The notes under the pieces: generated by a model
What the model was told of the DNA's origin: nothing
Database searches by the model: none
Seen by the model: only the letters and a program-made list of their open reading frames with translations
Assembly (NCBI RefSeq): GCF_007858185.1
Contig: NZ_VFES01000001.1
Coordinates: 310,001 to 374,000 of the forward strand
From: Pseudomonas grimontii
Lineage (GTDB): Bacteria > Pseudomonadota > Gammaproteobacteria > Pseudomonadales > Pseudomonadaceae
Direction: 5' to 3'
DNA: 64,000 bases
Shown: positions 1 through 64,000 of the stretch, in pieces
Position numbering within the stretch: position 1 is the stretch's first letter
Layout: each line of letters opens with the position of its first letter
Program-made: the position numbers and the translations under genes

Positions 1-141
1 GTACAGGCCGCGCGGCTTGGCGCCCATGCCGAACTGGTAACCGCACTGGGTGGCGGCCTCGACGCCGGCAAAGACGTACCGCAAGACGCCAGAACCCTCC
101 CGAGCAAGACCCCGGCGGCGCTTGCCGTGTTTGATCACTGA
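1..141 (+). CDS. Outer-membrane efflux factor (NodT/OprM family), C-terminal end only
   Basis: An open frame enters from the left edge and ends at a TGA at 139-141, giving 46 residues. It contains LVTALGGGLD, and a stretch like LVxALGGGW near the C-terminus is typical of NodT/OprM-type outer-membrane factors of tripartite pumps. The gene ends 10 nt before the FUSC-family gene and probably supplies the outer-membrane channel for the efflux unit encoded downstream. Only the tail is visible, so the assignment rests on this motif and on context. Confidence 0.6.
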   Translation, partial: VQAARLGAHAELVTALGGGLDAGKDVPQDARTLPSKTPAALAVFDH

Positions 142-151
142 GTAGGATTTA

Positions 152-2329
152 ATGACTCCCTTGCCTGCACCGCTGCGCTGGCTGCATTCCCTTGAGTGGC
201 GCCGTGGTTTTTTTGACTGGGCACGCAGTGACGGCGTGACTTGGGTATACATCTTCAAGGTGCTGATCGCCGCGTTCTTCACGCTGTGGCTGGCGATGCG
301 CCTGGAACTGCCGCAACCACGCACCGCGATGATCACCGTATTTATCGTGATGCAACCGCAGAGCGGCCAGGTGTTCGCCAAGAGCTTCTATCGTTTCCTC
401 GGCACCCTGGCGGGGTCGGCGGTGATGGTGTTGTTGATCGCCTTGTTTGCGCAGAACACCGAGTTGTTCCTCGGCGCATTGGCGATCTGGGTCGGTATTT
501 GCACCGCTGGCGCGACGCGTAACCGCAACTTTCGCGCCTATGGGTTCGTGCTCGCGGGGTATACGGCAGCGATGGTCGGCCTGCCGGCCCTGGCCCATCC
601 CGACGGTGCCTTTATGGCGGCGGTCTGGCGGGTGTTGGAAATCTCCCTGGGGATTCTGTGCTCTACGCTGGTCAGCGCGGCGATCCTGCCGCAGACCTCC
701 AGCGCCGCCATGCGCAATGCGCTTTATCAGCGCTTTGGCGTGTTTGCGCTGTTTGTCACCGACGGCCTGCGTGGGCGCAGCCAACGTGAGGGTTTCGAGG
801 CCAGCAACGTGCGCTTTATCGCCGAGGCCGTGGGCCTGGAAGGGCTGCGCAGCCTCACGGTGTTCGAAGACCCGCATATGCGCCGGCGCAATGGCCGGCT
901 CAGCCGCCTCAATAGCGAGTTCATGAGCATCACCACGCGCTTCAATGCCTTGCACCAATTGCTCGAACGCTTGCGTACGGACTCCGCGGACCATGTGGTG
1001 GCGGCGATCAAACCGGGCCTGCAGGACCTGGCCGAAGTGCTCGACGGCTTCTCCGGTCGTGCCCTCACCAGTCCCGATGCCGCGCGCCTGGTCCACCAGC
1101 TCAGCGCCTACAAGGACGGCTTGCCCGCCAAGGTGCGCAGCCTGCGCGCGACCTTCCAGGAGGGCTGCCCGAGCGAAGCCGAGCAACTGGATTTTCACAC
1201 CGCTTATGAGCTGCTCTACCGCTTCGTCGATGACCTGCACAACTACGCGCAAACCCATGCCTCCCTGGCCGATCACAGCCATGCACGGGAGCAATGGGAC
1301 GAAACCTTCAGCCCGAAAACCAACTGGCTGGCCTGCGCCGCCTCGGGGATTCGCGCGTCGTTCATCCTGATCGTGCTGGGCAGTTATTGGGTGGCCACGG
1401 CCTGGCCCAGCGGTGCCACCATGACCATGATCGCCGCTGCTACGGTCGGCCTGTCCGCCGCTACGCCCAACCCCAAGCGCATGGCCTTCCAGATGGCCTG
1501 CGGCACGTTGATCGGTGCGTTGGTAGGCTTTGTCGACATGTTCTTCGTGTTCCCGTGGATCGACGGCTTCCCGCTGCTGTGCGTGATGCTCGCGCCGGTG
1601 ATCATCCTCGGTGCTTTCCTCGCTTCACGCCCGCAATACGCCGGGGTCGGCGTGGGCCTGCTGATTTTCTTCAGCACCGGCTCGGTGCCGGACAACCTCA
1701 CTGTCTACAACCCCTACACCTTTATCAACGACTACATCGCCATGATCATCGGCATGCTGGTGTGTGCGGCGGCGGGAGCGATCATCCTGCCGCCCAACAG
1801 CCGCTGGCTGTGGCGCCGCCTGGAGCAGGACCTGCGCGAACAGGTGGTGTATGCCATCAGCGGTAAGCTCAAGGGGTTGGCGTCGAGTTTCGAAAGCCGC
1901 ACCCGTGACCTGCTGCACCAGGCCTATGGCCTCGCTGTCGGCCAGCCGCAAGTGCAACGCGACCTGCTGCGCTGGATGTTCGTGGTGCTGGAAATCGGCC
2001 ACGCGATCATCGAGTTGCGCAAGGAACAAGCGATCCTGCCGGTGCACCCGGCCTACGCCGAGTCCCAGCCCTGGCGCCAGGCGATCCGGGTGATGGGCCG
2101 CTCGTTGGTGCGACTGTTCCTGCAACCCAGCGCCAGCAACCTGGAGCGTGGCCTGATCGCCGTCGACCACGCCATCAGCCGCGTGCAGGCCACCGACGAA
2201 CCCTTCGCCCCGCACTTCGACACCTCGGCCCTGCGCCGGGTGAAAAGCTACCTGCACTTTATCCGCACCTCGTTGCTGGACCCGCAATCACCGCTGGCGG
2301 CCCTCAAAGGAACCCCGAATGCCTCGTGA
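152..2329 (+). CDS. FUSC-family inner-membrane transporter (AaeB-like aromatic acid exporter)
   Basis: This 725-residue protein has two hydrophobic blocks (about residues 30-180 and 400-550), each followed by a long soluble helical region. That is the duplicated layout of the FUSC/AaeB family (p-hydroxybenzoate exporter AaeB, MdtO). The first block starts at about VYIFKVLIAAFFTLWLAM and the second at about GIRASFILIVLGSYWVATAW. The start ATG follows a TAGGA ribosome-binding site. The DUF1656 gene overlaps its 3' end and an HlyD-type gene follows, so the unit matches aaeB-aaeX-aaeA with an OprM-like channel upstream. The likely role is export of small aromatic acids or drugs. The substrate cannot be read from the sequence. 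Confidence 0.85.
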   Translation: MTPLPAPLRWLHSLEWRRGFFDWARSDGVTWVYIFKVLIAAFFTLWLAMRLELPQPRTAMITVFIVMQPQSGQVFAKSFYRFLGTLAGSAVMVLLIALFAQNTELFLGALAIWVGICTAGATRNRNFRAYGFVLAGYTAAMVGLPALAHPDGAFMAAVWRVLEISLGILCSTLVSAAILPQTSSAAMRNALYQRFGVFALFVTDGLRGRSQREGFEASNVRFIAEAVGLEGLRSLTVFEDPHMRRRNGRLSRLNSEFMSITTRFNALHQLLERLRTDSADHVVAAIKPGLQDLAEVLDGFSGRALTSPDAARLVHQLSAYKDGLPAKVRSLRATFQEGCPSEAEQLDFHTAYELLYRFVDDLHNYAQTHASLADHSHAREQWDETFSPKTNWLACAASGIRASFILIVLGSYWVATAWPSGATMTMIAAATVGLSAATPNPKRMAFQMACGTLIGALVGFVDMFFVFPWIDGFPLLCVMLAPVIILGAFLASRPQYAGVGVGLLIFFSTGSVPDNLTVYNPYTFINDYIAMIIGMLVCAAAGAIILPPNSRWLWRRLEQDLREQVVYAISGKLKGLASSFESRTRDLLHQAYGLAVGQPQVQRDLLRWMFVVLEIGHAIIELRKEQAILPVHPAYAESQPWRQAIRVMGRSLVRLFLQPSASNLERGLIAVDHAISRVQATDEPFAPHFDTSALRRVKSYLHFIRTSLLDPQSPLAALKGTPNAS

Positions 2330-2519
2330 AATCGCATTCCACGGCATTTATATGCCGACCATGACCCTGATGTTCCTGATCGCGGCCGCGCTGGCCTGGG
2401 CCCTTGACCGCTTCCTGGCCGGGTTCGACCTGTACCGTTTTTTCTGGCACCCGGCGTTGTTGCGCCTGAGCCTGTTCGTTTGCCTGTTCGGCGCCCTGGC
2501 GCTGACCGTCTACCGTTGA
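2319..2519 (+). CDS. DUF1656 small membrane protein (AaeX-like)
   Basis: This 66-residue protein has two predicted membrane helices (about residues 8-24 and 45-62) and starts with MPREIAFHGIYMPTMTLMF, as DUF1656/AaeX proteins do. Its ATG lies inside the end of the FUSC gene (11-nt overlap) behind AAGGAA, which points to translational coupling. DUF1656 genes habitually sit between FUSC and HlyD genes. The molecular role is unknown; it is probably an accessory subunit of the efflux complex. Confidence 0.85.
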   Translation: MPREIAFHGIYMPTMTLMFLIAAALAWALDRFLAGFDLYRFFWHPALLRLSLFVCLFGALALTVYR

Positions 2520-2529
2520 GAATGCCCCG

Positions 2530-3390
2530 ATGAAAAAGTTTTTCAGCCTGCTCGCGACCTTGCTGGTACTGGCTTTGGCGATCTGGATTGGCCGCACGTT
2601 GTGGGTGCACTACATGGAAACGCCATGGACCCGCGACGGCCGGGTGCGCGCCGACATCATCAACGTGGCGGCCGACGTCACCGGCGAAGTGGTCGACGTC
2701 CCGGTGCGCGATAACCAGTTGGTGAAAAAGGGCGACCTGCTGATGCAGATCGACCCCGAGCACTACCGCATTGCCGTCAAACAGGCGCAATCCCTCGTGG
2801 CCTCCCGCAAAGCCACCTGGGAAATGCGCAAGGTCAACGCCCACCGCCGCGCCGACCTCGACGCCCTGGTGATCTCCAAGGAAAACCGCGACGACGCCAG
2901 CAACATCGCCGACTCGGCCCTGGCGGACTACCAGCACGCGCTGGCACAACTCGAAGCGGCCGAACTCAACTTGAAACGCACCCAGGTCGTGGCGGCGGTG
3001 GACGGCTACGTCACCAACCTCAACGTGCATCGCGGCGACTACGCACGCATCGGCGAAGCCAAGATGGCCGTGGTCGATATGAACTCGTTCTGGGTCTATG
3101 GCTTCTTCGAAGAAACCAAGTTGCCCCATGTGAACGTCGGCGACAAAGCCGACATGCAACTGATGAGCGGCGAGACGTTGAAGGGGCACGTAGAAAGCAT
3201 CTCGCGCGGCATCTACGACCGTGACAACCCGGAGAGTCGCGAGCTGATCGCCGATGTGAACCCGACGTTCAACTGGGTAAGGCTGGCCCAGCGGGTGCCG
3301 GTGCGGATTCACATTGATGAAGTGCCTGAGGGGGTGTTGTTGGCGGCGGGGATTACGTGCACGGTGATCGTTAACCAAACGCCGAACTGA
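2530..3390 (+). CDS. HlyD/EmrA-family periplasmic membrane-fusion protein (AaeA-like)
   Basis: This 286-residue protein has an N-terminal membrane anchor (about residues 4-22), then a biotinyl-lipoyl-like half (VTGEVVDVPVRDNQLVKKGD), a short coiled-coil hairpin and the matching half motif (VDGYVTNLNVHRGDYARIG). A beta-barrel region follows. This is the standard membrane-fusion protein layout. It starts 10 nt after the DUF1656 gene and completes the efflux operon: it would link the FUSC pump to the NodT-type channel. The length is normal for AaeA-like proteins. Substrate unknown. Confidence 0.87.
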   Translation: MKKFFSLLATLLVLALAIWIGRTLWVHYMETPWTRDGRVRADIINVAADVTGEVVDVPVRDNQLVKKGDLLMQIDPEHYRIAVKQAQSLVASRKATWEMRKVNAHRRADLDALVISKENRDDASNIADSALADYQHALAQLEAAELNLKRTQVVAAVDGYVTNLNVHRGDYARIGEAKMAVVDMNSFWVYGFFEETKLPHVNVGDKADMQLMSGETLKGHVESISRGIYDRDNPESRELIADVNPTFNWVRLAQRVPVRIHIDEVPEGVLLAAGITCTVIVNQTPN

Positions 3391-3424
3391 AATGTGGGAG
3401 GGGGCTTGAGCCCCCTCCCACATT
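3391..3424. repeat. REP palindrome, possible terminator
   Basis: A near-perfect palindrome (AATGTGGGAGGGGGCT with its complement) lies directly after the stop of the HlyD-type gene. The core TGTGGGAGGGGGCTTG recurs at least five more times in the window. Its position suggests it also shapes the 3' end of the efflux transcript. Confidence 0.85.
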
Positions 3425-3457
3425 CGATTTTTGTTGATAGGCAGATTGGGCACCGCT

Positions 3458-3736
3458 TCAGGTTTGTGCGTTGGCTCTGATTTTTCGTCGACGTTTGACC
3501 CGCAGCATGCTGACGAAGCGGCGGTGGTTTCTTGTATTAAGAATCAGCAGGCAGAACAGCGATTGAAATAGTGGGAATAGTGCAAACAACGTAACTGGGT
3601 TGTTCCCCAGGTAGCCTGCCGAAAGCAAGGCGTTCAAGGCCGCGACGCCTGCAAGCAGTGGCGGCCCAGAGCGAAACCCCACCGCCACCAAGGTCAGGCC
3701 AATGCACATGGCCAGTAGCAGTGCCATGCTCGCCAC
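3458..3736 (-). CDS. Small membrane protein of unknown function (possibly the 3' part of a frameshifted gene)
   Basis: This 92-residue ORF from a GTG (or an ATG three codons in) has three hydrophobic stretches and a basic C-terminal tail (RRFVSMLRVKRRRKIR). The same frame stays open upstream to about 3901 with no ATG, GTG or TTG. That upstream translation (HGRYGGLNELSQ, then SYYARINYLPGEYAVV) looks protein-like and leads straight into the first helix. The real N-terminus may therefore belong to the neighbouring 3763-4197 frame through a frameshift. I do not recognise the family. Confidence 0.45.
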   Translation of the reverse strand: MASMALLLAMCIGLTLVAVGFRSGPPLLAGVAALNALLSAGYLGNNPVTLFALFPLFQSLFCLLILNTRNHRRFVSMLRVKRRRKIRANAQT

Positions 3737-3762
3737 GACCGCATATTCGCCAGGGAGATAAT

Positions 3763-4197
3763 TTATTCGTGCGTAATACGACAGGCTATGTGACAGGTTG
3801 CTGAACTGCTGACTAAGTTCATTGAGACCCCCATACCTACCGTGAATGCAAAACGTCGGGTGTATCGAGTTAAGTTTCGGGGGTCTTGCAGGGTATTGAT
3901 GTCATTGTTCATGGCTGCTGAACTCTTCATAAATGCCGATAACAATAGGGTTGATATTTCCGGACCTGCCACTTCCCGCAAAATCACCCGTTTGGGCCTG
4001 ATACTGCACAACGGCACAAACTCACGCAGCACCGTCACCTGATAGTCACTGTTGATATGCACTACCCCGGCCCCGACGATGGCCGGGTCGGCGTTAATGG
4101 TTCGATACAGTTTGGGCAGGTCCAGCAGACTCGTCAGTCGCTGGCGAGTCGTGGTGTGCGCATCCGGCACACCGCTTCGCAGGAAATTGCTTGGCAT
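3763..4197 (-). CDS. Hypothetical protein, possibly the 5' part of a frameshifted gene
   Basis: This 144-residue ORF starts at an ATG behind AGGTGAAAGG. The first 100 residues look like a compact soluble domain (LPKLYRTINADPAIVGAGVV, then VTVLREFVPLCSIRPKRVIL). The last 35 residues (from about TRRFAFTVG onward) overlap the open upstream extension of the next ORF, which reads more convincingly as protein. Codon use and base composition here differ from the GC-rich core genes, as elsewhere between 3.4 and 8.3 kb. No family recognised. Confidence 0.45.
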   Translation of the reverse strand: MPSNFLRSGVPDAHTTTRQRLTSLLDLPKLYRTINADPAIVGAGVVHINSDYQVTVLREFVPLCSIRPKRVILREVAGPEISTLLLSAFMKSSAAMNNDINTLQDPRNLTRYTRRFAFTVGMGVSMNLVSSSATCHIACRITHE

Positions 4198-4302
4198 CCT
4201 TTCACCTGTGAGTAGACCGAGGTGAAAGAGCCTGGGGATAGTTTCCTTGTAATGATGTCAGGTCGTTCGCTGTTTTTTGTAGGATTTGGCCAGGCAGTTA
4301 TT

Positions 4303-4398
4303 TCATTGCGCTACATAAGTTTCATGCAGATGACGCCACAGGAGTGCACCACTGGCCTGTTTCTCAAACACTGCGGTGGCACGGCGATTGTCGATAGC
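4303..4398 (-). pseudogene. 3' remnant of a SnoaL/NTF2-like gene
   Basis: The translated end (RRATAVFEKQASGALLWRHL, then HETYVAQ and a stop) matches the C-terminus of the intact SnoaL-like protein at 5891-6304 (RRATVVFEKLASGTMLWRHL, then HETFVPQ). At DNA level 4323-4388 aligns without gaps to 5922-5987, with about 12 mismatches in 66 positions. Upstream of this the similarity stops, so only the last 30 or so codons survive. The remnant lies just past the 3' end of the delta-60-repeat gene. Confidence 0.75.
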
Positions 4399-4453
4399 GT
4401 TCGTTGAACCTGGGACAGGGCCACGAGCACAGCATGAGATTGGCCCGGCCTTG

Positions 4454-5755
4454 TTAGCCAAAGAAACTAAATAGAGCGCCAATGCCGCCAGCTGGATCTG
4501 TACCCACGACGTTCGCGCCAACGATAACGCGTTGGTCGCCCCGCTCGGTTAACACCAAAGGGGTGGACATGACGGGGGCGTCCAGATCGATGTAGCCCTT
4601 ATTGTTGAAGTCTATATTCAGCGAGCCATCGGCTTTGAATTGAGCGATGTATATCCAAGCACCTTCGGATGCGGTCGTAAGGTTCCCAGAGTGGGTGTTC
4701 ATGATGCGCTGCCAGCCAATGTCACGGTTGTCATCAAATTGGCTGACCATCGGTTTGCCCTTATTGAACAGTTGATGCGCTGCTCCATTGGGGGTAATGG
4801 CCTGGATCAGGCCTTTCGTCGTTCTATTGTCGTTCAGGCCAACTTGACCGGCGCCAATAAGACTCTTGTCCGCTCGTTCAACGAGATCGTAAAGCGTGGT
4901 GTGATCCGCAATGCTATCAATGCGGTGAAAACCAGGGGTCTGCGGGCTGCCAAAACCGGTATCCGTGGTTCCGTCAGGGTTGAGGCGGGCGAAGAAGGCT
5001 GTTTGGAGCCCTGGGGTGAACTGGGCATGGCCCGCAATCACTATTTTGTAATCGCTACCTTGGCTGATGCATGCGTTGATGGCAGTTGCGGCAGCGGGGT
5101 CGAGAAGTTTGAAGTCGAGCTTGCCATTGCCGTTCAATCCAGTATCCAGCGCCCCATTGGGTAACAGGCGAAACAGCACACCTACGGTCAGGGCTGGATT
5201 GTTGCGTTTTGAATAATTGGCGCTCACCAGAATGCATCCGTCCTGTTGGACATGCACTTTTACCGAGTCCTCTGTCAGCCCTTCATCTGGCCTGGTTTGA
5301 AGAATGCACCAGCCTTGTTCGGCAAAATTTGTGTCGGGGCTGCCCTTGCTGTCGAAGCGCGCAACAACCAAGTCTGCCCAGTTATCGTATGAGCTGCGCG
5401 ATGTCCAGCCAGCCATCAGGATTTTCCCGTCGGCCTGTAGAGTCAGCCCTGAACCTCCGGCCGGTAACGACGGCACAAAATCACCGGTGACCAGTGCATT
5501 TTGCGTAAACGTCGTATCCAGGCTCCCGTTGAGGTTCAGGCGCCCTAAACCATAGACGTAATGATCTTTTTTAAACAGGCTGGCACTGAACAGAAGCTTG
5601 CCGTCGTTATCCGTAGCAAGCCCCTTGAGTCGAAAACGAACGGTCAGGCCAGGAATATCGTTGAGAATCGAAGACAGGGTTGTGTTCCCATTGATGCCAA
5701 AGCCGGGGTCCGGGGTACCGGGTTGTTCCAATGAATCACTGTTGGATGAACTCAT
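4454..5755 (-). CDS. Delta-60 repeat (beta-propeller-like) protein
   Basis: The protein is about 433 residues from the ATG at 5755, which has GAAGGAAT upstream; a longer frame to 5833 lacks a comparable site. It has about six degenerate repeats of 50-65 residues with the delta-60 signature: GTPDPGFGINGN, LNGSLDTTF, SKGSPDTNFAEQG, PNGALDTGLNGNG, PDGTTDTGF and ADGSLNIDFNNKG. Between them recur phrases such as LQADGKILMAG. Delta-60 repeats are thought to form beta-propeller or beta-helix surfaces. There is no clear signal peptide. Similar Pseudomonas proteins are unstudied, so no function is assigned. The gene sits between an intact and a decayed copy of the same NTF2-like gene end. Confidence 0.8.
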   Translation of the reverse strand: MSSSNSDSLEQPGTPDPGFGINGNTTLSSILNDIPGLTVRFRLKGLATDNDGKLLFSASLFKKDHYVYGLGRLNLNGSLDTTFTQNALVTGDFVPSLPAGGSGLTLQADGKILMAGWTSRSSYDNWADLVVARFDSKGSPDTNFAEQGWCILQTRPDEGLTEDSVKVHVQQDGCILVSANYSKRNNPALTVGVLFRLLPNGALDTGLNGNGKLDFKLLDPAAATAINACISQGSDYKIVIAGHAQFTPGLQTAFFARLNPDGTTDTGFGSPQTPGFHRIDSIADHTTLYDLVERADKSLIGAGQVGLNDNRTTKGLIQAITPNGAAHQLFNKGKPMVSQFDDNRDIGWQRIMNTHSGNLTTASEGAWIYIAQFKADGSLNIDFNNKGYIDLDAPVMSTPLVLTERGDQRVIVGANVVGTDPAGGIGALFSFFG

Positions 5756-5890
5756 CGCAGCATTCCTTCGCGCAGTGAAGAGGACGATGTGCCAAGTCGA
5801 TAAGCAGCAGGCTTTGGCTGGAATACCGTTCAAGTCTGTTCTCGGTGCAATACCTCGTCTACTGTCAAATCTAACAGGTGCTAGTGGCCA

Positions 5891-6304
5891 TTATTGGCTA
5901 CGAGCCTGAGGCACAAATGTCTCATGCAGATGACGCCAAAGCATCGTGCCACTGGCCAGCTTCTCGAACACTACCGTCGCACGGCGATCCGTCTGTGTGC
6001 CGCTGGCGTCGACCTGATGCTCGCGATAAGTCACCGTCGCTCCGCGCGCATGCCGGTCAATCCCGGTCATTTCACTCAAGGTGATCTTCAACCCCGGGCG
6101 CATTCCGCCCAGGCGAGTGAACAGCGCGTTGACCCCGGCTGCATTGACGCGTGCGCCGGTGGCGGGGGCGATCATGCTGAACTCGGGCGAGAAGCGCGCA
6201 AGCAGACTTTTCAGGGTGCCTTCTGGCGCAACACCGGCAAACCATTGTTCGATTTCGACGTGGGTCTGGATCACTTCTTCAAAAAAATCGCTGTAGTCGA
6301 TCAT
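5891..6304 (-). CDS. SnoaL/NTF2-like domain protein (DUF4440-type)
   Basis: This 137-residue protein has the cone-shaped alpha+beta layout of SnoaL/NTF2-like proteins: an N-terminal helix pair, a central part with FSPEFSMIAPATGARVNAAG, and a C-terminal strand pair ending VVFEKLASGTMLWRHLHETF. Such proteins are either small-molecule enzymes or ligand binders. No catalytic set is certain here. The start ATG is only 13 nt downstream of the ptuB stop, so it is probably co-transcribed with the Septu genes. Whether it takes part in defence is unknown. Confidence 0.75.
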   Translation of the reverse strand: MIDYSDFFEEVIQTHVEIEQWFAGVAPEGTLKSLLARFSPEFSMIAPATGARVNAAGVNALFTRLGGMRPGLKITLSEMTGIDRHARGATVTYREHQVDASGTQTDRRATVVFEKLASGTMLWRHLHETFVPQARSQ

Positions 6305-6317
6305 TGGGCACTCGCTG

Positions 6318-6947
6318 TTAGGCGCCGAGCTGACGAATCACGTTCACCAGAACGGGGGAGAAGGGTTTTAGACGGTTGTTGGTGTCGGGCTGTTCCAGCT
6401 CTTCCTTGAGCAGCGTCAGTAAGTCGAAGTCGGCCACTTCAAGACCGTCGCCCTCCATCCCGCTGTCGTAGAGCAGTGCATCCAGGATCGACTTTCTAGC
6501 GCCGAACAAGGCGCGATTGTTTTCGCGACAGTCGCCAAGGTTTAACACTTGGATGGAGGTCACTGCTCTGGGGCTTAGGCCTTCTACACGGCCAGACAGA
6601 TAAAATTTCAGCTCGGTTTCGCACTCATCCATCAGGGATGTCAGCGGCAAAACCTGATGTGCGTGCGCTCGTCCGCACTGTTTGCTGCGGTTGCAACTGG
6701 CGACGATATTGGAGAAGTCTAACGAGCGGCGGGGTGCGACCTCTCTGGCCTCAACGTGTTCGTTGTGGGCGCTGTCTGATGAGATTTCGTGGCAGCAATA
6801 TGCGCATAGGCCATGTTGTTCTTCCACGCAGGCTTGGCGGATGCGGGTTCTTTCTTCAGGACTTAAATCTGAGTAGCGGCCCGTCGGGTGTTTGCGCTTC
6901 CATTGCGTCAGGGCTGCTGGTTCCTCTCCTTTGGTGATCTTACGCAC
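6318..6947 (-). CDS. ptuB: Septu-type HNH endonuclease PtuB (TIGR02646-like)
   Basis: This 209-residue protein has an HNH-type core near residues 45-95: CAYCCHEI supplies a CxxC, NEHVEAREVAPRRSLDF supplies the first catalytic His, and NIVASCNRSKQCGRAHAH supplies the Asn and the last Cys/His. This matches TIGR02646-like HNH proteins paired with AAA ATPases in Septu and some retron systems. The start is a GTG that overlaps the 3' end of ptuA by 8 nt behind GGAG, a coupled arrangement. PtuB is the nuclease effector in Septu. No reverse transcriptase is present nearby, which favours Septu over a retron. Confidence 0.8.
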   Translation of the reverse strand: MRKITKGEEPAALTQWKRKHPTGRYSDLSPEERTRIRQACVEEQHGLCAYCCHEISSDSAHNEHVEAREVAPRRSLDFSNIVASCNRSKQCGRAHAHQVLPLTSLMDECETELKFYLSGRVEGLSPRAVTSIQVLNLGDCRENNRALFGARKSILDALLYDSGMEGDGLEVADFDLLTLLKEELEQPDTNNRLKPFSPVLVNVIRQLGA

Positions 6948-8295
6948 TGCGCAGCTCCAACTTGCGAATCAGCAGGGCGGCTTTGGCAAGTTCGATATGG
7001 CCAGGTTCAAGCTCTGCAGACAGCTCTTTAAAAAGTGTCTTGGCTTCTTTCAGTTTTTTGTCTTGCAGCAGCTCCAGCAAACGATCAAGGCGCGCCTGAA
7101 CTTCGCTGTTGCGCACATCGGTGTCCATGACGCTGAGCAGTACTTGATTGGCGTCCAGGCCGTAGAGACCGTTGCGCTCTTCCAGTTCGCCGTCGTCAAG
7201 GACGTAGCACAGAACGTTCTTGGTATCGCTGATCACCAAAGGGGAGTGGGTGGTGAGGATGAATTGGCAGTTGGGGAAGGTTTCGGTGAGTTGGTGGATA
7301 AGGCGGCGTTGCCATTGAGGATGAAGATGGAGGTCTACTTCGTCGATTAGGACGATACCGGCGCCTTCAAGTGGATTGCTCAATGACGGGTTCATGATTG
7401 CCAAGCGGCGAGCAATGTCGCCGACAAGTGCCATCAGTGATTTCTCCCCTTGAGAAAGCTGAGACACATTGAGTGTATTGCCTGACTTGTCGATGGCCAT
7501 ATGCAATCTAGGCTTTCGTTGGACTCGAAGGTTTTTAAAGTGAGGCATGAACTTGTAGACGGCGGATCGCACAGCATTTAGCTGTGGGTCGCGTGACGCT
7601 AGGTGCAAATTTTTCAGCTCAGATACCAGTTTTTTGTCGGAGCTAGAGATTTTTTTCAACTGTTCCATTACGGCTGAGGATATTCCCTGCTCGTTCTCGG
7701 TATCTTCCCTGTCACGGAACCATTCAAAAAAACGTCCGAAATCTACGCCACCATTTAGAGCGTTTTCATATCCATCAAATTGATCGAATGGTTTTTCGGA
7801 TTTTCGGGTTGTTAGTGGAACGTCAAGGACGGATCTTTCGACAGGGTAGAAGGCGACAAGCGGAAGTGAGCCGTTGTCGTCAATCAGCCCTATATGAAAG
7901 CGATAGAATTCAGCCAGCTCAGTTAATTTACTAAGAGAACTATTTACCTTTGCTTTATGCCCTCGCAAGGTGCGAGCGAGTGTCCATGAGTAGGTCTCGG
8001 AAGCTGATGCTGAGGGGCGGGGGACACCGCCGACTTCAGCATCGATTGAGGCGAATCGCTCGCCATTTGTGACCACATCTTCTTGGATGGGACTGCCACC
8101 ACCATTATCGGTTCGAATGCGCCCTACCAGCCAACTTAACGACGTAGCTATCGACTTCAAAATAGTCGTCTTCCCCGCCCCATTGTTCCCCACAAACACC
8201 GTCACCTTCGACGCATGCTTATCAGTAGGCGCAAAGGCGACTTCCAAGTCGGTAAAACGACCGACGTTATTCAGTCGAATTTTTCTGATTTCCAT
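6940..8295 (-). CDS. ptuA: Septu-type AAA/ABC-like ATPase PtuA
   Basis: This 451-residue SMC/ABC-like ATPase has Walker A GNNGAGKT at residues 36-43, an ABC signature LSQGEKS near 280, Walker B VLIDEVDLHLHP near 315 and a switch His in TTHSPLVIS. Between Walker A and the signature is a long helical insertion, as in RloA/PtuA-type ATPases. The C-terminal 60 residues are helical. It is translationally coupled to ptuB and follows AAGGGTAA. In Septu, PtuA forms a nucleotide-sensing scaffold that controls PtuB. The visibly lower GC content than the flanking genes suggests acquisition by transfer. Confidence 0.82.
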   Translation of the reverse strand: MEIRKIRLNNVGRFTDLEVAFAPTDKHASKVTVFVGNNGAGKTTILKSIATSLSWLVGRIRTDNGGGSPIQEDVVTNGERFASIDAEVGGVPRPSASASETYSWTLARTLRGHKAKVNSSLSKLTELAEFYRFHIGLIDDNGSLPLVAFYPVERSVLDVPLTTRKSEKPFDQFDGYENALNGGVDFGRFFEWFRDREDTENEQGISSAVMEQLKKISSSDKKLVSELKNLHLASRDPQLNAVRSAVYKFMPHFKNLRVQRKPRLHMAIDKSGNTLNVSQLSQGEKSLMALVGDIARRLAIMNPSLSNPLEGAGIVLIDEVDLHLHPQWQRRLIHQLTETFPNCQFILTTHSPLVISDTKNVLCYVLDDGELEERNGLYGLDANQVLLSVMDTDVRNSEVQARLDRLLELLQDKKLKEAKTLFKELSAELEPGHIELAKAALLIRKLELRSA

Positions 8296-8386
8296 CGCAT
8301 TACCCTTGTGGGGCCAGTCAGTTTCTAGAGGCAGGCGGCGATTATGGCACTCATCCTGGGTTTTGGCAGGTGGGCTTCACCCTTGC

Positions 8387-9199
8387 TTACAACACACCGC
8401 CCAAGCCAAAGCGCTTCTTTAACACCGTCTCCAACAACCCCTTAGGCAACAACGCCGCCATCAACGGCAACGCCCGGCTGCCATTGCCCGAGCGCAACAG
8501 GCGCGGCGGCTGTGGTTGTTGCACCGCCTTGAGCACATCCGCCGCAAACACGCTGGCCGGGGTGGGCTTGTCCTGAGAGGCCTGGCTGCGTGCGCGAATA
8601 CCTTCGCGCAACGGCCACCATGGCGATTTTTCGTTGATCAACAGCTCGGCCTGGGCGCCGGCGTTTTTTGCAAAGCTTGTATCGATGGCGCCGGGCTGCA
8701 CTTCCATCACCCGTACGCCAAAGGGTGCCAGCTCCATGCGCAATGCATCACTCAACGCATGCACTGCCGCCTTGGAGGCGCAGTAGGCGCCGGCGAACGG
8801 CGTGACCAATACGCCGGAGACGCTGCCGATATTCACCACCAGGCCTTTACTGCGGCGCAGGGCCGGGAACAGCGCCTGTGTCACGCCGACGAGGGAAAAT
8901 ACATTGGTCTGGAACTGACGCTGCATCGCGTCGGTGCCGCCATCGAGCAGCGGGCCCATGGCGCCGTAGCCAGCGTTGTTGACCAGCACATCCAGCTCAC
9001 CCAGTTGTTCGGCCAGGCGCTGTAACGCGGCACTGTCGTTGACGTCGAGTTCGACTGCATTGAAACCCGCGGCGGCGAGGGCGGTTACGTCTTCCGGGCG
9101 GCGGGCGCTGGCCCACACGTTGAAGCCGGCGGATTTGAAGGCATCGGCCAGGGCGCGGCCAATACCGCTGGAGCAACCGGTGATCAGTACGTTGGGCAT
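8387..9199 (-). CDS. Short-chain dehydrogenase/reductase (classical SDR)
   Basis: This 270-residue protein has all classical SDR marks: the cofactor motif TGCSSGIG at 7-14, NNAG at 74-77, the catalytic Ser region NIGSVSG at 124-130, and Tyr139 and Lys143 in YCASK. The R33-R34 pair after the second strand suggests NADP(H) preference. The C-terminal extension is rich in Pro, Arg and Leu. The substrate cannot be inferred. Composition is typical of the core genome, so this gene marks the right border of the accessory island. The next gene on the same strand lies 14 nt upstream. Confidence 0.88.
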   Translation of the reverse strand: MPNVLITGCSSGIGRALADAFKSAGFNVWASARRPEDVTALAAAGFNAVELDVNDSAALQRLAEQLGELDVLVNNAGYGAMGPLLDGGTDAMQRQFQTNVFSLVGVTQALFPALRRSKGLVVNIGSVSGVLVTPFAGAYCASKAAVHALSDALRMELAPFGVRVMEVQPGAIDTSFAKNAGAQAELLINEKSPWWPLREGIRARSQASQDKPTPASVFAADVLKAVQQPQPPRLLRSGNGSRALPLMAALLPKGLLETVLKKRFGLGGVL

Positions 9200-9213
9200 G
9201 GATCAGTCCTTTG

Positions 9214-9678
9214 TCAGTCCGAGAAACTGCCTTGCAGGTGCTCGGCACGAAATTCCAGGGTTTGCGGGCGGTAGCCGGGGCGCAGCGGCGGGGTGGGCAG
9301 GCAGTCGTCCCAGGTGGCGCCGGCCTGCAACTCGCCGGGGCCGCGATAGCGTGGAGCGGCGTAGACGTTGTCGGCCAGGTTGACGGTGTCGCCCGGTGCA
9401 TAGGCGGCGACGCGCCAGCGCAGTTCGGTGAGGGGCACGTCGTTGCCGTTGTTCAGGGTCAGCTTGAGCGGTCGGTCGGCCGGGCATTCCTGCGGGGCGT
9501 AGGTGATGCGTAGTTCCAGGCGCGCCAGTTGTGAGGCTTCACGGTTGTCCAGCCAGACCACCCAAACGGCTACGCAACCCAGGCCAGCCAAGGCAGCGAG
9601 GGAAACCGGAAGGGCTTTGGCCGGGTAGCGCAGCAGGAGGACCAGCCAGGTGATGATCAGGAGAACGCCGAAGAACAT
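9214..9678 (-). CDS. Conserved hypothetical membrane-anchored protein
   Basis: The protein is about 154 residues from the ATG at 9678, which follows GAGGTGG; a GTG three codons upstream is less likely. Two hydrophobic segments (about residues 2-17 and 24-42) are followed by a periplasmic-looking beta-rich domain (LELRITYAPQECP, then TLNNGNDVPLTELRWRVAAY). Pseudomonas genomes carry such a gene beside SDR genes, sometimes loosely labelled a multidrug transporter, but nothing here supports transport. It is probably co-transcribed with the SDR gene. Confidence 0.7.
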   Translation of the reverse strand: MFFGVLLIITWLVLLLRYPAKALPVSLAALAGLGCVAVWVVWLDNREASQLARLELRITYAPQECPADRPLKLTLNNGNDVPLTELRWRVAAYAPGDTVNLADNVYAAPRYRGPGELQAGATWDDCLPTPPLRPGYRPQTLEFRAEHLQGSFSD

Positions 9679-9774
9679 GGAGACCACCTCGAATAGGGAA
9701 CGAGCATCCTAACTTAAGCGTAGGTGGGATTGGCTACCTTGAGTGCTGTGGTGGCCGGGGCGGGCCTCATCGGG

Positions 9775-9942
9775 GCATAGGTATTTACACAACTTTTCAG
9801 ACCCTGACAAATCTCCCTGTGGCGAGCGGGCTTGTCCCGCGAGGGGCTGCTACGCAGCCCAACGCGGGGCAAGCCCGCTCGCCACAGGTGCCCTATCTGC
9901 CGGGTGTTCAGCGTGGGGCCAAAGTTGTGTAGATACCTATGC
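9775..9942. repeat. Inverted repeat enclosing a REPIN (MITE-like composite)
   Basis: Two 23-nt arms, 9775-9797 and 9920-9942, are inverted copies with 21 of 23 matches (arm sequence GCATAGGTATYTACACAACT). They enclose the REPIN at 9818-9886. A second REPIN of a different type abuts the right arm. The element contains no ORF that looks coding. Confidence 0.65.
9818..9886. repeat. REPIN, TGTGGCGAGCGGG type
   Basis: Two inverted REP units (TGTGGCGAGCGGGCTT and its complement) are separated by a short spacer containing a GGGCTGC/GCAGCCC stem. The same unit recurs at 55946-56079 and as a half element at 63146-63179. Confidence 0.85.
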
Positions 9943-10018
9943 TCATCGGGGGCAAGCCCCCTCCCACATTTGAATGTATTCGCAGATCAAAGGTGGGAGG
10001 GGGCTTGCCCCCGATGAG
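9942..10018. repeat. REPIN, TGTGGGAGGGGGCTTG type (inverted outside-in orientation)
   Basis: The arms CTCATCGGGGGCAAGCCCCC and its complement face each other around a 25-nt AT-richer spacer. The REP heads point inward, the reverse of the copies at 27227 and 32400. It lies between the SDR/membrane-protein gene pair and the 3' end of algA. Confidence 0.8.
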
Positions 10019-10045
10019 GCCCTCACCGCCAGCGCAAATCCCAAA

Positions 10046-10104
10046 CAAAAAGCCCCCACCCAACCCACTGCGGATAGGGGACGCAATGGGCTGGGCGAGG
10101 GCTT
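10046..10104 (-). terminator. Rho-independent terminator of the alginate operon
   Basis: On the minus strand, just after the algA stop, a long GC-rich stem (10082-10104 pairing with 10051-10073, with a few mismatches) is followed by GGGGGCTTTTTG, giving a short T-run. It is well placed to end the alg transcript. An opposite T-run at 10103-10110 makes it potentially bidirectional. Confidence 0.75.
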
Positions 10105-10119
10105 CTTTTTACGACTGTT

Positions 10120-11571
10120 TTACTGCGCGATAGTTTTCACCGAAACGCCACGTTCAACCGGCGTCGAGCGACCATAGATATCTTCAAACCGCTCGATATC
10201 GTCTTCGCCCAGGTAGCTGCCCGATTGCACTTCGATGATCTCCAACGGGATCTTGCCCGGGTTGCGCAGGCGGTGCACCGAGGCGATCGGGATGTAGGTG
10301 GACTGGTTCTCGCAGAGCAGGAACACGTTCTCGTCACAGGTGACTTCGGCAGTGCCGCTGACCACGATCCAGTGTTCGGCGCGGTGGTGGTGCATTTGCA
10401 GCGACAGGCACGCACCCGGCTTGACCGAGATGTGCTTGACCTGGAAGCGGCCGCCCATGTCCACCGAGTCGTAGGAGCCCCACGGACGATAGACTTCGCA
10501 GTGGTTCTGGGTTTCGCTGCGGCCCTGTTCGTTGAGGGTGTTGACCATCTGCTTGACGCCCTGGACCTTGTCCTTGTGGGCAATCATCATCGCGTCCTTG
10601 GTTTCCACCACGACGATGTTTTCCAGGCCGATCACCGACACCAGTTTGCCGTTGCCGTGGATCATGCAGTTCTTGCTGTCCTGGATCACCACGTCGCCCT
10701 TGGTGACGTTGCCGTTGGCGTCTTTGTCGTTGACCGCCCACAGCGAGGCCCAGCAACCCACGTCGCTCCAACCGGCACTCAACGGCACCACGCAGGCGCG
10801 CTGGGTTTTTTCCATCACGGCGTAGTCGATGGAGTTGTCCGGGCAGCAGGCGAAGGTGGCTTCGTCGAAGGTCACGGTGTCGGCGTCTTGCTGGCTGCGT
10901 TCCAGGGTCAGCACGCAGGTGTCGTAGATGTCCGGATCGTGCTTTTTCAGCTCTTCCAGGAAGCGGCTGGCGCGGAACAGGAACATGCCGCTGTTCCAGA
11001 AGTAACCGCCGCTTTTGACGAACTCGACGGCGCGTTTTTCATCGGGTTTTTCCACGAACTGTTGTACGCGGCTCACGCCTTCGGGCAGCAGCGAATCGTT
11101 GGTGGACTTGATGTAGCCGTAGCCGGTTTCCGGACGGGTCGCCGGCACGCCGAACAGCACCATCTCGCCACGCTCGGCGGCCACGGTGGCCAGGGCCAGG
11201 GCGCGTTGCAGGGCTTTCTGGTCGTCGATCACGTGGTCGGCCGGCAGGACCAGCATCAGTTCATCACGGCCTTCGTTGACCAGCATCATCGCGGTCAGGG
11301 CCACGGCCGGCGCGGTGTTGCGGCCGAACGGTTCCATCAGGATGCGCTGGCACTCCAGCTTACGGTTGGCCAGTTGCTCGTTGACGATGAAGCGATGGTC
11401 CTTGTTGCAGACCACGATCGGGGAGTCCATGCCTTCGAACACCAGGCGTTCCAGGGTTTGTTGGAACAGCGTGTGCTCGCCGGTCAGGGCCAGGAATTGT
11501 TTTGGGAACTGTTTACGGGAAAGCGGCCAAAGACGTGAGCCGCTACCACCGGAAAGGATTACTGGGATCAT
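10120..11571 (-). CDS. algA: Bifunctional mannose-6-phosphate isomerase / GDP-mannose pyrophosphorylase
   Basis: This 483-residue protein makes mannose-6-phosphate from fructose-6-phosphate and GDP-mannose from mannose-1-phosphate, the first and third steps to the alginate precursor. The N-terminal nucleotidyltransferase signature is GGSGSRLWPLSR (about 8-19), with FVEKP further on. The C-terminal cupin carries the type II PMI metal motif QMHHHRAEHW. The start ATG follows AAGGAG. It is the last gene of the alginate operon, separated from algF by about 150 nt holding a REPIN. The length equals that of known AlgA proteins. Confidence 0.95.
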   Translation of the reverse strand: MIPVILSGGSGSRLWPLSRKQFPKQFLALTGEHTLFQQTLERLVFEGMDSPIVVCNKDHRFIVNEQLANRKLECQRILMEPFGRNTAPAVALTAMMLVNEGRDELMLVLPADHVIDDQKALQRALALATVAAERGEMVLFGVPATRPETGYGYIKSTNDSLLPEGVSRVQQFVEKPDEKRAVEFVKSGGYFWNSGMFLFRASRFLEELKKHDPDIYDTCVLTLERSQQDADTVTFDEATFACCPDNSIDYAVMEKTQRACVVPLSAGWSDVGCWASLWAVNDKDANGNVTKGDVVIQDSKNCMIHGNGKLVSVIGLENIVVVETKDAMMIAHKDKVQGVKQMVNTLNEQGRSETQNHCEVYRPWGSYDSVDMGGRFQVKHISVKPGACLSLQMHHHRAEHWIVVSGTAEVTCDENVFLLCENQSTYIPIASVHRLRNPGKIPLEIIEVQSGSYLGEDDIERFEDIYGRSTPVERGVSVKTIAQ

Positions 11572-11604
11572 GTGTTTCTCCTTGAATCAATTTGGGTCAG
11601 AGCC

Positions 11605-11693
11605 TGTGGGAGGGGGCTTGCTCCCGATGGCGGTGATTCAGTCAGTACATCTGTTACTGAACCACCGTATTCGCGAGCAAGCCCGCTCCCACA
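11605..11693. repeat. REPIN between algA and algF
   Basis: TGTGGGAGGGGGCTTGCTCC and a diverged inverted partner (GAGCAAGCCCGCTCCCACA) flank a spacer that itself has an inverted repeat (GGTGATTCAGT / ACTGAACCACC). It lies within the alginate transcript and could stabilise or attenuate the message before algA. Confidence 0.85.
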
Positions 11694-11720
11694 AGGGGGA
11701 GCGTCAATTTCAAAAGCTAA

Positions 11721-12374
11721 TCAGCGGGTCGACACCGGGCGCTTGACCCAAACTGGCGACAAGCTCGAACCCGAGCCGGTGACATACAGCACCGCCGCTT
11801 CACCACGTTCCAACGCAACCGGCTTCACATCGCCGACTTTCTTGTCGCCGTCATACAGCGCCAGGCTGACCTTCACCGGGTTGATTTCGCGCTCGCCACG
11901 ACCTTTGGCGGCCACCGACTTGACCACGTCGGTCTTGCCGTCGGCGGTCTTCAGGGTCAGGGCCTTGTCGCTCAGGTTCTGCACGCGCACCAGGGATTTC
12001 TGCTTGTTCTTGAACGGCGGTTCTTCGATCAGCTGTGGCTGGCCGCTGCTGTTGTTGACCAGGGTGTAGTAGTGATCGGCGGCGAGTTTGACCGGCACGG
12101 TTTGGCTGCCGATCTTGGCGCTGTAGTCGCCGCCGGGCATGAAGCTGAAGTCGCTGCTGGCCAGCGGGGCCACTTCGTTGAGGTTGGTGCTGCCAACTGT
12201 CGCGCTGACTTCCTGGTTGGAGGCGTTGTAGACACGCACGAAGCTTGAGCCTTTCGGTGCGACTGGGCCGTACAAGGCTGCGTCACCGGCGAAGGCGGAC
12301 AGGGATACCAAGCTCATACCGGCAGCCAGGGCCAGAGTCTTAGCGAGACGACGCGGAGTAGTAGTGAAAGTCAT
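11721..12374 (-). CDS. algF: Alginate O-acetylation protein AlgF
   Basis: The protein is about 217 residues from the ATG at 12374 (AGAGAGGTAA upstream); a longer frame reaches back into algJ but lacks a site. The N-terminus has a Sec signal ending in SLSAFAGDAALYG. AlgF is a periplasmic partner of AlgI and AlgJ in acetylating mannuronate residues. The mature part is beta-rich (FVRVYNASNQEVSATVG). It sits in the conserved I-J-F order. Confidence 0.92.
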   Translation of the reverse strand: MTFTTTPRRLAKTLALAAGMSLVSLSAFAGDAALYGPVAPKGSSFVRVYNASNQEVSATVGSTNLNEVAPLASSDFSFMPGGDYSAKIGSQTVPVKLAADHYYTLVNNSSGQPQLIEEPPFKNKQKSLVRVQNLSDKALTLKTADGKTDVVKSVAAKGRGEREINPVKVSLALYDGDKKVGDVKPVALERGEAAVLYVTGSGSSLSPVWVKRPVSTR

Positions 12375-12390
12375 GTGAGTTACCTCTCTT

Positions 12391-13566
12391 TCAGTTTTGC
12401 GCCCGGTCGGGCGTCTCGGATTTTTTAAGGGTGTTCTGTGCCATGTTTTGTTGGCGCGAACCGGCTTGTTTAAGTTGCGCAACCCACGATGGGTCGGCAT
12501 CACCGATTTCGTTGTTTACGGGCAGATAGCGTTCAGGAAACTCCCAGATCAGCACCTGTGGCGGGCTGTTCTTGAAGTCGTCACTTTTCAGGTAGCTGAG
12601 CATCGGCAGGATCGGGCCGTGGCCGTCTTCGGCATAGCTGACTACGTCGCTGCCGAGTGCTTGCTTGAGGGCGCCGACGAAGTTCCAGTTGGGGTTGGCG
12701 CTGTAGCTGGTGCCCACCAGTGCCACCGGGGTTTCGCTGTCGCTGAACAGCGCGTCGTCGCCTTTGGTTTCGGCCAGTTGCGTGACGCGTTTTTCCAGCG
12801 GCTCTTTCGGTGGCATCAGGTTTTCGAACAGCGGGTCCAGGGGCAGGAACAGACGCAGGTCGCCGTTGTGCGGCTCGGTCTTCTCGGCCTCGGTGACAAA
12901 ACGCTGCGGCTCGCCGTGGAGCGGGGTCTTGTCGGCGATGGTTTTAGCCAACTGCTTGGCAGCGATTTCGGCGCCGTCCGGGGTCCAGTGGGTGTCGGTG
13001 CGCAGGAACACTTGCTTGCCGCCCAGCTTGGCCTGTTGCAACGGGCCGAGCAGGTCCGGGGCGATGATCTTGTCGGCGGCGACACGGGCGTGGAAGTCCT
13101 GGTACAGGTTGGCGTGGATGCTCGCCGGTTTCACTTCACCCAGGTGTTCCGGGTACAGGCGCACCTTGGCCGGCACGATCGCCATCACCAGTTGGATGCC
13201 CTGGGCCTTGAGCTTCTGGCGCACGCCTTCGACCAGCGCGTAGTTGCCTTCAAGGTTCTGGTCTTCGTTGACGGCGGGGTTGAACTCCTCGTCGCTGTAC
13301 AGCCAGTGATCGCGGCCCAGCACCACGCCAGGGCGGCCTTCATTGAACAGCTTGTAGTCCAGTGCGGCCCAGAGGTTGGTGCCCAATCGCTTGATCGGGA
13401 ACGCCTCGTCGTAATGGGTCTCGACGGCCTTGGTCCAGCGACCGTTGAGCACGGTCGCGTCGGCGTTGGTGCTGAAGCCCAGGAAGCTGCGCAGCGACCA
13501 GGCGCCCAGGGCGAGCAGCACCACCAGGAACAGGCCGATATAGAGGACGCGTAATGAACGGGTCAT
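12391..13566 (-). CDS. algJ: Alginate O-acetyltransferase AlgJ
   Basis: This 391-residue protein has one N-terminal membrane anchor (about residues 8-26) and a periplasmic SGNH-like domain of the ALGX/AlgJ type. The catalytic Asp-His pair is D191/H193 in RTDTHWTPDG and the nucleophile is S287 in LVGTSYS, within one residue of the P. aeruginosa D190/H192/S288. It acts with AlgI and AlgF to pass acetyl groups to the polymer. The start ATG follows GGGAG. The algI stop lies 11 nt upstream. Confidence 0.95.
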   Translation of the reverse strand: MTRSLRVLYIGLFLVVLLALGAWSLRSFLGFSTNADATVLNGRWTKAVETHYDEAFPIKRLGTNLWAALDYKLFNEGRPGVVLGRDHWLYSDEEFNPAVNEDQNLEGNYALVEGVRQKLKAQGIQLVMAIVPAKVRLYPEHLGEVKPASIHANLYQDFHARVAADKIIAPDLLGPLQQAKLGGKQVFLRTDTHWTPDGAEIAAKQLAKTIADKTPLHGEPQRFVTEAEKTEPHNGDLRLFLPLDPLFENLMPPKEPLEKRVTQLAETKGDDALFSDSETPVALVGTSYSANPNWNFVGALKQALGSDVVSYAEDGHGPILPMLSYLKSDDFKNSPPQVLIWEFPERYLPVNNEIGDADPSWVAQLKQAGSRQQNMAQNTLKKSETPDRAQN

Positions 13567-13577
13567 GGTCGGCTCCC

Positions 13578-15110
13578 TCAGAATTGGAAGTAAAGGAACG
13601 GCGAGAAACTCTGCGCCGACAGTTTGAGAATCGACGCCACGAACAGCAGCAGCACCGCAGCGCGCATGGCGTAGCGTGGCCAGTCAGCGGTCCAGTAGGC
13701 CGGTTGCACGGCAGCGTCACGGCCAACGGTGAAACCTGGCTCGTGGATGCTGCCCGGGTTGTCGCCCGGCACGGCCTTGATCAGGCTCGGGTCGGCCGGC
13801 TTGGTTTTTTCCGCAGGGCGGTTGGTGTAGAAGTCACGCAGGCCGAAGAACGCCAACGTTGCGTACGCCACCACCAGGGTCGCCACTTGCAGGCCGGTGA
13901 GGTTGGCGCGGTTGAGTTCCGACAGCGACCACTCGCCAAAGCTGAACATCGCACCGTACATACGGCCGGCGACGTGCAGGTTTTCGGCGCGGAAGATCAC
14001 CCAGCCCATCACCACCAGCAGGAACGTGAAGGCCCAGCGCAGGACGTTGAAACTGCGTGGTGCGGTGTTGAGGCCGATGGCTTTTTCAATCGCCAGCCAC
14101 ATGCCGTGCCAGGCACCCCAGACGATGTAGGTGATGTTCGCACCGTGCCACAGGCCACCGAGCAGCATGGTCAGGAACAGGTTGCGGTAGGTGGTCAGCG
14201 TGCCTTTACGGTTGCCGCCCAACGTGATGTACAGGTAGTCACGCAGCCAGGTGGACAGGCTGATGTGCCAGCGGCGCCAGAACTCGGTGATCGACTGGCT
14301 GATGTACGGCTGCTTGAAGTTTTCCATGAAGCGGAAACCCATCATCAAGCCCAGGCCGATGGCCATGTCGCTGTATCCGGAGAAGTCGAAGTACAACTGT
14401 GCGGTGTAGGCCAGCGCCCCCAGCCAGGCATCGCCGGTGGTGGGGTTTTGCAGGGCAAAACAGTGGTCGGCCACCACCGCCAGGGTGTCGGCGATGAAGA
14501 CCTTCTTGATGAAACCCTGCATGAACCGCGTGCAGCCCTCGGAGAACTTATCGAGGGTGTGGGTGCGGTTATTGAACTGGTCGGCCAGGTCGCGGAAACG
14601 CAACACCGGGCCGGCGATCAAGTGCGGGAAGATCGCCACGAACGCCGCGAAGTCGATGAGGTTGCGGGTCGCCGGGGTATCGCCACGGTAGACGTCGATG
14701 ATGTAGCTGATGGACTCGAAGATGTAGAACGAGATCCCGATCGGCAACAGCACGTGGGTGAGGATGAATGGCTCCAGGCCCGCCGACTTCATCATCACGT
14801 TGATGCTGTCGACGCCGAAGTTGGCGTACTTGAAGTAGCCGAGGATGCACAGGTCGACCACCACGCCGAGCAGCAGCCAGCGCTGGGCCGGCTTGGTGCG
14901 CACGCCAGCGGCACCGACCTTGAGGCCGATCCAGTAGTTCCACAGCGTGACGGCCGCAAACAGCGCCAGGAAGTCCACTCGCCACCAGGCGTAGAACACG
15001 TAGCTGGCCAACAGCAGCAGCAGGTTGCGATAGCGTTGCCCGCTCAAGTAGTACAAGCCGAGAAAGATCGGCAAGAACAGAAACAGGAACACATTGGACG
15101 AGAAAACCAT
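13578..15110 (-). CDS. algI: Membrane-bound O-acyltransferase AlgI
   Basis: The protein is about 510 residues from the ATG at 15110 (GGAG eight bases upstream), giving the usual N-terminus MVFSSNVFLFLFLPIFLGLY; an upstream in-frame ATG at 15134 is less likely. It is a multi-pass MBOAT with the conserved WRRWHIS motif (H282) and active-site H322 in GLWHGAN, at the same position as in P. aeruginosa AlgI. It moves acetyl groups across the inner membrane for alginate acetylation. Confidence 0.95.
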   Translation of the reverse strand: MVFSSNVFLFLFLPIFLGLYYLSGQRYRNLLLLLASYVFYAWWRVDFLALFAAVTLWNYWIGLKVGAAGVRTKPAQRWLLLGVVVDLCILGYFKYANFGVDSINVMMKSAGLEPFILTHVLLPIGISFYIFESISYIIDVYRGDTPATRNLIDFAAFVAIFPHLIAGPVLRFRDLADQFNNRTHTLDKFSEGCTRFMQGFIKKVFIADTLAVVADHCFALQNPTTGDAWLGALAYTAQLYFDFSGYSDMAIGLGLMMGFRFMENFKQPYISQSITEFWRRWHISLSTWLRDYLYITLGGNRKGTLTTYRNLFLTMLLGGLWHGANITYIVWGAWHGMWLAIEKAIGLNTAPRSFNVLRWAFTFLLVVMGWVIFRAENLHVAGRMYGAMFSFGEWSLSELNRANLTGLQVATLVVAYATLAFFGLRDFYTNRPAEKTKPADPSLIKAVPGDNPGSIHEPGFTVGRDAAVQPAYWTADWPRYAMRAAVLLLFVASILKLSAQSFSPFLYFQF

Positions 15111-15219
15111 CCCGATCTCTCCATGTTTAACCAACAGTCAAGGGCCGCAGCCCCCCCAAACCCCCCCACGAATTCCGGGGAGGGCGGTACAACAATTTCA
15201 CTGTCAAGCGCGGTTCAAG

Positions 15220-15309
15220 TGTGGGAGGGGGCTTGCCCCCGATAGCGGTGTGTCATTCAACACAGATGGCGACTGTTACACCGCCATCGGGAGCAAGCCC
15301 CCTCCCACA
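15220..15309. repeat. REPIN between algI and algL
   Basis: TGTGGGAGGGGGCTTGCCCC and its inverted copy are separated by a spacer with a GCGGTGTGTC / GACTGTTACACCGC stem. It lies in the roughly 215-nt gap between the algL stop and algI start, the longest gap inside the alginate operon. Confidence 0.88.
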
Positions 15310-15326
15310 TTTCTAACCGCGTTCCG

Positions 15327-16436
15327 TCAGCTGCCTTTGTTGCCTTTTTCATGCGCCGGGTCGTAGACCTTGGTCAGGTCACCCCCGAGGCGGAAGGTCT
15401 TGAACGGTTGCATCCCATGCTTGCGCTCGATCACATCCGGCGCGCAGGTGTAGAGGGTGCAGAACGGTTCGAGCCAGGCATACTTCATGTCCTCCTTGAG
15501 GTCCTTCATGTCCTGCTCTTTGCCGTTCTTCTGTTCGAAGATCTCCGGGTCCTTGACCCCGGCCAGCACTTTGTCGCCCAGGCGCTTGAGCGCGCTGTTG
15601 TTTTCCTGGCGCAGGTCAACCCCGTTGACCAGGGCAAAACTGGCGATCATCGACAGTGGCGGCAATGCGTAGTTGTGGTACGACAAGGCGCGTTGCTGAC
15701 GCTTCAATTCGTTGGGCAGGAAGCCCTGGTCGTCGACCTGGTTCACGCCGACTTTGTATTCCTTCACGGCCCAATCAAACAGGTCGCGACGGTTGGTGGC
15801 GATGGAGGTTGCCATCACCGACCAGGCGGCCCAGTAGGAGTGGTTGTTGGTTTTTTCCAGCGGCAGGTTGTCCCAGTCGCTGACCACCTGATCGGCCAGT
15901 TTGTTGAACCAGGCTTCGATCAGTTGCGATTCCTGCTGGTGGTTGGCCAATGGGTGCGAGTCGGAGAACTTCAGGCGTACATAGGCCGACGCCATGCTGC
16001 CCAGTGCCCATTTGCGCATGGACTTGCCGGTGTGGTTGAAGTCCTTGGACATCAACGCATCGGCCTTGGCCCAACTGGTCAGCCAGTTGAGCGTGCATTC
16101 CAATTGTTCCGGACGACCGTCGCGCATGAACTGCATCACGCGCTTGCTGGTGTCTTTTTCCAGCTTGGTGATGTCGGCGGTGCTGTCGCGAAAGGCTTTT
16201 TCCGACTGAACATTCAGCGTGGAACGGGCCTTGTCGGAGCCTTCGTACTTGCTGCGAAATTGCAGCGAGCCAGTGTACGGCGCCGGCATGGCATCGCAGT
16301 CATTCTTGAAGTCGCCGGTCTTGAACGCTTCAATCGGTGCGAAATAGCCCTGGGGCGGACGCAGTGGCGCGGCGGCGTTGGCTGCACCGGCGAAGATCGC
16401 CAGGCCCAGCAACGATGGAATCAATAACTTCTGCAT
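15327..16436 (-). CDS. algL: Poly(beta-D-mannuronate) lyase
   Basis: The protein is about 369 residues from the ATG at 16436 (GAGG seven bases upstream); the upstream in-frame ATG at 16448 overlaps algX and has no site. A signal peptide ends near AGAANAAAP. The lyase core shows [16 protein letters not shown] and [10 protein letters not shown] (about 196-205, with the catalytic His and Tyr). AlgL degrades stray periplasmic polymer during synthesis. Family PL5, normal length. Confidence 0.95.
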
Positions 16437-16444
16437 AAGTAACC

Positions 16445-17893
16445 TCATTGCCCTGTCGAGGCAGTCTGTTGACCACCCGCTGGGAATACGTTGCGTGTGC
16501 AAATTTTCGCTTCGACCTTCTGCGCGGCAGCACCCGCTTCGGGGCCCTGCACTTCCACGGCCAGCAAGTTCTGCGAGGCCCAGTCTTCATCGGTGCGCAG
16601 TTCAAAGGCGAAACGCCCGTCTGTATCGGATGTTTCGGGTTTCTCGATCTTGATGTCCTCGTGGCGCCCGTTCATGTACCAGAGGGTGGCTTGCAAGGTT
16701 TTCACCGACGGGTCGGCGAAGCGGATATCAACCTGGTGATTGGCATTACGCAGGTCTTTGTTCGAACTGTTAACCATCAATTCGTTCTTGCCGGGTTTCA
16801 ATGTAGTGCTCGCGCTCATCTGCGCGGTCTTGCCTTCGCAGCCGTTGTCGAGCAGCGACATCATCTGGCGGTAGATGGTCTCCTGGTCCAGGCGATACAG
16901 CGGTGAAAACTCCCAGATAAGGATTTTCGGCGGGCTCTTCTGGAATTCGTCGCTGCCCAGGTACTGGATCATCGAGCCTTCCAGGCCACCGCCGGGGAAG
17001 GCGACGTTGAGGATGTCGGCGCCGATTTCTTCTTCCAGGAACCCGGCGAAGTTGTAGTTCTTGCCGCTATGGCTGGTGCCCACCAGGGTGATCTGCGGGT
17101 TGCCCGAATCGCCGAACAGGTCGCCATCACCGGCTTCGCCTTTCGGCTCGGTGGTGAACTGGTCCATGTACTGGATCGCATAACTGGTGCCGCACAGTTG
17201 CCCGGCCATGTTGTGCAGGGTGCCGGTCTTGCCCATGCGCCCGGAGCGCTTGGTCTCGAATTCGCGCTTGGGTATCTCGGCGTACTCAGGCATCTGCTTG
17301 ATCTTGGCCGCGACGATTTTCGCCGTGCGCTGGGCGCCGTATGGGGTCCAGTGTTGGTCGCCACGGAAGTAGAAATCGTGGGCCGGCAATTCATCCGGCA
17401 ATTGCTCATTGGTCAACGGCGACAGGTCCGGCACCACGTAGCCCATCTTGGCGAAACGGCCGAGCATGGTTTTGTAGTTGCCCAGGGCTTTGTCGAAATC
17501 GAACGAAGCTTTTTCGGCAGGGTTGAGCTTGTTGCGGTTCACCAGGCCACGGGTCGGCTGGTAGACCACCACCAGTTCCACGCCCTTGGCCTTGAACGCA
17601 TCGTGTAGCTGCTGCATGCGTTTGTAGCCGGAAGGGCTGGTGTCGAATTCGGTGCGCAGATCTTCCTGGGTACGGAACAGCCAGTCGCCCTGGGCTTGTA
17701 CCAGGGTGGTGAAGTTCTGCTGGTAGCGCGTGGTGTAGTTCTTCGCGTCGTGCGCGGCGGGGCACAGGCTGCAGCACGGTTCGGCGCTGAACGTTGGGGC
17801 TTTCACTTCATCGGCGCGTACGCCCTGGCTGGCCGCGAGCAGGCCGAGGGTCAGACCCGAGAGGCTCAGCAGTTTGATCATGTGTGGGTGCAT
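16445..17893 (-). CDS. algX: Alginate biosynthesis protein AlgX
   Basis: The protein is about 482 residues if it starts at the ATG at 17893, nine bases after TGAGG; the first in-frame ATG at 17902 abuts that site and is less likely. It has a signal peptide, an SGNH-like acetyltransferase domain with D179/H181 in GDQHWTPYG and S274 in LVGTSHSG, and a C-terminal carbohydrate-binding module (from about residue 350). AlgX binds and acetylates alginate and belongs to the periplasmic export scaffold. Cys residues CCSLC near the mature N-terminus are as expected for disulfides. It ends just before algL. Confidence 0.94.
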
Positions 17894-17904
17894 AAGGGTC
17901 ATCC

Positions 17905-19458
17905 TCAGTCCTGCATTTCGGTCTGGCGTTCGACAGGGTCGATCAGCACGGCTTTCTGCTGGCGCACCAGCAGGTCGAGAATTTCTTCCTGACGATCGCC
18001 CAGCACGCCGGAGAAGCTGATGCCGCTGGATTTGGTCGGCGCCAGCATCGACACGCGGTACAGCTCGATACTCAATGGCGAGTCGATGGACAGCGGCCCG
18101 CTGCCGTTGCCCGCCAGTTCACCGCCGACCACGATCAGCGAGACCTTGGCGTCGAATGGGTCGAGGGCGATGTCGCGGTCGGTGTCGGTCAAATCCTTGA
18201 TGTGGCCGTACACGCCGGTCAGGCCGTTGGCCATCGAGGTGTTTTCGTACAGCTTGATGTTCACGCTGTTACGTATGCGGATGCCGTGGCGACGGTTGCT
18301 GATCACCTTGTTGCCCCACAACAGGTTGTCGCCGCTCTCATAGAGGGTGATGCCGTCGGTGTGGTTGCGGTAGATCTCGTTGTCGGCGATCAGGTTGTTC
18401 ACGCTGTTACGGTCGATCACCAGGCCCGAAAGCTTGTTGTCGTAGCTGCGGTTGTTGAAGATGAAGCTGTCGTTCACTTCCCGGGAAATGATGATGCCGT
18501 GCTTCTTCTTGGTGCCGTACACGGTGTTGTCCGCGATGATCAGGCCGTGGGAACGGTCATGGGGGTCAATGCCGTAGACGATGTTGTCTTTGTAGGTATT
18601 GCCCTTGATCACGAAGCCCGTGGTCTCATAGCAGTAGAAGCCGTACCACATGTCCGAGAACTCGGAGTCGATGATCCAGCCGGTCGGCTCAGGGCGCTTG
18701 AGCACCTTGGCCATGTTCGGCGTGTACTGGGAAATACTCACCCCGTACGACTTACTGTTGGCATAGCCGAAGCTGGCCATCTTGGTTTTGGAGATGTAGG
18801 TTTCGGTGCCGCCCCAGGCCAGCAGGAACGGGCGGAATTCCTTGGGCGACTGGAAGGTCGCCGGGCCGTTGGCCTTCTCTTTCCAACCGGTGATCCGGGT
18901 GTCACGCACAAACAGCTGGCCGTCGTTGATCAGGAACGAACCGGCTTCCTGGGACAGGCGCAGTTCTTTGGTCTGCTTGTCGATGTCCAGGATGCCCTTG
19001 CGGCCGACCACGATCGGCAACTTGGCCAGGAATACGCCCGGCGAGGTTTCGCTGAAGTACTGCTTGGGCACTTTGCCGAGCAGGTCCTTGAGGTTCATGT
19101 AACCGTCGTCGACAAAGATCGCCTGGGGAATGCCGTGCTGGCGCACCACCCATTCGGCCATCTTGTTGTCGCCGCCGATAAAGTCCTTGAGGGCATCTTC
19201 CTGCATCATGCGACGGATGCTGATCTTGCCGGGCTTGGTGCGGACGATCTTCTTTTCCATCGCTGCGGCGGTATAGCCCGACAGGTCAGGCAGGGCCGGC
19301 TTGGCCATTTCCAGCGGCGCGGTCGGCGGGCTGGAAATGGTGTAGGTCTTGGCCTGTTGCAGTTCCTTGGCGATGGTCGGCGCCTTGGCCGCCGTATCGG
19401 CAAACGCTGTGGCACTGGCCACTAGCATTGCCGCGACGAGTAGGCTTTGAGCATTCAT
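17905..19458 (-). CDS. algG: Mannuronan C5-epimerase
   Basis: The protein is about 517 residues from the ATG at 19458 (GGGAG eight bases upstream); the tracked upstream ATG overlaps the algE stop. A signal peptide ends at ATAFADT. The parallel beta-helix has the catalytic DPHD motif at about 298-301 (YGIDPHDRSHG), followed by repeated N-rich coils such as IISREVNDSFIFNNRSYDN. It converts mannuronate to guluronate in the polymer before export. Confidence 0.95.
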   Translation of the reverse strand: MNAQSLLVAAMLVASATAFADTAAKAPTIAKELQQAKTYTISSPPTAPLEMAKPALPDLSGYTAAAMEKKIVRTKPGKISIRRMMQEDALKDFIGGDNKMAEWVVRQHGIPQAIFVDDGYMNLKDLLGKVPKQYFSETSPGVFLAKLPIVVGRKGILDIDKQTKELRLSQEAGSFLINDGQLFVRDTRITGWKEKANGPATFQSPKEFRPFLLAWGGTETYISKTKMASFGYANSKSYGVSISQYTPNMAKVLKRPEPTGWIIDSEFSDMWYGFYCYETTGFVIKGNTYKDNIVYGIDPHDRSHGLIIADNTVYGTKKKHGIIISREVNDSFIFNNRSYDNKLSGLVIDRNSVNNLIADNEIYRNHTDGITLYESGDNLLWGNKVISNRRHGIRIRNSVNIKLYENTSMANGLTGVYGHIKDLTDTDRDIALDPFDAKVSLIVVGGELAGNGSGPLSIDSPLSIELYRVSMLAPTKSSGISFSGVLGDRQEEILDLLVRQQKAVLIDPVERQTEMQD

Positions 19459-19472
19459 TGCACAGGCTCCCA

Positions 19473-20960
19473 TCAGAATTTCCAGATCACGTCGACAAAC
19501 GCGCGATGCATGTACGAGTCGACCTGGCTGCCATAGGCGTCACCCGGTTTGAACACACCGGCGCGGAAACGCACCAGGGCTGATGGCTCTTCAACCGACT
19601 GGCTGAGCGCGGCCGGCAGCAGGCCGGTCTTGAAGTACTTGGTGACCACCAGGTCCATCTCCTGGCCCAGGTCTTTCTTGCCGTCTTCAAGGGGCAGGGA
19701 AGTGCTGGACAGGATCGCGCCGGTCACGTCATCGGTGTTGTTCTGCACCGCATCGATGCCGTTGCTGCCCACCGGCTTGTTGCCGTCGACACGCCAGAAC
19801 TTGTGGTACACGAGGCTGGCGTCGTAGTCCTCACGCAGCTGCCAGGAACCGAACAGGCTCATGGACTGCATGTTGTTCATCTCGCCGCGAAACGCTTCGC
19901 CGAAACGGTGGACGCGGGACTGGGTGCCGGTGAAGTTCGAACGGTTGCTTTGCAGGCCGTTCTGCTCGTATTCGGCACTGGCGCGGGCATAGGCCGCACC
20001 CACTTGCCACTGCGGGTCGAGGCGCAGGCGGATACCCAGGTCGGTAGCCCAGCCACTGACGTCATCACTGCGTTTGGCTTCTGTCGGGCGGGTGCCGTCG
20101 GCGTTCAAGGCATTGACCGAGTCGCGGTCGCCTTTCATGCCGGTGATGCTGGCCCAGTAGTTGACGGTGTTGGTGTTGCGCCAGTTGTAGGCGTCGCTGT
20201 TGGCTTCGATGCCGAGCCAGGTCAGGTCGCCGTTCTCGCGCTTGTCCAGCGAGTCGGTGGCGACGCCCGGTTCCGGGTAGTCGAGCTTGCCGTTGTCATG
20301 GGTGTGGTGGCCCCGCAGGCCGATCCACTGGCCTGGCGTCCACTGGTAGGACGCATCGGCGTAGAGGTGCTGACGGTCCTTGTCCTTGGGCGACAGTTCC
20401 TTGAGGTCGGTGCGGTATTCGCTGAAACGTTCGGCGACGCCGACGTTGGCCTTGAGCAGGGTGGTGTCGAAGGTCCAGTTCAGCGCTTCGATGTTGGTGT
20501 CGCGCCATTGGCCGTCGTCGTTGCGCAGGCGTTGGCGACCGAGCTTGAGGATCTCGCCGGGGTAGGGCGTGAAGCCGCTGTAGCCGACCCAGAACTCGCG
20601 CATGGCCAGGTAGTTTTTCTTGGTCTTGCGGTCGTTGTTGGTGGTTTGCTGGTTTTCGTCATCCGCCGACTGTTGCAGGGTGTCGGTCTCGATGATGTCG
20701 CTCGAAGCAACCGCCTGGCCCATGGCATAGGCGCTCCAGTTACCGCTTTCGCCGTAGATCCACGGGCGCAGGTCGAGGCCGATACCGTTGACGTCGCCGC
20801 CTTTCTGGGTGCCGAGGTCGCGGTCATCTTCGGACTGCGCGGTGGCTTTGACTTCCAGGCCGAAGTTCTTGGCTTCGGTCAGCGCGGCCAGGGTCGGGCA
20901 CGACCACAGCAGGGCGAAGGTCAGGCCGATGCCGGCCTGCACGAATGGATTGAGCTTCAT
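19473..20960 (-). CDS. algE: Alginate outer-membrane export porin
   Basis: This 495-residue beta-barrel has a signal peptide ending near SCPTLAAL and ends with an aromatic (KF), as outer-membrane barrels do. The many alternating strands with W/Y girdles ([19 protein letters not shown]) and charged loops fit the 18-stranded AlgE porin. GAGGAA precedes its ATG, which overlaps the algK stop by 4 nt. It works with the lipoprotein AlgK as the secretin-like exit. Confidence 0.95.
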
Positions 20961-22348
20961 AGGGATTCCTCGCCGTCTTCTTCTTCCAGGGCGTGCAGTT
21001 GCAGCGTGCTCTGGGCCAGGGTGCCGCGTGCGGCCAGTTCCTGTTGCACCAGGCGTTGGCCTTGGGCGCGTTGTTCTGGCGTGAGCGGAGCTTCGAGCTG
21101 CGTGGCCAGGTCATTGGCCTCTGGCGTGTCCTGGGCTTTAGCCAATTGGCTGAAGACATAGGCATTCAATGGGTCGGGCTTGGTGCCCTTGCCTTGGGAA
21201 AACAATTGGGCGATGGCGAAGTCGGCGCTGTTCTGGCCGTTGCGCGCAGCGGTCAGCAGGTGGTCCAGGGCTTTTTGTGAATAGACCTGGCCCAAGTAAC
21301 CACGGCGATAGATCTGGCCGAGGTAGTAGTCGGCAGCCACTTCGCGGCCCACTGCTTTCTGGAAGTGCGCTTCAGCCGCCTTGGCGTCCGCCGGCACCCA
21401 CTTGCCTTCGTAGTAGAGCTTGCCCAGCAACAGTTCGGCGCGCGGCTGGTCGGCGGCGCGGCCGTTGTCCAGGTACTTCATCATCTGGTCGACGTCGCCC
21501 AGTTCGGGGAAGTCGTAGAGCAGTTGCGCCAGGCTGACCCAGGAAGCGGGGTAGCCGGGGGCGATTTTTTCCAGCAGGGCCTGGGCGGTTTTCTCATCGG
21601 TCTTGCCCAGCGTGGCGTCGCCCAGTACGCGGGCTACGCTGTCGACGCGTTGTGCGGTGACAGTGCCGCGGCTGTAGCCGGCTTCCATCTGCTTGAGCAA
21701 TTCGGCCTGTTTTTCCGGCTCGGCTTTTTTCTGGTAGACCGTGGCCAGCTCGACATAGCAGATGTCGGTGGTGTTCAGCGCGGCCTTGCAGATGCGCTCA
21801 ACGTCATCCAGATGCTGGTCGTAGGTGTCCTGGGTGCGATACAGCAGCACCTGGGCCAGGCCGGCTTCCGGGTAACCGGCGGCCTGCCATTTGCTGATCT
21901 GCTGCTGGGCATTCACGTTGGGGAAACTGTGCGGGTATTGCAGGTACAGCATCGCCAGCGGGATCAGGGTATTGCCTTCGCCATTGGCAAAGGCCTTTTT
22001 CAGCAGGCCTTCGGCTTCATGGTGTTCGGCTTCGGTGGAGCCTGGCTTGGCCACCAGCAGGCGACCGAGACGCGCCTGGGCGCGCGGCGAGGTATCCGCC
22101 GCTGCACGGTAGGTGGCCTCGGCCTGTTTGATTTGCGCCGGATCGCGGGTGCCTACCTGGATGTCGGCCAGGCCCACCTGGGCCTCGCTGTAGCCCAGGT
22201 CTGCCAGTTGCTGGTAATTCTGCTGCGCGGTGACGGTATCGCCACGCTTGAGCGCTTCATTGGCCAGGCGTTGGTCGGGCAGGCCGGCGCAACCGGCGAG
22301 GGCGATGGCCAGCGCCAGGGGCACAGGCAGGGTTCGAAGGGCGCTCAT
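20957..22348 (-). CDS. algK: Alginate export lipoprotein AlgK (TPR/Sel1-like)
   Basis: This 463-residue protein has a lipobox LAGC with the acylated Cys at position 20, then helical Sel1/TPR-like repeats (for example [20 protein letters not shown] and [20 protein letters not shown]). AlgK places AlgE correctly in the outer membrane and links it to AlgX and Alg44. Its start is 2 nt after the alg44 stop and its end overlaps algE, so translation is tightly coupled. Confidence 0.94.
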
Positions 22349-22350
22349 GA

Positions 22351-23523
22351 TTAAAGACCCGCAGCCATGGCTTTATCGATCAGCCAGTTCAGGGATGGGC
22401 CACGGTCGCTGGTCACTTCCACCGGGCGGCCGGCGTAGGCGCTGTCCAGCGGGGCGTCAGGCTTGATCTGTACGCGGATGTCGGAGGACAGGTCGGCGCT
22501 GTTCAGGCTGGTGCTGCTGACGATGGTGCCGGTGCGCACTTGTTCTTCGTCGGCTACCTGGAAGCTCACCGGGGTACCTGGGCGCACGTCACCGAACTGG
22601 CGATAGGTAAAGCGAGCTTCGACGTTAGCCTGGCTGCCGCGTGGCACCAGTTGGAAGATCACGTCGCCTTTGCTGGCGTACTGGCCGTCGGCGACCATTT
22701 GCTGTGCTACCACGCAATCGCACGGCGAGGTGAGCGTGCCGGTCATTTGCTTGCCGAACAGTTCTTCGACCTTGGCCGGTTGCAGTTGGTCTTCGTCCAG
22801 GTGGCCCTTGAGCACATCCAGCATGCTGGTGCTGAACGTCGCCAGTGGCGCGCCTTTGGCCGCCACCGAATCACCTTTGAGCAGGCTTTGCACGGTGCCG
22901 TCGCGCGGCATGGTCACGTTCATGCCAGGCACGCTCACCAGGCCGGCCTGGGCGTGGCTGACGAAGTACATGCCGTACACCGATTTGAACACGAAACCGA
23001 AGGCCGCCAGGCCCACCAGGAAGATCGCCAGGCTGAACGTCACGGCGCGCAGGCGGCCGAAGGCGCTCATGTTGCTGCCGCCGTCCTTGACCTTGCGCGC
23101 CTTGGTGAAGTTGTCGCGTTGCAGGGTCGCCAGCACGTCACCCATGGTCACGATGTCGCCGGACAAGTGCGAGGTGATCAAGTGGCGCAGGGTGGAAATA
23201 TCCTGGGCGTCGAGGTTCTGGAACTGGCAACCGGTACGGCCGCTCTGGCGGTCGTAGGAGCGGATCTGCAACTCCACATCCATGGCCAGGCCGAGGTTAT
23301 CGATGACGAATTGCAGGCGACCCTTGTGCACTTCACCCACGGTCAACGGCTGGGTGGCGGTGAACGCCAGGCCGCCGGCGGACAGGTCGATGACCCGTGC
23401 TTCGGTCTGGGTGCGGTCAGTGTTGAAGAAGCGCAGCTTGGCCGGGATTTTGACCCGGGCATGTTGACGCTGGGCTTCGGATTCGTGGACAACGTTGGCG
23501 TTTACTTGACTGTTTATGCTCAT
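22351..23523 (-). CDS. alg44: Alginate co-polymerase Alg44 (c-di-GMP-binding PilZ protein)
   Basis: This 390-residue protein has an N-terminal PilZ domain with RxxxR (R19-QHA-R23) and DxSxxG (D46-LSAGG) for c-di-GMP. A single membrane helix lies near residues 160-185. A periplasmic membrane-fusion-like barrel follows (SVPGMNVTMPRDGTVQSLLK). Binding of c-di-GMP switches on the polymerase Alg8. All c-di-GMP contact residues visible in the motifs are intact, so regulation should work. AGGAG lies ten bases before the ATG. Confidence 0.95.
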   Translation of the reverse strand: MSINSQVNANVVHESEAQRQHARVKIPAKLRFFNTDRTQTEARVIDLSAGGLAFTATQPLTVGEVHKGRLQFVIDNLGLAMDVELQIRSYDRQSGRTGCQFQNLDAQDISTLRHLITSHLSGDIVTMGDVLATLQRDNFTKARKVKDGGSNMSAFGRLRAVTFSLAIFLVGLAAFGFVFKSVYGMYFVSHAQAGLVSVPGMNVTMPRDGTVQSLLKGDSVAAKGAPLATFSTSMLDVLKGHLDEDQLQPAKVEELFGKQMTGTLTSPCDCVVAQQMVADGQYASKGDVIFQLVPRGSQANVEARFTYRQFGDVRPGTPVSFQVADEEQVRTGTIVSSTSLNSADLSSDIRVQIKPDAPLDSAYAGRPVEVTSDRGPSLNWLIDKAMAAGL

Positions 23524-23558
23524 TAGGGATAGCTCCTAGGTTAATTCAGGCTTGGCTG

Positions 23559-25028
23559 TCAGACCATCATCAGCAACACGGCAACGAAGATGCTGCCGGC
23601 GGAGAAGGTCATGGTCCGAGACGACCAGGTGTTGAACCAACGTTGAAAGCTGGCCAAATCGCGGGTCAGTTTGGTGTCCTGGCGGGTCCAGGACTGTTGA
23701 TCAAGGCGGAAGAACACGTAGATCTTCACCAGCGCGCCCATGATCTGGTTGTAATAGAGAATCACCGGGTAAGCCGGGCCGATGTTGTGGCCGGAGCACG
23801 ACAGCAGCAGGGTCAGGATCAGGCGGGTGATACCGATCCACAGCAGGTACGCGAGGATGAACGCGCCGCCGTACTTGAAGGTGGCGATGATTGCCACGGT
23901 CAGGCCGAGCAGGGAGGTCCACATCGACACGCGCTGGTCGAACAACACGATGCTGGTGAACAGGCCAAGGCGGCGTACACCCAGGCCGAGGGCACGGGAG
24001 TTCTGGCGCAGGTTGTTGCCGTACCAGCGGAACATCAGCTTGCGGCTGGCCTTGATAAAGCTCTTTTCCGGCGGGTGTTCTACGGTGTGGATCGCCGCAT
24101 CGGGCACGTAGAAGGTGTCGTAACCCAGGCGCATCAGGCTGAACCAGCTGGACTTGTCATCACCGGTGAGGAACTTGAAGCGGCCCAGGCGCCAGTGTTG
24201 CAGCGAGTCGCTTTCCACGTCGGCGATAAAACCCGGGTCGGTTACGACGTTGGCACGGAACACCGACATGCGACCGGTCATGGTCAGTACGCGCTTGGAC
24301 AGGGCCATGGAGCACATGTTGATGTGGCGTTGGGCGAAGCGCAGTTTGTGCCACTCGCTCATGATGTAGCCGCCGCGCACTTCGCAGAATTCGTTGGTGG
24401 TCAGGCCGCCGACGTTGCCGAACAGCTGGAACCACGGCACGGTCTTGCGCACGACGCCTTCGGCAAGCACGGTGTCGCCATCGATCACGGCCACCACGGC
24501 GCGGTCGTCCGGCAGGTGGCGGGAGATGGCGCGGAAACCGAAAGCCAGGCCGTCGCGCTTGCCGGTACCGGCGATACGCACGAAGTCGAGTTTGACGTGG
24601 TCCGGCGGGTTCATGCGTTCCCACAGGCTCTTGACCAGCAGCTCATCGGACATTTCCACCAGCGAGCAGACCACGGTGGTGGGGAAGCCGCATTCGATGG
24701 CCTCGCGAATCACCGAGCTGTACACCTGCGCGGTGGTCAGCGCATCGATACGGAAGCTGGTGACCATCAGGAACACGTGGGACGGGTCGGCAGCCTTGCC
24801 CAGCTTGCGCACTTTACGGCGCAGGTGTGGGTAGACCACGTACAGGAACAGCATGCCGCGAAAGAAATGCGTAGCACCCATCGAGTAGCGCCAGATACCG
24901 ACGGCGCCAATCAGGAAAATAAAATTCTTCGACTCGGAGTCGAAGGTGCTGGCTGGCAGAGCCAGAGCCAGAAGCGCTAAGAGCCCCAGATAAAGTAGCC
25001 AGCCAGTCGCTTGGTTTAACCGTTGCAT
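23559..25028 (-). CDS. alg8: Mannuronan polymerase Alg8 (GT2)
   Basis: The protein is about 489 residues from the ATG at 25028 ([15 protein letters not shown]); an in-frame GTG five codons upstream is possible. N-terminal helices are followed by a cytoplasmic GT2 domain ([17 protein letters not shown] for the DxD region) and several C-terminal helices. It polymerises mannuronate from GDP-mannuronic acid across the inner membrane, with Alg44 as activator. It lies downstream of algD after about 100 nt that hold a repeat. Confidence 0.93.
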
Positions 25029-25053
25029 ATTCGTGTCCGTCACGGGGGAGTAG

Positions 25054-25119
25054 GGCTACAAGCCGCAAGCTACAAGCTGAAAAACGTCGCTTCTAACTTG
25101 CCGCTTGCCGCTTGAAACT
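25054..25119. repeat. Inverted repeat between algD and alg8 (AGCTTGTAGCTTG family)
   Basis: CTACAAGCCGCAAGCTACAA and CTTGCCGCTTGCCGCTTG form an imperfect inverted repeat in the algD-alg8 gap. The same unit occurs as a perfect stem at 31130-31190 between phoH and moaC. It is distinct from the REP families in this window. Confidence 0.65.
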
Positions 25120-25131
25120 AACCGCTGCCCC

Positions 25132-26448
25132 TTACCAACAAATGCCTTCGGTACGGCCGGTCGAGCTGGTGGCCTTGGACATGAAGCCCACCAGGTCGAT
25201 CACTTGCTTGCCGTGCGGTGCGTTCTGCGCCAGGGCACGGAACTTCTCGTCACGGTTGCCGAGGATGATCACGTCGGAGTTGTTGATCACGTCATCGAAG
25301 TCCGAGTTGAGCAGGGACGACACGTGCGGGATCTTGCCTTCGATGTAGTCCTTGTTCGCACCGTGCACACGGGCGTACTCGACGTTGCTGTCGTAGATGC
25401 TCAGGTCGTAACCCTTGCCGATCAGCATTTCGGCCAGTTCTACCAGCGGGCTTTCGCGCAGGTCGTCGGTACCGGCCTTGAAGCTCAGGCCCAGCAGGGC
25501 GACTTTGCGTTTGTCGTGGCCGGCGACGATATCGAAGGCGTTTTGCACCTGGGATTCGTTGCTGCGCATCAGCGAGTTGAGCAGCGGCGCTTCCACGTCC
25601 AGGGAGCTGGCGCGGTAGGTCAGGGCGCGTACGTCTTTAGGCAGGCACGAGCCGCCGAACGCGAAGCCTGGGCGCATGTAGTACTGGGACAGGTTGAGGG
25701 TCTTGTCCTGGCAGACCACTTCCATCACTTCGCGACCGTCGACGCCGACTGCCTTGGCGATGTTGCCGATCTCGTTGGCGAAGGTGACCTTGGTGGCGTG
25801 CCACACGTTGCAGGTGTACTTGATCATCTCGGCCACAGCGATGTCCTTGCGGATGATCGGTGCGTCGAGTTCTTCGTACAGGGACTGCAGGACATCGCCG
25901 GAGGCTTTGTCGAACTCGCCGATGACGGTCATCGGTGGCAGGTCGTAGTCGGCGATGGCGGTGGATTCGCGCAGGAATTCCGGGTTGACCGCAACGCCGA
26001 AGTCGACGCCGGCTTTCTTGCCGGAGCAGTCTTCGAGGATTGGGATCACCACGTTGGCGACGGTGCCCGGCAACACGGTGCTGCGGACCACGATGGTGTG
26101 GCGGGTGGTCTTGTCACGCAGGACAAAACCGATCTCGCGGCATACCGATTCGATGTAGTTGAGTTCCAGGTCGCCGTTTTTCTTGCTTGGCGTGCCGACG
26201 CAAATCATCGACAGGTCAGTATCACGAATGGCTTCGGCGAAGTTGGTGGTGCCGCGCAGTCGACCGTTTGCGATGCCTTGGCTCAACAGTTCGCCCAGAC
26301 CCGGCTCAACGATCGGCGATTTGCCGGCATTGATCAGGTCGATCTTTTCCTTGGAGATGTCTACGCCGACCACTTCGTGGCCACGGGCAGACAGGCAACC
26401 GGCACACACTGCGCCAACGTAACCCAAACCAAATATGCTGATGCGCAT
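25132..26448 (-). CDS. algD: GDP-mannose 6-dehydrogenase
   Basis: This 438-residue protein oxidises GDP-mannose to GDP-mannuronic acid with two NAD+, the committed step of alginate synthesis. The N-terminal Rossmann motif is GLGYVGAVCAG and the catalytic Cys268 lies in FGGSCLPKD, at the known position. AGAGGTAA precedes the ATG. It is the first gene of the alg operon and follows a leader of about 490 nt. Confidence 0.97.
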   Translation of the reverse strand: MRISIFGLGYVGAVCAGCLSARGHEVVGVDISKEKIDLINAGKSPIVEPGLGELLSQGIANGRLRGTTNFAEAIRDTDLSMICVGTPSKKNGDLELNYIESVCREIGFVLRDKTTRHTIVVRSTVLPGTVANVVIPILEDCSGKKAGVDFGVAVNPEFLRESTAIADYDLPPMTVIGEFDKASGDVLQSLYEELDAPIIRKDIAVAEMIKYTCNVWHATKVTFANEIGNIAKAVGVDGREVMEVVCQDKTLNLSQYYMRPGFAFGGSCLPKDVRALTYRASSLDVEAPLLNSLMRSNESQVQNAFDIVAGHDKRKVALLGLSFKAGTDDLRESPLVELAEMLIGKGYDLSIYDSNVEYARVHGANKDYIEGKIPHVSSLLNSDFDDVINNSDVIILGNRDEKFRALAQNAPHGKQVIDLVGFMSKATSSTGRTEGICW

Positions 26449-27226
26449 CGCAATTACCTCTTTGTCATTGAAGACGGTATTAAAATCATGCCATTAGATG
26501 GCCGGAGTTCATGTTTGCAAACGTCACAAATGCCGCGAAAGTTGGGCGAATAGACGCCGACTTGCCGCGTACAGGCATGTTGAATAACGAGTGACTAACT
26601 ATTGCACTCAAGTTGTGCGCAACTTGGCCTTGTTATTGGGGCCTGCCCTGAAATGCAGCCAGCCTTCCTGGGGGAAGGGCTTGGCGCCAGTGCCGCAGGG
26701 CCTTGATAGAGGCTATAAGCCTTTAAGTATCAATGCCTTGGGTTGTCTCACTGACCCATTAGGGTAAGCACAGCCTTGGCCTTATAGTTCGTGGCAATGG
26801 ATCCTTATCGCCGCTCTCAACTAATCGGTTGGTAATGTGACCACTGAGTCAAAGTTGAATATGACAACTTCGCTACTTCCGTTGGTCCGCCTTGTAAGTC
26901 ATCTCCTACAGAAACAGAGAATTTCGTTACCGGTGGTATGAGCGGTGCTTTAGGACGAAGTTCCTGGCCGCTCATCCTGTTTCCGGAAATTTCTTGAAAT
27001 ATGGGCAAAGATGGCACTGGTACTATATTGATAGCACTTGCTATTTGGGCCAGTAGTTACAGGTAGTTGGCGCGTAGGAATAGTTTTGTGCCACTAGTGA
27101 TTTAAAAAAGTGGTGCCACTACGAAAAAAAATCGGAAATGTCGAGTGAAAGAATTGTTAGGGATGTGTCGGTATATTTTTTGACGTCAAATAAATGACGA
27201 TTTTTGGTGTGGAGCGCGGACAAAAA
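26449..27226. other. Long algD upstream regulatory region without genes
   Basis: About 780 nt hold no convincing gene. The stretch is AT-richer than the flanks, especially 27040-27200. It contains the AlgU promoter match at 26937-26963 and room for distal activator sites such as those of AlgR or AmrZ. I did not find a clear AlgR consensus. A 66-codon minus-strand ORF at 26817-27017 crosses the promoter and has no protein-like features. Confidence 0.7.
26937..26963 (-). promoter_or_regulatory. AlgU (sigma-22/RpoE-type) promoter of algD
   Basis: On the minus strand, GAACTT (26958-26963, preceded by G to give GGAACTT) is followed after 16 nt by TCATA (26937-26941). The AlgU consensus is GAACTT-N16/17-TCTGA, and the P. 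aeruginosa algD promoter also begins GGAACTTC. The predicted transcript start near 26930 leaves a long leader before algD. Confidence 0.65.
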
Positions 27227-27315
27227 TGTGGGAGGGGGCTTGCTCCCGATTGCGTTGTGTCAGTCGCCTATGTATCGACTGATGCACTGCCATCGGGGGC
27301 AAGCCCCCTCCCACA
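27227..27315. repeat. REPIN downstream of yaaA
   Basis: TGTGGGAGGGGGCTTGCTCC and an inverted copy flank a spacer with a small internal stem. It sits between the distal algD upstream region and the 3' end of yaaA, where it may end yaaA transcription. Confidence 0.88.
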
Positions 27316-27351
27316 TTTGGATTTCATTGTCTGAAGGAGGCTGGTACGGCC

Positions 27352-28131
27352 TTATTCCGGTGCGTGATCGCGCAAAAACACCAGATTATCCGGCTTGGAT
27401 TGCTCCGCATTGAAGCGGTAACCCTGCACATCGAACTGCTTGAGCTTGGCCGGATCGTTGACGCGCTCTTCGATCACGAAGCGGCTCATCATGCCCCGGG
27501 CCTTTTTCGCGTAGAAGCTGATGATCTTGTACTGGCCGTTCTTGAGGTCCTTGAACTCGGTGTTGATGATCCGCGCGTTCAGGGCCGTGCGCTTGACCGC
27601 CGAGAAGTACTCGTTGGACGCCAGGTTGAGCAGGACGTCGTCACCTTGTTCGGCCAGGGCTTCGTTCAGCCATTCGCTGATGCGCGTGCCCCAGAAGGCG
27701 TACAGGTCCTTGCCGCGGGCGTTGGCGAGTTTGGTGCCCATCTCCAGGCGGTACGGCATCATCAGGTCCAGGGGGCGCAGCAGGCCGTACAGGCCCGAGA
27801 GCATGCGCAGGTGGTCCTGGGCGTAGCTGAAGTCGGCATCGGTGAAGGTGTCGGCGTTGAGGCCGGTGTACACGTCGCCCTTGAACGCCAATAAGGCCTG
27901 CTTGGCATTCTCAGGGGTGAAGGCCGGGGTCCAGCTGCCGAAGCGGGCGGCGTTGAGGCCGCCGATCTTGTCGGACACGTGCATCAATTCGCTGATCTGC
28001 GCCGGGCTCAGTTCGCGCAGTTGCTCGATCAGCGCCTGGGAGTGGTCCAGGTACTGTGGCTGGGTAAAGCGCTGGGTCGCCGGCTTTGACTCGAAGTCGA
28101 GGGTTTTGGCGGGGGAAATCACCATCAGCAT
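27352..28131 (-). CDS. yaaA: Peroxide stress protein YaaA (DUF328)
   Basis: This 259-residue protein begins [16 protein letters not shown], the family hallmark, and has the conserved middle YTGLNADTF with [12 protein letters not shown] and the later [12 protein letters not shown]. In E. coli YaaA lowers free iron and protects DNA during peroxide stress, and it binds DNA. It is a single gene, transcribed towards the REPIN, convergent with nothing. Normal length. Confidence 0.93.
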
Positions 28132-28250
28132 GAAGTCGTCTCCTGTAATCGTGCGGGGATTCTAGGGGCTCGGGCGTTTTGACTCCACCTATGATGGCGA
28201 TAGGCGCGATCCGCTATGATGGCCGACGACTCTGGAGAGGGAGACCCTGC

Positions 28251-29375
28251 GTGCGAATAGCGCTTTTGTTGTCGGCTTGCCTGCTGTGCCTGAATGCCCA
28301 GGCGGCACCGGTGGATGTAGCCAGCCTGGACCGTGGCACCTGGCCGGAAAAACTCAGCAGCCCCGCGCTGTTCGATGTGGCTTCGCGCGCGGAAATCCTG
28401 ATGTTCGCCCACAGCCTGCTGGCCAGTGAATCCCTGGATGAAGCCGCACTCAAGCAGCGCCTGGGCTTGAAGATCATCAACCTGGCCGCCATTGACGACC
28501 TGCGCCGCGAGCTTTGGCAGCGGTTGTTGGAGAACTACACCTTCGCCCAGCAAAGTTGCGAAGTCGACGCCTCGTTCTGCTACCTGGTGGAGAGCATGGA
28601 CGACCTGCGAGAGCAGGCCGGCAAGTTGGCGATCAGCGAAGACTCCTTCTATATAGGCTGGGCAGCACCCAGCCATGCCTTCCATGAGCGCTATCTGGAC
28701 GAACTGCTGCGCAAGGCCGCGCTGTTTCCGCAGATCAGCAGCGAAGTCGCGCGGTTTGGCGACCATGAGCGCAATGGCGATGAGTTCAACGACCGCCTCT
28801 TCCTGCTGACCTTCGACGGCGGTCCGGCACCCGTCAGCGGTAATACCGACTGGCTCGCCGACTACCTGCGCAAGCAGAAGATGAACGCCACCTTCTTTGT
28901 CCTCGGCAGCAGCCTGCAAAACCGCGTGGAGCGCAGTTCCGCCGCGGAGGTGGAGGCGTTGTACCAGGGCCAGTGCGTCGGTACCCAAGGCTGGCAGTAC
29001 CGTTCCCACAGCCATTGGGTGGACTGGCAAGGCTCCATCACCCGCAGCGCGCAGTTGGTGCAGAACCTGATGCCGGAAAACTACGTGCCGCTGTTCCGTC
29101 CGCCTTACGGGCAACGTCGCGCGGACAGCCAGGGCTTCTTCCAGTCCCAGGGCTTGCAGGTGGCGTTATGGGACATCGATTCCCAGGACGAGCCGGGCAA
29201 GCTCAAGGCCGATGAGTCGGCGCAGCGGGTGCTCACATTGATGCTGTTGTGGCGCAAAGGCGTGATTGTGTTTCACGACACCCAGGACAAGGCGCGGGTG
29301 GCCTTGCCGATGTTGCTGCAGGCAACGGCGCAAAGCGGGCTGGGTTGGCAGGACTGCCGGGAAGCATTTCGTTAA
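28251..29375 (+). CDS. Polysaccharide deacetylase-like (NodB homology) periplasmic protein, altered metal site
   Basis: The protein is about 374 residues from the GTG at 28251, preceded by GGGAG; it begins with a signal peptide ending LNAQAAP. An N-terminal helical domain of about 180 residues is followed by a NodB-like half. Motif 1 is TFDGGP (187-192) where active enzymes have TFDDGP, so the metal-binding Asp is replaced by Gly. Motif 2 is RSHSHWVDW (251-259), which lacks the usual HxxxH spacing. Motif 3 RPPYG and the late FHDT are intact. It may be an atypical or inactive deacetylase. Confidence 0.8.
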   Translation: MRIALLLSACLLCLNAQAAPVDVASLDRGTWPEKLSSPALFDVASRAEILMFAHSLLASESLDEAALKQRLGLKIINLAAIDDLRRELWQRLLENYTFAQQSCEVDASFCYLVESMDDLREQAGKLAISEDSFYIGWAAPSHAFHERYLDELLRKAALFPQISSEVARFGDHERNGDEFNDRLFLLTFDGGPAPVSGNTDWLADYLRKQKMNATFFVLGSSLQNRVERSSAAEVEALYQGQCVGTQGWQYRSHSHWVDWQGSITRSAQLVQNLMPENYVPLFRPPYGQRRADSQGFFQSQGLQVALWDIDSQDEPGKLKADESAQRVLTLMLLWRKGVIVFHDTQDKARVALPMLLQATAQSGLGWQDCREAFR

Positions 29376-29722
29376 AAAGATGAAGTGCCCGGCCCTGTTG
29401 GGTGCGAGGCATTTTTGCACTGATTTTTTGCGACATTTCGATGCAGGCGGACTTCCGACTTTAACGGTGCATCGAGCACTCGGCTAGTGCTATTCGTCAT
29501 CCTGAAAAATAAACTTCAAAAAAGCGTCAAAGTGCTTTTTCCTGTCATGGGTTTTGCGGTATTACGAAGTCAGATCGCCGAAACCTGCAACACAGGTGGC
29601 GTCTTCCAAGACTCCTCATGTGGGCACTGCGCTTGACGTCACTCAGGTGCAGTCGGTGGTCGAATCGAGGCGCAGCACTGTCGTGGTATTGCGTCGACTG
29701 GCTCCCACAAAGGTGACCGAGT
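29376..29722. other. Intergenic leader before phoH, no gene seen
   Basis: About 350 nt with no protein-like ORF. The half next to the phoH ATG is GC-rich with several short complementary stretches and could be a structured 5' leader. No recognised riboswitch was identified. Confidence 0.5.
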
Positions 29723-31117
29723 ATGGATGATCATGGACGCACCCCTTCTTCCGACCAGCCAATCCTTTATGTGCTTGATACCAATGTATTGATCCACGAT
29801 CCAAACGCACTGCTTAACTTCGAAGAACACCACGTCGCTATCCCGATGATCGTGCTTGAGGAGCTCGACAAACTCAAAAGCGGGCACCACAGCGTGGCTG
29901 CCGAATGCCGCCAGGCTATCCGCCTGATCGACAAGACCCTGGGCGAAGCGTCACCCGAGGACGTTGAAGTCGGCGTGCCGATCCAGCGCGGCAAGAGCGG
30001 ACCCAAGGGCTTGCTGTCGATTCTGATGAGCAAGCGCAGCGAGCCCAACAGCCTGCTGCCGGAAAACCTCAACGACAACAAAATCATCAACCAATTGATC
30101 GACCTGCACGCTCGCGACAAGGACCTGCGCGTGGTGCTGGTGACCAAAGACATCAATATGCGCCTCAAGGCACGAGCGTGTGGGATCGCTGCCGAGGACT
30201 ACAGTACCGACCAACTGGTCGACGACGTGTCGATGCTGTCCCGTGGTTATCACATGATGACCGGCTCGTTCTGGGACCGTGTCAGCAAGGTCGAAACCCG
30301 TCAGGACCATGGCCGCACCTGGCACCAGGTGCAGTTGATCGACAACCTGCCGGCTGTGCATATCAATGAATTCATCGTCGACGAGCAGGGCTTCGTGGGC
30401 TGGATCAAAGAGATCCAGGTCGACAAGCTGCTGATTCTCGACCTGCATCAGGAACCCCTGTTGCACCAGGAAGCCTGGGGCCTGAAACCGCGTGACATCT
30501 ACCAGAGCCTGGCGCTGTATGCGCTGCTCGACCCGGACATCCACCTGGTCAACCTGACCGGCGCTGCCGGTTCCGGTAAAACCATCCTCGCCCTGGCCGC
30601 CGCCATCGAGCAGACCATGGTGACCAAGCGCTATCGCCGCATCATCGCCACTCGCTCCGTGCAGGGCCTGGACCAGGAAATCGGCTTTTTGCCCGGTACC
30701 GAGGCGGAAAAAATGGAGCCGTGGCTGGGGGCGATCACCGACAACCTCGAAGCCTTGCACATGGATGACGAAAACACCCATGGCAGCGTCGACTACATCC
30801 TCAGCAAAGTGCCGTTGCAGTTCAAATCCCTCAACTACATCCGAGGTCGCAGCTTCCAGCAAAGCCTGATTTTGATCGATGAATGCCAGAACCTGACCCC
30901 GCACCAGATGAAAACCATCATCACCCGTGCCGGCGCCGGTTCCAAAGTGGTGTGCCTGGGCAACCTGGCACAGATCGACACCCCTTACCTGTCCGCGACC
31001 AGCTCCGGGCTGACTTACCTGACGGAACGCTTCAAGGATTTCCCGAACGGCGTGCATATTGCGCTGCAAGGGGTGCCTCGCTCGATTCTGGCTGAATATG
31101 CAGAGTCGCATCTCTGA
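29723..31117 (+). CDS. PhoH family protein with N-terminal PIN domain (PhoH2/YlaK type)
   Basis: This 464-residue protein has a PIN nuclease domain (about 12-150) with the first acidic residue in YVLDTNVLIHDP, a linker, and a PhoH ATPase domain with Walker A GAAGSGKT and Walker B LILIDECQN. PIN-PhoH fusions are ATP-dependent RNA helicase/ribonucleases. It stands alone behind a 350-nt leader and is followed by a strong stem-loop. Typical Pseudomonas core gene near moaC. Confidence 0.92.
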   Translation: MDDHGRTPSSDQPILYVLDTNVLIHDPNALLNFEEHHVAIPMIVLEELDKLKSGHHSVAAECRQAIRLIDKTLGEASPEDVEVGVPIQRGKSGPKGLLSILMSKRSEPNSLLPENLNDNKIINQLIDLHARDKDLRVVLVTKDINMRLKARACGIAAEDYSTDQLVDDVSMLSRGYHMMTGSFWDRVSKVETRQDHGRTWHQVQLIDNLPAVHINEFIVDEQGFVGWIKEIQVDKLLILDLHQEPLLHQEAWGLKPRDIYQSLALYALLDPDIHLVNLTGAAGSGKTILALAAAIEQTMVTKRYRRIIATRSVQGLDQEIGFLPGTEAEKMEPWLGAITDNLEALHMDDENTHGSVDYILSKVPLQFKSLNYIRGRSFQQSLILIDECQNLTPHQMKTIITRAGAGSKVVCLGNLAQIDTPYLSATSSGLTYLTERFKDFPNGVHIALQGVPRSILAEYAESHL

Positions 31118-31129
31118 GTAGCAAGCTTT

Positions 31130-31194
31130 AAGCTACAAGCTGCAAGTGGGTCCTGTGAGCTTTTCACTTGCCGCTTGCAGCTTGTAGCTTTTTT
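31130..31194 (+). terminator. Stem-loop terminator after phoH, repeat-family member
   Basis: The arm AAGCTACAAGCTGCAAG (31130-31146) pairs perfectly with 31174-31190, and the stem is followed by a T-run at 31189-31194. It is placed to end the phoH transcript 12 nt after the stop. The arm belongs to the same repeat family as 25054-25119. Confidence 0.8.
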
Positions 31195-31213
31195 GCTGCC
31201 TCAAGGAGGCCTC

Positions 31214-31687
31214 GTGCTAACTCATCTCGATTCCCAAGGTCGCGCCCATATGGTCGACGTCACCGACAAGTCCGTGACGTTCCGTGAGGCGGTGGCCGAA
31301 GCGCGGGTGCGCATGCTGCCCGAAACCCTGCAAATGATTGTCGACGGCGCCCATCCCAAGGGCGACGTGTTTGCCGTGGCCCGCATTGCCGGGATCCAGG
31401 CCGCGAAAAAAACCAGTGATTTGATCCCCCTGTGTCACCCGCTGATGTTGACCGGGGTCAAGGTCGAACTGAGTGCCGATGGCGCAGACTCGGTGCACAT
31501 CGTCGCGCGCTGCAAGCTGTCCGGGCAGACCGGCGTGGAGATGGAAGCGTTGACGGCGGCCAGTGTCGCCGCGCTGACGATTTACGATATGTGCAAGGCC
31601 GTGGATCGCGGCATGACCATCGAAAACATTCGCCTGCTGGAAAAGCTCGGCGGTAAAAGCGGGCATTTCAAGGCGGATGGACAATGA
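31214..31687 (+). CDS. moaC: Cyclic pyranopterin monophosphate synthase MoaC
   Basis: The protein is about 157 residues from the GTG at 31214, with AAGGAGG at 31203-31209; an upstream ATG-like extension lies in the terminator. It has the conserved core [20 protein letters not shown] and [22 protein letters not shown], with the active-site Lys in the segment AVDRGMTI. It makes cPMP in molybdenum cofactor synthesis. It overlaps moaD by 4 nt. Confidence 0.95.
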
Positions 31688-31926
31688 GCATCAACGTACT
31701 GTTTTTCGCGCGTTACAGCGAAAAAATAGGCCTGGATTCACTTGAGATGGAAGGCGATTTCGCCACTGTCGATGCCGTGCGCCAGGCGTTGGCCGGCGAT
31801 CCGGGCTTTGAAGTGCTCAACGAAACCAGCTTGATGTGTGCCCGCAACCAGGAGTTGTGCGCTCTCGACGAGCCGTTGCAGGCCGGTGATGAAGTCGCGT
31901 TCTTCCCGCCCGTGACCGGAGGCTGA
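31684..31926 (+). CDS. moaD: Molybdopterin synthase small subunit MoaD
   Basis: This 80-residue ubiquitin-fold protein ends in the diagnostic Gly-Gly (PPVTGG), which is thiocarboxylated to supply sulfur for molybdopterin. Its ATG overlaps the moaC stop (ATGA), and moaE starts 2 nt later, so the three genes form one coupled unit. Confidence 0.95.
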
Positions 31927-31928
31927 GC

Positions 31929-32378
31929 ATGGCCATTCGTGTACAGGTCGAGGCCTTTGACCCCGGCGCGGAAGTCAACGCCATGCACGCCGCGAATGTG
32001 GGCGTGGGCGCGGTGGTGAGTTTTGTCGGCTATGTGCGCGACTTCAACGAGGGCCGCGAGGTGGCGGGGATGTTCCTGGAACACTACCCCGGCATGACTG
32101 AAAAAGCTTTGGCCAAGATCGCCGTCGAAGCCGAGCAACGCTGGCCGCTGCTCAAGCTCGAAGTGCTGCATCGTATCGGTGCGCTGCAGCCGGGTGAGCC
32201 GATTGTGTTCGTGGCGGCCGCCAGTGCCCATCGCCAGGCGGCGTTCGATGCCTGTGCGTTTGTGATGGATTACCTGAAAACCCGTGCGCCGTTCTGGAAG
32301 AAGGAAAACACCAGCGAAGGTGCACATTGGGTGGAAGGACGGGACAGCGACCACGCTGCAGCGGATCGCTGGAAATAG
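31929..32378 (+). CDS. moaE: Molybdopterin synthase catalytic subunit MoaE
   Basis: This 149-residue protein has the MoaE motifs GAVVSFVGYVRDFNEG, LEHYPGMTEKAL and a C-terminal RAPFWKKE with the catalytic lysines. With MoaD it converts cPMP to molybdopterin. It is the last gene of moaCDE and is followed by a REPIN. Confidence 0.95.
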   Translation: MAIRVQVEAFDPGAEVNAMHAANVGVGAVVSFVGYVRDFNEGREVAGMFLEHYPGMTEKALAKIAVEAEQRWPLLKLEVLHRIGALQPGEPIVFVAAASAHRQAAFDACAFVMDYLKTRAPFWKKENTSEGAHWVEGRDSDHAAADRWK

Positions 32379-32399
32379 CCAGCCGAACACAGAACCAAA

Positions 32400-32488
32400 T
32401 GTGGGAGGGGGCTTGCTCCCGATAGCAGTGGGTCAGTCACTTTATCTGTGACTGACCCACTGCTATCGGGAGCAAGCCCCCTCCCACA
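32400..32488. repeat. REPIN between moaE and rhlB
   Basis: TGTGGGAGGGGGCTTGCTCC and its inverted copy flank an almost perfectly palindromic spacer (AGTGGGTCAGTCAC / GTGACTGACCCACT), making one long hairpin. It separates two convergent genes, so it may act as a two-way 3' structure. Confidence 0.9.
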
Positions 32489-32506
32489 TTTTTATTGCAT
32501 TTCAGC

Positions 32507-33964
32507 TTACGGGCGTTTGCGTTCTACAGCCCGCAGTAAGTGCGTTGGCGGTGTCTCGCAGCTGATCTTGCGCCCCAGCAAGGTCTCGATGGAAGGCAAC
32601 TGATACGAGTCATCCTCCCCGGCAAAGCTTATCGACACACCCGCTGCGCCCGCCCGGCCGGTGCGGCCGATACGGTGCACGTAGTCGTCCGGCACTTCCG
32701 GCAGGGTGAAGTTGATCACGTGGCTGATGCCGTCGATGTGAATCCCGCGCCCGGCCACGTCGGTGGCCACCAGCACGCGAATCTTGCCTTCGCGGAAGCC
32801 TTCCAGGGTCTTGATGCGCTTGTGTTGCGGCACGTCGCCGGACAGTTGCGCGGCGTTGACGCCATCGCGCACCAGGCGTTCTTCGATGCGACGCACTTCG
32901 TCCTTGCGGTTGGCGAATACCATCACGCGCTCCCAACCGTTGTCGTTGACCAGGTTATAGAGCAGCTTGTACTTGTCGGCACCGGCCACGGCGTAGATGT
33001 GCTGTTCGACGTTTTCGCTGGCGACGTTCAGTGCTTCGATCTCGACGATGGACGGGTCGGTGGTCCATTGCTTGGCGAGGTTCATCACGTCTTCGGTGAA
33101 GGTTGCGGAGAACAGCAGGGTCTGACGCTCGGCCTTTGGCGGGGTCTGGCGAATGATCTGACGCACTTGTGGGATGAAACCCATGTCGAGCATGCGGTCG
33201 GCTTCGTCCAGCACCATCACTTCGACCATGTCCAGGTGCACGTCGCCGCGCTGGTTGAAGTCCAGCAGGCGGCCAGGGGTGGCTACGAGGATGTCGCAAT
33301 GGCGGGCTTCGAGGTGCTTGAGCTGCTTGTCGAAGTCCATGCCGCCCACGAACGTCATCACGTTGAGGCCGGTGTACTTGGTCAGGTCGGCGGCGTCCTT
33401 GGCGATCTGCACCACCAGTTCACGGGTAGGCGCGATGATCAGCGCGCGCGGTTCACCCATGTAGCGTTCTTTCGGCGGCGGCGTTTGCAGCAGCTGGGTG
33501 ATGATCGAGATCAGGAACGCGGCGGTCTTGCCGGTGCCGGTCTGGGCACGGCCGATGGCATCTTTGCCGGCGAGGGTGAAGCCCAATACCTGTGCCTGGA
33601 TCGGCGTGCAGTACGGGAAACCCAGGTCCTGGATAGCGTGCATCAGTTCCGGGGCCAGTTTGAAATCGTGGAAGCGGGTCTTGCCTTCCTGGGGCTCGAC
33701 GACGAAGTCTTCGAGTTTCCACGGGATCACCGGCGGTTTCGGCGCGCGTTCCCGGCGAGGCTTGGGGGCGGGTGCGGCTTCAGCCTCAGGTTTTGCCTGT
33801 TCGGGCGGTGTCACCGTCGGTGTCTTCGGCTGGGCGACAGGTGCAGTCCGGCCTGGCTGTTGACCGTCATTGCGGCTGCCGGAGGAGGGGACAGGAGCAC
33901 TGGGAACAGGCGCGAGCGGCTCAGCCTCGCTTTTGCCGAACATCTTCTTGAGTGCTTTGAGCAC
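32507..33964 (-). CDS. rhlB: DEAD-box ATP-dependent RNA helicase RhlB
   Basis: This 485-residue protein starts at a GTG ([17 protein letters not shown]). A Pro/Ala/Lys-rich disordered region (about 15-90) precedes the helicase core. Motifs: [10 protein letters not shown] (I), APTREL (Ia), VLDEADRML (II), LFSATF (III), [10 protein letters not shown] (VI). RhlB is a helicase of the RNA degradosome. The long N-terminal extension is a feature of pseudomonad RhlB. Convergent with moaE. Confidence 0.9.
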
Positions 33965-34066
33965 GGTGATCTCATTAATTGGTTAAGGAATATACGCCGG
34001 CCAGTGTAATGCAAGAATCGGGCGCGGCGTAGTGCGTCTGTCATACGGCTACATAAACGTGGGTTT

Positions 34067-34951
<885 letters not shown>

Positions 34952-35068
34952 TTATCGCGAAAGCCTCATGCCGCTTGACCCTAAAAAAAGCCAACACGGG
35001 TCGATATCGCCTCATAAGGGTGCGCTGAGGTTGGAGCTTCGACACAACAAGAGCAACTGGAGGTTTGA

Positions 35069-36100
35069 ATGAAGGTATTGAAATCCACCCTGGCCATCGT
35101 TTGCGCGGCGGCCGTACTGGGTGTCAGTGGTTTCGCCCAGGCTGGCGCCACTCTGGACGCCGTGCAGAAGAAAGGCTTTGTGCAATGTGGCGTGAGTGAC
35201 GGCTTGCCGGGTTTCTCGGTACCGGATGCCAGCGGCAAGATCCTCGGGATCGATGCTGACGTTTGCCGTGCTGTGGCCGCTGCCGTTTTCGGCGACGCCA
35301 CCAAGGTCAAGTTCAGCCAGTTGAACGCCAAGGAGCGTTTCACCGCGCTTCAGTCCGGCGAAGTCGACATCCTGTCGCGTAACACCACCATGACCAGCTC
35401 CCGCGATGCGGGCATGGGTCTGAAATTCCCGGGCTTCATCACTTACTACGACGGCATCGGCTTCCTGGTTAACAACAAGCTGGGCGTCAAAAGTGCCAAA
35501 GAACTGGACGGTGCAACCATCTGCATCCAGGCCGGTACCACCACCGAGCTGAACGTTTCCGACTACTTCCGTGGCAACAACCTCAAATACACCCCGATCA
35601 CCTTCGACACCTCCGATGAAAGCGCCAAGTCGCTGGAATCCGGCCGTTGCGACGTACTGACCTCCGACAAGTCCCAACTGTTCGCCCAGCGCAGCAAGCT
35701 GGCCGCGCCGAAGGACTACGTGGTTCTGCCGGAAACCATTTCCAAGGAACCGCTGGGCCCGGTCGTGCGTAACGGCGATGACGAGTGGCTGGCCATCGTG
35801 CGCTGGGTTGGCTACGCCATGCTCAACGCTGAAGAAGCCGGTATCACCTCCAAAAACGTTGAAGCTGAAGCCAAGTCCACCAAGAACCCGGACGTTGCAC
35901 GTCTGCTCGGTGCTGACGGCGAATACGGCAAAGACCTGAAAGTGAAGAAAGATTGGGTCGTACAGATCGTCAAGCAAGTCGGTAACTACGGTGAAGTGTT
36001 CGAGCGCAACCTGGGCAAGAGCACCCCGCTGGAAATCGACCGTGGCCTGAACGCGCTGTGGAACGCTGGCGGCATTCAATACGCACCCCCTGTGCGCTGA
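35069..36100 (+). CDS. aapJ: General L-amino acid ABC transporter, substrate-binding protein
   Basis: This 343-residue protein has a signal peptide ending GFAQAGAT and a type-3 solute-binding fold (VQCGVSDGLPGFSVPDASGK, then DVCRAVAAAVFGD). It closely fits AapJ of the general amino-acid permease. GGAGGT lies nine bases before the ATG. It is the first gene of aapJQMP, separated from aapQ by a short stem-loop. Confidence 0.93.
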   Translation: MKVLKSTLAIVCAAAVLGVSGFAQAGATLDAVQKKGFVQCGVSDGLPGFSVPDASGKILGIDADVCRAVAAAVFGDATKVKFSQLNAKERFTALQSGEVDILSRNTTMTSSRDAGMGLKFPGFITYYDGIGFLVNNKLGVKSAKELDGATICIQAGTTTELNVSDYFRGNNLKYTPITFDTSDESAKSLESGRCDVLTSDKSQLFAQRSKLAAPKDYVVLPETISKEPLGPVVRNGDDEWLAIVRWVGYAMLNAEEAGITSKNVEAEAKSTKNPDVARLLGADGEYGKDLKVKKDWVVQIVKQVGNYGEVFERNLGKSTPLEIDRGLNALWNAGGIQYAPPVR

Positions 36101-36115
36101 TCGCTGATGGTTCTG

Positions 36116-36142
36116 TCACCCGGTGGGCCAACCGCCGGGTGA
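36116..36142 (+). other. Stem-loop between aapJ and aapQ
   Basis: TCACCCGG (36116-36123) and CCGGGTGA (36135-36142) form a perfect 8-bp stem with an 11-nt loop, with no T-run. Such intercistronic hairpins after a binding-protein gene often protect the upstream message and lower expression of the permease genes. Confidence 0.6.
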
Positions 36143-36172
36143 TGTTCTGTTCCATTATTTTCGGGGCACTTC

Positions 36173-37354
36173 ATGCAAAAACAAATCGGCGCACCAAAGC
36201 AGAAGCTCAGCTTCAGCGATCCCAAAGTGCGTGCGTGGCTCTTCCAGATCATCACGATTGTGGCGGTGATCTCGCTGGGCTGGTACCTCTTCGACAATAC
36301 CCAGACCAACCTTCAACACCGGGGCATTACCTCGGGTTTCGACTTTCTTGAGCGCAGTGCCGGCTTCGGTATCGCGCAGCATTTGATCGACTACACCGAA
36401 TCGGACAGCTATGCCCGCGTCTTTGTAATCGGCTTGCTCAACACCTTGCTGGTGACCGTGATCGGTGTGGTCCTGGCGACGCTGCTCGGCTTCATCATTG
36501 GCGTGGCGCGCCTGTCACCGAACTGGATGATCAACAAGCTGGCGACCGTGTATGTGGAAGTGTTCCGCAACATTCCGCCGCTGCTGCAAATTCTGTTCTG
36601 GTACTTCGCGGTGTTCCTGACCATGCCGGGGCCACGCAACAGCCATAACTTCGGCGACACCTTCTTTGTCAGCAGCCGTGGCCTGAACATGCCGGCAGCG
36701 CTGGCCGCTGACGGGTTCTGGCCGTTTGTGGCCAGCATCGTGGTTGCCATCGTCGCAATCGTGCTGATGGCGCGTTGGGCCAATAAGCGCTTTGAGGCGA
36801 CCGGCGTACCGTTCCACAAGTTCTGGGCGGGCCTGGCGCTGTTTATCGTGATCCCGGCGTTGTGCGCCTTGATCTTCGGCGTGCCGCTGCACTGGGAAAT
36901 GCCAAAGCTTTCAGGCTTCAACTTTGTCGGCGGCTGGGTACTGATCCCTGAACTGCTGGCGCTGACCCTGGCGCTTACCGTGTACACCGCGGCGTTTATC
37001 GCCGAGATCGTGCGCTCGGGCATCAAGTCCGTCAGCCACGGCCAGACCGAAGCTGCGCGCTCCCTGGGCCTGCGCCCTGGGCCGACGCTGCGCAAGGTCA
37101 TCATCCCGCAAGCCCTGCGGGTGATCATTCCGCCGCTGACCAGCCAGTACTTGAACCTGGCGAAGAACTCGTCGCTGGCCGCCGGTATCGGCTACCCGGA
37201 AATGGTTTCGCTGTTTGCCGGCACGGTGCTCAACCAGACCGGCCAGGCGATCGAAGTCATTGCCATCACCATGAGCGTGTACCTGGCGATCAGCATCAGC
37301 ATTTCCCTGCTGATGAACTGGTACAACAAGCGCATTGCGCTGATCGAGCGGTGA
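36173..37354 (+). CDS. aapQ: General L-amino acid ABC transporter, permease AapQ
   Basis: This 393-residue inner-membrane protein has about eight helices. The binding-protein-dependent permease signature (EAA loop) is near residues 285-315: GQTEAARSLGLRPGPTLRKV, then IIPQALRVIIPPL. AapQ-type permeases have the long region between the first helices and the EAA domain, as seen here. It pairs with AapM. Confidence 0.93.
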   Translation: MQKQIGAPKQKLSFSDPKVRAWLFQIITIVAVISLGWYLFDNTQTNLQHRGITSGFDFLERSAGFGIAQHLIDYTESDSYARVFVIGLLNTLLVTVIGVVLATLLGFIIGVARLSPNWMINKLATVYVEVFRNIPPLLQILFWYFAVFLTMPGPRNSHNFGDTFFVSSRGLNMPAALAADGFWPFVASIVVAIVAIVLMARWANKRFEATGVPFHKFWAGLALFIVIPALCALIFGVPLHWEMPKLSGFNFVGGWVLIPELLALTLALTVYTAAFIAEIVRSGIKSVSHGQTEAARSLGLRPGPTLRKVIIPQALRVIIPPLTSQYLNLAKNSSLAAGIGYPEMVSLFAGTVLNQTGQAIEVIAITMSVYLAISISISLLMNWYNKRIALIER

Positions 37355-37364
37355 GGAAACGCAC

Positions 37365-38462
37365 ATGAGTTCGCATACTTTCAAACCTGATATGCCGCCG
37401 CCGAGCAAAGTCTTCGGACCGATGGCCTGGATGCGTGCCAACCTGTTTTCCAGTTGGCTCAATACCCTGCTGACGCTGTTGGCGTTTTACCTGATCTACC
37501 TGGTGGTGCCGCCGATCCTGCAGTGGGCCATCCTCGATGCCAACTGGGTCGGCACCACGCGCGCCGATTGCACCAAAGAGGGCGCGTGCTGGGTGTTTAT
37601 CCAGCAGCGCTTCGGGCAGTTCATGTACGGCTACTACCCCGGCGACCTGCGCTGGCGTGTGGACCTGACCGTGTGGCTGGCCATTGTCGGTGTGGCGCCG
37701 TTGTTCATCTCGCGTTTTCCACGCAAGGCGGTCTACGGCCTGAGCTTTTTGGTGCTGTACCCGATCATCGCGTTTTTCCTGCTGCACGGCGGGATCTTCG
37801 GCTTGACCAACGTGGCCACCAGCCAATGGGGCGGCCTGATGCTGACCCTGGTCATCGCCACTGTCGGCATCGCCGGTGCCTTGCCTCTGGGCATTGTGCT
37901 GGCCTTGGGGCGGCGCTCGAACATGCCGGCGATTCGTGTGGTCTGCGTGACCTTCATCGAGTTCTGGCGCGGCGTGCCGTTGATCACGGTGCTGTTCATG
38001 TCTTCGGTGATGCTGCCGCTGTTCCTGCCTGAAGGCATGGGCATCGACAAGCTGCTGCGGGCGTTGATCGGTGTGATCCTGTTCCAGTCGGCCTACGTGG
38101 CCGAGGTGGTGCGCGGTGGTTTGCAGGCGATCCCTAAAGGTCAGTACGAAGCGGCCGCGGCGATGGGCCTGGGTTACTGGCGCAGCATGGGCCTGGTGAT
38201 TCTGCCGCAAGCCCTGAAGATGGTAATCCCGGGCATCGTCAACACGTTTATCGCGTTGTTCAAGGACACGAGCCTGGTGATCATCATCGGTTTGTTCGAC
38301 CTGCTCAACAGCGTCAAGCAAGCCGCCGCCGACCCGAAATGGTTGGGTATGGCCACTGAAGGCTACGTGTTCGCCGCCCTGGTGTTCTGGATTTTCTGTT
38401 TTGGTATGTCGCGCTATTCCATTCATTTGGAACATAAGCTCGACACAGGCCACAAGCGTTAG
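37365..38462 (+). CDS. aapM: General L-amino acid ABC transporter, permease AapM
   Basis: This 365-residue multi-pass protein has an EAA loop [20 protein letters not shown] followed by [15 protein letters not shown]. The hydrophobic N-terminal extension and length fit AapM. It begins 10 nt after aapQ and ends 11 nt before aapP, consistent with one operon. Confidence 0.93.
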
Positions 38463-38473
38463 GAGTTGTTGTT

Positions 38474-39238
38474 ATGAGCGAAGCGATCAAACAGCCTGTG
38501 AGCCCTGAAGGCATTATCCAGATGCAGGGCGTCAACAAGTGGTACGGCCAGTTCCACGTGTTGAAAGACATCAACCTCAACGTCAAGCAGGGCGAGCGTA
38601 TTGTGCTGTGCGGCCCGTCGGGTTCTGGCAAGTCCACCACCATCCGCTGCCTCAACCGTCTGGAAGAGCACCAGCAGGGCCGCATCGTGGTCGATGGCGT
38701 GGAGCTGACCAACGACCTCAAGCAGATCGAAGCGATCCGCCGTGAAGTCGGCATGGTGTTCCAGCACTTCAACCTGTTCCCGCACCTGACCATCCTGCAG
38801 AACTGCACGCTGGCGCCGATGTGGGTGCGCAAGATGCCCAAGCGCAAGGCCGAGGAAATCGCCATGCACTACCTGGAGCGTGTGCGCATCCCGGAGCAGG
38901 CCCACAAGTTTCCGGGGCAATTGTCCGGCGGCCAGCAACAGCGTGTGGCGATTGCCCGCGCCCTGTGCATGAAACCGAAAATCATGCTGTTCGACGAGCC
39001 GACCTCGGCCCTTGACCCGGAAATGGTCAAGGAAGTGCTCGACACCATGATCGGCCTGGCCGAAGACGGCATGACCATGTTGTGCGTAACCCACGAAATG
39101 GGCTTCGCCCGCACCGTGGCCAACCGCGTGATCTTCATGGACAAGGGCGAGATCGTGGAACAGGCGGCGCCGAATGACTTCTTCGACAACCCGCAGAATG
39201 ACCGGACCAAGTTGTTCTTGAGCCAGATCCTGCATTGA
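38474..39238 (+). CDS. aapP: General L-amino acid ABC transporter, ATPase AapP
   Basis: This 254-residue ATPase has Walker [11 protein letters not shown]-loop [10 protein letters not shown], signature LSGGQQQR, Walker [13 protein letters not shown] and the switch His in VTHEMGFA. It energises AapQM. AGGAGTTGTT precedes the ATG. A clear terminator follows the gene. Confidence 0.95.
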
Positions 39239-39251
39239 TTGACGTTTGAAA

Positions 39252-39282
39252 AAATAAACCCGGCCAGGCCGGGTTTATTTTT
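39252..39282 (+). terminator. Rho-independent terminator after aapP
   Basis: The perfect stem AAATAAACCCGGCC (39252-39265) pairs with 39267-39280 across one base and is followed by further Ts. With A-runs on the other side it can work in both directions, so it may also end mqsA transcription from the right. Confidence 0.92.
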
Positions 39283-39288
39283 GTCTGT

Positions 39289-39771
39289 TCAGCAGGCCTT
39301 GAGCGCCTCATGCCCTGTGTTCACGGTATGAGTGAACCCCCGCAGGTCAGCGCCTTCGGCCAATACCTTGGCGTCGGCGAGCAAATGAGGGTAACGGTCC
39401 AACAATCGCATCAACAGAACCAGTGGCTTCGGTGGCAGAAGCTCACCGCGTTCATAACGTGAAAAAGCGTTGTGACCGCCACCGGACAGCAGTTGCACGG
39501 TTTCTTTTTGCGTAAGGTGCAGCTTGCGACGGATGCGTTTCATCTCGTTGCCGATCATTGTCCGCGCGGCGTGGACGAGTTCATCCCCTGCTTTTGCGTG
39601 GCGCTCTGAACTATCCGGGTCATACATGCCGTCGCCGCATGCATGGCATTCCCAGCCAGAAAGGTCATCGACACGACGCTCCATCCCTTTGACGCTAATG
39701 GTCTCGCTACGGCCCTCGAATCGATTCATGCCGTCGGGCGTACCGCATATAAAGCACTGTTGAGTCTTCAT
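39289..39771 (-). CDS. mqsA: MqsA-family antitoxin / transcriptional repressor
   Basis: The protein is about 160 residues from the ATG at 39771 (AAGGAG nine bases upstream). The N-terminal zinc site is C6/C9 and C42/C45 (CFIC, CHAC), as in MqsA/YgiT-type antitoxins. A C-terminal Xre-like HTH has KETVQLLSGGGHNAFSRYER, with the family's conserved N and R residues for DNA binding. MqsA neutralises the RNase MqsR and represses its own promoter. The gene is intact although the upstream mqsR is broken. It overlaps the ancestral mqsR stop by 4 nt (ATGA). Confidence 0.9.
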   Translation of the reverse strand: MKTQQCFICGTPDGMNRFEGRSETISVKGMERRVDDLSGWECHACGDGMYDPDSSERHAKAGDELVHAARTMIGNEMKRIRRKLHLTQKETVQLLSGGGHNAFSRYERGELLPPKPLVLLMRLLDRYPHLLADAKVLAEGADLRGFTHTVNTGHEALKAC

Positions 39772-40042
39772 GAGTTGCACTCCTTGAAGGAGATTACCGG
39801 TGGGTTACCGCCTGAGTGGTAAGTGACCTTTATGTAAATCTCCATGCCGTGTGAACTGATGTGGGACACGTCCTGCCAGACCTTATGGTCTGCAATTGAA
39901 AAACGACTTCTTGCATTTCATGGATCTCAAAGCCGAGTTTCCTTCCTGTGCTCTTTGCCGTTGAGGTAAATGCCTTTTCTCCAAGCCGCCTGACATCCGC
40001 CTTGATCACCGCCAGATCGTAATGAGGTGTGTACTTTTCCAT
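39768..40042 (-). pseudogene. mqsR: mqsR toxin gene, inactivated by an internal deletion and frameshift
   Basis: The start MEKYTPHYDLAVIKADVRRL and the following KLGFEIHEMQEVVFQLQT match the MqsR N-terminal half. The frame then breaks. In another frame the rest of MqsR follows at once: HKVWQDVSHISSHGMEIYIK, then VTYHSGGNPPVISFKECNS and a stop at 39768-39770. Compared with E. coli MqsR, the segment between the two halves (about 12 residues including FYKSM and catalytic Lys56) is missing, consistent with a deletion near 37 nt. The shifted frame ends after 70 codons. The product should not be an active RNase. Confidence 0.87.
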
Positions 40043-40060
40043 AAGACACCTGAGCCGAAT

Positions 40061-40081
40061 AATTACCCTCTAAGGGTAATT
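40061..40081. promoter_or_regulatory. MqsA-type operator upstream of mqsR
   Basis: The perfect palindrome AATTACCCT-CTA-AGGGTAATT (9-nt arms, 3-nt spacer) starts 19 nt upstream of the mqsR ATG. It resembles the E. coli MqsA sites TAACCTTTTAGGTTA in spacing and symmetry. It should still bind MqsA. Confidence 0.7.
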
Positions 40082-40160
40082 TTACCAATCGAAAATACTG
40101 CTCCTTTTCCTGCCTAAGAACCCTGGTGCGTTGCCTTTTTAGGCAACTCTGAATAGGCTG

Positions 40161-40177
40161 TAGGAAAATTCATCCTA
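40161..40177. promoter_or_regulatory. Possible operator of the GntR/FCD regulator
   Basis: TAGGA and TCCTA lie as inverted arms with a 7-nt spacer, 24 nt before the regulator's ATG. This is a plausible autoregulatory site but the arms are short. Confidence 0.3.
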
Positions 40178-40201
40178 TGATTGGACGAAAACCTGCATCC
40201 C

Positions 40202-40861
40202 ATGACAGACATCGCCCCCCTGATCAAACGCTCCCTGGTGGACCAGGCCCTGGAGCAGTTGCGCTGGCGCATTACCGAGGGCAAGTGGGCCATCGGCGAA
40301 CGCCTGCCCACCGAGCCGGAGCTGTCCGCCGAGCTGGGCATCAGCCGCAACACCGTGCGCGAGGCCATGCGCGTGCTGGCGTTTTCCGGGTTGATTGAAA
40401 TCCGCCAGGGCGACGGCAGTTACCTGCGCTCGATGACCGACCCGCTGGGCGCCATGCGCGCGTTATCCCACTGCAGCCTGGAGCAGGCGCAGGAGACGCG
40501 GCAAATTCTGGAAGTGGAGGCCGTCGGGCTCGCGGCGGTGCGCCGTACCGAAGCCGACCTCACCGCTTTGCATGAGGCACTCAAGGCCAGCGCGGTGCTG
40601 TACCACGGTGACCTGGAGGCCTATATCAGCGCCGACCTGGTGTTCCACAAACGCCTGGTGGATGCCGCGCACAACCCGGCATTGAGCGAGCTGTACCAGT
40701 ACTTTTCCGCGATTGTCGGCGCGCAGTTGCGCCAGACCCTGAACATTTCGCCGCGCCGCCAGGCGGTGTTCGACCTGCATACCGCCCTGCTCGAAGCCGT
40801 GCAACATCAGGACCCGGAACGCGCCAAATCCCTTTGCCGGCAGTTGATCAATGAGCCCTGA
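40202..40861 (+). CDS. GntR-family (FadR/FCD subfamily) transcriptional regulator
   Basis: The protein is about 219 residues from the ATG at 40202 (MTDIAPLIKRSLVDQALEQL); an upstream in-frame start at 40181 is less likely. The N-terminal winged helix has RLPTEPELSAELGISRNTVR (GntR signature) and the C-terminal all-helical FCD domain has EVEAVGLAAVRR and HKRLVDAAHNPALSELY, with the metal/ligand His residues. Its stop overlaps the start of the MFS gene, so the two are co-expressed and the regulator probably controls uptake of the transported compound. Confidence 0.88.
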   Translation: MTDIAPLIKRSLVDQALEQLRWRITEGKWAIGERLPTEPELSAELGISRNTVREAMRVLAFSGLIEIRQGDGSYLRSMTDPLGAMRALSHCSLEQAQETRQILEVEAVGLAAVRRTEADLTALHEALKASAVLYHGDLEAYISADLVFHKRLVDAAHNPALSELYQYFSAIVGAQLRQTLNISPRRQAVFDLHTALLEAVQHQDPERAKSLCRQLINEP

Positions 40862-42116
40862 AACCAAGCGCACGACCGAGTTGGAAGAACTGTTGATCGA
40901 CGCCGAAGCCGACGACGAGGTGGTGCAACACAGCCACCCGATGGTGAGTCGCCCATGGCTGTTGCTGTTGGGCCTGGTCCTGGTGGCGTTGAACCTGCGC
41001 CCGGCGTTGTCGAGCGTGGCGCCGTTGCTGGCCGAGGTTTCCAGCAGCCTGGGGTTGTCGGCGGCCAAGGCCGGTTTGCTGACCACCTTGCCGGTGTTGT
41101 GCCTCGGCTTGTTCGCTCCCATGGCGCCGATCCTGGCCCGGCGTTTTGGCGCCGAGCGCGTGGTGCTGGGGATCCTGTTGACGCTGGCCGCCGGCATCAT
41201 CCTGCGCAGTTCGTTTCGCGAAGTGGGGTTGTTCGCCGGCAGTCTGATTGCCGGTGCGAGCATCGGCATCATCGGCGTATTGCTGCCGGGCATCATCAAG
41301 CGCGATTTCGCCAGACACGCCGGCGCCATGACCGGTGTGTACACCATGGCCCTGTGTCTGGGCGCAGCGTTGGCGGCGGGCGCCACGGTGCCGCTGAGTC
41401 ATTACTTCGGCGACCGCTGGACCATTGGCCTGGGCTTCTGGATTCTGCCGGCGTTGGTGGCAGCGTTGTTCTGGTTACCGCAGGTCGGCCAGAAACACGG
41501 CGCCCATCAGGTCGCCTATCGAGTGAAGGGCCTGTTGCGTGACCCGTTGGCCTGGCAGGTCACCGTGTACATGGGCCTGCAATCGTCCCTGTCGTACATC
41601 GTGTTTGGCTGGCTGCCGTCGATTTTGATCGGTCGTGGCCTGAGCGCGACCGAAGCCGGTTTGGCGTTGTCCGGCTCCATTGTCATGCAATTGTTCAGTT
41701 CCCTGGCCGCACCGTGGCTGGCGACACGCGGTAAGGACCAGCGCCTGGCAATTGTGCTGGTGATGCTGCTGACCCTCGGCGGCCTGTTCGGTTGCCTGTA
41801 TGCACCGCTGGACGGTCTGTGGGGCTGGGCGATTCTGCTTGGCCTGGGGCAGGGCGGTACGTTCAGCCTGGCGCTGACCTTGATCGTGTTGCGCTCGCGC
41901 GACTCCCATGTGGCGGCCAATCTGTCGAGCATGGCCCAGGGCTTTGGTTACACCCTGGCCTCCCTCGGCCCGTTCGCGGTGGGCCTGGTGCACGACTGGA
42001 CCGGCGGCTGGACGGCCATCGGCTGGATCTTCGCGGTGATCGGCGTGGGCGCGATCATCGCCGGCCTGGGGGCCGGGCGTGCGCTGTATGTGCAGGTGAG
42101 CAGCGAGAAACTCTAG
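40851..42116 (+). CDS. MFS transporter, CynX/NimT family
   Basis: This 421-residue protein has 12 predicted helices after a hydrophilic N-terminus of about 35 residues. The first helix continues LVLVALNLRPALSSVAPLL, typical of the cyanate/nitroimidazole (CynX/NimT) family. The overlap with the GntR gene indicates translational coupling. The stop overlaps the 3' end of the DUF1120 pseudogene on the other strand by 4 nt. Substrate unknown. Confidence 0.88.
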   Translation: MSPETKRTTELEELLIDAEADDEVVQHSHPMVSRPWLLLLGLVLVALNLRPALSSVAPLLAEVSSSLGLSAAKAGLLTTLPVLCLGLFAPMAPILARRFGAERVVLGILLTLAAGIILRSSFREVGLFAGSLIAGASIGIIGVLLPGIIKRDFARHAGAMTGVYTMALCLGAALAAGATVPLSHYFGDRWTIGLGFWILPALVAALFWLPQVGQKHGAHQVAYRVKGLLRDPLAWQVTVYMGLQSSLSYIVFGWLPSILIGRGLSATEAGLALSGSIVMQLFSSLAAPWLATRGKDQRLAIVLVMLLTLGGLFGCLYAPLDGLWGWAILLGLGQGGTFSLALTLIVLRSRDSHVAANLSSMAQGFGYTLASLGPFAVGLVHDWTGGWTAIGWIFAVIGVGAIIAGLGAGRALYVQVSSEKL

Positions 42117-42763
42117 AAATACACCACCTCCAGTGTGGCCAGGCCGTCGAGTTGGGTGTCGCTGCTCAGGTCGAGGTTTTGCGCGGCGTTGATCACGGTT
42201 TCAACCTTTACCGTGCTGATCAGCTCACGGATCGCCGAGGGGCCGGCCGTGCTGCCTGGCGTGTCGGTGAAACCCAGGTAGCTGTTGGCGCCGATGTTGA
42301 TCGGGTTGAGGTTGGCGGTACGCCAGGCCAGGCCGCCAGTGGTGGATTCGGTGCCGTACACTTGCGTGGTGCTGTCGACCTGGGTTTGCCGGGGGTCGAA
42401 GGTCATGGAGTACAAGCCGATGCGGTTACCGCTGTTATCAAACCCGAGGCCTTAGTAAATCTCGCTGTTGACGGTCGCCGAGCCTTCACGATTGTCACGC
42501 ATGCGCAGGGCGAAGCGGTTCGGCGCGTTGCAGTCGATGCTGACTTGCAGCAACTTGACCGGCAGGCGTGTGCTTTTGTCCTGGTTGAGATCCTGGCGGG
42601 AAATCTTGCCGTAGTCGATCAGCGCGCCGTTGGACAGCAGCGGGGTGCAAGCCATAGGCGTAATGCGGCCCTTGACCGTCACGTCGACGGCCGAGGCGGC
42701 CTGCGCAACGGGCGTGGCACCGAGCAGCAGCAGGGAGAAAAAGGCGATGTCGTACGGTTTCAT
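42113..42763 (-). pseudogene. DUF1120 fimbrial-subunit-like gene with a premature stop
   Basis: The 217-codon frame is intact from MKPYDIAFF to LEVVYF except for one internal TAA at about 42452-42454 (NSEIY-stop-GLGFDNSGN). In the neighbouring paralogue the same place reads ETAYGLDLDNSGN, so a Tyr codon has become an ochre stop. Before it are a signal peptide and VDVTVKGRITPMACTP; after it are GANSYLGFTD and the C-terminal strand with penultimate Tyr. The last gene of the fimbrial operon, probably non-functional unless the stop is read through. Confidence 0.88.
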
Positions 42764-42781
42764 GAGGTTGATTCCCAGGGG

Positions 42782-43933
42782 TTACAAATAGATGATTTCG
42801 AGTGTGCCGGAGCCGTTGATCCGCACCACGCTGCGCAGGTCCAGGTTCTGTGTCGGGGCCAGGTAGGCTTTGATGCGCACCGTTCCGGCCAGGTTCTGGA
42901 TAGGTACCGGCCCCAGCGTACTGGCGGCGCGGTCGGTGAAACCCATGAGGCTGTTGGCGGCGATGGGGATCTGCCGGGAACTGGAGCTGCTCCAGGCGGC
43001 ACCGCCACTGGTGGAATCGGTGCGATACAGTGTGCCGAGGGCGTCGGCGCTGAACTCCGCCGGGTCGATGTTCACGTAGTAGCGCCCGATCTTGTTCCCG
43101 CTGTTGTCCAGGTCCAGGCCGTAGGCGGTTTCATCGGTGCCGCCGGTGGCCGAACCGTTGCGGTTGTCATGCATCTTCAAGGCGAATGGGGTAGCAGCGT
43201 CGCAGCTCACCGAAAACTGCAACGTCCGAGTGGGCAGCGGGGTTTCATTGTCAGCGCCCAGATCCTTGGCCAGTAAGGTGCCGTAATCCACCAGCCCGCC
43301 GTTGGACAACTGTGGCACGCAGGCCACGGGGGCGAACTGGGCCAGCAGCGTCAACTCGCGGTACCGATCACTGGGCAGGTTGTAGAGAGTTCCGGACACT
43401 TCCCAGGTGGTTGCCTCCCTGACCCGCGTGGCGGCGGAATCGGCCCAGGCGCTGACGCTCAATTGCAGTGTGAAGTGCTTGCCCGTCAGCAGCGTGCCGT
43501 TCTCGACCGGAGCAATCCCATGGCCCGGTCGCCAGTCCAGCGTGGTACCGGTGACGATGGGCGGCTGACCGCTGGCGGGCAACAGCCCCAAGGTCACCGC
43601 CTGGCCATCCAGTACACCGTCGCTGGCGTGAATGGCATAGCTGCCATGCTCGGTAAACTGCAGCCGCTGCGCACTCGCCGCCACGGCGCGATAAAACAGG
43701 CTCGGGTCGCTGGGGTTCGGGCAGTTGAACGTTAGGCTCAGGCGGCGTTCGCCGAGTAAGCGTTGCGCGGCGGCGTCGTTTTGCGCGGCGCGGTTCATCG
43801 AGCCGAAATCCAGCCGTGAGTCGCTGACGTTCAACTGGCATTCATCCTGGGCCTGGGCAGCACTGAACGCACCCAGTAGCACGCAGGCAGCGCTCAGCCG
43901 TCGCGCGTGGGGGGCAAGCAATAGGGCAGTCAT
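42782..43933 (-). CDS. Two-domain DUF1120 protein, candidate tip adhesin of the fimbria
   Basis: This 383-residue protein has a signal peptide ending SAAQAQDE, an N-terminal domain of about 170 residues with two Cys (DECQLNVSD and TFNCPNPSD), and a C-terminal DUF1120 domain (from about 195: APVACVPQLSNGGLVDYGTL) ending LEIIYL. A lectin-like domain in front of a pilin domain is the layout of tip adhesins in chaperone-usher fimbriae. It lies directly after the usher gene, a usual adhesin position. The receptor is unknown and the N-domain fold is inferred. Confidence 0.75.
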   Translation of the reverse strand: MTALLLAPHARRLSAACVLLGAFSAAQAQDECQLNVSDSRLDFGSMNRAAQNDAAAQRLLGERRLSLTFNCPNPSDPSLFYRAVAASAQRLQFTEHGSYAIHASDGVLDGQAVTLGLLPASGQPPIVTGTTLDWRPGHGIAPVENGTLLTGKHFTLQLSVSAWADSAATRVREATTWEVSGTLYNLPSDRYRELTLLAQFAPVACVPQLSNGGLVDYGTLLAKDLGADNETPLPTRTLQFSVSCDAATPFALKMHDNRNGSATGGTDETAYGLDLDNSGNKIGRYYVNIDPAEFSADALGTLYRTDSTSGGAAWSSSSSRQIPIAANSLMGFTDRAASTLGPVPIQNLAGTVRIKAYLAPTQNLDLRSVVRINGSGTLEIIYL

Positions 43934-43942
43934 CGAGCATCC

Positions 43943-46384
43943 TCAAGGTGTATGGCAACGGGCCGGGGCGGTTTCGAAATACACCGTCGGATCAGCCTTG
44001 GCCGGTAGTTCATAGCGCAGTTCGCAGCGCCGGCTGTCGGCGGTGCTGACCCACAGCGGCGTGTGCTCCAGCACATTGGGCAGGAACACCTGGCTGCCAT
44101 CCTGGACGAGGGTGACAAACTCGCCCTGCGCGGTGCTCACCATGGCGCCACGGGGCAGCGGCTGATCCTGATCGGTACGCACGGTCAGCAGCAGTCGCCG
44201 GGTGAGCGCCACGCCGAAGTCGACGCGATCCACCGCGCCGCGCCCGGCCGTGATCATCGCCAGGCCATTGTCGATATCGGCATTGCGTGGCAGCGAGCGG
44301 GTCTGGACCTCGACCGGGCTGCGCCCATATGCGTTGACCTGGGGCACCACCGCCTGGCCCTGCCAGTCGGTCCAGACCGGGCCGCTGGGCGTGCTGAGCT
44401 TGATGCCGCCCATGTCGCCCACGGACACCAGGGCAAACGTGTCGCGTACCGGGTAGGGCGACAGGGTGAGGCCACTGCCATGCAGCACCATCGCGCCTCG
44501 GGCCCCGCCCTGATAACTCGAACGTTCGGCGTCGCTGCGGCTGTAGCTCAAGTCCAATTGGCTGTAGCGAGGCAATGCGGAGACGCCCACGGAGGTCTCC
44601 ACCTGCCGGTCACGGGTGTCGTACTCGGCGCTGACCCGATAACCGAGTTGATCGTTGAGCTGTTCGTTCAGCCCCAGCCCGGAGCGATGTTCACCACCCG
44701 AGTTGCGCACCCAGGCGCGTGCCCGACGGTTCTCGCCCAGGGGCAGGCTGAGGTTGAGGTACACGGCGTTATCCTGCTGCTGGCGCCCGCCCATCTGCCA
44801 TTCGGCACTGGCCGACAGCGACACGCCGTTGACGCTGGTGCCCCAGGCGGCCAGCGCGCGGCTGCTGCTGGCGCCGGCAAAATTGCTGGAGCGCGATAGG
44901 CCGGCGCTGAATGCCCCGAGCCACGGGTGCGACCAGCCCAGCGTGGCGCTTTGCTGATCACGATAACGGGAGCCGCGGTAGAGATCGGGTTGTGCTTCGT
45001 AGGTGGCTTCTTCCAGCTCGCGATAGCCCGGCGTGCGCCAGGAGTTGGCGGCGCTGAATGACCACTGTTCACTCAGGCGTTGGGACCATGACAGGTCGGT
45101 CTGCACGCCACGCACCTTATCCCGGCCCTGTGCATCGGAGAGTTGGCTGGCGAGTTGAACCTGGCTGTCCAGGCCGGGTAGCCAGGCCAGGCTCGCACCG
45201 GCGGCGCGGTATTGGTTGGCGGCCAACATGCCGACGCCCACGGACATTTGTGCGTGCACAGCACCGTTCCAGCCCGCGCTGACCACCCACGGATCGTCAC
45301 CCTCGGCGTTGCCGATATTGCGCACGCGCCCGGCTGCCACCGAGTAACCCGCTGCGGGCAGTCCCAGGCCGAGCATGGCCGCGGGGACGGTAAAGCGCCG
45401 CTCGCCGCCGGTGCTTTCCCTGACGGTCACTTCGACGTCCGAGCGGGTGTTCAAGCGTCGCACATCGGTCAGGGCGAACGGGCCGGCAGGCACCACCGTC
45501 GAGTGAATCAACGCACCGTTCTGCCGCACCTCGACCTGTGCCGGGCTGTTGGCGATGCCCTCGATGGTCGCGCCTTGCTCCTGGTCTTGCAGGGCTTGCT
45601 CGGTGAACACTTGGACGCCATTGATCTGCGCACCCGGCAGCACTGGGTTGTAGAGGCTGACCTGCCCGGCTTGCAGCACCGCCTGATAGCGCGCAAAGGT
45701 GCGCTGGGCATAGGCCTCCAGATGCGTGCTGCGTGACATGCCGTCCTGCCAGGTCTGTACCTGGCGGCTGCGCACGATCCAGTCGCCGGCATTGAAGCCG
45801 ACCTCGGTATTGGCCGAGCCGAAACGGCTGGCGTCATCGCCGAACCGGTTGTAGAACCCGCTGAGGTCATAGTTGAGCAAGGCTGCGACACCGCCGGCTT
45901 GATAGCCCGAGACATCCTGTTGTACCGGACGCAAGGCTTCGGTGGGCACCACCAGCGATACGGTGAGGGTGGCTGGATCGGCTTCCACCAGGCTTTGTGG
46001 GAATTGGGCCAAAAAGTCATGGCAACGCCCGCTGTCTGCCGGGATCACGAGGTGGGTGGCGTCCAGCAAGGCGCGGTCAAAACACAAGACGCCTTGCTGG
46101 TCGAAACTGACGTCCAGGCGACCCCGGCGTTGCCCGTTCACCTGCACGCTCACGGCGTGCTTGCCGGCACTGAAGCGTGGGGTGTCCAGCAGCAGGCTGG
46201 CCAGTTGCGGATCGATGCCGCGCTGGTTCAGGGTCTTGGCGTCAAAGCCCGAATATTCATCGGCCCAGGCCCCCTCAGGGAGCAGGGCACAGGTTAACAG
46301 CCACGCAGGTAAAGCAAGCTGGGCGGGGGCGGCGGGCACGGCTTTGCCGTCACGGTAATTCACGACTGTTTTCACCAAAGGCAA
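43943..46384 (-). CDS. Fimbrial outer-membrane usher protein
   Basis: This protein of about 813 residues is in the FimD/PapC family. It has the usher N-terminal domain (FDAKTLNQRGIDPQLASLLL), the barrel with the conserved segment PAGPFALTDVRRLNTRSDVE around the plug, and C-terminal domains. The start is uncertain: the longest frame begins with TTG at 46384, and a GTG lies at 46375. No ribosome-binding site is convincing for either. A hydrophobic segment LALPAWLLTCALLPEGAWA serves as signal peptide. It assembles subunits delivered by the chaperone at 46444-47139. Confidence 0.9.
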   Translation of the reverse strand: MPLVKTVVNYRDGKAVPAAPAQLALPAWLLTCALLPEGAWADEYSGFDAKTLNQRGIDPQLASLLLDTPRFSAGKHAVSVQVNGQRRGRLDVSFDQQGVLCFDRALLDATHLVIPADSGRCHDFLAQFPQSLVEADPATLTVSLVVPTEALRPVQQDVSGYQAGGVAALLNYDLSGFYNRFGDDASRFGSANTEVGFNAGDWIVRSRQVQTWQDGMSRSTHLEAYAQRTFARYQAVLQAGQVSLYNPVLPGAQINGVQVFTEQALQDQEQGATIEGIANSPAQVEVRQNGALIHSTVVPAGPFALTDVRRLNTRSDVEVTVRESTGGERRFTVPAAMLGLGLPAAGYSVAAGRVRNIGNAEGDDPWVVSAGWNGAVHAQMSVGVGMLAANQYRAAGASLAWLPGLDSQVQLASQLSDAQGRDKVRGVQTDLSWSQRLSEQWSFSAANSWRTPGYRELEEATYEAQPDLYRGSRYRDQQSATLGWSHPWLGAFSAGLSRSSNFAGASSSRALAAWGTSVNGVSLSASAEWQMGGRQQQDNAVYLNLSLPLGENRRARAWVRNSGGEHRSGLGLNEQLNDQLGYRVSAEYDTRDRQVETSVGVSALPRYSQLDLSYSRSDAERSSYQGGARGAMVLHGSGLTLSPYPVRDTFALVSVGDMGGIKLSTPSGPVWTDWQGQAVVPQVNAYGRSPVEVQTRSLPRNADIDNGLAMITAGRGAVDRVDFGVALTRRLLLTVRTDQDQPLPRGAMVSTAQGEFVTLVQDGSQVFLPNVLEHTPLWVSTADSRRCELRYELPAKADPTVYFETAPARCHTP

Positions 46385-46443
46385 TCAAATGTTCGACGGC
46401 TGCGCGTCGCGGTGGCGGTCGTCAAGCCGTCACTTCGTTTTAG

Positions 46444-47139
46444 TCAGGGGCGGGCGATCGGCGCATCGTAGGCCGCTACGGCGAAGCCATAGAGGGTGGC
46501 CGGTTGCAGGCGCACGGTGCTGGCGCCTGTGGCGCTTGCCGGTATACGCAAGCGTTCGCCCGGTAATACATAGGTGCGCGGCAACATCGCCTTGCCATCC
46601 CCGGGCAGCAGGCGCAGTTCCTGGGCCAGCCGCACCACGTAAGGTGTGTCATTAGTGACCAGCAACTCGTGGTTGTCGAACGCCCAGGTCAATCCGGTCC
46701 AGGGGCTGCGATTGGTCGCCAGGCCTTTGGGATGAATGATCACTGGCAAGTTCTGGCGCACGGTCACACCGACACGGGCATGCCCGGCTTCGGCGGCCGG
46801 GCGACCCTTGGGCATGCCTTCGAAAATCACGCGTTTGAGCCGCTGGCTCTTGAGCGGCAAATGATCCTGCAGGATGAAGCGCACCAGTTGCGATTTTCCC
46901 GACTCCACCCGCGACAACGGCGGGGTGACGACCAGCAGCGGTTCGTTGTCCTCCGGGATATCCTCCAGGGTGACATGCAGCAAGGCCAGTTGACTGTCGG
47001 TGTTGGTCACCGAAACGCTGGCTTCGCCGTCGTTTTCGTACACGATCACCACGGAGGTATCCGGGACCATGCCATCGGCCTGAGCGTTCATGCTGAGCAG
47101 GAGTGTCAGGGCCGCGATGTTCAAAAGTTGCGTCGTCAT
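46444..47139 (-). CDS. Periplasmic fimbrial chaperone (PapD-like)
   Basis: This 231-residue protein has a signal peptide ending SMNAQADG and an Ig-like first domain with the chaperone pattern VIVYENDGEASVSVTNTDSQ, LVVTPPLSRVESGKSQLVRF and VIIHPKGLA. Chaperones of this type donate a strand to subunits. It lies between the four DUF1120 subunit genes and the usher. Normal length for the family. Confidence 0.9.
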   Translation of the reverse strand: MTTQLLNIAALTLLLSMNAQADGMVPDTSVVIVYENDGEASVSVTNTDSQLALLHVTLEDIPEDNEPLLVVTPPLSRVESGKSQLVRFILQDHLPLKSQRLKRVIFEGMPKGRPAAEAGHARVGVTVRQNLPVIIHPKGLATNRSPWTGLTWAFDNHELLVTNDTPYVVRLAQELRLLPGDGKAMLPRTYVLPGERLRIPASATGASTVRLQPATLYGFAVAAYDAPIARP

Positions 47140-47167
47140 GACGAGAGTTCCATGGGCAGGATAAGAA

Positions 47168-47791
47168 TCAGAGGTAGCGCAAATCCAGAACGATGGACCC
47201 GTCCAGGGGGACCTCTTGATCCAGGGTCAGGTAGTTGGAAAAGTTGATGGCTGTTTCGATTTGAAGTTGGGTGGTCAACTGGCGGATGAAGTCCGGCTGA
47301 CGGTCACCAGGCAATGCAAAACCTGCATAGGCTTTGGGCTTGGCATCCGGCTGTGCTGTCCAGGTTTCGCCGTTGTCGCTGGACATCAGCACCTGCATGG
47401 GCTGTGCATCGCCCACGGGGTTTTGATACGACAGCGCCACGCTGCCCAGACGTTCTTCGGGGGCGTGGATATTTCGTCCCAGCCCGTATAAACCGGGCGT
47501 CAGCGCAGACTCCGAACGATTGTCGATACCCACCAGCGCAAACAGCATGGGCCTGGCGCATTGCACGGACAGCTCCAGCAACAGGCTGGGCAGTGCGGTG
47601 AACTCATCACTGTTCAGGGCATGCGCGGGAATCTTGCCGTGATCGACGATGCCTTCTTCCGACAGTTCGACGTGGCAAGCATCCGGGGTCAATCGGCCGG
47701 TCACGGTGATGTCGACGATACTGGCCGTCCAAGCCGGGGTGGCGAAGGTTAGAGCAAGCAGGGTGGCGAAGAGCTTGGGGTGCGGGTTCAT
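47168..47791 (-). CDS. DUF1120 fimbrial subunit-like protein, copy 4
   Basis: This 207-residue protein has a signal peptide (ending TPAWTASI), an N-terminal strand VDITVTGRLTPDACHVELSE, a Cys pair (DAC and VQCARP) and a C-terminal strand VLDLRYL with penultimate Tyr. These are pilin features suited to donor-strand exchange. It is the most diverged of the four upstream copies and lies next to the chaperone gene. Confidence 0.82.
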   Translation of the reverse strand: MNPHPKLFATLLALTFATPAWTASIVDITVTGRLTPDACHVELSEEGIVDHGKIPAHALNSDEFTALPSLLLELSVQCARPMLFALVGIDNRSESALTPGLYGLGRNIHAPEERLGSVALSYQNPVGDAQPMQVLMSSDNGETWTAQPDAKPKAYAGFALPGDRQPDFIRQLTTQLQIETAINFSNYLTLDQEVPLDGSIVLDLRYL

Positions 47792-47872
47792 GGCGGATCA
47801 CTGGCTGGGCGGAAGGTGGCCGACACGTCAGCGAGGCCATGCCGGAAAATTGCCTGGCATGGCCTCACAGGA

Positions 47873-48493
47873 TTACAGGTACTTCACTTCCAGGGTGGCC
47901 GACCCATCCAGGGTGACCTCGTTGCTCAGATCCAGGCCGTCCGTGCGGGCGATCGAGGTGTCTACCACCATCTGCGCGACCAACTCCTTGACGGGCAGCG
48001 GCTGGGTGCCGTTGCTGGTGTCGGCGACCGACATATACAGCTTTGGCTCCCAGAATTTTTCGTCATACCAGGTGTTGCCACCGTCCCCCGAGGCGATGGT
48101 TTTCACCTGCACGCCATCGGCGACGGCGTTTTGCAACATCAGCTGGAACCAGCCGAGCTTTTGCGTGCCGTTGATGAAGCCCAGGCCGAAGTGCGAACTT
48201 GTCAGCGCGGAGTCCGCGCGGTTATCGATCGAGTTCAAGGCGAACGGGATTGCGCCATCACAGATCACCGCAATGGTCATGGTGTGGGTGCCGATGAGGG
48301 TCGGGTTGTCCGGGCGCAGGTCCTTGGCGGAAATCTTGCCGTGATCGATGATGCCACCGCTGGACAGGCTGGGGGTGCAGGCGCTGGGGACGATCAGGCC
48401 CTTGACCGCCAGGTCCACGGTGGAGGCGGCGTAGGAGGTGGCGCAGGTAAGTAGCATTACGCTGGCGGCGACGCTATTGAGCAGGGTTTTCAT
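47873..48493 (-). CDS. DUF1120 fimbrial subunit-like protein, copy 3
   Basis: This 206-residue protein has the signal peptide MKTLLNSVAASVMLLTCA, the motif VDLAVKGLIVPSACTPSLSS, GGIIDHGKISAKDLRPDNPT, a second Cys in VICDGA and the C-terminus ATLEVKYL. It is close to copy 1 (49176-49793), with the shared phrase GLGFINGTQKLGWF / GLGFVNGDKKLGWF, indicating tandem duplication. Confidence 0.83.
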   Translation of the reverse strand: MKTLLNSVAASVMLLTCATSYAASTVDLAVKGLIVPSACTPSLSSGGIIDHGKISAKDLRPDNPTLIGTHTMTIAVICDGAIPFALNSIDNRADSALTSSHFGLGFINGTQKLGWFQLMLQNAVADGVQVKTIASGDGGNTWYDEKFWEPKLYMSVADTSNGTQPLPVKELVAQMVVDTSIARTDGLDLSNEVTLDGSATLEVKYL

Positions 48494-48525
48494 GACGGAC
48501 GAACTCCTTTCGCTAAGGGGGGCGG

Positions 48526-49140
48526 TTACAGGTACTTGAGTTGGACGGTGGCGTGCCCGTCGATGGGGACTTCATCCAACAGGGTCAATTGGTCGGCGGG
48601 GGCGATGTGGGTGTACAGGCGAATCTCGGCGTCAAAATCCTGCACGGCGATAGGTGTTTCTTGATTGATTCTCGCAACCGTGGTCAGCCACAGATGGTTC
48701 AACTCGTTGGCGGGCCTCCAGGTCACGCCGCCATCCACTGAGGTAATCATGCGTACCGCGACGCCGTCGGCCACTGGGGTGTAGAGGTGAAACGCGGAGC
48801 CGCCGAGCTTTTCATCGTTCGGCGTCATGCCCAGGCCATGCCAGCGATCGTGGTTGGCCGAAGTACCGGCGCGGTTATCAATGGTGCTGAGGGTGAAAAA
48901 GGTCGGCGCTTCACAGCGCACGCTCAACTGCATGCTCTGATTGGGCAACGAAGTGTGTTGCTCGGCATTGAGCGACTTGGCCGACATCTTTCCGAAGTCG
49001 ACCATGCCACCGCCGGAAATCAGTGGGGAACAGGCGCTGGGCGTGATGCTGCCCCTGACGGACAGGTCGGTGTTGCTGGCGGCGAACGCCGGAGGGGCGA
49101 GCAATAGGGTGAGCATGAGGCGAGAGGCGAAAGCGTTCAT
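48526..49140 (-). CDS. DUF1120 fimbrial subunit-like protein, copy 2
   Basis: The protein is about 204 residues from the ATG at 49140 (MNAFASRLML); a TTG two codons upstream is possible. A signal peptide ends PPAFAASN. It has TDLSVRGSITPSACSPLISG, GGMVDFGKMSAKSL, a Cys in VRCEAPT, and ends ATVQLKYL. Its body is less similar to copies 1 and 3 than these are to each other. Confidence 0.83.
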   Translation of the reverse strand: MNAFASRLMLTLLLAPPAFAASNTDLSVRGSITPSACSPLISGGGMVDFGKMSAKSLNAEQHTSLPNQSMQLSVRCEAPTFFTLSTIDNRAGTSANHDRWHGLGMTPNDEKLGGSAFHLYTPVADGVAVRMITSVDGGVTWRPANELNHLWLTTVARINQETPIAVQDFDAEIRLYTHIAPADQLTLLDEVPIDGHATVQLKYL

Positions 49141-49175
49141 GGGCAAGGGCCTTTGGTCACAGTGATCGGGGGGCG

Positions 49176-49793
49176 TTACAGGTACTTCACTTCAATCGTG
49201 GCCGAGCCATCGATCGGCACTTCCTGGCTCAAGTCCATTCCGTTAGTGGCAAAAATGCCGCTTGCGACTTCCAGTTCCACGGCCAGTTCACGGGCAGCAA
49301 TGGGGGTATTGGTGTCCGAAAGGTCACTCATCGCAAACAGTGCAAGGGGTTCCAAGTTGTCTTCCGGCTGCCAGGTGCTGCCGTTGTCGTAGGAAACAAT
49401 CGAGCGGGCGGGTAGGCCGTCCATCATGGGATTGTTGAGGTACAGGTAAAACCACCCCAGCTTCTTGTCACCGTTGACAAAACCCAGTCCGTAATTACTC
49501 GTGAGGCCGCTGCTGGCGCGATTGTCGATACCCCTTAGGCCAAACAGGGTTGGCGCCTCACAGCTCACGTTCATCCGCAGGAAATGTTTGGGCAGGGACG
49601 TGGGATTGTCCGGCTTGAGGTCTTTGGCCGAGATCTTTCCATGGTCGACAACACCTGCGCCGGACAAGGTCGGTGCGCAGGCACTGGGGGTGATCAAGCC
49701 TTTGACGGCCAGGTCTATCGAACTTGCGGCTTGGACGGGTGAGAACATGTTGAGTAACAGGGCGGTGCTCAACAGGGTCAGGGACTTACTCAT
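49176..49793 (-). CDS. DUF1120 fimbrial subunit-like protein, copy 1 (first gene of operon)
   Basis: The protein is about 205 residues from the ATG at 49793 (MSKSLTLLSTALLLNMFSPV, a good signal peptide); the upstream GTG at 49808 is less likely. It has IDLAVKGLITPSACAPTLSG, GAGVVDHGKISAKDLKPDNP and a second Cys in VSCEAPT, and ends ATIEVKYL. The first gene after the 450-nt divergent region, so it may be the major subunit. Confidence 0.84.
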   Translation of the reverse strand: MSKSLTLLSTALLLNMFSPVQAASSIDLAVKGLITPSACAPTLSGAGVVDHGKISAKDLKPDNPTSLPKHFLRMNVSCEAPTLFGLRGIDNRASSGLTSNYGLGFVNGDKKLGWFYLYLNNPMMDGLPARSIVSYDNGSTWQPEDNLEPLALFAMSDLSDTNTPIAARELAVELEVASGIFATNGMDLSQEVPIDGSATIEVKYL

Positions 49794-50243
49794 TTCAATG
49801 CATTCCACTGTAAGGCTGGCTGATACGGCGCGCGCACGGCATCGTCCTATCTTTAGGGATAGGCGCAGAGCAGAGCGGCCGGTTGTATTTGGTTGGGAGC
49901 GCCGCAGGCTGCGCGTCCATTCCCTCTTTGCGGGGTGGGGGGCAATTTAGCCGGGGTATGGAGTGGGGGAAATACAACTATTACGACAATGAAAGTGACA
50001 GGTACTTGGGCGTTGATGCGTGGGAATAGATGGTCTTATTTGTAGGAAAGTTGGTTTTTTCGTAGTTGTTGTATCGTCATCTTCGTATCCAGAAAGTTAT
50101 CTACTGTTGCTTATAGCAGCCATGTGAGTGCCATGAAGATGTTCACGCCGTTATGTATTTGGTTGTTGCATCCTCTGCATCCACTCAAGTGAGTATGGGT
50201 GAACTCATGGTCTGCATATCAATGTAAGCGCAATGAGGTGACC
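49794..50243. other. Divergent regulatory region between the DUF1120 fimbria and the Hpt/RcsB genes
   Basis: About 450 nt with no gene. The part at 49980-50200 is clearly richer in A and T than the flanks, as expected for a regulated promoter or nucleoid-protein target. No consensus operator stands out by eye. Confidence 0.6.
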
Positions 50244-50669
50244 ATGGTGACAAGGGTATTTACCAAGCCAGTACCTGTCCTGAAGTTGGCACCCTCGCTC
50301 TCACCACCGCGGGTGGCGGAGCAGGCTTTTCGTCCGCGTGGGGATGGGTGGCCGACGCGTGCCAGCCTGATCGAAATGTTTGGCAGTGATGAGGTGGTGA
50401 GCCGGGTGCTGGTCAGCCTCATGAACGAAGCACGGGAAGACGATGTCTTGCTGGACCAGGCTCGGCTCAGTGCCAATGCGTTGTTGGTGATGGAGCGGCT
50501 GCACCGTCTGGTGGGTAGCCTGGCGTTTGTCGGTATGGCCGATCTGGAGCGTTGCGGCGAGCAGCTGATTGCTCGCGTCCAAGCCGCGGGCGTAGAGGAA
50601 AATACGCTGGAGTTGCAGGCATTTCAGCGCAAGTTACGTGTGTACATCACTTATTTGAGCCGCTTGTAA
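50244..50669 (+). CDS. Hpt-like domain protein
   Basis: The protein is about 141 residues from the ATG at 50244 (GAGGTG close upstream); a longer frame begins at 50199. The C-terminal helical domain has MERLHRLVGSLAFVGMADLE followed by RCGEQL. This resembles the phosphoacceptor loop HxLKGSA...G...L...C..LE of histidine phosphotransfer (Hpt) domains, with H87 as candidate His (H-R-L-V-G-S). The normal Lys after Leu is Val. The N-terminal 40 residues are basic and Pro-rich. It is followed after about 200 nt by a response regulator, which strengthens the idea of a phosphorelay pair. Confidence 0.6.
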   Translation: MVTRVFTKPVPVLKLAPSLSPPRVAEQAFRPRGDGWPTRASLIEMFGSDEVVSRVLVSLMNEAREDDVLLDQARLSANALLVMERLHRLVGSLAFVGMADLERCGEQLIARVQAAGVEENTLELQAFQRKLRVYITYLSRL

Positions 50670-50875
50670 ATCGTTGGATTAGAGAAGTTTGTAGGACATC
50701 ATTCCCGCGTGCCTGAGGTTTTTTGTGTAGGGCATTTCTTTTTATATTGTGGGACGGAGGTTGTCGTCTACCAAATGCTGGACGCGGTTCGTTAGGTGCC
50801 GCGTCGGGTGGTTGTTGAGGGCCGTGGACAGCGGTATTTTGCGCCAATTCCAATTGCCATCTTTCGTGGGTATCT

Positions 50876-51511
50876 ATGTTTCGTGTGATTATTGCCGACG
50901 ACCATCCGATTGTGCGTATCGGGCAGCGGGTGGTGATTGAGGCGGGCGGCAGGTGCAAAGTCGTCGGCGAAGCCGATGGTCCCGATGAGTTGCTCGCGTT
51001 ATTGAGTACCGTGGCCTGTGATGTGTTGGTGACTGACTTCGCCATGCCGGGCGGTCAGCAGGCCGACGGCTACGGGTTGCTGGGCCTGTTGCGTCGCCAG
51101 TACCCGACATTGCCGGTGATCCTGGTCACCATGTTTGCCAACGTGGCAACCCTACGCGCTTCGTTTGCCCATGGCGCACGGGCTATTGTCGCCAAGAGCG
51201 CATCGGCCCGCGAACTGCCCATTGCAATCAATGCGGTGATCAAGGGCGAGACGTTTGCCAGTGAGTGCCTGCGGGCTCAGTTGACAGAGGCCGGGACCGG
51301 CGACCAGCTGCAACAGCCCCAGCTCTCCAGCAAGGAGCGCGAAGTCGTCAGGATGCTCGCCAGCGGCATGACCGTCAGCCAGATTGCAGCACGGGTCAAC
51401 CGCAGTATTTCCACGATCAGCAAACAGAAAAGCACGGCCATGAGCCGGCTGTGCATTTCCACCGACGTTGACCTGTTCGCCTACGCGCGCAGCTGCGGCA
51501 TGGTGCCATAG
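50876..51511 (+). CDS. RcsB-like response regulator (REC + LuxR HTH)
   Basis: This 211-residue protein has a receiver domain with acidic pocket D8/D9, phosphoacceptor D54 (VTDFAMPGG), T85 and K107, and a LuxR/FixJ HTH at about 148-205 (LSSKEREVVRMLASGMTVSQ). The HTH end ISTISKQKSTAMSRLCISTD and the REC loop TDFAMPGG..ADGYGLL match RcsB more closely than NarL. RcsB relatives (with RcsC/PvrR) control cupD fimbriae in P. aeruginosa. Here it is next to a chaperone-usher locus. No sensor kinase lies in the window. Confidence 0.88.
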   Translation: MFRVIIADDHPIVRIGQRVVIEAGGRCKVVGEADGPDELLALLSTVACDVLVTDFAMPGGQQADGYGLLGLLRRQYPTLPVILVTMFANVATLRASFAHGARAIVAKSASARELPIAINAVIKGETFASECLRAQLTEAGTGDQLQQPQLSSKEREVVRMLASGMTVSQIAARVNRSISTISKQKSTAMSRLCISTDVDLFAYARSCGMVP

Positions 51512-51608
51512 CAGTTGGCGGGCCATTCCCCGCGTAAATGGCGATAGAGTTTTACCGGTGCGCAGACTATCTTGGACGGCTCATAACCCCCTGGTTTGGA
51601 ACCTGCCC

Positions 51609-52079
51609 ATGAGCGATGCACACAACGCCCTGATCACCGAGTTCTACAGCGCCTTCCAGCGGCTGGATGCCGAGGCCATGGCGGCCTGCTACACCGAGGA
51701 TGTGCTGTTCAGCGACCCGGCCTTCGGCGAACTGCGCGGCCGTGACGCCGGTGATATGTGGCGCATGCTCACCACCCGGGCCAAGGACTTTTCCCTGACC
51801 TTCGACCATGTGCGCAGCGATGACACCAGCGGCAGCGCGCACTGGGTCGCGACCTATCTGTTCAGCGCCACCGGTAACACGGTGGTCAACGATATCGGCG
51901 CGCGCTTCGTGTTCCGCGATGGCAAGATCTGCGAACACCACGATCACTTCGATCTGTGGCGCTGGTCCCGCCAGGCCCTGGGCCTCAAGGGCCTGTTGCT
52001 GGGTTGGTCGCCGGCCCTGAAAAACGCCGTGCGCGCCCAGGCGCTCAAAGGGTTGAAGGCATTTCAGGCCAGTCGTTGA
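51609..52079 (+). CDS. NTF2/SnoaL-like domain protein
   Basis: The protein is about 156 residues from the ATG at 51609 (MSDAHNALITEFYSAFQRLD). It has an NTF2-like cone: AEAMAACYTEDVLFSDPAFG, then THVRSDD and ARFVFRDGKICEHHDHFDLW with the family's H/D pair. Commonly annotated as nuclear transport factor 2 family. It is unrelated in sequence to the SnoaL-like protein at 5891-6304. Function unknown; it may bind or isomerise a small molecule. Confidence 0.8.
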   Translation: MSDAHNALITEFYSAFQRLDAEAMAACYTEDVLFSDPAFGELRGRDAGDMWRMLTTRAKDFSLTFDHVRSDDTSGSAHWVATYLFSATGNTVVNDIGARFVFRDGKICEHHDHFDLWRWSRQALGLKGLLLGWSPALKNAVRAQALKGLKAFQASR

Positions 52080-52115
52080 TAAGCTTGGCGCTCCTCTGGT
52101 TTACCGAATCGACCC

Positions 52116-52391
52116 GTGACTGATCCTTCTGAACCCAAACCCTGGTTCGTCTACCTGGTACGTGCCGCCAATGGCGCGCTGTATTGCGGGATCAGCAATG
52201 ACCCGGTGCGCCGCTTTGCCTCTCACCAAAGCGGCAAGGGCGCGCGGTTTTTCCTCTCCAGCCCGGCGGTGGCGCTGGTGTATACCGAGCAATGCGCGAG
52301 CAAAGGCGAGGCCTTGCGTCAGGAGCGCTTGATCAAGAAGTTGAAGAAGAGCGCCAAGGAGTGCCTGGCGGCGAGCGGGTCATTGATTTGA
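52116..52391 (+). CDS. GIY-YIG domain nuclease (UPF0213/YhbQ-like)
   Basis: This 91-residue protein starts at a GTG. The GIY-YIG core is [20 protein letters not shown], followed by the conserved Arg in [15 protein letters not shown] and the Glu in [17 protein letters not shown]. Such single-domain proteins are small DNA nucleases of the YhbQ type. Compact and normal in length. Confidence 0.88.
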
Positions 52392-52466
52392 CTGATGGGT
52401 TCCCATCACACCCGCGAAGCGTTTTGCGCGCTAAGCTGCGGGTCCACCTGCCAAGCGGACGCCAGC

Positions 52467-53402
52467 ATGTCTGAACTTATCCTGCACCATTACCCCACCT
52501 CCCCATTTGCCGAGAAGGCGCGACTGCTGCTGGGCTTCAAAGGCTTGTCCTGGCACTCCGTGCACATCTCGCCGGTGATGCCCAAGCCTGACCTGACCGC
52601 CCTGACCGGTGGCTATCGCAAGACGCCGGTGCTGCAGGTCGGTGCCGATATTTATTGCGACACAGCCCTGATCGCCCGGCGTCTGGAGCAAGAGAAGTCC
52701 TCGCCGCCGCTGTTCCCGCTCGGCCAGGAGATGATCACCCAAACCTTCGCCGCTTGGGCCGACAGCGTGGTATTTGCCCATGCGGTGAGCCTGATGTTCC
52801 AGCCGGAATCGGTGGCGGTGCGCTTTGGCAAGTTGCCGCCGGAAGCGATCAAGGCGTTTCTCGCCGACCGCGCCGCGCTGTTCAGCGGCGGTACGGCGAG
52901 CAAGCTCCCGGCCGAGTTGGCCAAGCACCAATGGCCGGCGATCATGGCGCGGCTGGAGCAGCAATTGCAGAGAGAACCGGGGGACTTCCTGTTTGGTGAA
53001 CCGTCGATTGCCGACTTTGCCCTGGCCCACCCGCTGTGGTTTCTCAAGGCCACACCGGTGACTGCGCCGTTGGTGGAGGCGTATCCGGCCGTGTCGGCGT
53101 GGTTGGGCAGAGTGCTCGGTTTTGGCCACGGCACGGCGAGCCAGATGACTGCCGTGCAAGCATTGGAAATCGCACAAAAGGCCACACCGGCCCCGTTACC
53201 GGAAGAAGTGTTCGAGGACTTGAATGGCTTCGTGGCGGGCCAGCAGGTGATCATCAGCGCCATCGATTACGGTGTCGACCCGGTCGCCGGCGAATTGCTG
53301 TTTGCCGGGCGCGAAGAGCTGATCCTGCGCCGCACCGACGAACGTGCCGGCACCGTTCACGTGCATTTCCCACGCTTCGGGTTTCGCATTCACGCGCAAT
53401 AA
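52467..53402 (+). CDS. Glutathione S-transferase family protein with C-terminal extension
   Basis: The protein is about 311 residues from the ATG at 52467. The N-terminal thioredoxin-like part is LILHHYPTSPFAEKARLLLG with S/P positions as in GSTs, then GGYRKTPVLQVGADIYCDTA. An alpha-helical C-terminal domain follows. An extra segment of about 90 residues at the end (EEVFEDLNGFVAGQQVIISA, then a beta-rich stretch) is not part of the normal GST. The substrate is unknown. Confidence 0.82.
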   Translation: MSELILHHYPTSPFAEKARLLLGFKGLSWHSVHISPVMPKPDLTALTGGYRKTPVLQVGADIYCDTALIARRLEQEKSSPPLFPLGQEMITQTFAAWADSVVFAHAVSLMFQPESVAVRFGKLPPEAIKAFLADRAALFSGGTASKLPAELAKHQWPAIMARLEQQLQREPGDFLFGEPSIADFALAHPLWFLKATPVTAPLVEAYPAVSAWLGRVLGFGHGTASQMTAVQALEIAQKATPAPLPEEVFEDLNGFVAGQQVIISAIDYGVDPVAGELLFAGREELILRRTDERAGTVHVHFPRFGFRIHAQ

Positions 53403-53409
53403 ATAAAAA

Positions 53410-53421
53410 TATTTGCAAATA
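53410..53421. promoter_or_regulatory. Palindrome upstream of the TonB receptor, weak Fur-box candidate
   Basis: TATTTGCAAATA is a perfect 12-nt palindrome in the AT-rich stretch after the GST gene, about 90 nt before the receptor ATG. It only partly fits the Fur 7-1-7 pattern. It may be a Fur or other repressor site. Confidence 0.25.
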
Positions 53422-53511
53422 CAGATGAGGTAAATCGCCAGCCCATCCGTGTAGTGCTTGAAACTGCGATCTATTCGCATTAACAGCGTTTTCTACACGG
53501 GTTCTCACAGC

Positions 53512-55929
53512 ATGAAGTCGACGGCAGGCGGTTTGGTTAAACAGTGGTTGGGAGCCTCGGTATTGGCGGTGTCGGGGCTGGCATTGCTGCCCCTCGGCGT
53601 GGCTCAGGCGCAGGAGCAGCAAAGCGCCCAGTTCACCTTTGCCCTGGCTGCCAAACCGTTGCCCCAGGCCTTGAGCGATTTCAGCCGGGTCACCGGAATC
53701 AGCGTGATCTATACCGATGAAGCGCCTTACGGCCTCAACGCCCCGGCCGTCCGCGGGCAAATGAGCGCGACCCAGGCGCTGCAACGTCTGCTGGGCAACT
53801 CCGGCTTCACCTTCCGCCAGATCGATGCCCGCACCCTGGCCCTGGAGCCGGTACCCACCGAGGGCGCGCTCAACCTCGGCGCGACCACCATCAGCGGTGT
53901 CGGCCAAACCGAGGACAGCACCAGCTACCAGCCGCCGCCCACCAGTTCGGTGATGCGCTCCCGTGCTTTGCTGCTGGAAACCCCGCAAACCGTCAATGTG
54001 GTACCCGCCCAAGTGCTGCGCGACCAAACCCCGCGTAACTTGGATGATGCCCTGGCCAACGTCAGCGGCATTACCCAGGCCAACACCTTGGCCAGTACCC
54101 AGGACGCGGTGATGTTGCGCGGCTTTGGCGACAACCGTAACGGCTCGATCATGCGCGATGGCATGCCGGTGGTGCAGGGCCGGGCGTTGAACTCAACCGC
54201 AGAACGGGTCGAAGTGCTCAAGGGCCCGTCGTCGCTGCTGTATGGCATCCAGGACCCGGGTGGCGTGGTCAATATCGTCAGTAAAAAACCGCAACTGACC
54301 CAGGCCACGTCCCTGACCGTGCGCGGCTCGACCTTCGGCGACGGCAAGAACGGCAGCGGCGGCAACCTCGACACCACCGGCCCCATCGGCGATTCGGGCC
54401 TGGCGTATCGCCTGATCGTCGATCATGAAGACGAGGACTACTGGCGCAACTTCGGTACTCACCGCGAGTCGCTGGTGGCGCCATCCCTGGCCTGGTATGG
54501 CGACACGACCCAGTTGTTGTTCGCCTACGAGCACCGCGAATTTCTCTCGCCGTTCGACCGTGGCACGGCCATCGACAAGTCCAACCACCCGCTGGACATC
54601 CCGGCCACCCGTCGTCTGGATGAGCCGTTCAACAACATGGAAGGGCGTTCCGACCTGTACCGCTTTGAAGCTGACCACGACTTGAACGACGACTGGAAAG
54701 CCCATTTCGGCTACAGCTGGAACCGTGAGACCTACGACGCCAGCCAAGTGCGCGTCAGCGCGGTGAGCACCAATGGCACCCTGACCCGCAAGATGGACGG
54801 CACCCAGGGCGCGATCACCACTGACCGTTTCGCCACGGCCAGCCTGGAAGGCAAGGTCAGTGTGCTGGGCATGCAGCATGACCTGGTGTTCGGCCTGGAC
54901 GACGAGTACCGCAAGATCTACCGCGCCGACCTGATTCGCCAGGACTCGCGCTCCACGTTCAACTACAACAACCCGGTGTACGGCAACGAAGTCGCGGGTA
55001 CCAACGTCAGTGCCGCCGACAGCGCCCAGACCGACTTGCTGCGCAGCGATTCGCTGTTCTTCCAGGACGCGATCCACCTGACCGACCAGTGGATCTTTGT
55101 GGCTGGCGCGCGCTACCAGATGTATGACCAGTACGCTGGCAAGGGCGTGCCATTCAAGGCCAACACGGACGGCAACGGCCAGGCCTGGGTGCCGCGTGCC
55201 GGCCTGGTGTATCGCTACACCGATGAGTTGTCGTTCTACGGCAGCTACACCGAATCGTTCAAACCCAACTCCACCATCGCTGCCTTGGCCGATGGCAGCA
55301 CGCTGACCGGTGACCTCACGCCGGAGGAATCCAAGTCGTGGGAACTGGGCGCCAAGCTCGACATTCCGGGGCGCATTACCGCCAGCGCAGCGTTGTTCAC
55401 TATCGACAAGCGCAATGTGCTGGTGTCGATGGGCTCCGGTCCCAACACGATCTACAGCATCGCCGGGCAGGTACGTTCCCGTGGCCTGGAACTGGACGCT
55501 ACCGGCCAGTTGACCGACAAGTGGAGCCTGATCGGCAGCTACGCCTTTACCGACGCCGAAGACATCAAGGACAACAATCCGGCGCTTGAAGGTAACCGCC
55601 TGCAAAACGTGGCCAAGCACACCGGTTCGCTGTCGGTGGCCTACGATTTCGGCAATATTTTTGGCGGCGATCAGCTACGCGTGGGCACCGGTGCGCGGTA
55701 TGTCGGCGAGCGTGCAGGCGACGCCGCCAACGACTTCAACCTGCCGGGCTACACCGTGGCGGATGCCTTCGCCACCTACGACACCAGGATCGACGGGCAA
55801 AAGGTCAAATTCCAGGTCAACGTGAAGAACCTGTTCGACCGCGTCTACTACACCTCGGCGGCCAGCCGCCTGTTTGTGTCCATGGGTGATGCGCGGCAGG
55901 TGTCGGTGTCCAGCACCCTGGAGTTCTAA
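53512..55929 (+). CDS. TonB-dependent siderophore receptor with N-terminal STN domain
   Basis: The protein is about 805 residues from the ATG at 53512 (an upstream frame to 53458 lacks support). It has a signal peptide (ending VAQAQEQ), an STN/secretin-like domain (about 35-85: FALAAKPLPQALSDFSRVTG), a plug domain (QTVNVVPAQVLRDQTPRNLD, GGVVNIVSKKP) and a 22-strand barrel ending EF. STN-bearing receptors can signal to an anti-sigma factor. The ligand is probably a hydroxamate or pyoverdine-type siderophore, not decidable here. No FecI/FecR-type pair lies next to it. Confidence 0.9.
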   Translation: MKSTAGGLVKQWLGASVLAVSGLALLPLGVAQAQEQQSAQFTFALAAKPLPQALSDFSRVTGISVIYTDEAPYGLNAPAVRGQMSATQALQRLLGNSGFTFRQIDARTLALEPVPTEGALNLGATTISGVGQTEDSTSYQPPPTSSVMRSRALLLETPQTVNVVPAQVLRDQTPRNLDDALANVSGITQANTLASTQDAVMLRGFGDNRNGSIMRDGMPVVQGRALNSTAERVEVLKGPSSLLYGIQDPGGVVNIVSKKPQLTQATSLTVRGSTFGDGKNGSGGNLDTTGPIGDSGLAYRLIVDHEDEDYWRNFGTHRESLVAPSLAWYGDTTQLLFAYEHREFLSPFDRGTAIDKSNHPLDIPATRRLDEPFNNMEGRSDLYRFEADHDLNDDWKAHFGYSWNRETYDASQVRVSAVSTNGTLTRKMDGTQGAITTDRFATASLEGKVSVLGMQHDLVFGLDDEYRKIYRADLIRQDSRSTFNYNNPVYGNEVAGTNVSAADSAQTDLLRSDSLFFQDAIHLTDQWIFVAGARYQMYDQYAGKGVPFKANTDGNGQAWVPRAGLVYRYTDELSFYGSYTESFKPNSTIAALADGSTLTGDLTPEESKSWELGAKLDIPGRITASAALFTIDKRNVLVSMGSGPNTIYSIAGQVRSRGLELDATGQLTDKWSLIGSYAFTDAEDIKDNNPALEGNRLQNVAKHTGSLSVAYDFGNIFGGDQLRVGTGARYVGERAGDAANDFNLPGYTVADAFATYDTRIDGQKVKFQVNVKNLFDRVYYTSAASRLFVSMGDARQVSVSSTLEF

Positions 55930-55945
55930 AACCTGGCAAGCTCCC

Positions 55946-56079
55946 TGTGGCGAGCGGGCTTGCCCCGCGTAGGGCTGCGAAGCGGCCCCAAAACAGTCTC
56001 TGCGGTGTTCCTGAAAAAACGCGGCGGCATTAGTAAGGGCGGCTTCGCCAGCCAGCGCGGGGCAAGCCCGCTCGCCACA
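55946..56079. repeat. REPIN downstream of the TonB receptor
   Basis: TGTGGCGAGCGGGCTTGCCC and its inverted copy are about 95 nt apart, an unusually long spacer with its own GGGCTGCGAAGCGGCCC hairpin. It lies between the receptor gene and dacB. Confidence 0.82.
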
Positions 56080-56135
56080 AAGGTACGGAGCTGTTAGCGT
56101 TGCGGCCATTAATGGCTTTGCGGAACACAGTACTG

Positions 56136-57581
56136 ATGCACTTTGGACGATGGCTACACCTGCTGTGCCTGAGCGTTTTACTGGGCGGCTGTGCGAGTGT
56201 TTTGCAGCCGTCCACGTCTTCGACACTGGACCATCTGCTGGCCGATCCTGCTCTCAATGGCGCCACGGTTTCCGTCATGGTGCGCGACGCACGCAGTGGC
56301 AGCACCCTCTATCAACACAACCCGCGCGCACGCCTGATCCCGGCGTCCAACCTCAAGTTGCTCACCACCGCTGCGGCGATGGATGTGTTGGGGCCGCAAT
56401 ACCGCTTTTCCACGCAGCTGTTGAGCAACGGCACCCAGCAAGGTGAGCGCCTGGCCGGCAACCTGTACCTGCGTGGCCTCGGCGACCCGACCACGCAGTT
56501 CGCCGACTACCAGGCACTGGCCGCCCAGTTGGCGAGCCAGGGCGTGCGCCAGGTGCAAGGCGATCTGGTGTTTGACGACACGTGGTTCGACGCCGAACGC
56601 CTGGGTGTGGACTGGGCTCAAGACGATGAAAGTACCTATTACGGCGCGCAGATCTCGGCGTTGACGGTCTCCCCCAATACGGATTTTGACGCGGGCACCT
56701 TGCTGGTCACGGCGAAGGCTCCCGTCGCGCTCGGCCAGCCAGTGAGCGTGGTGGTGAGCCCGTCCACCGACTACGTGCAACTGAGCAACCGCGCCGTCAG
56801 TGGCCCCGGCAACAGCTACGGCATCACCCGCCAGCACGGCACCAACCTGCTGCAACTCACCGGCGCGCTCGCACCGGGCAAGCAAAGCCGGCAATGGGTG
56901 AGCGTGTGGGAACCGACGCAACTGGTGGCCAATCTGTTTGAACAGGCCTTGTCGCAGCAGGGCATCCAGGTGCTGGGGCGGCGGGTGATCGGTGGCGTCA
57001 GCCCCAGCACGGCCACGCTGTTGGCGGAGCATCAGTCGGCACCGCTGCAAGCGCTGATCACGCCGCTGCTCAAACTCTCGAACAACAACATGTCCGAAGC
57101 GTTGCTCAAGGCCATGGGCCGCAAAACGGCCAATGCTGGCACGGCGGCGGCGGGCGTGGCGGCGGTAGCGGCGTTCATGCAGCGCCAGGGCCTGGACCCG
57201 GCCACGCTCAGCCAGGTGGATGGCTCAGGTTTGTCGCGGCGCAACCTGGTGTCGGCGCAGAACCTGACGGACCTGCTGCTGGTCACCGCCAAGCAACCGT
57301 GGTTCGACGCCTGGTACAACGCCTTGCCGATTGCCGGCAATGCCGACCGCATGACCGGCGGCAGCCTGCGTTATCGCCTGCGCGGGACGGCTGCGGAAAA
57401 CAACCTGCACGCCAAGACCGGCTCCATGGCCGGCGTCTCCTCGCTGAGCGGCTATATCACCGATGCGCAGGGACGGCGCCTGGTGTTTTCGATGATCAGC
57501 AATAACTACGTCAGCGACGCAGCCCCTGTCCGCGCCCTCGAGAACCGCCTGGCACTGGCCCTGGCCCAGTGGCACGACTAG
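56136..57581 (+). CDS. dacB: D-alanyl-D-alanine carboxypeptidase/endopeptidase (PBP4)
   Basis: The protein is about 481 residues from the ATG at 56136 (an in-frame ATG at 56112 is possible). A lipobox LLGGC with Cys19 suggests a lipoprotein. Peptidase S13 motifs: S71-NLK74 (SxxK), SNNNMSEALL (SxN) and HAKTGSMAG (KTG). PBP4 cuts peptidoglycan cross-links and trims pentapeptides in the periplasm. The long insertion between SxxK and SxN is normal for this class. It is convergent with hmgR. Confidence 0.93.
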   Translation: MHFGRWLHLLCLSVLLGGCASVLQPSTSSTLDHLLADPALNGATVSVMVRDARSGSTLYQHNPRARLIPASNLKLLTTAAAMDVLGPQYRFSTQLLSNGTQQGERLAGNLYLRGLGDPTTQFADYQALAAQLASQGVRQVQGDLVFDDTWFDAERLGVDWAQDDESTYYGAQISALTVSPNTDFDAGTLLVTAKAPVALGQPVSVVVSPSTDYVQLSNRAVSGPGNSYGITRQHGTNLLQLTGALAPGKQSRQWVSVWEPTQLVANLFEQALSQQGIQVLGRRVIGGVSPSTATLLAEHQSAPLQALITPLLKLSNNNMSEALLKAMGRKTANAGTAAAGVAAVAAFMQRQGLDPATLSQVDGSGLSRRNLVSAQNLTDLLLVTAKQPWFDAWYNALPIAGNADRMTGGSLRYRLRGTAAENNLHAKTGSMAGVSSLSGYITDAQGRRLVFSMISNNYVSDAAPVRALENRLALALAQWHD

Positions 57582-57582
57582 T

Positions 57583-58362
57583 TCAGGGCTGGTAGCCCAT
57601 CCGCCAACTCACGGCCTGGGTCGCTGCCAGCAAGCGCTGCGCCGCCGGGCCATCTTCGTCGGCGTGGAACAGCGAGGTGGGGCCGACCACGGTCATCACC
57701 GCTGCCACTTGCCCGACCGCGTTGAACACTGGCGCCGACAGCGCATCCACCCCCGGCATCAGCAGGCCATGTACAAAGTGCAGGCCGCGCTGGCGGATCA
57801 GTTCACAGGTGCTGGCATAGGCCTCGTCGTCGGCCAGGGCATGGGCGATACCGGCCTGGATTTCACGCTCACGCAACTCGACGGTTTCCCGCGACGGCAG
57901 GAAGGCACTGAACACCAGCCCGGTGGATGAGCTGAGCAGGGGCAACACTGAACCCAATTGCGTCACCACCGTCACCGCACGCACCGCCGGTTCGATCTGC
58001 ACCACCGTCGCGCCCTGGTTGCCCCATACCGCCAGAAAGCAGGTTTCATTCAAATCGTCGCGCAGCTCTGCCAGGGGCATCGCGCCGACTTTCAGCACGT
58101 CCATGCTGCCCAGCGCGGCCAGGCCTACACGCAACGCTTCGCGCCCCAGGCCGTAATGGTTGGTGGCGGTGTTCTGTTCGGCAAAGCCCGAGGCGATCAG
58201 CGCCTGTAAATAACGGTGCACCTTGCTCGCCGGCATCTGCACATGTTCGGCCAGCCGCGACAATGAAGTGGAGGGCGACAGTTCGGCCAGGGCCTTGAGG
58301 ATGTCGGTACCCACTTCGGCCGAGCGGACTTTCTGTTTACCGGTGTCGCGAGGCTTTTCCAT
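57583..58362 (-). CDS. hmgR: IclR-family repressor of homogentisate catabolism
   Basis: The protein is about 259 residues from the ATG at 58362; a longer frame reaches 58425. The N-terminal winged helix is TSLSRLAEHVQMPASKVHRY and the C-terminal effector domain has ETCFLAVWGNQGATVVQIEP, with the family FHADEDG near the end. It is divergent from hmgA. In P. putida HmgR represses hmgABC and is relieved by homogentisate. Confidence 0.9.
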   Translation of the reverse strand: MEKPRDTGKQKVRSAEVGTDILKALAELSPSTSLSRLAEHVQMPASKVHRYLQALIASGFAEQNTATNHYGLGREALRVGLAALGSMDVLKVGAMPLAELRDDLNETCFLAVWGNQGATVVQIEPAVRAVTVVTQLGSVLPLLSSSTGLVFSAFLPSRETVELREREIQAGIAHALADDEAYASTCELIRQRGLHFVHGLLMPGVDALSAPVFNAVGQVAAVMTVVGPTSLFHADEDGPAAQRLLAATQAVSWRMGYQP

Positions 58363-58404
58363 GGAAGGGCGAGAATCCGAGAGATGAATGGGCGTCTTTA
58401 TAGC

Positions 58405-58441
58405 TTGACGGTCGATAGTGATCAAATTACGTTATGCGTAA
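58405..58441 (+). promoter_or_regulatory. hmgA promoter with overlapping HmgR operator candidate
   Basis: TTGACG (58405-58410) and TACGTT (58428-58433), with 17 nt between, form a good sigma-70 promoter for hmgA. TTACG and CGTAA (58427-58441) form an inverted repeat across the -10 box, suiting repression by HmgR. The hmgR start is 65 nt away on the other strand, so the site may also control hmgR. Confidence 0.5.
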
Positions 58442-58482
58442 CTGGATTACGATAAAAACAACTTCCGCACAGAGGATGATCC

Positions 58483-59766
58483 ATGAACCTCGAATACCTG
58501 TCGGGCTTCGGCAATGAATTCGCCAGCGAAGCCTTGCCCGGTGCCTTACCGGTAGGCCAGAACTCCCCGCAAAAAGCGCCCTACGGGCTGTACACCGAAC
58601 TGTTTTCCGGCACTGCCTTTACCATGGTGCGTAGCGAAGCCCGGCGCACCTGGCTGTACCGCATCCAGCCGTCGGCCAATCACCCGGCGTTCGTCAAGCT
58701 GGAGCGGCAGCTGGCCGGTGGCCCTTTGGGCGCGGTGACGCCCAATCGCCTGCGCTGGAACCCGTTGGATATTCCGAGTGAGTCGACAGACTTTATCGAC
58801 GGCCTGGTCGGCATGGTGGCCAACTCAGGGGCGGAAAAACCCTCAGGTATCAGCATCTACCACTACCGTGCCAACCGCTCGATGGACCGCGTGTTCTTCA
58901 ATGCCGACGGCGAACTGTTGATCGTGCCCGAGCAGGGCCGCCTGCGCATCGCCACCGAACTGGGCGTGCTGGAGGTCGAGCCGCTGGAAATTGTGGTGTT
59001 GCCCCGTGGCCTCAAATTTCGCGTTGAACTGCTGGATGTGCAAGCGCGCGGTTACGTCGCCGAAAACCATGGTGCACCGCTGCGCCTGCCGGACCTGGGG
59101 CCCATCGGCAGCAACGGCCTGGCCAACCCGCGTGACTTCCTCACCCCGGTAGCCCACTACGAAGACCTCAAGCAACCGACCACGCTGGTACAGAAATTCC
59201 TCGGTGAACTGTGGGCGTGCGAACTGGACCATTCACCGCTGAACGTGGTGGCCTGGCACGGCAACAACGTGCCGTACAAATACGACCTGCGCCGTTTCAA
59301 CACCATTGGCACGGTAAGTTTCGATCACCCCGACCCGTCGATCTTCACTGTATTGACCTCGCCCACCAGCACCCATGGCCTGGCCAACCTCGACTTCGTG
59401 ATCTTCCCACCGCGCTGGATGGTGGCCGAGAACACCTTCCGTCCGCCGTGGTTCCACCGCAACCTGATGAACGAATACATGGGCCTGATCCAGGGCGCCT
59501 ATGACGCCAAGGCCGAAGGCTTCCTGCCCGGCGGCGCGTCGCTGCACAGCTGCATGAGTGCCCACGGCCCGGACGGCGAGACCTGCACCAAGGCCATCAA
59601 CGTGGACCTGGCGCCGCACAAGATCGACAACACCATGGCCTTCATGTTCGAGACCAGCCAAGTGCTGCGTCCCAGCCAGTTCGCCCTGGAGTGCCCGCAA
59701 CTGCAACCTTCTTATGACGCGTGCTGGGCCTCGTTGCCCGCCACCTTCAACCCGAACCGGAGATAA
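58483..59766 (+). CDS. hmgA: Homogentisate 1,2-dioxygenase
   Basis: This 427-residue protein opens the ring of homogentisate to maleylacetoacetate with an Fe(II). The family motifs are [19 protein letters not shown] at the N-terminus and the C-terminal iron-binding region with [20 protein letters not shown] followed by NEYMGLI, and then [20 protein letters not shown] is six bases before the ATG. First gene of hmgA-fahA-maiA. Confidence 0.97.
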
Positions 59767-59769
59767 CCC

Positions 59770-61056
59770 ATGACGCAGCCAACCCTTACCCGCAGCTGGG
59801 TAGCCTCCGCCAACGGTCACCGCGATTTCCCCCTGCAAAACCTGCCGCTGGGTGTGTTCAGCATCAATGGCTCGGCGCCGCGTAGTGGCGTGGCGATTGG
59901 CGACGCGATCCTCGACCTGCACGCCGCTCTGGATGAGTTTGAAGGCGAAGCCCGCCGCGCCGTTGAAGCTACCGTAGGCGGCCAGTTGAACGCCTTTTTC
60001 GAGCTGGGCCGTGGCCCGCGCGTGGCCTTGCGCGAGCGCCTGCTGGAACTGTTGGCGGAGGGCAGCAAACTGCAGACCCGTGAAGCGCAGGTGCTGCACC
60101 GCGCCGCCGATTGCCAGATGCACCTGCCGGCGAAGATCAACGACTACACCGACTTCTACGTCGGCATCGAGCACGCGCAGAACGTCGGCAAGTTGTTTCG
60201 CCCGGATAACCCGCTGCTGCCGAACTACAAGTACGTGCCGATCGGTTATCACGGCCGCGCCTCGACCATTCGCACCTCGGGTGCCGACGTACGTCGTCCC
60301 AAAGGCCAGACCTTGCCGGCCGGACAGACCGAACCGACCTTCGGCCCCTGCGCACGCCTGGACTATGAACTGGAACTGGGCATCTGGATTGGCCAGGGCA
60401 ATGCCATGGGCGACTCGATTGCCATTGGCGATGCGGCCGAGCATATCGCCGGTTTCTGCCTGCTCAATGACTGGTCCGCGCGGGACATCCAGGCCTGGGA
60501 GTACCAGCCGCTGGGGCCGTTCCTGTCGAAGAGCTTCATCACCAGCATTTCACCGTGGGTGGTCACGGCCGAAGCCTTGGAACCGTTCCGCAAAGCACAA
60601 CCAGCGCGGCCCGAAGGCGACCCGCAACCGCTGCCGTACCTGCTGGATAAACGCGATCAGGCGGCCGGCGCGCTCGATATTGAGCTGGAAGTACTGATCA
60701 CCACGGCGTCGATGCGTGAGCAAAACCTGCCGGCTCATCGCCTGGCGCTGAGCAACAGCCTGCATATGTACTGGACCGTCGCGCAGTTGGTGGCGCACCA
60801 CAGCGTCAACGGCTGCCAATTGCAGGCCGGTGATCTGTTTGGCTCGGGCACCTTGTCCGGCCCTGAGGCCGGGCAGTTCGGCAGCCTGCTGGAGATGACC
60901 GAAGGCGGCAAGAAGGTTATCGAACTGCCTTCCGGCGAAGTGCGCCGGTTCCTCGAGGATGGCGATGAAGTCATCCTGCGCGCCCGTTGCAACCGCGAAG
61001 GCTTCGCCTCCATCGGCTTCGGCGAATGCCGTGGCACTGTGGTCGCGGCGCGCTAG
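59770..61056 (+). CDS. fahA: Fumarylacetoacetase
   Basis: This 428-residue protein hydrolyses fumarylacetoacetate to fumarate and acetoacetate, the last step of tyrosine and phenylalanine degradation. The active-site region is DYTDFYVGIEHAQNVGKLFR with the catalytic Asp-His, and the metal site has ELELGIWIGQGN. The C-terminus has LFGSGTLSGPE. It starts 3 nt after hmgA with GGAG upstream. Also called hmgB in P. putida. Confidence 0.96.
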   Translation: MTQPTLTRSWVASANGHRDFPLQNLPLGVFSINGSAPRSGVAIGDAILDLHAALDEFEGEARRAVEATVGGQLNAFFELGRGPRVALRERLLELLAEGSKLQTREAQVLHRAADCQMHLPAKINDYTDFYVGIEHAQNVGKLFRPDNPLLPNYKYVPIGYHGRASTIRTSGADVRRPKGQTLPAGQTEPTFGPCARLDYELELGIWIGQGNAMGDSIAIGDAAEHIAGFCLLNDWSARDIQAWEYQPLGPFLSKSFITSISPWVVTAEALEPFRKAQPARPEGDPQPLPYLLDKRDQAAGALDIELEVLITTASMREQNLPAHRLALSNSLHMYWTVAQLVAHHSVNGCQLQAGDLFGSGTLSGPEAGQFGSLLEMTEGGKKVIELPSGEVRRFLEDGDEVILRARCNREGFASIGFGECRGTVVAAR

Positions 61057-61068
61057 GAGGGCAGGGCG

Positions 61069-61704
61069 ATGGAACTCTATACCTACTACCGCTCAACGGC
61101 GTCGTATCGGGTGCGCATCGCCCTGGCGCTCAAGGGCCTGGATTTCACTGCGGTGCCCGTCAACCTGCTGGTGCCGGCGGGCGGCGCCCATCGCCAGCCC
61201 GAATACCTGGCCATCAACCCGCAAGGCCGCGTTCCGGCCTTGCGCACCGATGAGGGCGCGGTGCTGATTCAGTCTCTGGCGATCATCGAGTACCTCGAGG
61301 AACGTTATCCACAGGCGCCGCTGCTTTCCAAAGACCTGGCCACCCGTGCCCATGAGCGCGCGGTGGCGTCGATCATCGGCTGCGACATTCACCCGTTGCA
61401 CAACTCCAGCACCCAGAACCTGTTGCGCCAGTGGGGGCATGATGAGGTGCAGGTGCTGGCGTGGATCGCTCATTGGATCAGCCAGGGGCTGGGCGCGGTG
61501 GAGCAGTTGATTGGCGATAAGGGATTCTGCTTTGGCGAGCAGCCGGGGTTGGCGGATGTGTTTCTGATTCCCCAGCTGTATGCGGCGGAGCGCTTCAAGG
61601 TGCCGTTGGCGACGTATCCGCGCATTGGCAGGGTGGCGGCGTTGGCGGCGCAGCATCCGGCGTTTATCCAGGCCCATCCTGCCAACCAACCCGACACCCC
61701 CTGA
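61069..61704 (+). CDS. maiA: Maleylacetoacetate isomerase (zeta-class GST)
   Basis: This 211-residue protein isomerises maleylacetoacetate to fumarylacetoacetate with glutathione. The zeta-GST signature is at the N-terminus: YYRSTASYRVRIALALKGL, with the catalytic Ser in SSxCxW-like position replaced by the usual S-T-A-S-Y pattern of bacterial enzymes. AGGAGG precedes the ATG. The middle step of the pathway, though the gene is third. Also called hmgC. Confidence 0.93.
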   Translation: MELYTYYRSTASYRVRIALALKGLDFTAVPVNLLVPAGGAHRQPEYLAINPQGRVPALRTDEGAVLIQSLAIIEYLEERYPQAPLLSKDLATRAHERAVASIIGCDIHPLHNSSTQNLLRQWGHDEVQVLAWIAHWISQGLGAVEQLIGDKGFCFGEQPGLADVFLIPQLYAAERFKVPLATYPRIGRVAALAAQHPAFIQAHPANQPDTP

Positions 61705-61757
61705 TCGATTTTCCCCACCCAGAGCGTGGGAACAATAATAAAAACAGGTACCTTGCG

Positions 61758-63128
61758 ATGCACAATCAGATTGCCAGCTTTCGCGCGGCACTCGATGCCC
61801 GTCCGGTGTCGCGCTATCAGTGGTTGATTCTCCTATTGCTGGCGCTGCTGCTGGTGACCGATGGCTACGATGCCCAGGTGCTGGGCTATGTGGTGCCGGC
61901 ACTGGCCAAGGACTGGGGGTTGGAAAAGGCCGCCTTCGGCCCAGTGTTCAGTGCCAACCTGCTGGGGCTGACCTTGGGCTCGCTGCTGGTGACACCCCTG
62001 GCGGATCGGTTTGGCATACGCCGCATCCTGCTGGGCTGTGTGCTGATCTACGCCAGCCTCACGGTGTTGATGGTGTTTGCCAACTCGCTGACAACGCTGA
62101 TGGCGGCGCGCTTTATCTGTGGCATCGGCATGGGCGGCGCGATGCCCAGTGCCATGGCGTTGATGTCGGAGTATTCCCCACCCCGTTTGCGCACCTTGAT
62201 GGTGACGTTGGCCGCGTGCGGCTTCTCGTTCGGCGGCGCAGCCGGTGGGTTTGTGGCCGCGGGATTTATCGACGGCTTCGGCTGGCAGGCGGTGTTTCTT
62301 GCCGGCGGCGTGACGCCGTTGCTGCTGTTCCCTTTCCTGCTGTGGCTGCTGCCGGAGTCCCTGCCGCGCCTGCTACGCGATGCACCGCCGTATGCACGCT
62401 TGCATAAGGTCACCGCGCGTATGTTGCCTGAGTGGCGTGCGCCTCTGGCGAGCGCGGAAGCAAACCGCCGCGAGCAGGGCAGCCCATTGACGGTGGTGGA
62501 GCTGTTTCGCCATGGCTATGCGCGTCCTACGTTGCTGATCTGGGCGACCTTTTTTGTCAGCCTGATCCTCCTGTATTTCATGATCAGCTGGTTGCCGTCG
62601 CTGCTGCTGGAAAGTGGCATGGCGTTGAATGAAGCCAACCTGGTGACCTCGATGTTCCTGTTTGCCGGCACCTTGGGCGCCATCGGCATGGCCTGGTTTG
62701 CCGACCGGTTGAAGCGCAAGGTGCGGCTGTTGTCTGCGGTGCTGGCTGCTGCTGCGGTGAGCACGATTTTGCTGGGGTTGAACCACGACACTCCCCGCTA
62801 CCTGGTGGCCTGCGTGTTCGCCGCCGGTTTCTGCATCATCGGCGGGCAATTGACCCTTAACGCTTTCGCCAGCAACTTTTATCCGGCACATGTACGCGCC
62901 ACAGGTACGGGGTGGGCATTGGGTGTGGGGCGCTTCGGCTCAATCCTGGGGCCGCTGTTTGGCAGCATGCTGCTGGCGATGCATATTCCGGTGCAGCAGA
63001 TTTTCTTCTTCTGCGCGATTCCGGCGGTGATCGCGGCGGTGTTGATCATTCAAGTGCGCTCGCCCGCGACTGACACGCCGAAGAGCCCGTTGCAGGGCGA
63101 TATCCTCAAGACACCGGCCAGTCAGTGA
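61758..63128 (+). CDS. MFS transporter, aromatic acid:H+ symporter (AAHS) family
   Basis: This 456-residue protein has 12 helices. The AAHS marker DGYDAQVLGYVVPAL near residue 35 (acidic residues in the first helix) and the MFS loop DRFGIRRILLGC between helices 2 and 3 are present. It follows maiA by about 50 nt on the same strand. Its place at the end of the hmg cluster suggests uptake of homogentisate or a related phenylacetate, an inference from context. Confidence 0.88.
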   Translation: MHNQIASFRAALDARPVSRYQWLILLLLALLLVTDGYDAQVLGYVVPALAKDWGLEKAAFGPVFSANLLGLTLGSLLVTPLADRFGIRRILLGCVLIYASLTVLMVFANSLTTLMAARFICGIGMGGAMPSAMALMSEYSPPRLRTLMVTLAACGFSFGGAAGGFVAAGFIDGFGWQAVFLAGGVTPLLLFPFLLWLLPESLPRLLRDAPPYARLHKVTARMLPEWRAPLASAEANRREQGSPLTVVELFRHGYARPTLLIWATFFVSLILLYFMISWLPSLLLESGMALNEANLVTSMFLFAGTLGAIGMAWFADRLKRKVRLLSAVLAAAAVSTILLGLNHDTPRYLVACVFAAGFCIIGGQLTLNAFASNFYPAHVRATGTGWALGVGRFGSILGPLFGSMLLAMHIPVQQIFFFCAIPAVIAAVLIIQVRSPATDTPKSPLQGDILKTPASQ

Positions 63129-63145
63129 CGATGCTGCATCTACAT

Positions 63146-63179
63146 CGAGCGGGCTTTTGTGGCAAGCCCGCTCGCCACA
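63146..63179. repeat. Single REP hairpin after the AAHS transporter
   Basis: CGAGCGGGCTT (63146-63156) pairs with AAGCCCGCTCG (63164-63174) and the unit continues CCACA. It is a lone REP of the TGTGGCGAGCGGG type and lies between two convergent genes. Confidence 0.75.
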
Positions 63180-63207
63180 GGAAAATGTGTTCCTGAAAAT
63201 AATGTGT

Positions 63208-64000
63208 TCAATGCACCACGGAGTTGGGCGGCAGGTGCCCCAGCCGCTCAGTCAGGCGCAAGCGTTGGATTGGGTCTTCGCTGAGCATCAACGCGTGTTC
63301 CAGGTCGAAGCGCTCGGCGTTGGGGCAGTCCAGGCGTTGGTACAGGCTGGCCCGTGCGAGGTAATCGGCGGCGCTGGCATTGCCCAGTTCCAGCACGCGC
63401 TCGGCGTCGATCAGCGCGGCCAAGGGGTTGTCATTGGCCAAGTGCAACTGGCGCAGGTTGCGTGACAGCCGTTGCAGGATCGAACGGGGTTCGGCGGTGT
63501 GCAGGTGGTCGGCCTGCAAGTTGAGGTTGGGCCCGTATTGGCGCTGCAGCAGTTCGCGGCAGTCGTTGGGGTACAGGCGGCGCCCGCCGCAAGGGTCCAG
63601 CAGATGATCGGCGCCGGGCACCCGCAGCAGGAAGTGGCCGGGGAAGTTGACGCCGACCATAGGGATTCCCAAGCGTCGAGCCAGCTCCATGGCAATCAGC
63701 CCCATGGCCAGGGGCTGCCCGCGTTTGCGTTGCAACACCTTGTCCAACAGGGCGGCGGCGGGACGCAGCGGGGTGAAGTCATCCTGGGCGAACCCGAGGT
63801 CATTCATGCACCGCAGCAAAGGCTGGCCCAGTTCGTCCGCCGGCAGCAGGGGCATGCCCAGGCTGACCTGTTGCTCGAGCAGTTTCAGGTCCTGCAGGAT
63901 CAACACCGGTTGCACCGCCGGGTCGTGCTCGGCAGCAATCCACAGCGCGGCTTCAAACAGCGCAGGGGGCGAACGTTCCAGGCAGGCGAAAAAAGCGTGA
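63208..64000 (-). CDS. SirB1-family (transglutaminase-like) protein, 5' truncated by the window edge
   Basis: The visible 264 residues end at a stop at 63208-63210. The frame is open to the edge, reading ACLERSPPALFEAALWIAAE before the first Met used by gene finders, so the start lies outside. Motifs: ALLDKVLQRKRGQPLAMGLI and GIPMVGVNFPGHFLLRVPGAD with the family His, and C-terminal TPR-like repeats (ADYLARASLYQRLDCPNAER). SirB1 proteins are non-enzymatic relatives of transglutaminases; role unknown. Confidence 0.85.
   Translation of the reverse strand, partial: HAFFACLERSPPALFEAALWIAAEHDPAVQPVLILQDLKLLEQQVSLGMPLLPADELGQPLLRCMNDLGFAQDDFTPLRPAAALLDKVLQRKRGQPLAMGLIAMELARRLGIPMVGVNFPGHFLLRVPGADHLLDPCGGRRLYPNDCRELLQRQYGPNLNLQADHLHTAEPRSILQRLSRNLRQLHLANDNPLAALIDAERVLELGNASAADYLARASLYQRLDCPNAERFDLEHALMLSEDPIQRLRLTERLGHLPPNSVVH

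Follow-up and report, generated by a model that had tools for sequence, protein, structure and literature searches.

The 64,000-nucleotide stretch of Pseudomonas grimontii DNA analysed here (the window) carries a locus that probably encodes a β-fimbria of DUF1120 pilins with a fused tip, switched on by a dedicated, divergently encoded phosphorelay through a conserved 15-bp promoter box. The initial annotation had read this locus (42113-51511) as a minus-strand chaperone–usher operon with a divergent pair of genes for an Hpt-like protein and an RcsB-like response regulator (RR), and we confirmed this layout, with every named part in the place given for it. On the minus strand, four DUF1120 genes are followed by genes for a chaperone, an usher and a two-domain DUF1120 protein and by a broken terminal DUF1120 gene; the Hpt and RR genes lie divergently on the plus strand. 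PF06551 (DUF1120) exceeded its cut-off six times, in pilins 1 to 4, in the C-terminal half of the two-domain protein and at 42452-42763, and Rfam gave no match at gathering threshold in the region. The features are as follows.

49176..49808, minus strand: DUF1120 pilin 1, first operon gene, 210 aa (PF06551 50.9 bits; AlphaFold2 model with pilin fold)
48526..49146, minus strand: DUF1120 pilin 2 (PF06551 59.1 bits; weak PF00419 Fimbrial match of 19.5 bits, below cut-off)
47873..48493, minus strand: DUF1120 pilin 3 (PF06551 54.7 bits)
47168..47791, minus strand: DUF1120 pilin 4 (PF06551 41.4 bits)
46444..47139, minus strand: periplasmic chaperone, YhcA type (NF007392/PRK09918 248 bits, cut-off 183; PapD_N 69.3 bits, cut-off 23)
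43943..46384, minus strand: outer-membrane usher, β-fimbrial StjB/YhcD type (PF00577 296.8 bits; PRK15304 630.8 bits)
42782..43933, minus strand: two-domain subunit, proposed tip, with an N-terminal PRK15301-like domain and a DUF1120 pilin domain
42113..42763, minus strand: terminal DUF1120 gene, one in-frame stop at 42452-42454
49972..49986, minus strand: pilin-facing conserved box, sense TCGTAATAGTTGTAT
49944..49949, minus strand: -10-like element TAAATT, 22 bp after the pilin-facing box
50060..50074, plus strand: Hpt-facing conserved box, sense TCGTAGTTGTTGTAT
50244..50669, plus strand: Hpt phosphotransfer protein, receiver-less form of a receiver–Hpt adaptor (likely start ATG 50244)
50812..50840, plus strand: possible RR-gene promoter TTGTTG, 17 bp, TATTTT, without a box (from an alignment; conserved in 45/54 Hpt-bearing loci)
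50876..51511, plus strand: RcsB-like response regulator, receiver and LuxR-type HTH (Response_reg 66.8 bits, GerE 34.1 bits)

The divergent Hpt and response regulator genes

An orthologous usher (at least 60% identity) was present in 42 of 199 genomes of the same genus, and the RR, searched at E<=1e-70, was found in the same 42, with one locus each. The arrangement recurs in all 42 carriers, which is more than chance. The regulator is RcsB-like in that RcsB (PRK10840) is its best-matching regulator family, but with 152.1 bits against an equivalog cut-off of 235 it is not assigned as RcsB itself. Its Response_reg and GerE domains score above cut-off, and the phosphorylation-site residues (receiver Asp, acidic pair, Thr and Lys) are each conserved in 78/78 sequences.

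The Hpt-like protein (listed frame 50199-50669, for which ATG 50244 is a likelier start than GTG 50199) has an Hpt motif with its His, and is more exactly a receiver–Hpt protein that lacks the receiver domain. Both the window protein (17.6 bits) and that of locus L096 (13.5 bits) fall short of the PF01627 cut-off of 24.6 bits; the phosphoacceptor His is conserved in all 56 aligned rows (54 loci, the window and one reference). Among 30 genomes, 27 keep the receiver domain in the receiver–Hpt adaptor, and the receiver Asp is conserved in 50/50 receiver-bearing rows. Six forms, from the window and five named loci, have no receiver domain and retain the Hpt domain with its His. A single origin of this Hpt-only form failed on the usher+RR tree, where it required 3 changes, whereas on the Hpt+RR tree the form is one clade with 100/100 support; we read this conflict between sequence trees as recombination of the cassette.

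The locus contains no recognisable kinase gene. As candidate partner kinases elsewhere in the genome we considered the six receiver–Hpt matches that follow the window Hpt, frames of 661-1240 aa with 32-39% identity, none of which could be named as the partner. Passages of PMC3842833 describe the CupD cluster of P. aeruginosa, in which a phosphorelay and an RcsB-type regulator (RcsCB-PvrSR) are likewise encoded with a chaperone–usher operon and the cupD1 promoter of PA14 contains a site for RcsB. The CupD cluster contains full sensor kinases, whereas only the receiver–Hpt or Hpt protein was recognised here. Also comparable are HptC-PA0034, which works with LadS (cupA), and HptA beside cupC (Roc), where, in passages of PMC11237798 and PMC12051241, a small Hpt gene adjoins a DNA-binding regulator or cup operon and the Hpt protein is fed by an unlinked hybrid kinase. 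Those systems serve other fimbriae, whereas here a divergent pair is tied to one β-fimbrial operon, and most relatives of the present locus have the receiver–Hpt architecture.

A conserved box and the proposed switch

Upstream of the pilin genes, and often of the Hpt gene too, is a 15-bp box, ATRCAACWAHTACGA, oriented towards them; a -10-like element usually follows at a distance of 22 bp. The exact box occurs in 43 of the 199 genomes: in 41/42 carriers, at the locus, and in 2/157 others; the exact box is missing altogether in carrier G040. A reversed control pattern gave 24 matches in the same genomes. Two matches outside the locus look accidental on inspection: one precedes an ABC transporter gene of the type I secretion type (G133), and the other lies between flavin-reductase-like and ABC-permease genes (G097). 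Because box and locus are inherited together, restriction of the box to carriers partly reflects shared descent.

By regular expression, 74 of 77 related loci with the RR have an intergenic box (it is missing in L107, L111 and L120). The pilin-facing copy is present in 45/54 loci with an Hpt gene and 23/23 without, the Hpt-facing copy in 42/54 and 0/23, respectively. A TANNNT element sits exactly 22 bp after 68/75 pilin-facing boxes and 8/9 boxes beyond the RR gene; after the Hpt-facing box it is at 22 bp in 21/42 cases and at 23 bp in 7 more, and in the Hpt promoter of the window the -10 sequence at the predicted position is poor. Pilin genes lying beyond the RR gene have correctly oriented boxes of their own. 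In loci without Hpt these are exact (5/5 and 3/3). In receiver–Hpt loci, a first set had 8/8 boxes that deviate at 1-2 positions, none of them exact, and are followed by TANNNT at 22 bp, and a second set of 15 had 5 exact boxes and 1 mismatch in 7, 2 in 2 and 3 in 1. Shuffled stretches matched the box with <=1, <=2 and <=3 mismatches in 0.3%, 4% and 26% of cases.

A search in front of the RR gene found no box there. A weak TTGTTG-17-TATTTT pair precedes that gene in 45/54 loci with Hpt and in 0/23 without. A consensus sigma70 scan of 41900-51600 returned 0 promoters against 2.2 expected from shuffles, and left the RR-gene pair unflagged too.

The support for phosphorelay control of the operon is comparative, consisting of strict co-occurrence, divergent synteny and a shared promoter box, and we infer the pairing of regulator and box from their positions. 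In the mechanism that we consider most probable, an unlinked hybrid kinase would phosphorylate the Hpt protein, via the receiver domain where a relative has retained it, and the Hpt protein would hand the phosphate to the RcsB-like regulator. The phosphorylated regulator would bind the box, which would stand in for a -35 element, and, being bound at that place, would activate the pilin operon and the Hpt gene. Activation of the Hpt gene would amount to positive feedback; the regulator gene, which lacks a box, probably has its own promoter.

It is possible, though unlikely, that the receiver–Hpt or Hpt protein mainly drains phosphate from the regulator in a reverse relay. The divergent pair would then be a brake, another donor would charge the RR, and the Hpt-facing box would provide negative feedback. 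In 23/77 loci the RR and the box are kept and the Hpt gene is absent, so the RR can work without Hpt; the lack of a recognised kinase gene in the locus also fits, as does the precedent of CupD, where, in passages of PMC3842833, RcsC acts as phosphatase and PvrS as kinase. The six receiver-less forms argue the other way, as they keep the Hpt His, and one would expect draining of phosphate to require the receiver for hydrolysis.

We consider it quite improbable that a different regulator binds the box, with the neighbouring RR acting elsewhere or indirectly. There is also a further conserved motif, TGTAGG, ahead of the RR gene and, in many loci, ahead of the Hpt-facing box, and this may reflect the action of more than one regulator. 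However, the exact box is essentially confined to the locus in 199 genomes, unlike the site of a global regulator; box and RR occur together, and where the locus has separate pilin clusters, these have boxes of their own.

The initial annotation called the last DUF1120 gene a pseudogene. The frame is indeed broken, and more precisely it is one frame with a single in-frame stop. Of 80 related loci, 59 have an open frame most like this terminal gene immediately after the two-domain gene, and 72 have an open DUF1120 frame of any kind at that place; stop-codon readthrough was rejected because the frame is open in most relatives. This stop, together with the receiver-less Hpt protein, might indicate decay of the locus in this strain, with receiver domain and terminal subunit lost and a functional fimbria no longer made. 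We give this little credence: the remaining genes are open; the Hpt-only form is common to six loci and forms one clade with a conserved His; 8/80 loci lack a recognised DUF1120 frame directly downstream of the two-domain gene, so the terminal gene may be dispensable; and the stop may be an assembly error.

Returning to the activating relay, we lean slightly towards a joint reading of these observations. A kinase-less receiver–Hpt adaptor and an RcsB-like activator would form the private cassette of one β-fimbria lineage, the regulator recognising, at about -42, a box almost absent elsewhere in these genomes. Pilin clusters that are transcribed separately and join the locus would bring along a box of their own, and the adaptor itself would be a target. 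The tip would be a covalent pair of pilins, self-complementing in cis. After loss of the receiver domain in one branch, the cassette in its shortened form would have spread between fimbrial backgrounds by recombination.

The proposed fimbria and its subunits

The locus had been proposed to encode a little-described fimbria. That it is fimbrial held up, but its class is already known: the operon belongs to the β-fimbriae, such as Yhc of E. coli and Stj of Salmonella, and thus the fimbria type is not new. We take DUF1120 structural subunits to be a defining feature of the β-fimbrial clade, and NCBIfam PRK15301-15304 to be the Stj set. By score, the usher is assigned to the StjB/YhcD group: its best NCBIfam model is PRK15304 (630.8 bits, below the cut-off of 723; next family 199.5), and it scores 419 bits against YhcD and 171 against FimD. 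The chaperone, which passes the PRK09918 cut-off, scores 161 bits against YhcA and 23.5 against FimC. Usher group, chaperone family and DUF1120 subunits all place the operon among the β-fimbriae, and its product would be a β-type chaperone–usher fimbria. The term is used in passages of PMC9238391, where Stj of Salmonella is called a β-fimbria, and of PMC4654587. The portions consulted of PMC3644233, PMC3510237, PMC12124856, PMC3390384, PMC2696094 and PMC13188923 contain nothing on this locus.

Compared with yhcA yhcD yhcE yhcF of E. coli K-12, the usher has 32% identity over 778 aligned columns and the chaperone 40% identity to YhcA; YhcF, annotated as DUF1120 and encoded beside YhcA and YhcD, matches the pilins (hhalign E 1.1e-20). 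E. coli differs in having one DUF1120-annotated gene, a yhcE interrupted by IS5 and no adjoining Hpt or RR gene in the stretch read, whereas the present locus has several pilins, a fused tip and the regulator pair. Compared with Stj, the usher is nearest to PRK15304, the pilins to PRK15302/15303 and the N-domain of the two-domain protein to PRK15301. The PRK15301 model has 189 positions and describes a stand-alone protein, whereas in the present locus the equivalent domain is fused to a DUF1120 pilin. The same genome has a second β-fimbria, on another contig (C13), with an unfused, 190-aa PRK15301-like form.

The proposal that DUF1120 proteins are structural pilins was supported by modelling. 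The AlphaFold2 model of the window pilin 49179-49727 (pLDDT 92.9) has a chaperone–usher pilin fold: FimG is its top structural match (Z 9.5), the best 50 matches listed are all chaperone–usher pilins or adhesins, and Z reaches at least 8 in 31/996 chains aligned. The signal peptide of pilin 1 is followed by an N-terminal extension, ASSIDLAVKGLITPSAC; across 305 sequences, the motif conserved in this extension is ASsvDLtVkGlITPsAC. In the model, residues 1-10 have a mean pLDDT of 57 and the first assigned strand begins no earlier than residue 17, leaving the extension detached from the core. The two features noted before, a Cys pair and a penultimate Tyr, are real: in the 323 single-domain pilins passing a motif and length filter, exactly two Cys occur in 323/323 and the penultimate Tyr in 312/323, and the Tyr is also present in 80/80 two-domain proteins. 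We infer that DUF1120 proteins are incomplete Ig-fold pilins that would polymerise through an N-terminal donor strand. Sequence searches found no DUF1120 relative of known structure; in the PDB, the pilin and tip profiles retrieved no pilin and weak matches only, those of the pilin profile to sialidases resting on an Asp-box-like stretch, and Foldseek alone gave the pilin model modest E-values (best 7.6e-4). Although these results would suit other secreted factors merely sharing the locus, that alternative is hardly credible given the modelled pilin fold of the mature chain with its free extension, Cys pair and terminal Tyr, the multiple DUF1120 copies adjoining chaperone and usher, and YhcF, which in E. 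coli also adjoins both.

For the two-domain protein, described before as DUF1120, the assignment holds for the C-terminal half (PF06551); the N-terminal half has no Pfam match in the window, and its match to the pilins comes only from profile–profile comparison. The best whole-chain structural match is the P. aeruginosa tip adhesin CupB6 (PDB 5cyl; Z 10.7, rmsd 5.6, 278 aligned), in a ranking where rows within 1 Z count as tied, and unrelated Ig-like folds give similar Z for the N-domain. Identity to CupB6 is 12%, and in the present protein the N-domain has DUF1120 pilins among its relatives. Sequence and model together suggest a fusion of two pilin-like domains, joined by a linker that resembles a donor strand: the stretch corresponding to the donor strand of the second domain sits between the domains and probably completes the first in cis. 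As the predicted N-terminus lacks a donor strand, the protein could only take the first position, which would make it the fimbrial tip.

DUF1120 is still a family of unknown function in Pfam and is named in a single paper of the literature searched. New here are the co-occurrence of usher and RR, the shortened receiver–Hpt adaptor, the 15-bp box and the fused two-domain subunit. The box before the pilin genes suggests that the relay switches the fimbria on, and thus makes this idea directly testable. If correct, the DUF1120 family would consist of pilins with a testable switch, comprising a regulator, a box, a predicted distance to the -10 element and a predicted feedback loop. It would also offer a route to switching these fimbriae on in the laboratory, and an example of a relay that sheds a module, the receiver domain, and keeps its output.

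Layout of the locus and class of the fimbria

The window comes from a draft genome of 7.04 Mb, and the nearest relatives at the fimbrial locus are Pseudomonas marginalis PgKB35 and P. sivasensis, which places the source in the fluorescens group of Pseudomonas. The initial annotation had placed the operon and its Hpt/response regulator (RR) pair at the right coordinates. The Hpt gene and the RcsB-like RR gene diverge from the operon, with 390 bases between the operon and the listed Hpt frame. The terminal DUF1120 gene has one in-frame stop, which may be an assembly error.

Features of the window (box, conserved 15-bp intergenic motif)
From 49808 downward, minus strand: fimbrial operon, with DUF1120 pilins 1–4, chaperone, usher, two-domain DUF1120 protein (42782–43933) and terminal DUF1120 gene (42113–42763)
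49972–49986: box copy directed toward the pilin operon
50060–50074: box copy directed toward the Hpt gene
50812–50840: TTGTTG–17 bp–TANNNT pair before the RR gene

The top family of the usher was PRK15304, at 630.8 bits (below that family's own cut-off of 723) versus 199.5 for the runner-up; the chaperone scored above the PRK09918 cut-off, and the pilins matched PRK15302/15303. In direct comparisons, Escherichia coli YhcD exceeded FimD for the usher (419 versus 171 bits) and YhcA exceeded FimC for the chaperone (161 versus 23.5 bits), while YhcF matched the pilin profile at E = 1.1e-20. E. coli K-12 yhcF is likewise annotated as DUF1120 and adjoins yhcA and yhcD, and the Salmonella Stj usher is termed a beta-fimbrial usher in an excerpt of PMC9238391. 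Taken together, these sequence similarities assign the window fimbria to the beta-fimbriae, an already known class. In anchoring subunits, beta-fimbrial chaperones are like non-classical ones, according to an excerpt of PMC4654587.

The same genome carries a second beta-fimbrial operon, about 38% identical, on contig C13 at about 80810–86107 (locus L040, 2811–8108). It encodes a PRK15301-like protein in unfused form as well as two DUF1120 pilins, and has no Hpt/RR pair and no exact box.

DUF1120 pilins and the two-domain protein

The structure of mature pilin 1, modelled from its alignment with 65 relatives (pLDDT 92.9, pTM 0.84), supports the earlier proposal that DUF1120 proteins have a pilin-like fold. 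Foldseek placed chaperone-usher pilins on top (best E 7.6e-4), VIA-align matched FimG (Z 9.5, rmsd 3.0, 126 aligned), and all of the top 50 VIA-align rows were chaperone-usher pilins or adhesins. Residues 1–10 were modelled with low confidence and no structure, as expected of a free donor strand; the subunits would be linked by donor-strand exchange. The cysteine pair and penultimate tyrosine ascribed to these proteins were borne out among the 323 pilins kept by a motif and length filter, the rest being dropped: exactly two cysteines occurred in 323/323 and the tyrosine in 312.

An Asp-box-like motif (S.D.G.TW), typical of sialidases, was present in 131/323 pilins, including SYDNGSTW in the window (49176–49808); weak sialidase matches of the pilins in a PDB search stem from this stretch. 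The 77 fetched loci hold 1 to 11 recognised single-domain pilin frames each, and extra pilin clusters with their own box occur, for example, in L074, L160 and L161. The pilin repertoire seems quick to change.

The model of the two-domain protein (55 sequences, pLDDT 91.0, pTM 0.64) resembles two-domain tip adhesins, with CupB6 on top (Z 10.7, rmsd 5.6, 278 aligned). Its residues 2–176 matched C-terminally extended FimA (6s09; Z 9.7, rmsd 3.8, 137 aligned) and self-complemented FimA (2jty; Z 8.7), although scores of Z 8 for this half also come from unrelated Ig-like proteins. The window N-domain had no Pfam match, and 5/27 members of its alignment touched DUF1120 weakly (best E 0.0051); profile–profile comparison with the pilins gave E 1.4e-6 (probability 90%). 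The linker consensus (GRsRELtLrArFAPAAC, 76 sequences) aligns with the N-terminal extension of the pilins (ASsvDLtVkGlITPsAC, 305 sequences). The N-domain also matches the PRK15301 model, which describes a 189-aa protein; the C13 homologue of the N-domain is a separate 190-aa protein without a pilin half. The two-domain protein would thus be a tip subunit fused to its neighbouring pilin, with the donor strand now supplied in cis.

Co-occurrence of usher, response regulator and Hpt adaptor

Among 199 sampled genomes of the genus, the usher (at least 60% identity) and the RR (E ≤ 1e-70) each occurred in 42, and the two lists were the same, so that none of the remaining 157 had the RR at this threshold. 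Usher and RR lay together in 42/42 fetched loci, and relatives of the MFS and SnoaL-like flanking genes were present as well. Remoter ushers (36–51% identity) were found in other genomes or as second copies, and one of nine annotated loci of this kind (L082–L090), L086, had a receiver-Hpt-like frame and another RR. There (8954–14111), a beta-fimbrial operon with a 41% usher adjoins an RR (27%) and a frame of 1219 aa that resembles receiver-Hpt proteins (36%); this frame is a possible source of receiver-Hpt adaptors.

The Hpt protein was matched in 32/199 genomes, of which 30 were left after setting aside two weak matches inside large unrelated frames. A long frame with receiver motifs was present in 27/30 (Pfam confirmed the receiver in L096, 75.3 bits), and the short form was limited to G000, G138 and G139. 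Because the short form still has its initial 20 or so residues and the Hpt domain, in-frame loss of the receiver is probable. Among 80 loci taken from named genomes, a set that shares genomes with the 199 and is not independent of them, 77 include the RR and three (L101, L118 and L157) end at contig ends before it; 49 of the 77 have receiver-Hpt, 5 Hpt only and 23 no Hpt. Phosphorylation residues are conserved throughout.

Hpt/regulator pairs near fimbriae are already known from P. aeruginosa: excerpts describe control of cupD by RcsB with RcsC/PvrS (PMC3842833), HptC adjoining PA0034, which acts on cupA (PMC11237798), and HptA adjoining cupC (PMC12051241). The open-access literature searched, outside which many journals lie, yielded no mention of such a pair tied to a beta-fimbria, of the receiver-Hpt form or of the box.

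The box and the history of the regulator cassette

K-mers common to the intergenic regions led to the box, whose exact pattern, ATRCAACWAHTACGA, occurs in 43/199 genomes: at the locus in 41 of the 42 carriers of usher and RR, and in G097 and G133. By our own count, the reversed pattern matched 24 times across the 199 genomes. Of the only two exact boxes outside the locus, the one in G133 (L091, 4669–4683) precedes a gene for a type I secretion-type ABC transporter.

By regular expression, 74/77 RR loci have an intergenic box and L107, L111 and L120 have none. The pilin-facing copy is present in 45/54 loci with Hpt and 23/23 without, and the Hpt-facing copy in 42/54 and 0/23, respectively. TANNNT follows exactly 22 bp past the box in 68/75 pilin-facing, 8/9 post-RR and 21/42 Hpt-facing copies, which would centre the box near −42, over the −35 region, where an activator site is expected.

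Some genomes have an additional pilin gene past the RR, on the opposite strand. In loci without Hpt it is preceded by an exact box (5/5 in a first set, 3/3 in a second). In receiver-Hpt loci of the first set the box was exact in 0/8 and had 1–2 mismatches with TANNNT at 22 bp in 8/8; in the second set it was exact in 5/15 and had 1–3 mismatches in 10/15. Shuffled stretches reached at most one mismatch in 0.3%, two in 4% and three in 26%, so the one three-mismatch box carries little weight. Position, co-occurrence and reuse suggest that the RR acts through the box.

Upstream of the RR gene itself there is no box. TTGTTG, 17 bp and TANNNT precede it in 45/54 loci with Hpt and 0/23 without; a consensus promoter scan did not flag the window copy. 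TGTAGG lies upstream of the RR gene (50680–50760 in the window) at conserved positions across relatives, and many loci also have one close to the Hpt-facing copy of the box. This region may be a target of a second regulator.

On a tree of Hpt and RR, six Hpt-only forms make one clade (100/100), whereas on a tree of usher and RR this form takes three changes. We read this as a single loss of the receiver, after which the regulator cassette was exchanged between fimbrial backgrounds.
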